The notes beneath the pieces are model-generated. The model did not search any database and had not been told where the DNA came from. It worked only from the letters and a program-made list of their open reading frames with translations. A stretch of DNA of 34,072 nt. Origin: Burkholderiales bacterium (GTDB lineage: Bacteria; Pseudomonadota; Gammaproteobacteria; Burkholderiales; Burkholderiaceae_E). The translations under genes and the position numbers were made by a program. Below, piece after piece: positions 1 to 34,072 of the stretch; the first letter of the stretch is position 1, and each line of letters opens with the position of its first letter. The stretch lies in assembly GCA_020248665.1 (NCBI GenBank), contig JADCHE010000100.1, positions 1-34,072 on the forward strand. Direction: 5' to 3'.

Positions 1-369
1 GGCGGCCCACCGGATCAGCAGAGGGATGAACGCCGAGGCGGGCAGGTAGCGCGCGAACGACACGAAGGGCTCGAAGAACGCCTCGATCGGCTTGTAGGCG
101 CCCATGGCCAGGCCGAGCGGCACAGCGAGCACGGCGGCGAGCACGAAGCCGCCGACCACGCGCCAGATCGTCATGCCGATGTCGTGCGCGAAGCCGTGGT
201 CGACGAGCAGCGACCCGCCGTCGCGCAGCATCGTCAGCGGGTCGGCGAGGAACACCTTCGGCACGATGCCGCCGAACGTGACCGCCGCCCACGCCGCGAC
301 GAACATCACGAAGAACGCGACGCCGAGGCCGACGCGGGCCCCCGCGGAGACGGGCTGCAGCGGCCTCAT
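1..369 (-). CDS. ABC transporter permease, SsuC/TauC-like (partial, C-terminus off window)
   Basis: This is the N-terminal 123 codons of an inner-membrane permease of the nitrate/sulfonate/taurine ABC class. It starts at the ATG at 369 (MRPLQPVSAG) and runs off the left edge. Two hydrophobic stretches are visible: one near residues 12-30 and one in the segment WRVVGGFVLAAVLAVPLGLA, which is typical of the start of the BPD-transport permease domain. It lies 28 bp downstream of the binding-protein gene on the same strand, so the two are almost certainly one operon headed by hutC. That context suggests uptake of a histidine-pathway compound such as histidine or urocanate. The substrate is inferred from neighbours only. 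The ATPase gene is presumably just outside the window. Confidence 0.88.
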   Translation of the reverse strand, partial: MRPLQPVSAGARVGLGVAFFVMFVAAWAAVTFGGIVPKVFLADPLTMLRDGGSLLVDHGFAHDIGMTIWRVVGGFVLAAVLAVPLGLAMGAYKPIEAFFEPFVSFARYLPASAFIPLLIRWAA

Positions 370-397
370 GAGGTGACTCGGGCGGCGGCTCGGGCGG

Positions 398-1384
398 TCA
401 CTTGATGAAGCGCGTGTCGGCGAGCGAGTTCAGGTCGGGGATCTGCCTGATGATACCCAGCTCAAGCAGCAGGTCGGCCGCCTCCTTGGTGAACTGCTGC
501 CACTCGCCCGCGAAGAAGCGCTGGTTCGACGCACGGTCCTGCCAGCGCAGGTACGACGAGGACTTCGCGAACGCCTCGGCCGACTGCTTGACGTCGGCGC
601 CCATGATCGCGTTCGACTTCCCCGGGTCGGCCTTGATCATCTCGAGGGCCTCGAAGTAGCTGTCGGCCAGCGCCTTGACGGCCTTCTCGTTGCCCGAGAT
701 GAACTGCGGCGTGCAGCCGAAGGTGTCCATCACCATCGGATAGTCGAGCGTCGTCGCGATGATCCTGCCGGCCTCGGGCTTCTCGCGGACCGCCGACAGG
801 TACGGCTCGTAGGTCATCGCGGCGTCGAGCCCGCTCTGGCCGGCGATGAACGCCTGCGCGGCGGGGTTCGGTTCCATGTTGACCACCCTGACGTCCTTCA
901 GCGACAGGCCGTTCTTCTTCAGCATCCAGGCCATCGTGAAGTACGGTGCGGTGCCGGGCGCGGACGCGGCGATGGTCTTGCCCTTCAGGTCCGCGATGCG
1001 CGCGACGTCGCCCTTCACCACCATGCCGTCGGCGCCGTAGCTCTTGTCGAGCTGGAACAGCTGTCGCGTCGCGACGCCGGCGGCATTCCACACCACCCAG
1101 GTCTCGACGGTGGTCGCCGCGCACTGGATGTCGCCCGAGGCGATCGCGAGGTGGCGCGAGGCCTGCGGGATCTTCTTGATCGTCACGTCGAGGCCGTTCT
1201 TCTTGAAGATCCCGGCCTCCTTCGCGAGGGTGAGCGGCGCGAAGCCGGTCCATCCCGAGATGCCGATCGAGACCTTCGTCTCCTGCTGCGCGAGCGCGGG
1301 CGCGGCGACCCCGAGGGACGTGGCGGCTGCGACGGCGGCGAGCGTGCCGAGGCGGCGCAGCGGGTTCGGGCGTGACACGGTCAT
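398..1384 (-). CDS. ABC transporter substrate-binding protein, NMT1/TauA (SsuA) family
   Basis: This 328-residue periplasmic binding protein starts at ATG 1384, preceded by a clear AAGGAG ribosome site. A Sec signal peptide is visible: RR near residues 10-11, an Ala-rich core, and probable cleavage after APALA near residue 32. The mature part begins with KVSIGISGWTGFAPLTLAKE, the usual opening of the NMT1/TauA/SsuA family, and the motifs GKTIAASAPGTAPYFTMAWML and DAAMTYEPYLS fit that fold. It sits 71 bp downstream of hutC and 28 bp upstream of the permease gene. Family members bind sulfonates, nitrate or pyrimidine precursors. Here the hut context favours a histidine-pathway substrate, which is inference. 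The ligand cannot be read from the sequence. Confidence 0.93.
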   Translation of the reverse strand: MTVSRPNPLRRLGTLAAVAAATSLGVAAPALAQQETKVSIGISGWTGFAPLTLAKEAGIFKKNGLDVTIKKIPQASRHLAIASGDIQCAATTVETWVVWNAAGVATRQLFQLDKSYGADGMVVKGDVARIADLKGKTIAASAPGTAPYFTMAWMLKKNGLSLKDVRVVNMEPNPAAQAFIAGQSGLDAAMTYEPYLSAVREKPEAGRIIATTLDYPMVMDTFGCTPQFISGNEKAVKALADSYFEALEMIKADPGKSNAIMGADVKQSAEAFAKSSSYLRWQDRASNQRFFAGEWQQFTKEAADLLLELGIIRQIPDLNSLADTRFIK

Positions 1385-1455
1385 GGAGCTCTCCTTGTTG
1401 GACGACGGGCAGCACGGCGGCTGCGCAAACGGACCGGACGGCGGGCGGGGTGCGT

Positions 1456-2163
1456 TCATCCGGGGCGGAATCGGTCGACGAGCGAGAAGCGCGCGCCCGG
1501 GTGCACGAGCCGCGCGCAGGTCGCCACCCTTCCGTTCGACCAGGTGCGGCGCAGGATCGTGAGGCACGGGCTGCCGGCGGGCACGTCGAGCAGCGACGCG
1601 CTGTCGGCATCGGCCGCCTCGGCGAGGATCACATGCTCGACCTCGCGCAGCGGGTAGTGCTCCTGCAAGTAGCGTGCCGGCGTGACGGCGGAGAAGTCGA
1701 CGTCGAGGTAGTCGGGCACCACGCGCGGGTTCACGAAGCGGTCCTCGAGCTGGATCGGCACGCCGTCCTCGAGGTGCACCAGCCGCGAGCGGAACACGCG
1801 TGTGCCGCGGCGCACCTGCAGCCGCTCGGCGAGGCCCGCGTCGGCCTTCGTCGCCCCGAGCCCCACCAGCCGCGCACCGTGCCGGTGCCCGCGGCGCGCG
1901 ACCTGCCGCTCGATCGGCTCGACCGTGACCGCCGAGGAGCGCGGCGCGAGCGGCGCGACGAAAGTGCCGCGGCGGCGGAAGCGCACCAGCACGCCCTCCA
2001 CGGTGAGCTCGCGCAGCGCGCGATGGACGGTGAGCCGCGAGAAGCCGAGCGTCGCGGCGAGCTCCTCCTCGGAGGGCAGGGCGTCGCCCTCGACCAGCTC
2101 GCCCGAGGCGATCCGCTCGCGGACGAGGTCCTTGACCTGCTGGTAGCGCGAGCGCGGGGCCAT
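1456..2163 (-). CDS. hutC: Histidine utilisation repressor HutC (GntR family, UTRA domain)
   Basis: This 235-residue transcriptional repressor has a GntR winged helix in residues 1-70 (YQQVKDLVRERIASGEL, LPSEEELAATLGFSRLTVHR) and a UTRA ligand domain in the rest (TRVFRSRLVHLEDGVPIQLE, RYLQEHYPLREVEHVILAEA). HutC proteins bind urocanate and then release hut operators. The start at 2163 gives the usual HutC beginning, MAPRSRYQQVKD. The gene diverges from hutU with 95 bp between start codons. A palindrome, ATTGTATAGACAAT at 2168-2181, ends four bases upstream of the hutC start, so autoregulation and control of hutU from one site are likely. The downstream binding-protein and permease genes appear to share its transcript. 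The assignment rests on family plus context. Confidence 0.95.
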   Translation of the reverse strand: MAPRSRYQQVKDLVRERIASGELVEGDALPSEEELAATLGFSRLTVHRALRELTVEGVLVRFRRRGTFVAPLAPRSSAVTVEPIERQVARRGHRHGARLVGLGATKADAGLAERLQVRRGTRVFRSRLVHLEDGVPIQLEDRFVNPRVVPDYLDVDFSAVTPARYLQEHYPLREVEHVILAEAADADSASLLDVPAGSPCLTILRRTWSNGRVATCARLVHPGARFSLVDRFRPG

Positions 2164-2167
2164 GCCA

Positions 2168-2181
2168 ATTGTATAGACAAT
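2168..2181. promoter_or_regulatory. Probable HutC operator palindrome
   Basis: ATTGTATAGACAAT has perfect outer half-sites (ATTGT/ACAAT) around a four-base centre. It lies between the divergent hutC and hutU genes, almost touching the hutC start codon. Its TTGTATAGACAA core resembles described HutC sites. Occupancy would block the hutC start region directly and could also cover hutU promoter elements. Binding is inferred. Confidence 0.72.
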
Positions 2182-2258
2182 AAAGGCGCGTCGTGCAACC
2201 ATCGGCGCATCGCGCCGCGCCCCGCCGGTCGCGGCGCGCGACCGACGAGGAGTCCTCG

Positions 2259-4055
2259 ATGAACGCACCCGTTCCCGGCGTCGCGCCCGACGCCATGGCA
2301 GCGAGCGCGACGCCCGCCGCGTCCGCCCCGACCGCGGCGACGCCGTCCGCCGCCGCCCCGTCCGCCCACCCGTCGCGCGCCGCCGGCGCGCGCCCGGTCC
2401 GTGCTCCGCGGGGCGCGACGCTGCGCGCCCGCTCGTGGCTCGCCGAGGCACCGCTGCGGATGCTGATGAACAACCTCGACCCCGAGGTCGCCGAGAACCC
2501 GGACGAGCTCGTCGTCTACGGCGGCATCGGCCGCGCCGCGCGCGACTGGGCGTCGTTCGACGCGATCGTCGCGACCCTCGAGCGGCTGGGCGACGACGAG
2601 TCGCTGCTGATCCAGTCGGGCAAGCCGGTCGGCGTGTTCCGCAGCCATCCCGACGCGCCGCGGGTGCTGATCGCGAACTCCAACCTCGTCGGCAAGTGGG
2701 CCGACTGGTCGCACTTCGACGAGCTCGACCGCAAGGGCCTGATGATGTACGGCCAGATGACCGCGGGCTCGTGGATCTACATCGGCTCGCAGGGCATCGT
2801 GCAGGGCACCTACGAGACCTTCGTCGAGCTGGGTCGTCAGCACTACGGCGGCGACTGGCGCGGCCGCTGGATCCTCACCGCCGGCCTCGGCGGCATGGGC
2901 GGCGCGCAGCCGCTCGCCGCGGTGCTCGCGGGCGCCTCGTGCGTGGTCGTCGAGTGCCAGCAGTCGCGCATCGACATGCGCCTGCGCACGCGCTACCTCG
3001 ACGCTCAGGCGCGCGACATCGACGAGGCGCTGCGGATGATCGCCGGCGCGCACGCCGAGGGCCGCGCGATCTCGGTCGGCCTGCTCGGCAACGCGGCCGA
3101 GCTGCTGCCGCAGTGGGTGTCGCGCGGCATCCGCCCCGACGCGCTGACCGACCAGACCTCGGCGCACGATCTGGTCAACGGCTACCTGCCGATCGGCTGG
3201 AGCGTCGAGCGCTGGTGGGCGGTGCGCCGCGACGGCGACGAGGCGGCGCGCCGCGAGCTGACCGAGGCCGCGCGCACCTCGTGCGCGCGGCACGTCGAGG
3301 CGATGCTCGCGTGGCACGACGCGGGCGTACCGACGATCGACTACGGCAACAACCTGCGGCAGGTCGCAAAGGACGCGGGCGTCGCGCGCGCGTTCGACTA
3401 TCCCGGCTTCGTGCCCGCCTGCATCCGGCCGCTGTTCTGCCGCGGCAAGGGGCCGTTCCGCTGGGTCGCGCTGTCGGGCGACCCGGAGGACGTCTTCCGC
3501 ACCGACGCGAAGGTCAAGGAGCTGTTCCCCGAGGACCGCCACCTGCACGCGTGGCTCGACGCCGCGCGCGAGCGAATCGCGTTCCAGGGCCTGCCCGCGC
3601 GGATCTGCTGGCTCGGGCTCGGCGAGCGCCACCGCGCGGGCCTCGCGTTCAACGAGATGGTCCGTCGCGGCGAGCTGAAGGCGCCGATCGTCATCGGCCG
3701 CGACCACCTGGACACCGGCTCGGTGGCGAGCCCGAATCGCGAGACCGAGGCGATGCGCGACGGCACCGACGCGGTCGCCGACTGGCCGCTGCTCAACGCG
3801 ATGCTGAACGTCGCCGGCGGCGCGACCTGGGTGTCGATCCACCACGGCGGCGGCGTCGGCATCGGCTACTCGCAGCACTCGGGCGTCGTCATCGTCTGCG
3901 ACGGCACCGAGGCCGCCGACCGGCGCATCGAGCGCGTGCTGTGGAACGACCCGGCGACCGGCGTGATGCGCCACGCCGACGCGGGCTACGAGGACGCGAT
4001 CGACTGCGCGCGCGAGCACGGGCTCGATCTGCCGATGATCGCGCCGCGCGGCTGA
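2259..4055 (+). CDS. hutU: Urocanate hydratase (urocanase)
   Basis: Urocanase converts urocanate to imidazolonepropionate in the cytoplasm, using tightly bound NAD as electrophile. The 598-residue product carries the family hallmarks: the NAD-binding glycine-rich [10 protein letters not shown] near residue 208, and the signature [10 protein letters not shown] near residue 441 with the conserved Cys. The start at 2259 follows a GAGGAG ribosome site. An earlier in-frame ATG at 2193 lacks such a site and would translate the leader. About the first 60 residues are an Ala/Pro/Ser-rich tail not present in textbook urocanases, which run about 555-560 residues. It is first in the plus-strand unit hutU-hutD-hutG, controlled by the operator upstream. 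Confidence 0.97.
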
Positions 4056-4078
4056 CGCGGCGCCTGCGGGATTCCGGG

Positions 4079-4747
4079 ATGCGCGTCGTCGTCGCGGCTG
4101 CGTGCGTGCCGCAGCCGTGGGCGAACGGCGGCGGCACGACGCGCGACCTCGCGGTCTGCGCGGCGGATGCGGGGCCCGATCCCGCCGGTACGTCGGCCGC
4201 TGCCGGGGGGACCGCGTCCGCCCCCGGGCCCGCGTTCGACTGGCGCCTGAGCCTCGCCGACATCGATCGCGACGGTCCGTTCTCACGCCTGCCCGGCGTC
4301 GACCGCGTGTTCGCGCTCGTCGACGGTGCGGTGGCGCTCGCGTTCCACGACGGCGCGGGCGCGCCCGCCCGGTGCGACGCCGACGCCGACCCGATCGCCT
4401 TCGACGGCGAACGCGGGGCGAGCGCGACACTGCCCGGCGGCGCGTCCGCCCGCGCGCTGAACCTGATGCTCGCGCGCGGCCGCCGCACCGGCGCGATGCG
4501 GCGCGTGCGCCTGCCCGACGGCGCGTCGCTGGAGGCGGCCTGGTCGCTCGGCGCGGACGTGCGCGCCTGCTACCTCGTCGCCGGCCGGCTCGCGCTCGGC
4601 GGCACGACCGTCGAATCGGGTACGCTCGTCGAGCTGCACGACGGCGACCCGGCGCCGGTCGCGGCCGGTCCGGCGCGGCTGCTCGAGGTCGCGATCCGCC
4701 CTGCGGTCGGCGAGCGGCCCCACACCGATCCGAGGACCCCACGATGA
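4079..4747 (+). CDS. hutD: HutD/Ves family cupin protein
   Basis: This is a 222-residue protein of the HutD family, a bicupin-like fold found in proteobacterial hut operons. It is thought to limit pathway flux rather than catalyse a core step. The N-terminal PQPWANGGGTTRDLAV and the following WRLSLADIDRDGPFSRLPG are characteristic of the family. An Ala/Gly-rich insertion of about 25 residues lies between them. It starts 23 bp after hutU, and its TGA stop overlaps the hutG start in an ATGA junction at 4744-4747, indicating translational coupling. Biochemical function remains poorly defined for the family. Confidence 0.9.
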   Translation: MRVVVAAACVPQPWANGGGTTRDLAVCAADAGPDPAGTSAAAGGTASAPGPAFDWRLSLADIDRDGPFSRLPGVDRVFALVDGAVALAFHDGAGAPARCDADADPIAFDGERGASATLPGGASARALNLMLARGRRTGAMRRVRLPDGASLEAAWSLGADVRACYLVAGRLALGGTTVESGTLVELHDGDPAPVAAGPARLLEVAIRPAVGERPHTDPRTPR

Positions 4748-5562
4748 TCGCCTTCGACCCCGACGCGGCCGACCCCGCCTTCGAGCTCGTGCGCGGCGAC
4801 GCGCCGCTGCTGGTGTCGATGCCGCACGTCGGCACCGGCCTGCCCGCCGACATCGCGGCTCGGCTGACGCCCGAGGCCGCGACGCTCGCCGACACCGACT
4901 GGCACCTGCCGCTCGTCTACGACTTCGTCGGCGCCCTCGGCGCGACACTCGTCGTCGCGACGCAGTCGCGCTACGTGATCGACCTGAACCGGCCGCCCGA
5001 CGGCTCGAGCCTGTACCCCGGCATGACCACCACCTCGCTGGTGCCGACCGAGACCTTCCGTGGCGAGCCGGTGTGGCGCGGCGCGCCGCCGGGCGACGAC
5101 GAGATCGCGGCCCGCCGCGAGCGCTGGTGGCGGCCCTATCACGCGACGCTCGAGGTCGAGCTCGCGCGGCTGCGCGCGGCGCACCCGCGGGTCGTGCTGT
5201 GGGACGCGCACTCCATCGCCTCCGTGCTGCCGCGTTTCTTCGAGGGCCGCCTGCCGGACCTGAACTTCGGCACCGCCGACGGCGCCTCCTGCGACCCTTC
5301 GCTGATCGATGCAGTGCTCGGGCCGGTGCGCGCGCAGCGCGACTACGCCTGGGTGCTGAACGGCCGCTACAAGGGCGGCCACATCACTCGCCACCACGGC
5401 CAGCCCGCACGCGGCGTGCACGCGATCCAGCTCGAGATGGTGCAGGCGATCTACATGGACGAGGCCGCGCCGTTCGCGCTCGACGCGGCGGCGAGCGCGC
5501 GGCTGCGGCCGCTGCTGCGTGCATGCCTCGGGCGCGCGCTCGACTGGGCGCGCGCCGGGTAG
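4744..5562 (+). CDS. hutG: N-formylglutamate deformylase
   Basis: HutG hydrolyses N-formylglutamate to glutamate and formate, the last step of the five-step histidine pathway. The 272-residue protein shows the N-formylglutamate amidohydrolase pattern: LLVSMPHVGTGLP near the N-terminus (metal-binding His), the block ADTDWHLPLVYDF, RYVIDLNRPPDG, LWDAHSI, and GGHITRHHGQP followed by HAIQLEM. Length is as expected. It begins within the stop codon of hutD (ATGA), so it is co-translated. The presence of both HutG and HutF in the window supports the deiminase/deformylase branch rather than direct formiminoglutamase. Confidence 0.95.
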   Translation: MIAFDPDAADPAFELVRGDAPLLVSMPHVGTGLPADIAARLTPEAATLADTDWHLPLVYDFVGALGATLVVATQSRYVIDLNRPPDGSSLYPGMTTTSLVPTETFRGEPVWRGAPPGDDEIAARRERWWRPYHATLEVELARLRAAHPRVVLWDAHSIASVLPRFFEGRLPDLNFGTADGASCDPSLIDAVLGPVRAQRDYAWVLNGRYKGGHITRHHGQPARGVHAIQLEMVQAIYMDEAAPFALDAAASARLRPLLRACLGRALDWARAG

Positions 5563-5678
5563 CGACCGACGGCCGGGCAGGGCGCCTCGTGGAACCGGCT
5601 CATCGGCCAGAACGTGCCGCAGAGAGGCGGCTGCGGGTCGTCGAGCAGGGCCGCCTGCAGGGCCGGGTCGGCGGTCAT
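5451..5678 (-). CDS. Possible small protein, antisense to the hutG 3' end
   Basis: This is a candidate 75-codon ORF starting at ATG 5678 (MTADPALQAALLDDPQPPLC). A good GGAGG ribosome site lies eight bases upstream, and a Fur-box-like palindrome lies about 40 bp upstream. The first part occupies the hutG-kinase gap. The C-terminal third is antisense to hutG and has the low-complexity Arg/Ala/Ser composition expected of a shadow frame. I recognise no family. It may be a real small gene, a decayed gene, or chance. The ribosome site and the palindrome are the only support. Confidence 0.28.
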   Translation of the reverse strand: MTADPALQAALLDDPQPPLCGTFWPMSRFHEAPCPAVGRYPARAQSSARPRHARSSGRSRALAAASSANGAASSM

Positions 5679-5710
5679 CGGTCGAGCCTCCGTCAGGGGA
5701 GACTTCAAGA

Positions 5711-5731
5711 TGATGCGAATCGTTCGCGACT
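5711..5731. promoter_or_regulatory. Fur-box-like palindrome
   Basis: The core GCGAATCGTTCGC at 5715-5727 is an inverted repeat (GCGAA/TTCGC, three-base centre) set in the AT-richest part of the hutG-kinase gap. Betaproteobacterial Fur sites often have this GCGAATnnTTCGC look. It lies upstream of the small minus-strand ORF that starts at 5678. Iron regulation is inference from motif resemblance only. Confidence 0.35.
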
Positions 5732-5747
5732 AATGTCCGCGCCGACC

Positions 5748-7289
5748 TCAGTCCAGCGACGTCGCGAGCTTCGGCAGGCGCAACACGAACGCGGTCCCGC
5801 GCCCCCTTCCTGCGCTCTCCGCCCGGACCGTGCCGCCGTGCAGCTCGGCGAGCCGCCGCACCAGCGCCAGGCCGATGCCGAGCCCGCCCTGCGGGTCGCC
5901 ATCACCGGGGTCGAGTTGCACGAACAGCTCGAACACCGACTCGAGCGCGTCCGCATCGATCCCGACGCCGGAGTCGACGACGCGGAACTCGATCGCATCG
6001 CCGTCGGCGCGCGCGGAGACGCGGATCGTGCCGTCGGGCGGCGTGTACTTGCACGCGTTGGCGAGCAGGTTCTCGAACATCTGCGCGAGGCGTACCGGGT
6101 CGGCCGCGACCACCAGCCCGGGCTCGATCGGCTCGCAGGCCAGCCGATGGCTGCGCGTCTCGCAGGCCGGGCGCACGGCGTCGAGCGCGGCGTGGACCGC
6201 GGCCGCGACCGGCACGTTCTCGATCGCGAGCTCGATGTGCCCGCGGGTGATCCGCGACACGTCGAGCAGGTCGTCGACCAGCCGGCGCAGGTGCTGGAGC
6301 TGGCGCGTCGCGATCGCGGCGGCCTGGCGCGCCGGCGTGCCGAGCGCGGCGTCCATCGCCATCACGCGGACCGCCGTCGTGAGGCCCGCCATCGGGTTGC
6401 GCAGCTCGTGGCCGAGCATCGCGAGGAACTCGTCCTTGCGTCGGTCGGCCTCGCGCAGCGCGTCGATCGCGAGCCGCCGCTCGGTGACGTCGAGGTGCGT
6501 GCCGATGACCCGCTTCGGCAGGCCCGTCGCGTCGCGCTCCACCACGCGTCCGCGGGCCAGCACCCAGACCCAGTCGCCGTGCTTGCCGCGCAGCCGGTGC
6601 TCGCATTCGTAGAACGCGGTGCGTCCGTCCAGGTGCGCGCGCATCAGCGTGTCGGCGCGCTCCATGTCGTCAGGGTGGACCCGCTGACGCCACGAGTCGA
6701 TCCGCGGCTCGACCTCGTGCGCCTCGTAGCCGAGCATCGCGGTCCAGTCGCCGCCGAACGAGATCGCGTCGGTCGCGACCTGCCAGTCCCAGAAGCCGAG
6801 CTGGCCGGCCTCCAGCGCGAGCGCGAGGCGCTGCTCGCTCTCGCGCAGCCTCGCCTCGGCCGCGTCGCGCGCGGCGAGCGCGCGCCGCTGCGCGGTGACC
6901 TCCTCCGCGACGAGGCTCACGCCCACGACACGTCCGGCCGCGTCGCGCAGCGGCAGGAACTGCTCGACCCAGATCCGCTCGACGCCGGGCTGCGCCGGCG
7001 TCTCGCCGACGATCTCCAGGTCGCGCAGCGGCTCGCCGGTCTCGATCACGCGGCGCAGCGCGGCTTCGCCCTGCTCGGTCAGGTCGGGCACCATCTCGCG
7101 CACGGTGCGGCCGAGGTGCGCCTCGACGCTCGCGCCGTTCATCTCGGCGAGGCGCTCATTGATGCGAACGAAGCGCAGCCCGGTGTCGATCACCGCCATG
7201 CCGACCACGGCGTGGCGCCAGATCGACTCGATGTCGATGGCCGCGTGGCCGGTTGGCACGGGCGGGGACCCCGCCGGGACCGAGCTCAC
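5748..7289 (-). CDS. PAS-PAS sensor histidine kinase
   Basis: This 513-residue sensor kinase has no signal peptide or membrane segment, so it is probably cytoplasmic. Domains in order: PAS near residues 20-135 ([20 protein letters not shown]), a second PAS with PAC near 150-270 ([31 protein letters not shown]), HisKA with the phospho-His in GHELRNPM near residue 293, and HATPase with [19 protein letters not shown] and [10 protein letters not shown]. The stop is at 5748. I chose the GTG at 7289 because it overlaps the hutI TGA in a GTGA junction, so translation is probably coupled to hutI. No response regulator gene is visible nearby. Its signal is unknown, and a role in sensing a histidine catabolite is only suggested by the coupling. 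Confidence 0.9.
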
Positions 7290-8509
7290 CGCGCCTGCCC
7301 GCCGAACCAGCGCCGCACCAGCGGCGCCGCGCCCATCGCGTAGGCGAGCTCGGCTGGCCGGCGCACCGCCCACAGCGCGAGGTCCCCGCGCTTGCCGACC
7401 TCGATCGAGCCGATCTCGCGGTGCAGACCGAGCGCGCGCGCCGCGTGCGCGGTGAAGCCGGCGAGCGCCTCGGCGGGCGTCATGCGGAACAGCGTACAGG
7501 CCATGTTCATCGCGAGGAGCGGTGAGGTGAGCGGCGACGAGCCGGGGTTGCAGTCGGTCGCGAGCGCGATCGGCACGCGGTGGCGACGCAGCGCGTCGAG
7601 CGGCGGCAGGCGCGTCTCGCGCAGGAAGTAGAACGCACCCGGCAGCAGTACCGCCACCGTGCCGCGCTCGGCCATCGCCGCGACGCCCGCCTCGCTCGTC
7701 CACTCGAGGTGGTCGGCCGACAGCGCGCCGCGGCTCGCGGCGAGCGTCGCGCCGCCGAGGTCGGAAAGCTGGTCGGCGTGCAGCTTCACCGGGAGCCCCA
7801 CGGCGCGCGCCGCGTCGAGCACGCGCGCGCACTGCGCGGGCGTGAACGCGATGCCCTCGCAGAACGCGTCGACCGCGTCGGCGAGCCCTGCGCGCGCGGC
7901 GCGCGGCACCCACTCGTCGGAGACCGCGGCGATGTAGTCGTCGGCGCGCCCCGCGTACTCCGGCGGAAGCGCGTGCGCGGCCAGCAGTGTGGTGACGACC
8001 CGCACCGGATGTGTCGCCTCGAGCCGCCGTGCGACCCGCAGCATGCGAAGCTCGGTGTCGGCGTCGAGCCCGTAGCCCGACTTCACCTCGACCGTGGTCA
8101 CGCCCTCGGCGAGCAGCCGCGCGAGCCGGCGCGCGGCCGAGCGGGCGAGCGTATCCTCGTCGGCCGCGCGCGTGGCGCGCACCGTCGACATGATGCCGCC
8201 GCCTGCGCGCGCCACGTCCTCGTAGCTCGCGCCCTGCAGCCGCAGCTCGAACTCGTGCGCGCGATCGCCGGCGTGCACGAGGTGCGTGTGGCAGTCGACC
8301 AGACCGGGTGTCAGCCAGCCGCCCGCGGCGTCGTAGGCGGGCGGGGCGCCGCCGCCGTCGGACGAGGTGAAGCGCGGCGCGTCCGTGCGCGGTCCGACCC
8401 ACGCGATGCGTCCGTCGGCGAGCGCGACGAGCGCATCGCGGATCTCGCCGGCGCCGTCGCCCGACAGGACCGCGACGTCGCAGTGCTCGATGATCGCGTC
8501 GGCCTTCAC
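7286..8509 (-). CDS. hutI: Imidazolonepropionase
   Basis: HutI opens the imidazolone ring to give formiminoglutamate, a zinc/iron-dependent amidohydrolase reaction. The 407-residue length matches the family. Visible motifs are the metal site [12 protein letters not shown] near residue 74, [23 protein letters not shown], and [10 protein letters not shown] with the metal-binding Asp. The start is taken as GTG 8509 ([11 protein letters not shown]), preceded by a GAAGGCG ribosome site. No in-frame ATG lies close by, and the longer upstream frame runs into hutF. The gene diverges from hutF with only 37 bp between starts, and it overlaps the downstream kinase gene by three bases. Confidence 0.95.
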
Positions 8510-8546
8510 GTTTCGCCTTCGGTCTCCATCTCCGTATGATAGGGCG

Positions 8547-9935
8547 ATGATCCGCATCGACGCCCGCTGGGTGCTGACCGACGCGGGCTGGCGTTCCGAC
8601 ACGCGGCTCGAGATCGACGACCACGGCCGTATCGCCGCGATCGGCCCGGCGCCCGCGACGCTCCACCACGACCCGCGGGCCGAGCTGCGCGGCGTGCCGC
8701 TGCGCACCGCGCCGCCCGAGCGGCCCGGGCCCGCCGACGCGACCGTCGACCTCCTCGTGCCCGGCCTGCCGAACGCGCACTGCCATGCGTTCCAGCACGC
8801 GATGGCCGGCCACGCCGAGCGTTCGAGCGGGCGCAGCGACACCTTCTGGACGTGGCGCGACCGGATGTACGCGTCGGTGTCGGCGCTCGACGCCGACGCG
8901 CTCGAGCGCACCGCGACCGCGATCTACCGGCGGCTGCGCGCGTCGGGCTACACCTCGGTCGCCGAGTTCCACTACCTGCACCGGCTGGGCCCCGAGCCCG
9001 GGCACCGCGCGTCGCTCGCGAGCGCGCTCGAGGCCTCGCAGGCGCTGGTGCGTGCCGCCGTCGCGGCCGGCATCGGGCTGCTGCTGCTGCCGGTGCTGTA
9101 CCGCTGGGGCGGCTTCGGCCGCGCGGAGCTGTCGCCGCGGCAGGCGCGCTTCGCGCTCGCGCGTGACGACTACCGTCGGCTCCTCGAGGGGCTGCTCGCG
9201 CAGGCCGCGGACCCGTCGCTGCACGGCGCGCTGCGCGTGGGCGTCGCGCCGCACTCGCTGCGCGCATGCGACGCCGACGACCTGCGCTGGCTGATGTCGC
9301 TGCGCGAGGCGCTCGCGCCCGACTGCCCGGTGCACATCCACGTCTCGGAGCAGCAGGCCGAGGTCCGCGACGCGCGTGCCGCGCTCGGCACCTCGCCGAT
9401 CGCGTGGCTGTGCGAGCACATGCCGGTCGACCGGCGCTGGACGCTGGTCCACGCGACGCACGCCACGCCGGCCGAGCTGCGCGAGGTCCGCACCCGCGGC
9501 GCGACCGTGTGCGTCTGCACGACGACCGAGGCGAACCTCGGCGACGGCTTCTTTCCGATCGAGGACTGGTTCGCCGCGGGCGGCCGCCTCGCGGTCGGCA
9601 GCGACAGCAACGTCGGCACCGACGCCGCCGAGGAGCTGCGCTGGCTCGAGTACCAGGCCCGGCTGCGCACGCAGTCGCGCGCTGTACTCGTCGACGCCGA
9701 CTGCCCGCACCCGGGCACCGCGCTGTGGCGCCGCGCGGTCGCGGGCGGGCGGCTCGCGCAGGGCCTCGACGCGCCGGGGCTGTCGGTCGGAGCGCCGGCC
9801 GAGGCGCTGCTGCTCGACGCGCACGACGGGCTCGCCCCGGAGGACGCGCTCGACGACTTCGTGTTCGCGAAGCGTGCGACGCGTCTCGCGGGCAGCCTCG
9901 GGCCGCGCGGGCTCGCGCTCGACGAGGCCCGCTGA
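8547..9935 (+). CDS. hutF: Formimidoylglutamate deiminase
   Basis: HutF deiminates N-formimino-glutamate to N-formylglutamate plus ammonia, feeding HutG. The 462-residue amidohydrolase shows the metal site [20 protein letters not shown] near residue 74, then [39 protein letters not shown], and [19 protein letters not shown], all characteristic of HutF. The start at 8547 ([12 protein letters not shown]) follows AGGGCG. A longer frame starting at 8367 reads back through hutI and is rejected. A TATGAT hexamer at 8535-8540 could be its -10 element within the tiny shared gap. It converges on the protease gene downstream. Confidence 0.95.
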
Positions 9936-9954
9936 ACTCGGGCCAGGCCGGGTC

Positions 9955-9975
9955 GCGTCCGCGCCGCGCGGACGC
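9955..9975. terminator. GC-rich hairpin between convergent hutF and the protease gene
   Basis: GCGTCCGCG and CGCGGACGC form a perfect 9-bp stem with a three-base loop, ending at the protease stop codon. It fills the 39-bp gap between two convergent genes, where a shared terminator would be expected. There is no U-tract, so its function is uncertain. Confidence 0.45.
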
Positions 9976-11147
9976 TACTGCCCAGGCTTCGGCCGCCTCG
10001 CCACCGTGATCGGCAGCGTGACCTCGCGTCCGTCTCGCACGAACGTGAAGCGCCCGGTCGCACCCGGCTGCAGCTGCGCGATCACGTTCAGCATCGTCGC
10101 GGTGTTCGGGATCGTCCGGCCGTCGATGTCGACGAGGATGTCGCCGGTGCGTACGCCCGCCTTGTCGGCCGGGCCGCCGCGCATCACCCCGGCGATGATC
10201 GCGCCGTCCTTCTTGGGCAGCTTGAAGGCCTGCGCGAGCTCGGGCGTGACGTCCTGCGGCTCGACGCCGATGTAGCCACGCACGACCGAGCCGTTCTTCA
10301 GGATCTGCTCCATCACGTTGCGCGCGGTGGAGGTCGGGATCGCGAAGCCGATGCCGAGCGAGCCGCCGGTGCGCGAGTAGATCGCGGTGTTGATGCCGAG
10401 CAGCCGCCCCTCGGTGTCGACCAGCGCGCCGCCGGAGTTGCCCGGATTGATCGCCGCGTCGGTCTGGATGAAGTTCTCGAAGGTGTTGATGCCGAGCTGC
10501 GTGCGGCCGAGCGCCGACACGATGCCCATCGTGACCGTCTGGCCGACGCCGAACGGGTTGCCGATCGCGAGCACGACGTCGCCGATGCGCGCCGAGTCGG
10601 AGTCTGCGAGCACGATCGGGGTCACGTTCGGCAGGTCGACGCGCAGCACCGCGAGGTCGGTCTCCGGGTCGGAGCCGACCAGCTTCGCGCGGCCGCGGCG
10701 ACCGTCCGCGAGCAGCACCTCGATGCCGTCGGCGCCGTCGATCACGTGGTGGTTGGTGAGGATCGTGCCGTCGGCGTCGACGATCACGCCCGAGCCGAGG
10801 CTCGAGGTCTGCTGGCGACGCTGCTGGTCGCCGAAGAAGCGGCGGAACAGCGGGTCGTTGAAGAACGGGTGGTCCGGTGCGACCCGGCTCTCCTTGGTCG
10901 TGAAGACGTTGACCACGGTCGGCGTCGCCCGTCGGGCGGCCTCGCTGTATGACAGAATCGAAGCGGCCGGCGCGCCGGCGGCCGCGCCTGGCGCGGGCGA
11001 CTCGCGCGTCGGCGAGGGCGCACCCGCGGGCGCGGGCGGCGACAGCCGCTCCGGCAGCCACTCGGGCCGCAGCGTCGCGACGACGAACACCAGCGCGAGT
11101 CCGATCGCGACGGCCTGCGCGAACGTCAACCAGAGCTTCTTCAGCAT
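9975..11147 (-). CDS. DegS/DegQ-like trypsin-type serine protease (S1C) with one PDZ domain
   Basis: This 390-residue periplasmic protease is anchored by an N-terminal hydrophobic segment (residues 5-25), followed by a Pro/Ala linker and the protease domain. The triad is visible: His134 in TNHHVI, Asp164 in ETDLAVL and Ser238 in GNSGGAL. A single PDZ domain follows (GYIGVEPQDV, GGPADKAGVRTGDILVDIDG). One PDZ and an uncleaved anchor resemble DegS, while the annotation habit in betaproteobacteria is DegQ/Do-like. Likely roles are envelope quality control or sigma-E signalling. Its ATG (11145-11147 on the minus strand) overlaps the start codon of the divergent Nif3-like gene. Confidence 0.93.
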   Translation of the reverse strand: MLKKLWLTFAQAVAIGLALVFVVATLRPEWLPERLSPPAPAGAPSPTRESPAPGAAAGAPAASILSYSEAARRATPTVVNVFTTKESRVAPDHPFFNDPLFRRFFGDQQRRQQTSSLGSGVIVDADGTILTNHHVIDGADGIEVLLADGRRGRAKLVGSDPETDLAVLRVDLPNVTPIVLADSDSARIGDVVLAIGNPFGVGQTVTMGIVSALGRTQLGINTFENFIQTDAAINPGNSGGALVDTEGRLLGINTAIYSRTGGSLGIGFAIPTSTARNVMEQILKNGSVVRGYIGVEPQDVTPELAQAFKLPKKDGAIIAGVMRGGPADKAGVRTGDILVDIDGRTIPNTATMLNVIAQLQPGATGRFTFVRDGREVTLPITVARRPKPGQ

Positions 11148-11946
11148 GAACGCGAACGGGAACGGGCAGGAGGAGGGCGGCTCGGGGCCGCGGGGCGCGG
11201 TGGGTCGCGCCGAGCTGGCCGCGTGGCTCGACGGCGTCCTCGAGGCGCGGCGGTTCGACGATTATTGCCCAAACGGCATGCAGGTGGAAGGCGCGGCCGA
11301 CGTGCGTCGGGTGCTGTGCGGCGTGACCGCGAGCCTCGCGCTGGTCCGCGAGGCCGCGCGCCGCGGCGCGCAGGCGGTCCTCGTCCACCACGGCTGGTTC
11401 TGGCGCGGCGAGGACGCGCGCGTCGTCGGCACGAAGCGGGCGCGGCTCGCCGAGCTGCTCGGCCACGGCATCGGCCTGTACGCGTACCACCTGCCGCTCG
11501 ACGTGCACCCAGAGTTCGGCAACAACGTGCAGCTCGCGCGCCGGCTCGGCTGGCCGGACGGCGAGGCGCTCGGCCGCGACGGGCTGCTGCGGGTGGCCGA
11601 GCTCGACGCGCCGCTGTCGGCCGACGCGCTCGCCGCGCGGCTCGGCGCCACGCTCGGGCGCGAGCCGCTGCTGGTGGGCGACGCCGCGCGCCCGGTGCGG
11701 CGCGTCGCATGGTGCACCGGCGCCGCGCAGGACCTGCTGCAGCAGGCGATCGACGCCGGCGCCGACGCGTTCGTGAGCGGCGAGATCTCCGAGCGGACCA
11801 CGCACCTCGCGCGCGAGGCCGGCGTGCTGTATGCGGCCGCCGGCCACCACGCGACCGAGCGCTACGGCGTGCAGGCGCTCGGCGCGGCGGCGGCGGCCCG
11901 CTTCGGCATCGAGGTCGCCTTCTTCGACGACCCCAACCCGGTCTAG
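11146..11946 (+). CDS. Nif3-like dinuclear metal centre hexameric protein
   Basis: This 266-residue member of the Nif3/YbgI (GTP cyclohydrolase I type 2-like) family is a widely conserved toroidal hexamer with a dinuclear metal site and debated function. Visible motifs are DYCPNGMQVEG, VHHGWFW with the metal His pair, YAYHLPLDVHPEFGNN, SGEISE and AGHHATERYG. The ATG at 11146 (MNANGNGQ) adds a Gly-rich leader and has no obvious ribosome site. GTG 11200 (VGRAELAAWLDG) would give a more typical N-terminus but sits 24 bp after the nearest AGGAGG. The start is therefore uncertain. Its stop lies one base from the convergent mscL stop. Confidence 0.9.
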   Translation: MNANGNGQEEGGSGPRGAVGRAELAAWLDGVLEARRFDDYCPNGMQVEGAADVRRVLCGVTASLALVREAARRGAQAVLVHHGWFWRGEDARVVGTKRARLAELLGHGIGLYAYHLPLDVHPEFGNNVQLARRLGWPDGEALGRDGLLRVAELDAPLSADALAARLGATLGREPLLVGDAARPVRRVAWCTGAAQDLLQQAIDAGADAFVSGEISERTTHLAREAGVLYAAAGHHATERYGVQALGAAAAARFGIEVAFFDDPNPV

Positions 11947-11947
11947 G

Positions 11948-12391
11948 TCAGACCGGGCGCTTCTTCAGCTCGTCGCGGATCTCGGCGAGCAGCAGCTCGG
12001 ACGCCGGCGGCGCGGGCGGCGGCTCGGCGGCCTTCTCGGCCTCGAACTTCGCCTTCATCCGGTTCACGTTCTTCACCAGCATGAAGACGACGAACGCCAG
12101 CAGGATGAAATTGATCAGGATCGTGATGAAGCTGCCGTACGCGAACACCGGCACGCCGGCCTTCTTGAGCGCGTCCAGGTTGTTCGCGACCCCGTCCGGC
12201 GCCGTGCCCAGCACGAAGAAGAGGTTGCTGAAGTCGACCTTGCCGACGATCGCCGAGATGAACGGCATGATCAGGTCGCCGACCATGGAGTCGACGATCT
12301 TGCCGAAGGCGGCGCCGATGATCACGCCGACCGCGAGGTCGAACGCGTTGCCCTTGACGGCGAACTCGCGGAATTCGGATACCAGGCTCAT
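11948..12391 (-). CDS. mscL: Large-conductance mechanosensitive channel MscL
   Basis: This 147-residue inner-membrane channel protects against hypo-osmotic shock. The N-terminal helix and first membrane segment are classical ([20 protein letters not shown], then [14 protein letters not shown]). The second membrane segment is [18 protein letters not shown], followed by a charged, Pro-rich linker and a C-terminal helix ([13 protein letters not shown]). Length and order match the family. The start at 12391 has a GAGAG-type site upstream. It is transcribed away from petA and convergent with the Nif3-like gene. Confidence 0.97.
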
Positions 12392-12604
12392 TGCTGTGCT
12401 CTCTTCCCCGTTTGGATGTGTGGCCCGCGAGTCTGTCGCCCACGGGACAGGGACCGTAGCATGTCCTTCGCGCGGCGGACGAGGGGGTCGCGCGCCAGGA
12501 ACGTCGAGAACTGTTGCGCTGCGTTCCGGACGGCCGCCTGCGGGCCCCGCCGCCGCGCGCGTGCGGTCGATACCGACCCCGCGCCCCGGCTTCTTCCTTC
12601 GGTG

Positions 12605-12622
12605 CGGTGCAATAAGCTAGAA
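12605..12622 (+). promoter_or_regulatory. petA: Candidate promoter -10 region for petABC
   Basis: In the 291-bp gap between mscL and petA, the stretch GCAATAAGCTAGAATCTC contains a TAGAAT hexamer (12616-12621) about 60 bp ahead of the petA start. It resembles -10 elements seen before betaproteobacterial housekeeping genes. A convincing -35 was not found. I see no gene in the rest of the gap. Confidence 0.45.
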
Positions 12623-12682
12623 TCTCGGGTTGTCGTCCGGAGGTGGCTTCGCGGCCGCTTCCGACCCCTCACCGAGGTCTTC

Positions 12683-13312
12683 ATGGCTGACCAGTCCCAC
12701 GGCGCGTCGTACGCCCCTCCGTCCTCCCTCCACCCCTCCCGCCGCAACGCGATCGCCGTCACCGGCGCGGTCGGCGCGGTCGGCGCAGCCGCCTGCGCGA
12801 TCCCCTTCGTGAGCACCTTCCAGCCGTCCGAGCGCGCCAAGGCCGCCGGCGCGCCGGTCGAGGTCGACATCACCGGCATGCTCCCCGGCGAGCTGCGACG
12901 CGTCGAGTGGCGCGGCAATCCGGTCTGGATCGTCCGCCGCACGCCGGAGATGCTGGAGTCGCTGAAGAAGACCGAGGCGCAGGTCCTGGATCCGCAGTCC
13001 ACCAAGCCCTACCAGTTCGAGATGCCCGACTACGCCAAGAACCCGGCGCGCTCGATCAAGCCCGAGTATCTGGTCGTGGTCGGCATCTGCTCGCATCTCG
13101 GCTGCTCGCCGTCCGACAAGTTCCAGCCCGGCGCGCAGCCCTCGCTGCCCGACGACTGGCAGGGCGGCTTCCTGTGCCCCTGCCACGGCTCGACCTTCGA
13201 CATGGCGGGCCGCGTCTTCAAGAACAAGCCCGCGAACGCCAACCTGGACGTGCCGCCGCACACCTACCTGTCCGACACCCGGATCCTGATCGGCGAAGAC
13301 AAGAAGGCCTGA
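12683..13312 (+). CDS. petA: Ubiquinol-cytochrome c reductase iron-sulfur (Rieske) subunit
   Basis: This 209-residue Rieske protein of the cytochrome bc1 complex transfers electrons from ubiquinol to cytochrome c1. A single membrane anchor with a twin-arginine-type leader is visible (SRRNAIAVTGAVGAVGAAAC). The [2Fe-2S] ligands lie in CSHLGC and CPCHGS, with the expected spacing and FDMAGR after the second box. The start at 12683 is the first ATG after the candidate promoter. It is first of petA-petB-petC. A strong hairpin follows its stop codon at 13315-13349. Confidence 0.97.
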   Translation: MADQSHGASYAPPSSLHPSRRNAIAVTGAVGAVGAAACAIPFVSTFQPSERAKAAGAPVEVDITGMLPGELRRVEWRGNPVWIVRRTPEMLESLKKTEAQVLDPQSTKPYQFEMPDYAKNPARSIKPEYLVVVGICSHLGCSPSDKFQPGAQPSLPDDWQGGFLCPCHGSTFDMAGRVFKNKPANANLDVPPHTYLSDTRILIGEDKKA

Positions 13313-13314
13313 CG

Positions 13315-13349
13315 GACGGCCCGCGCCGGGTGCAACCCGGCGGGCCGTC
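13315..13349 (+). other. Intra-operon stem-loop between petA and petB
   Basis: GACGGCCC pairs with GGGCCGTC, and inside it GCCGGG pairs with CCCGGC around a TGCAA loop, with only a two-base bulge. It starts three bases after the petA stop and lacks a U-tract. It is therefore more likely an mRNA-stabilising or attenuating structure than a full terminator. Confidence 0.55.
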
Positions 13350-13424
13350 TCGCGTCATCCCAGTCGAACCGACCCCCGCGTCCCGTATCACCCGCACTCG
13401 AGCAGTCTGGCGAGGAGTTTCCCG

Positions 13425-14810
13425 ATGGCAGCCGACAAGAAGATCGAAACCACTGGCCTGCTGGGCTGGGTCGACCAGCGTTTCCCGCTGACGGCCAACT
13501 GGAAGGCCCACCTGTCAGAGTACTACGCGCCGAAGAACTTCAACTTCTGGTACTTCTTCGGCTCGCTCGCGATGCTGGTGCTGGTGATCCAGATCGTCAC
13601 CGGCATCTTCCTCACGATGCACTACAAGCCGGACGCGGCGCGCGCGTTCGAGTCGGTCGAGTACATCATGCGGGACGTGCCCTGGGGCTGGCTGGTGCGC
13701 TACATGCACTCGACCGGCGCCTCGGCGTTCTTCGTCGTCGTCTACCTGCACATGTTCCGCGGCCTGATCTACGGCTCGTACCGCAAGCCGCGCGAGCTGG
13801 TCTGGATCTTCGGTTGCCTGATCTTCCTGACGCTGATGGCCGAGGCGTTCTTCGGCTACCTGCTCCCCTGGGGCCAGATGTCGTACTGGGGCGCGCAGGT
13901 CATCGTGAACCTGTTCTCGGCGATCCCGTTCATCGGTCCGGAGCTGTCGGTCTGGATCCGCGGCGACTACGTCGTCGGCGACGCGACGCTGAACCGCTTC
14001 TTCGCGTTCCACGTGATCGCGATCCCGCTGGTTCTGCTCGGACTGGTCGTCGCGCACATCATCGCGCTGCACGAGGTGGGCTCGAACAACCCGGACGGCG
14101 TCGACATCAAGGCGAAGAAGGACGCGCAGGGCCGCCCGCTCGACGGCATCCCGTTCCACCCGTACTACACCGTGCACGACATCCTCGGCGTGTCGGTGTT
14201 CCTGATCGTGTTCTCGGCGGTGATCTTCTTCGCTCCCGAGATGGGCGGCTACTTCCTCGAGTTCAACAACTTCATCCCGGCCGACCCGCTGAAGACCCCG
14301 GCCCACATCGCGCCGGTCTGGTACTTCACGCCGTACTACTCGATCCTGCGCGCCGTGACCGACCAGTTCCTGGTCTGGTGGATGACGCCGTTCCTGCTCG
14401 CCTACCTCGCGATCGTCTGGATGAGCTCGACGAAGGCCCTTTCGAAGCTGATCGCGACCGCCGCGGTGGGCGCGCTGGTCGTCGGTTTCTTCATCTTCGA
14501 CGCGAAGTTCTGGGGCGTGGTCGCCATGGGCGCCTCGGTGATGGTCTTCTTCGCGATGCCCTGGATCGACAACAGTCCGGTCCGCTCGATCCGCTATCGC
14601 CCGGACTGGCACAAGTGGGTCTACGGCGCTTTCGTCGTCGCGTTCGTCGTGCTCGGCTACTTCGGCGTGAAGGCGCCGTCGCCGATCGGTGAGCTTATCT
14701 CGCAGGTCTGCACGCTGCTGTACTTCGGCTTCTTCCTGTTCATGCCGTGGTGGAGCGCCATGGGCGACCCGAAGCCGGTGCCCGATCGCGTGACCTTCGC
14801 GCCACACTGA
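13425..14810 (+). CDS. petB: Cytochrome b subunit of the bc1 complex
   Basis: This 461-residue polytopic membrane protein binds two b-type hemes and both quinone sites. Family features are FNFWYFFGSLAMLVLVIQIVTG, the heme-ligand region RYMHSTGASAFFVVVYLHMFRG, GYLLPWGQMSYWGAQVI, the second His pair in FAFHVIAIPLVLLGLVVAHI, and PYYTVHDILG. The Qo motif corresponding to PEW is seen as PVWYFTPYYSILR. Several further membrane segments follow to the C-terminus. The length suits a full-length bacterial cytochrome b. It starts at 13425 after GGCGAGG and is followed by petC 32 bp downstream. Confidence 0.97.
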   Translation: MAADKKIETTGLLGWVDQRFPLTANWKAHLSEYYAPKNFNFWYFFGSLAMLVLVIQIVTGIFLTMHYKPDAARAFESVEYIMRDVPWGWLVRYMHSTGASAFFVVVYLHMFRGLIYGSYRKPRELVWIFGCLIFLTLMAEAFFGYLLPWGQMSYWGAQVIVNLFSAIPFIGPELSVWIRGDYVVGDATLNRFFAFHVIAIPLVLLGLVVAHIIALHEVGSNNPDGVDIKAKKDAQGRPLDGIPFHPYYTVHDILGVSVFLIVFSAVIFFAPEMGGYFLEFNNFIPADPLKTPAHIAPVWYFTPYYSILRAVTDQFLVWWMTPFLLAYLAIVWMSSTKALSKLIATAAVGALVVGFFIFDAKFWGVVAMGASVMVFFAMPWIDNSPVRSIRYRPDWHKWVYGAFVVAFVVLGYFGVKAPSPIGELISQVCTLLYFGFFLFMPWWSAMGDPKPVPDRVTFAPH

Positions 14811-14842
14811 GCCGAGCCACGACCGACCTGGATTCCGCAGCC

Positions 14843-15742
14843 ATGACCCACTGGATTTCCCGTCTCGCCGCCCGCTTCGCCGGCTTCGCCCGGGCGCTCG
14901 CCGCGGCCGCGATCGTCGCCGTGCCCGTCGCGGCGCAGGCCGCCGGTGGCGGCTCTCCGCTCGACCAGTTCCCCAAGGAGAAGCTGACCGACCCGGCCGC
15001 GCTGCAGAACGGCGCCAAGGTGTTCGTCAACTACTGCCTCGGCTGCCACAGCGCGAACCTGATGCGCTACAACCGCCTTCGGGACATCGGCCTGACCGAG
15101 GCGCAGATCAGGGACAACCTGATGTTCACGGCGACCAAGGTCGGCGATCCGATGCGGATCGCGATGTCGCCGAACGACGCGAAGGAGTGGTTCGGCGCGC
15201 TGCCGCCCGACCTGAGCGTGACCGCGCGCGCGCGCTCGTCGCACGACGGTACCGGCTCCGACTGGCTCTACACCTACCTGCGCAGCTTCTACCGCGACTC
15301 GACCCGGGCCACCGGCTGGAACAACGCGGTGTTCCCCAACGTGGGCATGCCGCACGTGCTGTTCGAGCTGCAGGGCTCGCGCGGCGTCACGATCGAAGAG
15401 ATCAAGGCGGTCAAGGACGAGAAGTCGGGCAAGACCACCGGCTTCACCAAGACGGTCGTCAACTTCGACGCCCAGGGCAACCGCGGCGAGCAGGTCACCA
15501 AGCTCGACGACAAGTACCTGCACGAGGGCAGCGTCGTGCGGCTCGGCCCGGCCGTCGGCGGCAAGCTGACCCAGTCGCAGTACGACGAGCAGATCGCCGA
15601 CCTGGTCGCATTCATGACCTACATGGCCGATCCGTCGGCCAAGGATCGCGTGCGGCTGGGTGTCTGGGTCCTGTTCTTCCTGTCCCTGTTCACGGTGCTG
15701 GCCTGGTGGCTGAACCGCGAGTTCTGGAAAGACATCAAGTAA
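14843..15742 (+). CDS. petC: Cytochrome c1 subunit of the bc1 complex
   Basis: This 299-residue c-type cytochrome passes electrons from the Rieske cluster to soluble cytochrome c. A Sec signal (residues about 5-32, ending VAAQAAGG) is followed by the heme-binding CLGCH and the usual MRYNRLRDIGL. The methionine ligand region and WNNAVFPNVGMPHVLFELQG follow. A C-terminal membrane anchor (RLGVWVLFFLSLFTVLAWWL) ends in NREFWKDIK. The start at 14843 gives the complete signal peptide. A strong intrinsic terminator follows at 15763-15799. Confidence 0.97.
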   Translation: MTHWISRLAARFAGFARALAAAAIVAVPVAAQAAGGGSPLDQFPKEKLTDPAALQNGAKVFVNYCLGCHSANLMRYNRLRDIGLTEAQIRDNLMFTATKVGDPMRIAMSPNDAKEWFGALPPDLSVTARARSSHDGTGSDWLYTYLRSFYRDSTRATGWNNAVFPNVGMPHVLFELQGSRGVTIEEIKAVKDEKSGKTTGFTKTVVNFDAQGNRGEQVTKLDDKYLHEGSVVRLGPAVGGKLTQSQYDEQIADLVAFMTYMADPSAKDRVRLGVWVLFFLSLFTVLAWWLNREFWKDIK

Positions 15743-15762
15743 CCCGACCGCTTCCCCGCATC

Positions 15763-15799
15763 CAGGGTGAGCCGCACGCGGCTCACCCTGAGCTTTTTT
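15763..15799 (+). terminator. Rho-independent terminator after petABC
   Basis: CAGGGTGAGCCG and CGGCTCACCCTG form a perfect 12-bp stem with a four-base loop, followed by AGC and six T residues. It separates petABC from sspA. Confidence 0.93.
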
Positions 15800-15858
15800 G
15801 AGAACCCCTCGCCGCGCCCGCGCGCGGCACGACGATCGGAACCCGAGGAGCGAAGCCC

Positions 15859-16473
15859 ATGATGGTCCTGTATTCGGGCACCACCTGCCCATTCAGCCAA
15901 CGCTGCCGCTTCGTGCTGTTCGAGAAGGGCATGGACTTCGAGATCCGCGACGTGGATCTCTACAACAAGCCCGAGGACATCTCGATCATGAACCCGTACG
16001 GCCAGGTCCCGATCCTGGTCGAGCGCGACCTGATCCTGTACGAGTCCAACATCATCAACGAGTACATCGACGAGCGCTTCCCGCATCCGCAGCTGATGCC
16101 GGCGGACCCGGTGATGCGCGCCCGCGCGCGGCTGTTCCTCTTCAATTTCGAGCGCGAGCTGTTCGTGCACGTGCAGCAGCTCGAGCGGCGCGACCACACC
16201 AAGGACAGCTCCAAGCTGATGGAGCGCGCGCGCCAGCAGATCCGCGACCGCCTGACCCAGCTCACGCCGATCTTCATGAAGAACAAGTTCATGCTCGGCG
16301 AGGAGTTCTCGATGCTCGACGTCGCGATCGCGCCGCTGCTCTGGCGCCTGGACCACTACGCGATCGAGATGCCCAAGACCGCGGCGCCGCTGATGAAGTA
16401 CGCCGAGCGCATCTTCTCGCGCCCGGCCTACATCGAGGCGCTGACGCCCTCCGAGAAGGTGATGCGCCGCTGA
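15859..16473 (+). CDS. sspA: Stringent starvation protein A
   Basis: This 204-residue GST-fold protein associates with RNA polymerase and modulates transcription under stress. The N-terminal thioredoxin-like half has MVLYSGTTCPFSQRCRFVLFEK, NPYGQVPILVERDLILYES and NIINEYIDERFPHPQLMP. The C-terminal helical half includes LGEEFSMLDVAIAPLLWRLDHY. GAGGAGCG precedes the start. It is followed 20 bp later by sspB, the conserved betaproteobacterial arrangement directly after the bc1 operon. Confidence 0.96.
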   Translation: MMVLYSGTTCPFSQRCRFVLFEKGMDFEIRDVDLYNKPEDISIMNPYGQVPILVERDLILYESNIINEYIDERFPHPQLMPADPVMRARARLFLFNFERELFVHVQQLERRDHTKDSSKLMERARQQIRDRLTQLTPIFMKNKFMLGEEFSMLDVAIAPLLWRLDHYAIEMPKTAAPLMKYAERIFSRPAYIEALTPSEKVMRR

Positions 16474-16493
16474 CGCGGGGCAGGGGAGCCGCG

Positions 16494-17027
16494 ATGGCCG
16501 AGACCTCGACCAAGCCCTACCTGATCCGCGCGATCTACGAGTGGTGCAACGACAACGGCTTCACGCCCTATCTGGCGGTGGCCGTCGACGAGCGCACCCA
16601 GGTGCCGCGCGAGCACGTGAAGGCCGGCGAGATCGTGCTGAACGTGTCGCCGATGGCGACCAACCGGCTATCGCTCGGCAACGACCTGATCGCGTTCCAG
16701 GCCCGCTTCGGCGGCGTCGCGCGCGAGCTGTCGATCCCGATCGAGAACGTCTCGGCGATCTACGCCCGCGAGAACGGGCACGGCATGGCGTTCGACGTGC
16801 CGAAGCCCTCGGCGATCGCCGAGACGCCGGCTGCGACGCCGGCCCCGTCGCCCGCCCCGCGGCCGCTGTCGCTCGCGCCCGCGGTCGCGCCGGTGCTCGA
16901 CCTCGGCGCCCCGCCGGTGCCGCCCGCCCCGTCGGGCGATGCGGCCGAGCCCCCCGCCGGCGACGAGCCCCCGCCCGACGGCGGCACGCCGCGCGGCGGC
17001 CGGCCGCGCCTCACCCGCGTCAAGTGA
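16494..17027 (+). CDS. sspB: ClpXP protease specificity-enhancing factor SspB
   Basis: SspB tethers ssrA-tagged substrates to ClpXP. The 177-residue protein has the folded substrate-binding domain in residues 1-105 (KPYLIRAIYEWCNDNGFTPY, HVKAGEIVLNVSPMAT, LGNDLIAFQARFGG). A flexible Ala/Pro-rich tail ends in a basic GGRPRLTRVK, the expected position of the ClpX-binding element. It lies directly downstream of sspA and ends 70 bp before tRNA-Thr. Confidence 0.95.
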   Translation: MAETSTKPYLIRAIYEWCNDNGFTPYLAVAVDERTQVPREHVKAGEIVLNVSPMATNRLSLGNDLIAFQARFGGVARELSIPIENVSAIYARENGHGMAFDVPKPSAIAETPAATPAPSPAPRPLSLAPAVAPVLDLGAPPVPPAPSGDAAEPPAGDEPPPDGGTPRGGRPRLTRVK

Positions 17028-17072
17028 CCGGACGGTCCGCGGGTCGCGCCGACGGCGCGGCCCGTTGCGGCC

Positions 17073-17078
17073 TAGAAT
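17073..17078 (+). promoter_or_regulatory. Candidate -10 element of the tRNA-Thr promoter
   Basis: TAGAAT lies about 20 bp before the mature 5' end of the tRNA. A GTTGCGG stretch about 12 bp earlier is a weak candidate for -35. This is a position-based call. Confidence 0.5.
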
Positions 17079-17096
17079 GCGCCACGTGCGACGCAC

Positions 17097-17172
17097 GCCC
17101 TTGTAGCTCAGCTGGTAGAGCAGCGGTTTTGTAAACCGAAGGTCGCGGGTTCGATCCCTGCCGGGGGCACCA
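17097..17172 (+). tRNA. tRNA-Thr (anticodon TGT)
   Basis: This is a 76-nt cloverleaf with encoded CCA. The acceptor GCCCTTG pairs with CGGGGGC (two G-T pairs). The D arm is GCTC/GAGC, the anticodon loop TTTGTAA gives TGT (reads ACA), and the T arm has TTCGATC in the loop. The first anticodon-stem pair is G/A. The integrative element begins at its 3' end: sequence from 17159 onward is repeated in diverged form at 32049. Confidence 0.95.
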
Positions 17173-17233
17173 CTTCAGCATCCGATGACGTCCAACACCG
17201 TCCGTTTGATCCTCTAAGCCCGCGTCGCAGCGG
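17159..17233 (+). repeat. Left attachment-site repeat (attL)
   Basis: It begins in the T-arm/acceptor end of tRNA-Thr and runs through the downstream terminator. Hand alignment to 32049-32122 gives about 55 of 74 matching positions after one single-base gap. The first 17 aligned bases are identical, and the last 16 (GCCCGCGTCNCAGCGG) differ at one position. Confidence 0.72.
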
Positions 17234-17241
17234 GCTTTTTC
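17217..17241 (+). terminator. Rho-independent terminator of tRNA-Thr
   Basis: AGCCCGC and GCGGGCT form a 7-bp stem around a six-base loop, followed by a run of T. It lies inside the left att repeat. The corresponding right copy has lost the second half of the stem and the T-run. Confidence 0.9.
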
Positions 17242-17260
17242 TTGTCCGGTTCGTCCGTTT

Positions 17261-17359
17261 GGGGGCAACTGCGTCCGTTGACATCCGGCCGAGTCTGGGG
17301 GCAACATTGGGGGCAAGCCGGCGACCCGTCGGCATGTTGCCCCCAGGTGAGTTGCCCCC
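17261..17359. repeat. Cluster of GGGGGCAAC repeats around the integrase start
   Basis: There are perfect direct copies at 17261-17269 and 17297-17305, a near copy at 17309-17317, and perfect inverted copies at 17336-17344 and 17351-17359. The integrase ribosome site AGGTGA fills exactly the gap between the two inverted copies. Plausible roles are integrase arm-type sites, AlpA operators, or an RNA hairpin hiding the ribosome site. Confidence 0.85.
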
Positions 17360-17360
17360 G

Positions 17361-18599
17361 ATGCCGCTGACCGACACCGCGATCCGAAACGCAAAGCCCG
17401 GCGTGACGCCGAAGGGCCTGAAGACGGAGAAGCCGTACAAGCTCGGCGATGCCGGCGGCCTGTACGTGGAAGTCAGGCCGGATGGGGGCAAGTACTGGCG
17501 GCTCAAATACCGGATCGGGGGCAAGGAAAAGCGGCTGTCCCTAGGCGTCTACCCCGAGATCTCGCTGGCGAAGGCGCGCGAGCGGCGCGACGCGGCACGC
17601 AAGCTGTTGGTCGAGGGCGTCGACCCGAGCGAGCACCGGAAGGCGACGAAGGCGGCAGGCGTCGAGCGCGCGGCGAACAGTTTCGAGGTCGTCGCCCGCG
17701 AGTGGTTCGCGAAGCTCCAGTCGACGTGGGACTCGAGCCACGCCGACCGGATCAAGGCCCGCCTGGAGCGCGACCTGTTCCCGTGGATCGGCGGCCGGCC
17801 CGTTGCGGAGCTGACGGCGCAAGAGGTGCTGACGATGCTGCGGCGGATCGAGTCGCGGGGGGCGCTCGACACGGCGCACCGGGCGCTCGGCAACTGCAGC
17901 GCGGTGCTCCGCTATGCCGTCGCGACGGGCCGGTGCGAGCGCGACCCGACGCGGGATCTGCGCGGCGCGCTGCCGCCGCTCAAGGGTGGGCACTTCGCGG
18001 CGGTGACGGACCCGGCGAAGGTCGGGCCGCTGCTGCGAGGCATCTACGGCTACCAAGGCACGCTGCCGGTCCAATGCGCGTTGAAGCTGGCCCCGATGGT
18101 GTTCGTGCGGCCCGGCGAGCTGCGGCGGGCGAAGTGGGCCGACATCGACTTGGAAAAGGCCGAATGGCGCTTCCACGTCACAAAGACGGACACCGGCCAC
18201 GTCGTCCCGCTGGCGACGCAGGCGGTCGACATCCTGCGCGAGCTGCACGCGCTGACCTGCCGCAGCGAGTACGTGTTTCCGGGGGCGCGCAGCAACGGCC
18301 GGCCGATGTCGGATAACGCGATCCTCGCGGCGCTGCGGCGCATGGGCATCGGCAAGGACGAGATGTCCGGCCACGGGTTCCGCGCGATGGCGCGAACCAT
18401 CCTCGACGAAGTGCTCGGCTTCCGGCCCGACTTTATCGAGCACCAACTTGCTCATGCGGTCCGCGATCCGAACGGCCGGGCGTACAACAGGACGGCGCAC
18501 TTGAACGAGCGACGGAAGATGATGCAGGCGTGGGCCGACTGGCTGGACAAGCAACGCCACGGGGCGGACGTCATCCCGCTGCGTGAGACCGCCGCATAG
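17361..18599 (+). CDS. int: P4-type tyrosine integrase
   Basis: This 412-residue site-specific recombinase is presumed to integrate and excise this element at tRNA-Thr. It has an N-terminal arm-binding domain (DAGGLYVEV, RLSLGVYPEISLAKARERR, residues 1-95), then a core-binding SAM-like domain, then the catalytic domain. The catalytic residues are visible: Arg250 in VRPGELRRAKW, His338 and Arg341 in HGFRAMART, and the nucleophile Tyr375 in GRAYNRTAHL. The ATG at 17361 (MPLTDTAIRNAKPG) is chosen because it gives the family N-terminus and follows AGGTGA. An upstream ATG at 17259 would translate the repeat cluster. It appears intact. Confidence 0.95.
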   Translation: MPLTDTAIRNAKPGVTPKGLKTEKPYKLGDAGGLYVEVRPDGGKYWRLKYRIGGKEKRLSLGVYPEISLAKARERRDAARKLLVEGVDPSEHRKATKAAGVERAANSFEVVAREWFAKLQSTWDSSHADRIKARLERDLFPWIGGRPVAELTAQEVLTMLRRIESRGALDTAHRALGNCSAVLRYAVATGRCERDPTRDLRGALPPLKGGHFAAVTDPAKVGPLLRGIYGYQGTLPVQCALKLAPMVFVRPGELRRAKWADIDLEKAEWRFHVTKTDTGHVVPLATQAVDILRELHALTCRSEYVFPGARSNGRPMSDNAILAALRRMGIGKDEMSGHGFRAMARTILDEVLGFRPDFIEHQLAHAVRDPNGRAYNRTAHLNERRKMMQAWADWLDKQRHGADVIPLRETAA

Positions 18600-18704
18600 G
18601 GCACAACTAAGTCTTGGTCGCGCCTAGCCTGACGGGGCGAAAACCGGGTTCCCTTGCCCGGCCGGCGCGGCTTCTCTACAAGGCGAGCGCAAAGGGGCGC
18701 AGTG

Positions 18705-19340
18705 GTGACTGAAGCTAACGTTCGCGGTGAGCGGAGCGACTCACGCCAACCGAACTGGGATGTCTGGTTGCATGTTCCGGTTGCAATTCTTTGGGAAGCA
18801 GTTGCCCTATCGCTCGGCATTGATCCCAAGCGTGTGCGGATGTCGGACCATGGTTGGGCAGCCGGTCCGGATCATTTCTTGACAGATGAAGGGCCGGATT
18901 TCGACAACAGGCTGCTTGTTGCCTCACGCAACCTCAGGCAGGAAGGTCCGCTTCATCTGCAAGTCCCCCTCGTTGGCGGCCCTGCCACCTGCGGTGTGGA
19001 ACTCGGAGAATTTGCAGCTTGGGCTCTCAAGATCGGCTGGCATATGCCGCAGCAGATGTGTGAGCTTGGAATCGCGTACCGATCGAACGCAGTCGGCGAA
19101 CCAGCGAGTGCTCGCTGGCCCTGGGGGGATTACGAGACACCGCTCCTGAAGGCGTTGGCTGCCGCCGCGGATCGATGGTGGAAGCGCTACGACCCAACTG
19201 ACGCAACAACCGCACCGACCAATGACGCAGTCGTCGAGTGGCTGCGCAAAGAGTTCCCTGACCCGCCGATGTCCGCAAACATTGCCAGCGCGATCGCGAC
19301 GATATTGCGCGCGCCGTCAGTCCCGACGATTCGCAGGTAG
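18705..19340 (+). CDS. Conserved hypothetical protein of integrase-linked islands
   Basis: This 211-residue protein of unknown function has a probable GTG start at 18705, eight bases after AAAGGGG. The first in-frame ATG upstream (18654) lacks a site. The N-terminal WDVWLHVPVAILWEAVALSL, followed by GIDPKRVR, and the C-terminal TAPTNDAVVEWLRKEFPDP with ATILRAPSVPT are familiar from uncharacterised proteins beside integrases in proteobacterial islands. No catalytic motif, membrane segment or metal site is visible. Base composition is clearly less GC-rich than the core genes, consistent with transfer. It stands alone between the integrase and the AlpA region. Confidence 0.8.
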   Translation: MTEANVRGERSDSRQPNWDVWLHVPVAILWEAVALSLGIDPKRVRMSDHGWAAGPDHFLTDEGPDFDNRLLVASRNLRQEGPLHLQVPLVGGPATCGVELGEFAAWALKIGWHMPQQMCELGIAYRSNAVGEPASARWPWGDYETPLLKALAAAADRWWKRYDPTDATTAPTNDAVVEWLRKEFPDPPMSANIASAIATILRAPSVPTIRR

Positions 19341-19374
19341 GCGCTGCAGGGAATCCCCGACAGCTAGGTCGGGC

Positions 19375-19454
19375 TTGGGGTTGAACCCCCAAGACCCGCA
19401 CCACAGGCCGAACTTCGGCCGATTTTGATTGGGGTTGAACCACAGGGATTGAAC
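19375..19454. repeat. Direct repeats TTGGGGTTGAACC upstream of the AlpA-like gene
   Basis: TTGGGGTTGAACC occurs exactly at 19375-19387 and 19429-19441, and a third variant GGGATTGAAC lies at 19445-19454. The first copy sits in a hairpin-capable palindrome (GGGGTT-G-AACCCC). Between the repeats, GGCCGA/TCGGCC followed by GATTTT (19407-19427) could terminate the preceding gene. They are candidate operators or replication iterons. Confidence 0.65.
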
Positions 19455-19531
19455 GCGTCAGACCTCCCTGGTTCTCATCGAGCTGTCGATGATCCGACCA
19501 CGTCCGCTGTCGGACGATGGAGATCATCGCA

Positions 19532-19750
19532 ATGCCCCTGATTCCTGAGTACGGATTCCTGCGCCTGCCGCAGATCCTCGGCGACGCGAAGGCCGACCCG
19601 CCGGTCCCGCCGGTGATCCCGGTCTGCAAGTCGACCTGGTGGGCCGGCGTGCGCGCCGGCCGCTACCCCAAGCCCGTGAAGCTATCGTCGCGCGTCACCG
19701 TGTGGCGCGCCTCGGACATCCGCAAGCTGATCGAGCAGGCGGAGGGCTGA
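19532..19750 (+). CDS. AlpA-like helix-turn-helix regulator
   Basis: This 72-residue DNA-binding protein is of the AlpA/HTH_17 type. The core KSTWWAGVRAGRYPKPVKL, followed by SRVTVWRASDIRKLIEQ, matches AlpA, which acts as a transcription activator or excision factor for P4-like integrases. I use the ATG at 19532 with GGAG nine bases upstream. ATG 19517 is an alternative adding five residues. It heads a tightly packed unit: the next start codon lies six bases after its stop. It is a plausible ligand for one of the two nearby repeat families. Confidence 0.88.
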   Translation: MPLIPEYGFLRLPQILGDAKADPPVPPVIPVCKSTWWAGVRAGRYPKPVKLSSRVTVWRASDIRKLIEQAEG

Positions 19751-19756
19751 CCGGTA

Positions 19757-19939
19757 ATGGACCAGAAAAAGAAAGCGGGCACCTCGACGATCGTCGAGGC
19801 GACCCGCAAAGACTTCAGCAGCCCCAATCGTAGCGCGATCGCCTCCGGCATCGCGGCCTGGATCGGCCGCGTGGCGCTCTGGGGCCTGCTGCCGCTCAAC
19901 GTCGCCGAGGCGATCATCCGCTGGGTGAGGTCCGCATGA
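19757..19939 (+). CDS. Small hypothetical protein, 60 aa
   Basis: This short protein has a Lys-rich start (MDQKKKAGTS) and a hydrophobic/amphipathic C-terminal half (IAAWIGRVALWGLLPLNVAEAI), possibly a membrane-associating helix. It lies between the AlpA-like gene and the next small gene, whose ATG overlaps its TGA stop. That coupling supports it being real. No family recognised. Confidence 0.65.
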   Translation: MDQKKKAGTSTIVEATRKDFSSPNRSAIASGIAAWIGRVALWGLLPLNVAEAIIRWVRSA

Positions 19940-20163
19940 GCGCGCGTCTCGACATCCCCTGCGACGCGCTCGCCGCGGTCGACGGCGAGAAGCGCGCGAA
20001 GCGCGCGATCCGTTGCGCCGAGCACGGCATGGCCCTCTCGCCCGACCATCTGCTGCACGAGCTGCAGGACGCCTTCGCGGTCGACGGCCAGTACGTGAAG
20101 CCCACGCCGCGGGTGCGCGGGTTCATGCGCGCGATCGCCAAGCACCTGGAGGGCACCAAATGA
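19936..20163 (+). CDS. Small hypothetical protein, 75 aa
   Basis: This 75-residue soluble protein (MSARLDIPCDALAAVDGEKR) overlaps the preceding gene by four bases (ATGA) and the replicase start by four bases (ATGA at 20160). The chain of overlaps marks it as part of the replication operon. Two Cys residues and a His (IPCDAL, RCAEHGM) are present but form no clear metal site. I do not recognise it. A role as a small replication or regulatory partner is inference. Confidence 0.72.
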   Translation: MSARLDIPCDALAAVDGEKRAKRAIRCAEHGMALSPDHLLHELQDAFAVDGQYVKPTPRVRGFMRAIAKHLEGTK

Positions 20164-23030
20164 ATGCCCTCACGTTCACGCTGTACGAGTCCAGGCGCCC
20201 GTCGGTGCTCACGAAGTCGATCGAACTGCGCGAGGACGGCACGCTGGCGAAGACGCCCGCCGCGCAGATGACCGACGGCATCGCGCGAACCGTCGTCGTC
20301 GCGGACCTGGCGGAGTTCGCGGCGACGCTCGATGCGCTCACCAGCGCCCAGGCGGTCGGGTACGGCGTCGCGCCGGCGCACGACTACGCCCGCGTCGTGA
20401 CCGACGCCGCGTGGAATGCGCTCGACGATGCCGCAAAGCGCGAGGTCATCGCCCGCACCCGGCGTTTTCTGCAGTTCGCGCCGCGGCCCGGCGTGATGAT
20501 GCTCGATCACGACGGCCACCCCGACGGCGAGATCCACCCCGAGCGGCTGCACGCGATGATCGTGGAGGCGGTGCCGGCGCTTGCCGACGCGCAGATGCTC
20601 TGGCGCGCGAGCGCGGGAAGCTGCATCGTCGGCACCGACGGCCGCATGCTCTCAGGGCTCGGCGGCCAGCGCCTCTACGTCGCGGTCCGCGACGCGTCGC
20701 TGATCCCGCGGGCCGGCGAGGCGCTGGTGTCCCGGCTGGAGGCGGCCGGGCACGCCTGGGTCAAGGTGTCGAGAGCGGGCGCGACGCTGCAGCGCACGCT
20801 CGTCGATGCCTCCGTCTGGCAGCCCGAGCGCCTGGACTTCGCCGGCCCCCCGGTGCTCGGCCCGGGGCTGCGTCGCGAACCCCCGCCGGCTCGGCTGCTC
20901 GGTCCGGCCGACGCACCGCCGTTCGACCTGCGCAGGATCGAGGCCGACGGCGAGGTTCAGGCCGCAGCAAAGAAGTACCGCGCGCAGACGCGGGCCGCCG
21001 CGGAGCCCGAGGCGCGTACCGCGCGCGAGGCGTACATCGAGGCCGAGGCGCCGAAGATCGCCGAGCGGCGCGGCATCGAGCTGGAGGCCGCCCGCGCGAT
21101 CGTGCAGCGCGCGACCACCAAGCACGTGCTGATGGGCGACTTCGTGCTGACGGCCCACGACGGCGCCGAGGTGACGGTGGGCGAACTGCTCGACAACCCG
21201 GCACGCTGGCACGGGCAACGCTTTGCCGACCCGCTGGAGCCCGAGTACGGAAACCGCGATCGGCGCATCGCGTGGGCGAACCTGAGGAGCGGCGGCAAGC
21301 CGTTCATCTACTCGCACGCGCACGGCGGGCAGCGGTACGTGCTGGCTCGCCCGGCGCGGCGCATCCAACTCGCGCGCGGGGATCGGGCACGCGTCGTCGA
21401 TCAGGTGCTCGATGCGATCCGCGCCGAGGGTGAGCTGTACGACTTCGGCGAGGGCGGGGGCATGGCGCGCCTGGCCGACGGCGCCGCGCTGCCGGTGACG
21501 CGCGACTGGCTGCTCGACTACCTCGATCGCACCTGCTCGTTCTTCGTCGTCAAGATGGTCCACGAGATGCCGGTCGAGGTCGACGCGGACGCCCCGCCGG
21601 CGCTCGCCGCCTCGATCCTCGCCAAGTCGGGCGAGCGCAGGCTGCCGCGCCTGGTCGCGGTCACGACGGCTCCTACGCTGCGGCCCGACGGCTCGGTGCT
21701 CGACGAGCCCGGCTTCGATGAGGTGTCGGGACTGCTGTACCTTGCCGGACTGAACGCGCCGCGCGTGCCGCGCGAGCCGACGCCGCGCGAGGCCATCGAG
21801 GCGCTGCGCACGCTGTGGGCGCCGGTGAGGTTGTTCCCGTTCGTCGACGACGTGGACCGCGGCGTCGCGCTCGCCGCGATGGTCACCGCCGGCCTGCGTG
21901 CGAGCCTGCCCACGGCGCCCGGCTTCGCGTTCGACGCGCCTACCGCCGGCAGCGGCAAGACGCTGATGGGCAAGGTCATCGGCATCCTGGCGACCGGCGA
22001 GAGCCCGCCCGTGCTGCCGCCGGCCGGCGACCGCGACGACGAGGCCCGCAAGCGCCTGTTCTCGGCGCTGCGCGACGGCCGGCGCGTGCTGCTCTGGGAC
22101 AACGTGCGCGAGCCGCTGGGCGGCGCCGCGCTCGACGCATTCCTGACCGCGCCGACCTTCTCCGATCGCGTGCTCGGCGTCTCGGAGATGGCGACACTGC
22201 CCAACCGGGCGCTGCTGATCGCCACCGGCAACAACCTGCGCCTGGTGGGCGACACCTGCCGGCGGATCCTCGTCGCCCGCATCGACGCGCAGATGGAACG
22301 GCCCTACGGCCGGTCGTTCGACTTCGACCCCGAGCAGTACGTCCAGGCACACCGGCTCGAGCTCGTGGTCGCCGCGCTCACCATCGTCCGCGGCTGGATC
22401 GCGGCGGGCCGCCCGCGGCTCGGCACCGGGCGCACCGCGTCGTTCGAGACCTGGGACGACCTGGTGCGCCAGCCCGTGCTGTGGGTCGCCGAGCAGGCCC
22501 GTGCGCTCGGCGCCGGGCTGCCCGGCTTCGCCGATCCTGTCGAGGCGGTCGAGCGAGCGTTCGGGGCAGATCCCGAGACCGCGAAGCTCGCGGCGCTGCT
22601 GGCCGCCTGGGAAGCATGCTTCGGCGAGCGCCCAACTGCGGTGAAGGAGGCCATCCGGTACGCGGAGCAGGCCGGCACGGACCCCGCGGCGCAGGCGCTC
22701 GCCGATGCGCTGGACGAGGCGGCCGGAGAGCGCGGACGGGTCAACCCGCGAATTCTGGGGCGCTGGATCGAGCGCAACGTCGGGCGCCGGAACGCCGGCC
22801 GCTGGATCGAGGCGGGGCGGCTGCGCGACGGCTACAAGACCTGGGCTCTGCGCCGCGAGGATCGCCGACCGCCCGAAAACAACCCACTGAAACCCACTAC
22901 TCCCACTTCCGCCACTCAGGACACCCTCCAGGAAGTGGGTTCAGTGGATGTCAGTGGGTTTCTTCCGGTCAACGGATGCACGTTGCCGGGCGCCGCGACG
23001 GCGTCGGGCTCGTCGGTCGAGGTGTTCTGA
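20160..23030 (+). CDS. Large primase/helicase-like replication protein
   Basis: This 956-residue protein is probably the element's replication initiator. The N-terminal 350 residues resemble primase-polymerase-like regions of phage and plasmid replicases (MMLDHDGHPDGEIHPERL, QMLWRASAGSCI, GGQRLYVAVRDASLI). The C-terminal part is an ATPase: Walker A DAPTAGSGKTLMG (Lys600), a Walker B-like RVLLWDN near 642-648, and a sensor-like IATGNNLRL near 688. The start ATG overlaps the preceding stop. The C-terminus (NPLKPTTPTSATQD) is encoded by a set of phased repeats that look like an origin. Exact catalytic residues of the primase half are not certain from the sequence alone. Confidence 0.82.
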   Translation: MNALTFTLYESRRPSVLTKSIELREDGTLAKTPAAQMTDGIARTVVVADLAEFAATLDALTSAQAVGYGVAPAHDYARVVTDAAWNALDDAAKREVIARTRRFLQFAPRPGVMMLDHDGHPDGEIHPERLHAMIVEAVPALADAQMLWRASAGSCIVGTDGRMLSGLGGQRLYVAVRDASLIPRAGEALVSRLEAAGHAWVKVSRAGATLQRTLVDASVWQPERLDFAGPPVLGPGLRREPPPARLLGPADAPPFDLRRIEADGEVQAAAKKYRAQTRAAAEPEARTAREAYIEAEAPKIAERRGIELEAARAIVQRATTKHVLMGDFVLTAHDGAEVTVGELLDNPARWHGQRFADPLEPEYGNRDRRIAWANLRSGGKPFIYSHAHGGQRYVLARPARRIQLARGDRARVVDQVLDAIRAEGELYDFGEGGGMARLADGAALPVTRDWLLDYLDRTCSFFVVKMVHEMPVEVDADAPPALAASILAKSGERRLPRLVAVTTAPTLRPDGSVLDEPGFDEVSGLLYLAGLNAPRVPREPTPREAIEALRTLWAPVRLFPFVDDVDRGVALAAMVTAGLRASLPTAPGFAFDAPTAGSGKTLMGKVIGILATGESPPVLPPAGDRDDEARKRLFSALRDGRRVLLWDNVREPLGGAALDAFLTAPTFSDRVLGVSEMATLPNRALLIATGNNLRLVGDTCRRILVARIDAQMERPYGRSFDFDPEQYVQAHRLELVVAALTIVRGWIAAGRPRLGTGRTASFETWDDLVRQPVLWVAEQARALGAGLPGFADPVEAVERAFGADPETAKLAALLAAWEACFGERPTAVKEAIRYAEQAGTDPAAQALADALDEAAGERGRVNPRILGRWIERNVGRRNAGRWIEAGRLRDGYKTWALRREDRRPPENNPLKPTTPTSATQDTLQEVGSVDVSGFLPVNGCTLPGAATASGSSVEVF
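22881..22962. repeat. Phased CAGTGGGTT iterons in the replicase 3' end, possible origin
   Basis: The left array reads AACCCACTGA, AACCCACTAC, TCCCACTTCC in 10-bp steps (22881-22910). The right array carries the reverse complement, AAGTGGGTTC, AGTGGATGTC, AGTGGGTTTC (22933-22962), with 9-10 bp steps. About 22 bp separate the arrays. Helical phasing plus inverted symmetry suggests a replicase binding site or a hairpin-type initiation site, overlapping coding sequence. Confidence 0.75.
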
Positions 23031-23656
23031 TGGGCGCCGCCGACCTTCTGGGGACGCTCCGGGCCGCCGGGCTGACCGTCGAGGCCGACGACGACCGTCT
23101 GATGGTGGCGCCGGCCGAGAAGCTGACCCGAGCGCTGCGCGAGCTGATCCGGGCGGAGAAGCCGGCACTGCTCGCGGCGCTGGCGGGCGCGCAGAATGAA
23201 TCTGGGCCGAGACCCGCTGCGGCGCGCTGGTTACTGCACCTGCCCGACGCCGACCCGCTGGCGGTGGCGTTCGATCCTCCGGCCACCCACGACGAGGTGC
23301 TGGCGCGCTACTCGGGCGCGCTCGCAGCAGAGCCGGTGCCCGAGACGCTAAAGGTCGAGTTGCCCGCCGCGATCGAGAAGTTGTTCGTCCAGTGCGTAGA
23401 GTCCGGGCTGTACGACGAGGCGGACCGGGCTGTGCTGCAGGCGATGCACGCCATCAACCCGGTCGACGCGCGCACGGTAATCGACGAGATGTACTCCAGG
23501 ATCGGCCGCTGCCACCGTTGCGTTCACTTCGCGCGGCCCGGGCTGTCCGACGGCTACTGCACGAGGCGCGACGACCTTCCGGCGGCATACGGCCTCATGC
23601 GTCACCTTCCCCCGGACGGCGGCGCGCTGTGTGCGATCTTCAAGGAAATGTCATGA
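23030..23656 (+). CDS. Conserved hypothetical protein with TubC-like N-terminus and Cys-rich C-terminus
   Basis: This 208-residue protein starts within the replicase stop (TGATG). The N-terminal 55 residues (DLLGTLRAAGLTVEADDDRL, EKLTRALRELIRAEKPALLA) resemble the TubC docking fold that also appears in phage and plasmid proteins. The C-terminal GRCHRCVHF, GYCTRR and GALCAIF supply four or five Cys that could bind zinc. The middle is less distinctive. Its place directly behind the replicase suggests a replication accessory role. I do not know a tested function. Confidence 0.78.
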   Translation: MGAADLLGTLRAAGLTVEADDDRLMVAPAEKLTRALRELIRAEKPALLAALAGAQNESGPRPAAARWLLHLPDADPLAVAFDPPATHDEVLARYSGALAAEPVPETLKVELPAAIEKLFVQCVESGLYDEADRAVLQAMHAINPVDARTVIDEMYSRIGRCHRCVHFARPGLSDGYCTRRDDLPAAYGLMRHLPPDGGALCAIFKEMS

Positions 23657-24363
23657 ACCGTACCCCTCCTCCAGCGACGTCGCCACGGAAGGACCGAACG
23701 TTGAACCTGACCTCGAACTCCCCGGACAAGAACAAGGACGCGAAGATCGCGGAGACGATCGTCAGCGGTATCGCGCCCAACTCGCTGACGGTCACTCACT
23801 TCTCGAAGGGTGCACTCGGCGAGGTCGATCTGACCGAGGTGTTCAACGCGATGCAGACGTCGGCCAAGAACGTGAAGTCCGGCGACCTGTCCGCGGTCGA
23901 AGGAATGCTCTCGTCGCAGATCGAGGCGCTGAATTCAATCTTCAGCGAGTTGGCGCGTCGGGCAGCGATGAACATGGGCGAGTACCTGGACGCGATGGAC
24001 CGCTACATGAGGCTGGCGCTGCGTGCCCAGAGTCAGTGCCGCGCCACCGCCGAGACGCTGGCAATCATCAAGCAGGGGCCGCCGATCTTCGCGAACCAGG
24101 CGAACGTCGCGCACGGTCCGCAGCAGGTGAACAACGGACCGCTCAACGCGCGCCGCGCGGGCGAGAAAAGCACTTCTTGGCAACCCGAACTATTGGAGTC
24201 GAGCGATGTCGAACGGCTGGACACCGGAGCGGCGGGCGCGGCAGGCCGAAGCGATCCGGCGCTGGAAGCCGTGGGAACAGAGCACCGGCCCGAGGACGCC
24301 GGAAGGCAAGGCCCGATCGCAGCGAAACGGCAGCAAGCCCGGTGTGCGATCGATCGTCCGTGA
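23653..24363 (+). CDS. Conserved hypothetical protein with QQVNNG motif
   Basis: This 236-residue protein of unknown function overlaps the preceding gene by four bases. A disordered start (residues 1-30) is followed by a mixed domain (KIAETIVSGIAPNSLTVTHF, KGALGEVDLTEVFNAM) and a long helical region (SSQIEALNSIFSELARRAAM, MGEYLDAMDRYMRLALRAQS). It ends with FANQANVAHGPQQVNNG and a charged tail. I have seen this pattern in many proteobacterial genomic islands, always uncharacterised. The last 50 residues are encoded by sequence shared with the next gene in another frame. The nearby small TPEGKAR gene looks like its usual partner. Confidence 0.82.
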   Translation: MNRTPPPATSPRKDRTLNLTSNSPDKNKDAKIAETIVSGIAPNSLTVTHFSKGALGEVDLTEVFNAMQTSAKNVKSGDLSAVEGMLSSQIEALNSIFSELARRAAMNMGEYLDAMDRYMRLALRAQSQCRATAETLAIIKQGPPIFANQANVAHGPQQVNNGPLNARRAGEKSTSWQPELLESSDVERLDTGAAGAAGRSDPALEAVGTEHRPEDAGRQGPIAAKRQQARCAIDRP

Positions 24364-24421
24364 AGTATCGCGAGTGCTTCGTGCTCAGCGCAACCTGCTC
24401 AACGAATGGCCTGGCGGATAG
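24206..24421 (+). CDS. Small conserved protein with STGPRTPEGKAR motif
   Basis: This 71-residue basic protein (MSNGWTPERRARQAEAIRRW, then STGPRTPEGKARSQRNGSK). The STGPxTPEGKAxxxxN motif marks a widespread family of unknown function in mobile DNA. A GGAG ribosome site lies seven bases upstream. The first 158 nt overlap the 3' end of the preceding gene in a different frame, and both frames look conserved. The high Arg/Lys content suggests nucleic-acid binding, which is inference. Confidence 0.75.
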   Translation: MSNGWTPERRARQAEAIRRWKPWEQSTGPRTPEGKARSQRNGSKPGVRSIVREVSRVLRAQRNLLNEWPGG

Positions 24422-24452
24422 GGGGCAGGTTGCCGGGCGACGGGCCGTGCCA

Positions 24453-24468
24453 ACCCGCCCGGGCGGGT
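24453..24468. terminator. Perfect 16-bp GC palindrome between convergent genes
   Basis: ACCCGCCCGGGCGGGT is fully self-complementary. It lies in the 93-bp gap between the end of the replication/accessory unit and the 3' end of the convergent TetR gene. As RNA it would need a small loop. A terminator or boundary role is likely from position, but there is no T-run. Confidence 0.4.
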
Positions 24469-24514
24469 CTGCGAACGTAGACGGGAGACACCAGCTTTTC
24501 ATGGCGACGAATCG

Positions 24515-25285
24515 TCACTGTTTGCCCCTTGACCTCAGCGTGCTGACGGGCGCCGAGAGCCCGCCGACCATGTAGTCGATGTTGTCGCGGACCATGGTTT
24601 CATAGCGCCTGGCGTTGGACGCATCCACCGGCCCGTTGGCGCGCAGCCACTTCGCAAGGCTCGTGCTCAACCCCAGCCCGAGCATGCGCATCCGGGCTTC
24701 GAACACCGTTGCGGGAAGCCCGGGCGCCGTGCGGCGCAGCATGCCGAATGCCCGCGCATAGGCACTGCGACGCGACGCGTCCAGCAGGGCTTCGATCTCG
24801 AGCAGCTGCGGATCGAGCAGCACCTGCACCGAGGTCAGCACGAAGTCGCGTCCCCACGCCTCGCGCCTGATCACGTCGGTCACCGAAGTCACCACCGCTT
24901 CGACCAGCGCGTGCAGGTCCTGGTCGGTCCCTTCCGCGACCAGAGCGTCGAGCCGCAGGTGGCGCAGGTCGTTGATGACCCCGTTGCGTCGGTCGAGCAG
25001 CGCCGCGATGAGCCGAAGCCGGTTGCCGAAGTGGTACGTCAGCGCGGCCTGGTTCGACTGACCGCTGGCACGGAGGATCTCGCGCGTGGAGACTTGGTGG
25101 ATCCCGCGCTCGGCGAACAGCCGCTCCGCTGCGTCGAGCATCGTGGTACGGGTGGCCGGCACGGCGCGGTCCGCCCCGCCACCGCCGGCGGCGAACGCTT
25201 CTCCGGGCGACCGATTCCGTGTCGATACCGGCTCGGTCGCGGGCGCCCCCGCCCCAGCCGCCCCGTCCCAAGCTTGACGCTTCAT
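24515..25285 (-). CDS. TetR/AcrR family transcriptional regulator
   Basis: This 256-residue one-component repressor has an extended, disordered N-terminus (residues 1-45), then the TetR helix-turn-helix (TTMLDAAERLFAERGIHQVS, TREILRASGQSNQAALTYHF near 48-90). The rest is the all-helical ligand domain. The start at 25285 gives MKRQAWDGA. A later start nearer the DNA-binding domain cannot be excluded. It diverges from the sulfatase operon across a 167-bp gap that contains a perfect TAATGCA-GT-TGCATTA palindrome, so it most likely represses that operon and itself. The effector is unknown but may be an aryl or sterol sulfate ester or its product. Confidence 0.92.
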   Translation of the reverse strand: MKRQAWDGAAGAGAPATEPVSTRNRSPGEAFAAGGGGADRAVPATRTTMLDAAERLFAERGIHQVSTREILRASGQSNQAALTYHFGNRLRLIAALLDRRNGVINDLRHLRLDALVAEGTDQDLHALVEAVVTSVTDVIRREAWGRDFVLTSVQVLLDPQLLEIEALLDASRRSAYARAFGMLRRTAPGLPATVFEARMRMLGLGLSTSLAKWLRANGPVDASNARRYETMVRDNIDYMVGGLSAPVSTLRSRGKQ

Positions 25286-25298
25286 CTGATGGGGGATC

Positions 25299-25314
25299 TA
25301 ATGCAGTTGCATTA
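25299..25314. promoter_or_regulatory. Probable TetR operator TAATGCA-GT-TGCATTA
   Basis: This is a perfect 7-bp inverted repeat with a two-base centre, 14 bp upstream of the regulator start and about 140 bp upstream of the first operon gene. The symmetry and placement between divergent units are those of a TetR-family operator. The palindrome is seen directly; binding is inferred. Confidence 0.75.
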
Positions 25315-25452
25315 CTACAAGTGGTGGAAGCGGTATTGTCGCCCCTCGATGCCCCGATCGGGTGCCGGACGCACGAGGCTAGCCAACCTCGTGGATTCCG
25401 GTTCCCGACGGTTGTAGGCGTCCAGGTGGCCTGTGTCGGCGGGAGCGCGCCC

Positions 25453-26007
25453 ATGAAGGTCTCGTGCATTGCAATCGCCACGGTGCTGTTCATCGTCGTC
25501 CCATCCGTCGGCGCGCAGCCTCCCATCACCACGAAGCCCGTGCAGTTCAAGAAGGGCGAGAGCGGCGCCACGATCAAGGGCACGATCAAGGGCGACCAGA
25601 TCGTCGACTACAAGGTGCGTACCGGCGCCGGCCAGGCGATGGTCGTGCAGTTCAGGCCCAGCAACCCGTCGACCTACTTCAACGTGCTGCCGCCCGGCAG
25701 CGACGAGGCCATCCACGTCGGCTCCAGCGCGGGCAACGCCTTCTCCGCCGAGCTGAAGGCCGGCGGTGAATACACCATCCGCGTGTACCTGATGCGCAAT
25801 GCCGCGCGCCGCAACGAAACCACGAGCTATACGCTGGACATCGGCATCGCGGGCCCCGTCAAGCAAGGTAGCGCCCCGGGCCTGGGCGTGCTCACGTTGG
25901 TTGGCCTCCCCGGAGACGGCCGGCAGCGCAGCAGCGACGAGGCCGGGCTCGGCGTCGTCGGCGACCCGCCCCGTGTCCGCCCCGATGCGTCCGTCAACGG
26001 CGCCTGA
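25453..26007 (+). CDS. Small secreted protein, PPC/lysozyme-inhibitor-like
   Basis: This 184-residue exported protein starts at ATG 25453 with a Sec signal (KVSCIAIATVLFIVVPSVGA, cleavage near residue 21). The mature N-terminal 115 residues form a beta-rich domain (VQFKKGESGATIKGTIKGDQ, VDYKVRTGAGQAMVV, GGEYTIRVYLMRNAARR) resembling bacterial pre-peptidase C-terminal domains and periplasmic lysozyme-inhibitor-type proteins. The last 50 residues are Gly/Arg/Pro-rich without pattern and could be a frameshifted tail. It is first gene of the five-gene TetR-controlled operon. Function is not established. Confidence 0.75.
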   Translation: MKVSCIAIATVLFIVVPSVGAQPPITTKPVQFKKGESGATIKGTIKGDQIVDYKVRTGAGQAMVVQFRPSNPSTYFNVLPPGSDEAIHVGSSAGNAFSAELKAGGEYTIRVYLMRNAARRNETTSYTLDIGIAGPVKQGSAPGLGVLTLVGLPGDGRQRSSDEAGLGVVGDPPRVRPDASVNGA

Positions 26008-26016
26008 ACCCGTCAC

Positions 26017-26625
26017 GTGAGCGCCGCTGCCCGATGGACCTGGTGGCTGCCCCTGTGCCTGCTGGCCGCCTGTGCCTCCGGCCCCTCGCCGCTGGGGCCG
26101 TCCGGCGCGCCGGTGGTGGCGCAGGTGCTGGGGCACCCGGTGCGCGCGAACGGCCCTGACGAGGTGCAGTACCTGATCCTGCGCGAGCTGACCGACCGTT
26201 TCGCGGCCGAGCGCGGCATCGGCGTTTCGCAAGCCGAGGTGGATGCGTGGCTCGCTCGCCAGCGGCAGGTGCTGGCCGCCGACCCCAACGTGATGTCGGT
26301 GCCGGACAGCGCCGAGGAGCGGGCCGCGCGCGAGCATTCCGCGCGTGCCTACGAGCTGCAACGCAAGATCGACGGCGCGCTGCAGCGGCAGTACGGCGGG
26401 CGCATCGCGGTGCGCACCGGCGGCGCCGTGCCGGTGGATGCGTATCGCCGCTTTCTCGAGGAGCAGGCGGCGCGCGGGCGCTTCCGGATTCTCGACGCCG
26501 CGTACGAACGCGAGTTCTGGCGGGCCTGGACTGACGACACACGCTGGCACTTCCTGCCGGCAGGCAGCGAGGTGGCCGACCGCGCGTTCGACGCACCGGC
26601 AGCACCACGCAATGTTCATCGATAA
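26017..26625 (+). CDS. Lipoprotein, possibly SurA/PpiC-N-terminus-like
   Basis: This 202-residue lipoprotein starts at GTG 26017, nine bases after the preceding stop. The hydrophobic leader ends in the lipobox LLAAC (Cys near residue 19). The mature part is mainly helical: VAQVLGHPVRANGPDEVQYL, then ERGIGVSQAEVDAWLARQ and a region rich in Ala, Arg and Glu. The order (short beta hairpin, long helices, GIGVSQAEVDAW) recalls N-terminal chaperone regions of SurA/PpiC-type isomerases, but no isomerase domain is present. It might assist folding of the sulfatase or the barrel protein encoded next. That is inference. Confidence 0.78.
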   Translation: MSAAARWTWWLPLCLLAACASGPSPLGPSGAPVVAQVLGHPVRANGPDEVQYLILRELTDRFAAERGIGVSQAEVDAWLARQRQVLAADPNVMSVPDSAEERAAREHSARAYELQRKIDGALQRQYGGRIAVRTGGAVPVDAYRRFLEEQAARGRFRILDAAYEREFWRAWTDDTRWHFLPAGSEVADRAFDAPAAPRNVHR

Positions 26626-26636
26626 GGGAGCGACCC

Positions 26637-28994
26637 ATGCGACTACATCGCTGTTTCGCCATCGCCGCGGTCCTGGCGGTGACACTGAATCAGGCCACCG
26701 CCCAGCAGCCGGCCGCGCCGCCGATTCCCTCCTTCAACCGGACGGTCCTGCCGATCGCCCCCGAGCCGTTCCAGGGCACGGTGGGCTTGCGATCCAAGGA
26801 CTCCAAGCCGGCGTTCCCTCGCCCCGTCACCGCACCGCCGGGGGCCCCGAACGTGCTGCTCGTCATGCTGGACGACGTCGGGTTCGGCGCGTCCAGCCCG
26901 TTCGGCGGAGTCATCGACACCCCCAGCCTCGACAAGCTGGCTGACGCTGGCCTGCGCTTCAACCGCTTCCACACCACTGCGGTGTGCAGCCCGACGCGCG
27001 CGGCACTGATCACCGGACGCAACCACCACACGGCACACACCGGCGTCGTGATGGAGATGGCCACGGGTTTCGATGGCTACAACAGCCTGGTCGGCAAGGA
27101 CATGGCCACCATCGGCGAAATGCTGAAGCTCAACGGCTACAACACCGCCTGGTTCGGCAAGAACCACAACGTGGCGGATTGGGAGTCAACGCAGGCAGGC
27201 CCCTTCGACCGTTGGCCGACCGGCATGGGCTTCGAGAAGTTCTATGGTTTCCTCGGAGGGGTGGCGAACAACTGGCGGCCGGCACTCTATGACGGCACGA
27301 CGCCGATCGAGCCCCATCTCGGCAAACCCGATTACAACCTGGACTTCGATCTGGCCGACCAAGCCATCGCCTGGATCCAGATGCAGAAGACCGTCGCACC
27401 CGACAAGCCCTTCCTGACCTACATCGCCCCGGGTGCCATCCATGCACCCCAGCACGCGAGGCCGGAGTGGATCGCGAAGTACAAGGGCAAGTTCGACATG
27501 GGCTGGGACAAGATGCGCGAGGAGATCTTCGCCCGCCAGAAGCGGATGGGCATCATCCCTGCCGATGCCAAGCTGACGCCGAGGCCCAAGGAGCTGCCGA
27601 GTTGGGACTCGATGAACCCGCGGCAGAAGAAGGTGATGGCACGCATGATGGAAGTGGCCGCCGGGCAGCTGTCCCAGGTGGACCACAACTTCGGCCGCGT
27701 GATGAAGGCCATCGACGAGATGGGCCTGACCGACAACACGTTGGTGATCTTCGTCATCGGTGACAACGGCGGCAGCGGCGAGGGGACGGTGCAGGGGGTC
27801 TTCAACGACATGAACATCGTGTCGCAGAGCACCGAGACGCTCGAGTACCTCGAGAAGAACATGGACGACATGGGCAGCTGGAAGTCGTCCAACCTGTATG
27901 GCGTGCCCTGGGCGTGGGCGACCAACACGCCGTTCCAGTGGACCAAGCAGGTGGCCAGCCATTTCGGCGGAACGCGCAACGGCCTGATCATCTCCTGGCC
28001 GAAGGGCATCAAGGCGAAGGGCGAAATCCGATCGCAGTTCCACCACGTCATCGACGTCGTGCCGACGATTCTCGAGGCCGCGAAGCTGCCGCAGCCGACC
28101 ACGGTCAGCGGCGTGACGCAGCACCCGATCGAAGGCACCAGCATGGTGTACACCTTCGACAACCCCAAGGCGCCGGACCGCGTGAAGACCCAGTACTTCG
28201 AGATCTTCGGCAACTCGGGCATCTACCACGACGGCTGGTTCGCGGGGACCAAGCCGTTCCGTCTGCCGTGGAGCGGCGTCGGGACCGACGCCGACTTGCT
28301 CACGACCCAGTGGGAGCTCTACGACATCGACAAGGACTTCTCCCAGGCCGACGACCTGGCGGCAAAGATGCCCGAGAAGCTGCGCGAGATGCAGGTGCGC
28401 TTCTTTGCCGAAGCGGCCAAGCACAACGTGCTGCCGATCCAGACCTCGGCGGCCGAGCGCTTCGGCGAAGGCATCCGGCCCAGCATGACGGGCGACCGCA
28501 AGACCTTCACCTACACGGCCGGCCTGAAGCGCATCCCCGAAGGGACCGCGCCTCCCGTCAAGAACCGGTCGTGGAGTCTGACGGCGGACGTCGACCTGAA
28601 GGGCAACGACTCGGGCGTGATCGCCACGCAAGGCGGGATCCTGGCCGGCTATGCGCTGTACTTCGAACAAGGCAAGCCGGTGTTCAGCTACAGCTTCACC
28701 AACGGCGAGAGATGGCGCATCGTCGCCAAGGACCCACTGGCCGCCGGAAAGCACAAGGTGGTCATGAACTTCACCTACGACGGCGGCGGGATGGGCAAGG
28801 GCGGCGCGGTCTCGATCACCGCGAATGGCAAGGAGGTTGCGCAAGGACGCGTCGAGAGGACCGTTCCCTTCCGCTTCTCGACCGAGGAGACCCTCGACAT
28901 CGGCGAGGACACCGGCACGCCGGTGGACGTGTCCTATGACGTGCCGGCCCGCTTCACGGGCGGGCTGGGCAAGGTCGTCTTCGATCTGAAGTAG
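26637..28994 (+). CDS. Secreted type I arylsulfatase
   Basis: This 785-residue periplasmic sulfatase hydrolyses sulfate esters. A signal peptide (residues 1-22, ending TAQQ) precedes the alkaline-phosphatase-fold domain: NVLLVMLDDVGFG with metal ligands Asp79-Asp80, and the maturation motif CSPTR with Cys117 (converted to formylglycine) and Arg121. GRNHHTAHTG, TAWFGKNHN and VIGDNGGSGEG follow. The C-terminal 130 residues form a beta-rich appendage (SWSLTADVDLKGNDSGVIAT, GYALYFEQGKPVFSYSF). The length and the appendage match large bacterial arylsulfatases. AAGGGA precedes the start. The substrate cannot be read. No formylglycine-generating enzyme is in the window. Confidence 0.95.
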   Translation: MRLHRCFAIAAVLAVTLNQATAQQPAAPPIPSFNRTVLPIAPEPFQGTVGLRSKDSKPAFPRPVTAPPGAPNVLLVMLDDVGFGASSPFGGVIDTPSLDKLADAGLRFNRFHTTAVCSPTRAALITGRNHHTAHTGVVMEMATGFDGYNSLVGKDMATIGEMLKLNGYNTAWFGKNHNVADWESTQAGPFDRWPTGMGFEKFYGFLGGVANNWRPALYDGTTPIEPHLGKPDYNLDFDLADQAIAWIQMQKTVAPDKPFLTYIAPGAIHAPQHARPEWIAKYKGKFDMGWDKMREEIFARQKRMGIIPADAKLTPRPKELPSWDSMNPRQKKVMARMMEVAAGQLSQVDHNFGRVMKAIDEMGLTDNTLVIFVIGDNGGSGEGTVQGVFNDMNIVSQSTETLEYLEKNMDDMGSWKSSNLYGVPWAWATNTPFQWTKQVASHFGGTRNGLIISWPKGIKAKGEIRSQFHHVIDVVPTILEAAKLPQPTTVSGVTQHPIEGTSMVYTFDNPKAPDRVKTQYFEIFGNSGIYHDGWFAGTKPFRLPWSGVGTDADLLTTQWELYDIDKDFSQADDLAAKMPEKLREMQVRFFAEAAKHNVLPIQTSAAERFGEGIRPSMTGDRKTFTYTAGLKRIPEGTAPPVKNRSWSLTADVDLKGNDSGVIATQGGILAGYALYFEQGKPVFSYSFTNGERWRIVAKDPLAAGKHKVVMNFTYDGGGMGKGGAVSITANGKEVAQGRVERTVPFRFSTEETLDIGEDTGTPVDVSYDVPARFTGGLGKVVFDLK

Positions 28995-29008
28995 GCCGGA
29001 CGAGCCGA

Positions 29009-29797
29009 ATGAAAACGGCCGGCGCACTGACCTGCCTGTGCCTTGCCGCCCTGAGCCCGCACCAGGTCCTCGCCGGCGAGGACCCGGCGCACCCCGGCAC
29101 CGAACACCGGACCGATGACAACGGGACCGATCCCACCCGCGTCAGTCGGACCGTGCAGTTGAAGTTCGAGCATCTCGCGCTTCGCGATGGCTTCGGCAGC
29201 AACACCCTGAAGCTCTGGTACTCGCAACCGCTCGGCGAGGGATACAGCGCGATCTTCAAGCTGCCCGTGACGCAGGTGGAGGTGCCTGGCAACAAGGGCG
29301 CCGGTCTTGGAGACGTGTCGGTCCAGGTGGGGAAGGTGTTCGGCCTCACGCGCGAGGGGGGCCACGTCGTACAGGGAGAGATGATCTTCGAGACCGCGAC
29401 GCGACCCGAACTCGGTGCCAACCAGAACGTCTTCAAGGCGACGTACGTCAGGGCGATCTTCCTGCAGGACGGGTCGATCCTGGCGCCTTCCATCGTGCAC
29501 AACGTCGGCGTCTGGGGGCAGGACGACCGTCCCCGAGTCAACCTGAGCACCCTCGATGTCTACTACGTTCCGAAGATGGTCGATCCGCGCAACCTCGTCA
29601 CCTTCGATCCGAACGTCAACTACAACTGGCAGAACGACAACCGTTTCGCGAGTCTGGCCGTCACGCTGGGTCGCAACCTCGGCAAGTCGCCGTTCGGCGG
29701 CAATCACTTCGTTCTCGTCAAGCCCGCGATCCTGGTCGGTGGCGACCGGCCCAACAGATGGGGCGTGGAATTGACCTACAGGGTCATCGGGTTCTAG
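29009..29797 (+). CDS. Outer-membrane beta-barrel-like protein
   Basis: This 262-residue exported protein has a signal peptide (residues 1-22, ending HQVLAG) and a mature part made of alternating strands (TVQLKFEHLALRDGFGSNTL, KLWYSQPLGEGYSAIFKLPV, WGVELTYRVIGF). The C-terminal aromatic residue Phe is typical of outer-membrane barrels. About 12 strands could be formed. It starts 14 bp after the sulfatase gene. A role in passing the sulfated substrate or its product across the outer membrane is an inference from context. I cannot place it in a named porin family. Confidence 0.82.
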   Translation: MKTAGALTCLCLAALSPHQVLAGEDPAHPGTEHRTDDNGTDPTRVSRTVQLKFEHLALRDGFGSNTLKLWYSQPLGEGYSAIFKLPVTQVEVPGNKGAGLGDVSVQVGKVFGLTREGGHVVQGEMIFETATRPELGANQNVFKATYVRAIFLQDGSILAPSIVHNVGVWGQDDRPRVNLSTLDVYYVPKMVDPRNLVTFDPNVNYNWQNDNRFASLAVTLGRNLGKSPFGGNHFVLVKPAILVGGDRPNRWGVELTYRVIGF

Positions 29798-29810
29798 AGG
29801 CTGGCACCGC

Positions 29811-31718
29811 ATGGCACAGACCAGACCCGAGGGCCGACTCGCGGAACGACGAGGCGGGGCCGACGCGCCTCGCGGGTCGGTCAGGGACCTTCCTCGCCTC
29901 GCCCGGCTGCGTGTCGCCGGGATAGCCACCGCACTGGTTCTCGCCGGGTGCGCGAGCTTCACCCCGCAACCCGGCCCAGGTCCCGAGCCCGGCGGCAACT
30001 ACGTGATGCTGACCACTCCGATCATCGCCGTCGGCGACACGCAGGAGCATCACTCGACAGGCTACCCCCTGCATGACAACGACAGCGCGGTCGACGCCTA
30101 CGTCGAAGTGACCCAGCGCCCCCCGGAGCAGCCGCTGTTCGGTCGACGGATCCTCGAGTGGGCCCTGACGCGGCATCAGGACGAGCCCTTCATCCATCTC
30201 GGCGACCTGCTCGACCTGTCGTGCCGCAACGAGGCGCGGCGGGTTCGCGACACGTTCCGCACGGTGCGCAGCCCGGGGGCGATCCTGCCCGGCAACCACG
30301 ATGGACTGATGTTCGGCATCTACGGCTACGACGTCCTGGCGGCCGCGCTCGATCCCGGTGCCGCGAAGTGGAACCGCGCCTGCCGTCGCGGCGCCTCCCC
30401 GGACGATGCCGGGCATCGCACCGGGAACGAAGCGCTGACGAAGCGCGACTTCATCGCCATGTACTTCGAGGCGCTGACCGAGGGGCCGCGTCCCCTGCCG
30501 GGCCTGCAACCGCCGCCGGCCTCGGGCGAGCGGCGTGTCAGCTGGCGCGACCCACGTCCGAGCGCGTATCTCTCCGCGATCGAGGCCAAGGTGCTCGACG
30601 GGCACCGCTACGCCGACTCCTTCCTGGCGCAGCGCCTGAGGCTGCCGCGCGCGCCCGGGGCGACCCGCGGCGTGGTCCTCATCGGGCTGGACACCAACCA
30701 GGCGGGTGCGCTGGTCAGCACCTGGGACACCCTCATGGGACGCAGCCCCGGAAGCCAGGGGCACGTCCACCCGGACCAGTTGCTGGCCATCGAAGGCTGG
30801 CTGGACGAAGCGATCCGTGACGGCGACATCGTCGTCTTCGCCGGTCATCACAACTGGCGGTCGCTCGGATTGCCGACGCGCACGCTGCTGCGCAGCGTGA
30901 TGGGCCGGCTCGATCATCCGCTGGTCTACCTGTCCGCGCACACCCACAGCGGCTTCTGGGCCGTGCACCGGGAGTTGGCGCGCCGGCCGCTCCTGGAGCT
31001 GAACGTCAGCTCGCTGTCGGACTGGCCGATCGCGTACCGACGCATCAGCTTCGCCTACGACGAGGAGGCCCGGCGACTGCGGGTACGCGGCGAGCTCATG
31101 CCCAGCGGCGACGTGCCCAGCGCGACCTACGCAGACCTGCTGGCAGCGTGGGAGCGCGATACGTGTGCACGTACCGGCGTGCCCGCTGAAATGATCAGGG
31201 AACTCGATCTCGTCACCGTCAAGCGACAGCGCGAGTCGCGAGGCACGCTGGTCGAATGGCTGCTGCTGGCGGTCGGTCCCGCGTGCGAGACCTGCGAGCA
31301 GCCGCTGTTCGACCACGCCAACGCCTACCTGGACGCGATGTTGCAGGTACTGTTGCAGGGCGACGCGATCGTGAAGTCCAACATGACGGGCGTGCAGTTC
31401 CCCAAGGCACCGCTGCCGTCCTGGTGCGGTCCTCGGACCTTCCCGGACTGCGCGAACGGCCTGATCGCCGAGAAGCCCGGGGACTACCAGGCCAACGTGA
31501 CCCTGTTCCGTCGAAAGGCCGAGCTGATCGAGACGTTCAACGGCTTCCTCGATCGCCTCGACCAGCCCGAGGTGAAGGCCTACATGACCTGTCGCGCGGT
31601 GGTGGCTGCCAAGATCGACTTCGATGCGACCGACGAGGGCAACACCGACGATCGCAGCGAGGACAAGCGTCGCGCCGAGCAGTTCTTCCGCATCGAGGCA
31701 AGCGTCGGGATGGAGTAG
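29811..31718 (+). CDS. Lipoprotein metallophosphoesterase
   Basis: This 635-residue protein has the calcineurin-like phosphoesterase motifs in order: VGDTQ (Asp76), HLGDLLD, LPGNHDG, FAGHHN and SAHTHSGFW, so the dinuclear metal site is complete. The N-terminus has an unusually long basic leader of about 34 residues, then a hydrophobic stretch and the lipobox LVLAGC with Cys47. The C-terminal third adds Cys residues (CETCEQ, SWCGP, PDCANG) that may form disulfides. It is last in the five-gene operon, 13 bp after the barrel gene. The target could be a phosphate ester or diester at the envelope. The specific substrate is unknown. Confidence 0.92.
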   Translation: MAQTRPEGRLAERRGGADAPRGSVRDLPRLARLRVAGIATALVLAGCASFTPQPGPGPEPGGNYVMLTTPIIAVGDTQEHHSTGYPLHDNDSAVDAYVEVTQRPPEQPLFGRRILEWALTRHQDEPFIHLGDLLDLSCRNEARRVRDTFRTVRSPGAILPGNHDGLMFGIYGYDVLAAALDPGAAKWNRACRRGASPDDAGHRTGNEALTKRDFIAMYFEALTEGPRPLPGLQPPPASGERRVSWRDPRPSAYLSAIEAKVLDGHRYADSFLAQRLRLPRAPGATRGVVLIGLDTNQAGALVSTWDTLMGRSPGSQGHVHPDQLLAIEGWLDEAIRDGDIVVFAGHHNWRSLGLPTRTLLRSVMGRLDHPLVYLSAHTHSGFWAVHRELARRPLLELNVSSLSDWPIAYRRISFAYDEEARRLRVRGELMPSGDVPSATYADLLAAWERDTCARTGVPAEMIRELDLVTVKRQRESRGTLVEWLLLAVGPACETCEQPLFDHANAYLDAMLQVLLQGDAIVKSNMTGVQFPKAPLPSWCGPRTFPDCANGLIAEKPGDYQANVTLFRRKAELIETFNGFLDRLDQPEVKAYMTCRAVVAAKIDFDATDEGNTDDRSEDKRRAEQFFRIEASVGME

Positions 31719-32048
31719 GGGGTCGAATGTTCCGTCGGCGACGGTTGCATGAGGTGCCGCGCTGCCGGGTGCTACATCAGCGTCGCCTTGGCGACACGCC
31801 TTCCGCAGGCTGCGCCCTTCATGGCGGCGCTGAGCGCCGACTGAACTGGTGTCGGCCGGTCCTTCCCGGCCGTCCTGCCGGCGGGTCGTTCGCAGCGCGG
31901 CGTCCCGTGAGCACCAGACTCGATGGGAACGTCCGTCTGGCCCTGTCGGGGCAACGCTCCGCGCCTGGGGGCAACTTTGGGGGCAACCGCCGCGATCGAT
32001 CAGGTCGGAGCGCCCATTCATGCGCCTCATCGGGCAGTATTCGGTAGA
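31719..32048. other. Non-coding right end of the element
   Basis: No convincing gene is seen in this stretch after the metallophosphoesterase. Short frames are shadow-like. It carries GGGGGCAAC copies at 31967-31975 and 31979-31987, a shorter copy GGGGCAAC at 31948-31955, and leads into the right att repeat. Confidence 0.7.
31948..31987. repeat. GGGGGCAAC repeats at the right end of the element
   Basis: There are two perfect copies 12 bp apart (31967 and 31979), plus a shorter one at 31948. The pair CTGGGGGCAACNTTGGGGGCAA matches the pair at 17295-17316 with one substitution. Placement just inside the right att repeat fits integrase arm-type sites. Confidence 0.8.
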
Positions 32049-32122
32049 TGCCGGGGCACCACTTCGACATCCGACGGAATCGAACGTCGCCGACCCGATC
32101 CCGTACGCCCGCGTCCCAGCGG
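32049..32122 (+). repeat. Right attachment-site repeat (attR, diverged)
   Basis: This is a diverged copy of 17159-17233. It begins TGCCGGGGCACCACTTC, carrying the tRNA acceptor end and CCA with one G fewer, and ends GCCCGCGTCCCAGCGG. It lies two bases before the stop codon of the PrsW-type gene. Confidence 0.7.
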
Positions 32123-32124
32123 AA

Positions 32125-33381
32125 TCACGGATCCCTACGCGCCCGTTGAGGCTCGAACTCGCGCAGCAGCCGGATCTCCTCGCGCCACGCGGCGACCAGC
32201 CGGTCGCGCTCTGGATCGTGACCCTCATCGCGAACGCGCCGCTTGCGGAAGGCGAGTTCGTTCTGGGCGTTCACGATCGCCGCGGAGAGTGCGGGACGAA
32301 GCCGGTCGACACGTCGGGTGCGGAACATCCGGTCCCGCAGGATCTGCTCGTATTCAGTCGGGCTCACGGTCACGCCCACCTCTGTAGCGAGCTCTTCGTT
32401 GATCACGCGCCGTTCCCAGGCGCCGCTGCGCCACAGCGCCAGCGACATGAGAAGGACGAACGGGAGGAAGACGGTGAGCTCCAGCACGCTTGCCTCGAGC
32501 CACGCAGCGACGAACCCGATCTCGGACGGGCCTGCGCTCACGGGCGGAGGCTCGCCTGAGGCGGCGCCCTGGATCGCAGCGAGCAGGGGCAATGCATTGT
32601 TCACCGCATGCGCGCCGATCGCGGCTGCGAGCCCGAACAGGGGAGCAACGACCTTCAGCCAGCGCCGCCGGGTTTGCACCGCAACCCCCAGGGACGCGCC
32701 GAGGATCGCGGTGTACATCGCATGGCCACCGAGGCCGAACAGGGCGTAGCGCGAACCGAGCTGCTCACCCCATGGCGCGACGCCGTACTGCGCATATTCC
32801 TGCGCCACGTACAAGGGCGCTTCGAACCACGTGAAGCCGAGCCCGATGAGGGCGCCGTAGACGATGCCGTCGCGCATGTTGTCGAATTCGGCGCGCAGCA
32901 GGAAGAACAGCAACAGCAGGCCCAAGCCTTTCGTCACCTCCTCGACCAGCGGCGCGGCGAGCGGCGCGCCGAGGAGCATCGGCGCCTCCGGGCCCAGGAT
33001 CTCGAGCGCGAAGGGGTTGTGCTCGACCCATCGCGCGACGTTCGACAGGAGCGCGCCGTTGACGGGCAGCGCGAGACCGGTCGCCATGAACGCGCCCCAG
33101 AGAAACGCGGCGACGAACAGCCACGGGGTCTCGCGTTCGCGCCGATCCAGGTACCAGAGGATCGTCCATGGCACCGACGACATCACCGTCGACAGCGCGA
33201 GGGCAGCGATGAAGACATCGGTGACATCGTCGCGCAGCGACCCCAGGAAGGCGAGCAACGTCACCGCCACCGCAGCGAGCGATACGAGCAGCCACGCGCT
33301 GATGGTCAAGGCAACCGCGGTGTTGCGAAGCGGCGAGCCGAGCAGCAGAGGATCCAGCTCTCTTTGGCGGAGAAACCTCAT
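32125..33381 (-). CDS. PrsW-family intramembrane metalloprotease
   Basis: This 418-residue polytopic membrane protein is of the PrsW type. The family motifs are present: EEVTKG (EExxK), NMRDGIVYGALIGLGFTWFE (NxxDG...GFxxxE), HAMYTAILG and HAVNNA, lying in or near predicted helices. About eight membrane segments are visible, followed by a charged cytoplasmic tail (residues about 335-418). PrsW proteases cleave membrane proteins such as anti-sigma factors. The target here is unknown. Its C-terminal end abuts the right att repeat, so it is the first gene outside the element. It reads away from the IS remnant. Confidence 0.9.
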   Translation of the reverse strand: MRFLRQRELDPLLLGSPLRNTAVALTISAWLLVSLAAVAVTLLAFLGSLRDDVTDVFIAALALSTVMSSVPWTILWYLDRRERETPWLFVAAFLWGAFMATGLALPVNGALLSNVARWVEHNPFALEILGPEAPMLLGAPLAAPLVEEVTKGLGLLLLFFLLRAEFDNMRDGIVYGALIGLGFTWFEAPLYVAQEYAQYGVAPWGEQLGSRYALFGLGGHAMYTAILGASLGVAVQTRRRWLKVVAPLFGLAAAIGAHAVNNALPLLAAIQGAASGEPPPVSAGPSEIGFVAAWLEASVLELTVFLPFVLLMSLALWRSGAWERRVINEELATEVGVTVSPTEYEQILRDRMFRTRRVDRLRPALSAAIVNAQNELAFRKRRVRDEGHDPERDRLVAAWREEIRLLREFEPQRARRDP

Positions 33382-33503
33382 GGAGTGGCGTTCCGGGACG
33401 TGGTGTAGAAGCCGAGCGGTGAAGGCGGGCCCTTGCGGGGGCCATCGGTTCGTCCGGTAGGGTTGGAGTTACCAGGCTTCAACCAAACCGAGGAAACAAA
33501 CCG

Positions 33504-33780
33504 ATGCCCGACGACAGGATGGCATTGGCCGAACTGCTTGAGAAGGGCTCCGACGGGGATCTGCTGCGCGAGATGATTCGGCTTCATGGCGCAGCGCATG
33601 ATGAAGACCGACGTGCAGGCGCTGGTGGGCGCGGCCCCGGGCGAGAGAAGCGAGACGCGCGAGAACTGGCGCAATGGCTACCGCGATCGGACCTGGCACA
33701 CGCGCGCCGGAACGATCCCGCTGAAGATCCCGAAGCTGCGCTCGGGGAGCGACTTCCCGGGCTTTCTGGAGCCGCGACGC
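33504..33780 (+). pseudogene. IS256-family transposase, frameshifted and truncated
   Basis: The N-terminal 90 or so residues of a Mutator/IS256-type transposase are recognisable in two frames. [20 protein letters not shown] (33519-33578) is followed, after a one-base insertion near 33579, by [20 protein letters not shown] and then [20 protein letters not shown], ending FPGFLEPRR near 33780. Full-length enzymes are about 400 residues, so the catalytic DDE region is gone. Downstream sequence is unrelated. The IS end upstream (around 33390-33420) was not defined with certainty. Confidence 0.85.
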
Positions 33781-33924
33781 CCGATCAACGCTCCATGCGA
33801 CCGTGTACGCCTCGCCCCCTCGCCGGCGGCCGAGGCGCTGGATCGGTAGGCAGCCCGGTCGCCTGGCGGCAGTCCGGCCGCATCACGTTGCCGACCGGAG
33901 TGCCGGTGCAGCGCGCGGGCGGCG

Positions 33925-34071
33925 CTACGGAGGGGCCAGCGTGTTCATGATCTGGGAGGTGATCGCATCCTGTCCGGCCTGCGATTGACGATCCCGGATC
34001 GCGTTGCACTGGTGCTCGAGCGCATACCCAAGATCGACGTCCCGCCCCGGCACGTCCGGCCGCACGAAAGT
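33925..34071 (-). CDS. Unrecognised protein, C-terminal fragment (partial at right edge)
   Basis: A frame open to the right edge encodes about 48 residues, TFVRPDVPGRDVDLGYALEH, then QCNAIRDRQSQAGQDAITSQ and IMNTLAPP before TAG. The helical, Gln/Ala-rich composition with balanced charges looks like genuine protein rather than a shadow frame. I recognise no family. The 144 bp between this stop and the IS remnant show no gene. Confidence 0.5.
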   Translation of the reverse strand, partial: TFVRPDVPGRDVDLGYALEHQCNAIRDRQSQAGQDAITSQIMNTLAPP

Positions 34072-34072
34072 A

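Follow-up and report, generated by a model that had tools for sequence, protein, structure and literature searches.

Origins of the PICI/SaPI elements are reported to lie immediately 3' of the primase/rep gene and to consist of two iteron sets flanking an AT-rich region, a layout which the authors of that report claim is shared with no other known bacterial replicon (PMC6092414). For the Streptomyces plasmid pWTY27, the basic replication locus was described as repAB together with an iteron sequence; RepA binds this array and protects positions 405–447 and 462–509, and a linear derivative propagates, which its authors read as bidirectional replication (PMC3583192). The crenarchaeal plasmid pRN1 encodes ORF904, a protein composed of a primase, an SF3 helicase and a C-terminal winged helix, and a stem-loop just downstream of its gene is needed for replication; this origin is said by the same source to lack the iteron structure of plasmids (PMC4234260). 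Origins in coding sequences are described for phage lambda, with 19-bp iterons in the middle of the O gene (PMC3985674), and for pSK41/pT181, where the origin lies within rep, the protein part it encodes is dispensable for replication and the Rep boxes of pSK41 are central (PMC5703833). The array described here likewise lies in the coding sequence of a putative initiator, but in its C-terminal tail. The lambda O and pSK41/pT181 initiators belong to other families than the replicase encoded here. The alpha protein of satellite phage P4 is a primase-helicase with winged-helix origin binding to repeats, and P4 carries ori and crr. Its primase is of another type (PMC4234260). None of the titles and abstract openings listed in our literature searches described an origin within the tail-coding part of a replicase gene from the present family.

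The replicase and its repeat array

The window, a stretch of 34,072 nucleotides, carries an integrase, an int-alpA RNA and alpA in that order beside a tRNA, as in int-alpA genomic islands. The host of the array is best read as a mobile int-alpA island of about 15 kb at tRNA-Thr with the following features:

17097..17172, + strand: tRNA-Thr (tgt), where the island attaches on its left side
17334..18599, + strand: tyrosine integrase (PF22022, PF13356, PF00589)
18617..18683, + strand: int-alpA RNA (RF02996; 66.5 bits, gathering threshold 35.8)
19517..19750, + strand: AlpA-like small regulator (PF05930; 21.5 bits, barely above the cut-off of 21)
20160..23030, + strand: replicase gene, 956 aa (P0001), with a primase-like N-terminal part, an SF3/D5-like helicase, a C-terminal winged-helix-like domain and a disordered tail
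22542..22859, + strand: C-terminal winged-helix-like domain (residues 795–900; helices 805–872 and strands 881–899 in the model)
22863..23027, + strand: predicted disordered tail (residues 902–956, pLDDT <50) containing the array
23030..23656, + strand: next gene, TubC_N-like N-terminus (PF18563; 25.4 bits, below the cut-off of 26)
32053..32074, + strand: candidate right attachment repeat, 20/22 identical to 17164–17185 (3' end of the tRNA plus the bases that follow)

The start codon of the gene at 23030..23656 overlaps the replicase stop. A domain scan of some island genes returned the integrase, AlpA, TetR, sulfatase, phosphoesterase and the sub-threshold TubC_N domains, with several genes showing no match; TetR regulator, sulfatase and metallophosphoesterase genes belong to the cargo within 17172–32074.

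P0001 matched no family in NCBIfam or Pfam and no PDB chain in a sequence search, whereas PHROG profiles assigned residues 12–365 to a DNA primase (PHROG 16593) and residues 474–897 to PHROG 29234. The folds nearest to its AF2 model (pLDDT 89.8) were those of the SaPI5 primase-helicase and PriRep1; these matches barely cover the N-terminal part, where the primase call is that of PHROG 16593. According to the model, P0001 carries an SF3/D5-like helicase followed by a C-terminal winged helix as in replicases of the pRN1 type, and the winged-helix-like domain (residues 795–900) is the likely reader of the array units. An alignment of relatives places the end of the conserved protein part near residue 903. 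In the relatives L012, L018 and L019 a stop codon follows almost immediately, whereas the reading frame of the window continues for about 55 codons through the array and encodes a tail of low complexity, predicted to be disordered.

Many replicase tails of the family end in an acidic-hydrophobic tip (L003, L029–L032, L034, L037–L048, L053; positions 23010–23030 in the window). It is SSVEVF in the window, mostly DDVEIF in the Rhodoferax-like sequences, DDVATF in Acidovorax, DDVAVFLP in L032 and, read by eye, DVEVF before the stop in L003. This tip resembles the C-terminal tip of single-strand binding protein and might serve for docking, at the far end of the linker which the origin encodes.

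The array itself is composed of two facing half-arrays, which were found by inspection of the sequence, by repeat search and by our detector:

22873..22968, no strand: whole inverted repeat, arms 22873–22910 and 22931–22968, outer ends CCGAAAAC and TTTCTTCCGG
22881..22907, + strand: left half-array, units AACCCACT (22881–22888), AACCCACT (22891–22898) and CTCCCACT (22900–22907)
22934..22960, - strand: right half-array, units AGTGGGTT (22934–22941), AGTGGATG (22943–22950) and AGTGGGTT (22953–22960)

The three-against-three arrangement proposed in the initial annotation is thus present, with two corrections to its letters and steps: the AACCCACT-type units follow each other in steps of 10 and 9 bp and the AGTGGGTT-type units in steps of 9 and 10 bp, a mirror-symmetric pattern rather than plain steps of 10, and two of the six units are imperfect. 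The gap, given there as about 22 bp, measures 26 bp between the innermost units. The inverted-repeat arms are 79% complementary and spaced by 20 nt. The array lies inside the ORF, directly behind the conserved domain and 62–157 bp ahead of the stop. Its 20-bp spacer has a GC content of 0.65 compared to 0.74 in the flanks, and an AT-rich melting region between the halves is absent.

With an inverted-repeat score of 22 the array ranked first among 112 overlapping tiles of the window, two of which contain it (runner-up 18). When the end of the replicase gene was resampled with synonymous codons, 0 of 300 versions reached this score (maximum 18), and the array is therefore not forced by the protein sequence. 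A detector for facing runs of at least five units located this array alone in the 34-kb window, and such a run at any position in 4 of 200 versions of the window shuffled by a Markov-1 model; its initial exact 6-mer form without double steps had missed the array and was then widened, so that the detector is tuned on the window. As a single strand, the array folds better than 200 of 200 shuffles (DNA z −4.69, RNA z −5.98).

Arrays in homologous loci

The census comprised 67 homologous loci with a usable gene end, drawn from 74 genome loci, 25 viral loci and 7 earlier viral loci; the 84 phage records matching the family are outside it. Twelve of the 74 genome loci (L082, L083, L085–L088, L093–L098) were excluded as partial. 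The 25 viral loci contributed three, two being repeats of L011 and L012 and 20 partial, and the earlier seven contributed two, the other five being partial. In the pair L055 and L100, the replicase on a viral-contig record does not differ from the one of Pararhodospirillum oryzae. Each locus was given the score of the strongest inverted repeat lying no more than 300 bp from the stop, and was compared to tiles from the same loci.

A repeat scoring at least 17 was found at the gene end in 34 of 67 loci and in 4 of 841 control tiles. With one representative per 90% protein cluster the counts were 31/55 and 4/692 (Fisher 1.5e-35). As the limit of 17 was chosen after viewing the table, the detector itself not being tuned further, limits of 15 (35/55 against 13/692) and 20 (20/55 against 0/692) are also given for the clusters. 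Ends of other ORFs reached 17 in 1 of 212 cases, namely at the array which L011 carries upstream of its own gene. The score does not demand iterons, and L048 reaches the limit by a coding repeat without an array. A periodic detector found arrays in 15 of 67 loci and in none of the 841 tiles; a two-letter-word filter caused this detector and the one tuned on the window to miss L027 and L032, both of which were recovered by the inverted-repeat detector.

Nine loci were fetched after the detector was built, and five of them reach 17 (L144, L146, L148, L151, L152). L147 reaches 16, and 3+3 units can be seen in it; the ORF of L150 has a long tail with a repeat scoring 48, which lies beyond the 300-bp limit; and L149 showed no repeat at the gene end. 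In L145 the gene is broken by an in-frame stop, and a strong inverted repeat is kept about 1.2 kb upstream of the match. Three of eight additional loci, glimpsed before scoring, were scored likewise: L005 passes, L003 and L004 fail. Control tiles of these 12 extra loci reached 17 once in L145, by its upstream repeat, and once in L005.

Of 26 matching plasmid records, half (13) annotated as hypothetical proteins, 13 loci were examined for arrays. A repeat of at least 17 stands behind the gene in nine of these, compared to 2 of 205 control tiles; it is absent from the gene end in L022, L124, L128 and L129 (hosts Cereibacter, Methanothrix, Legionella and Limimaricola). On a 6.5-kb Psychrobacter plasmid the replicase relative is the sole evident replication gene among the four listed, a list which may be incomplete. 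L019 lies on a 17.7-kb plasmid which also encodes repM, and the replicase relative need therefore not be the initiator there. RepA of pWTY27 matches P0001 with 33.3% identity by tblastn over the helicase part only (residues 483–876, 1e-31), and directly behind repA we found 8-bp repeats of the types GTGGGAAC and TTCCCAC in inverted arrays with a score of 43.

The letters of the units differ among relatives (ACCCACT, ACCCCGC, AACGGGT, GCCGGGT, GACTCAC, GGAGATA, GCATAGT and others), whereas steps of 9–10 bp and the mirror layout are constant. A T-rich flank also appears conserved, as judged by eye. Of the 27 arrays with G-rich units on the left, 24 have a spacer richer in AT than their flanks (mean GC 0.39 and 0.50); the opposite orientation is found in the window, L027, L028, L032 and L071, with inter-arm spacers of 20–35 bp. 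Spacers of some arrays (L020, L021, L051, L076, L084) contain TGTCA-type letters, perhaps a site for opening or for a host factor.

Among the 31 passing cluster representatives, the array lies wholly in the ORF in eight (L027, L032, L051, L054, L057, L063, L068, L071) and spans the stop codon in four. On a quick tree, with labels assigned partly by eye, the in-ORF label requires eight changes, at least seven of them by well-supported branches, so that read-through of the origin probably came about repeatedly. The in-gene right half of the Rhodoferax-like sequences shows a codon identity of 0.915 for same-residue pairs, compared to 0.634 for the part of the gene ahead of it, and none of 908 windows was as high. 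The tail behind this half is also conserved at the codon level (0.80), and hence the constraint there is not all due to the units.

The 33 loci below the limit were sorted with several detectors and partly by eye. Fourteen of them are split, with one half close to or at the start of the gene and the other at its end (Rhodoferax-like L037–L047 and L053, in which the left half is present in 12/12; also L025 and L035). These split halves face each other across about 2.4–2.8 kb. Weaker arrays were found at the gene end in L061, L062, L073, L075, L076 and L084, and units about 260–290 bp or more past the stop in L072 and L077. In L011 the complete array precedes the gene, L033 has one half at the gene end and another 1.2 kb further, and L036 has a half upstream; about 100 bp of L036 sequence that include a three-unit half-array occur three times upstream of the gene (910–1170), as an assembly artefact or a real arrangement. 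Nothing was found at the gene end in L029, L030, L031 and L034, which form the Acidovorax clade with L048. A DNA search located the units in all four Acidovorax genomes tested (L029, L030, L034, L048) as tandem half-arrays of the same direction, about 4 kb behind the gene in L030 and L048. In L138–L143 (four Acidovorax genomes) the tandem half-arrays consist of AAACCC-type units, lie about 100 bp apart in the same direction and each adjoin a CTCGCG.TTCG-like motif; mirror copies of the half-arrays lie kilobases away in the L048 contig. In L026, L079, L089 and L090 the array was not seen anywhere examined.

Homologues without the array had been named as evidence against an origin, and this objection applies in part, since 33 of 67 loci fall below the limit at the gene end, in substance including the close Acidovorax clade.

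A putative origin and its alternatives

Comparison with relatives, small plasmids included, and with the binding and replication reported for pWTY27 argues for the earlier proposal of a recognition site for the primase-helicase encoded by the same gene. Judged from sequence comparison, the 82-bp array would be the site at which the replicase binds, and it is very probably where replication of the island starts. As a start site it would belong to a known kind, though unusually placed; relatives in many bacteria and plasmids share its design with other letters.

The C-terminal winged-helix-like domain would bind the three units of each half on one helix face, as spacing and fold suggest, and from the two mirror halves two oppositely oriented replicase rings may load head to head. 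The helicase would then open the DNA and the primase part start synthesis both ways, copying the excised island; for replicase binding to such an array, and for replication read as bidirectional, pWTY27 offers a reported precedent (PMC3583192). The replicase frame runs through this putative origin, which encodes a linker predicted to be disordered and would thus cost the protein little. The predicted disorder of the tail and the synonymous constraint on the in-gene half-array of the sister clade also speak for an origin and recognition site at this place. The large cruciform or hairpin once suggested could form but is not required, because the halves of split relatives lie about 2.4–2.8 kb apart.

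The array resembles that of pWTY27 in the related helicase protein and in the inverted short-repeat array beside the replicase gene. In the published description of pWTY27, however, the primase (RepB) is a separate gene, the array has more units and lies outside the ORF, and the element is a plasmid rather than an integrated island. Likenesses to PICI/SaPI elements are the two iteron sets (3 + 3 units), the SaPI5 primase-helicase as nearest fold and an integrase with AlpA in both; a sequence comparison with PICI Rep proteins, which covered the PDB chains, gave no match. By analogy, the window origin may work like a PICI origin in outline; the window spacer, however, is short and GC-rich and the array lies in the ORF, though directly behind the conserved domain, and since the AT-rich spacer is missing we did not file it as a PICI origin. 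The PICI layout is matched in outline by pWTY27 and by the present replicase family. With pRN1 the window shares an SF3/D5-like helicase followed by a C-terminal winged helix, behind a primase-like part possibly of the archaeo-eukaryotic type, and a stem-loop at the 3' end of the gene, although its stem is built of iterons. Within this kind of origin the window array is set apart as a variant by ORF read-through, outward-facing units and a short GC-rich spacer.

Alternatively, the replicase or AlpA might bind the array as a control site which regulates copy number or downstream genes, with the true origin elsewhere. The missing AT-rich spacer would suit this explanation, as would the half-arrays that some relatives carry at the gene start or kilobases away, which are possible operators or handcuffing sites. 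We nevertheless consider it unlikely, as the array stands behind the replicase gene in the 6.5-kb plasmid (98–252 bp) and in a 12.6-kb plasmid (8–128 bp), the corresponding region of pWTY27 belongs to the basic replication locus (PMC3583192), and our detector located no further array of this kind in the window. A terminator or attenuator hairpin in the replicase mRNA could account for the strong predicted RNA fold (−47.3 kcal/mol, z −5.98), but T-runs directly behind the array do not exceed three, the following gene overlaps the stop codon and such repeats are rare at other ORF ends (1/212). Moreover, a hairpin terminator cannot explain halves 2.4–2.8 kb apart or an array upstream of the gene, as found in relatives, which leaves this reading very improbable.

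Partition and recombination sites can likewise contain short inverted repeats in arrays. A parS-like or excision-related function is nonetheless scarcely credible, because the attachment sequence of the island sits at the tRNA and the array accompanies the replicase gene across plasmids and islands. That the array arises incidentally from a repetitive, Pro/Thr-rich protein tail has a negligible probability: the tail is indeed of low complexity and disordered, but the synonymous recodings (0/300) fail to reach the score, tail peptides differ among relatives and the codons of the homologous in-gene half-array are constrained beyond the gene average. On these points the terminator, protein-repeat and partition readings were rejected.

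Beyond the origin reading, one can speculate on a wider model, which we regard as tentative and rather doubtful as a whole. A portable half-origin of about three 9–10 bp units with a T-rich flank, often NNN-GGGTTT by eye, might serve the whole replicase family in any geometry: inward around an AT-rich spacer, outward 26 bp apart in the ORF, as in the window, or split by about 2.4–2.8 kb and needing looping. Its unit letters might be set by the winged-helix domain and be readable from the protein. When unit letters were compared with protein helices, 8 of 232 distant pairs shared the same letters; helices 824–838 and 863–874 were more alike in these pairs (0 and 6 of 2000 permutations) and the stretch 874–882 was less alike (1998 of 2000), with eight stretches tried and letters assigned by eye. 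A link between unit letters and protein helices is a lead only.

Searching the 3' ends of replicase genes for triple repeats in mirror pairs is a simple rule by which origins can be predicted in islands, plasmids and prophage-like elements not yet studied, and it connects the PICI, pWTY27 and pRN1 origins. As diverse units are probably read by a shared binding domain, the choice of origin letters by an initiator becomes directly testable, and relatives with split or in-gene arrays offer natural experiments on the freedom in origin geometry.
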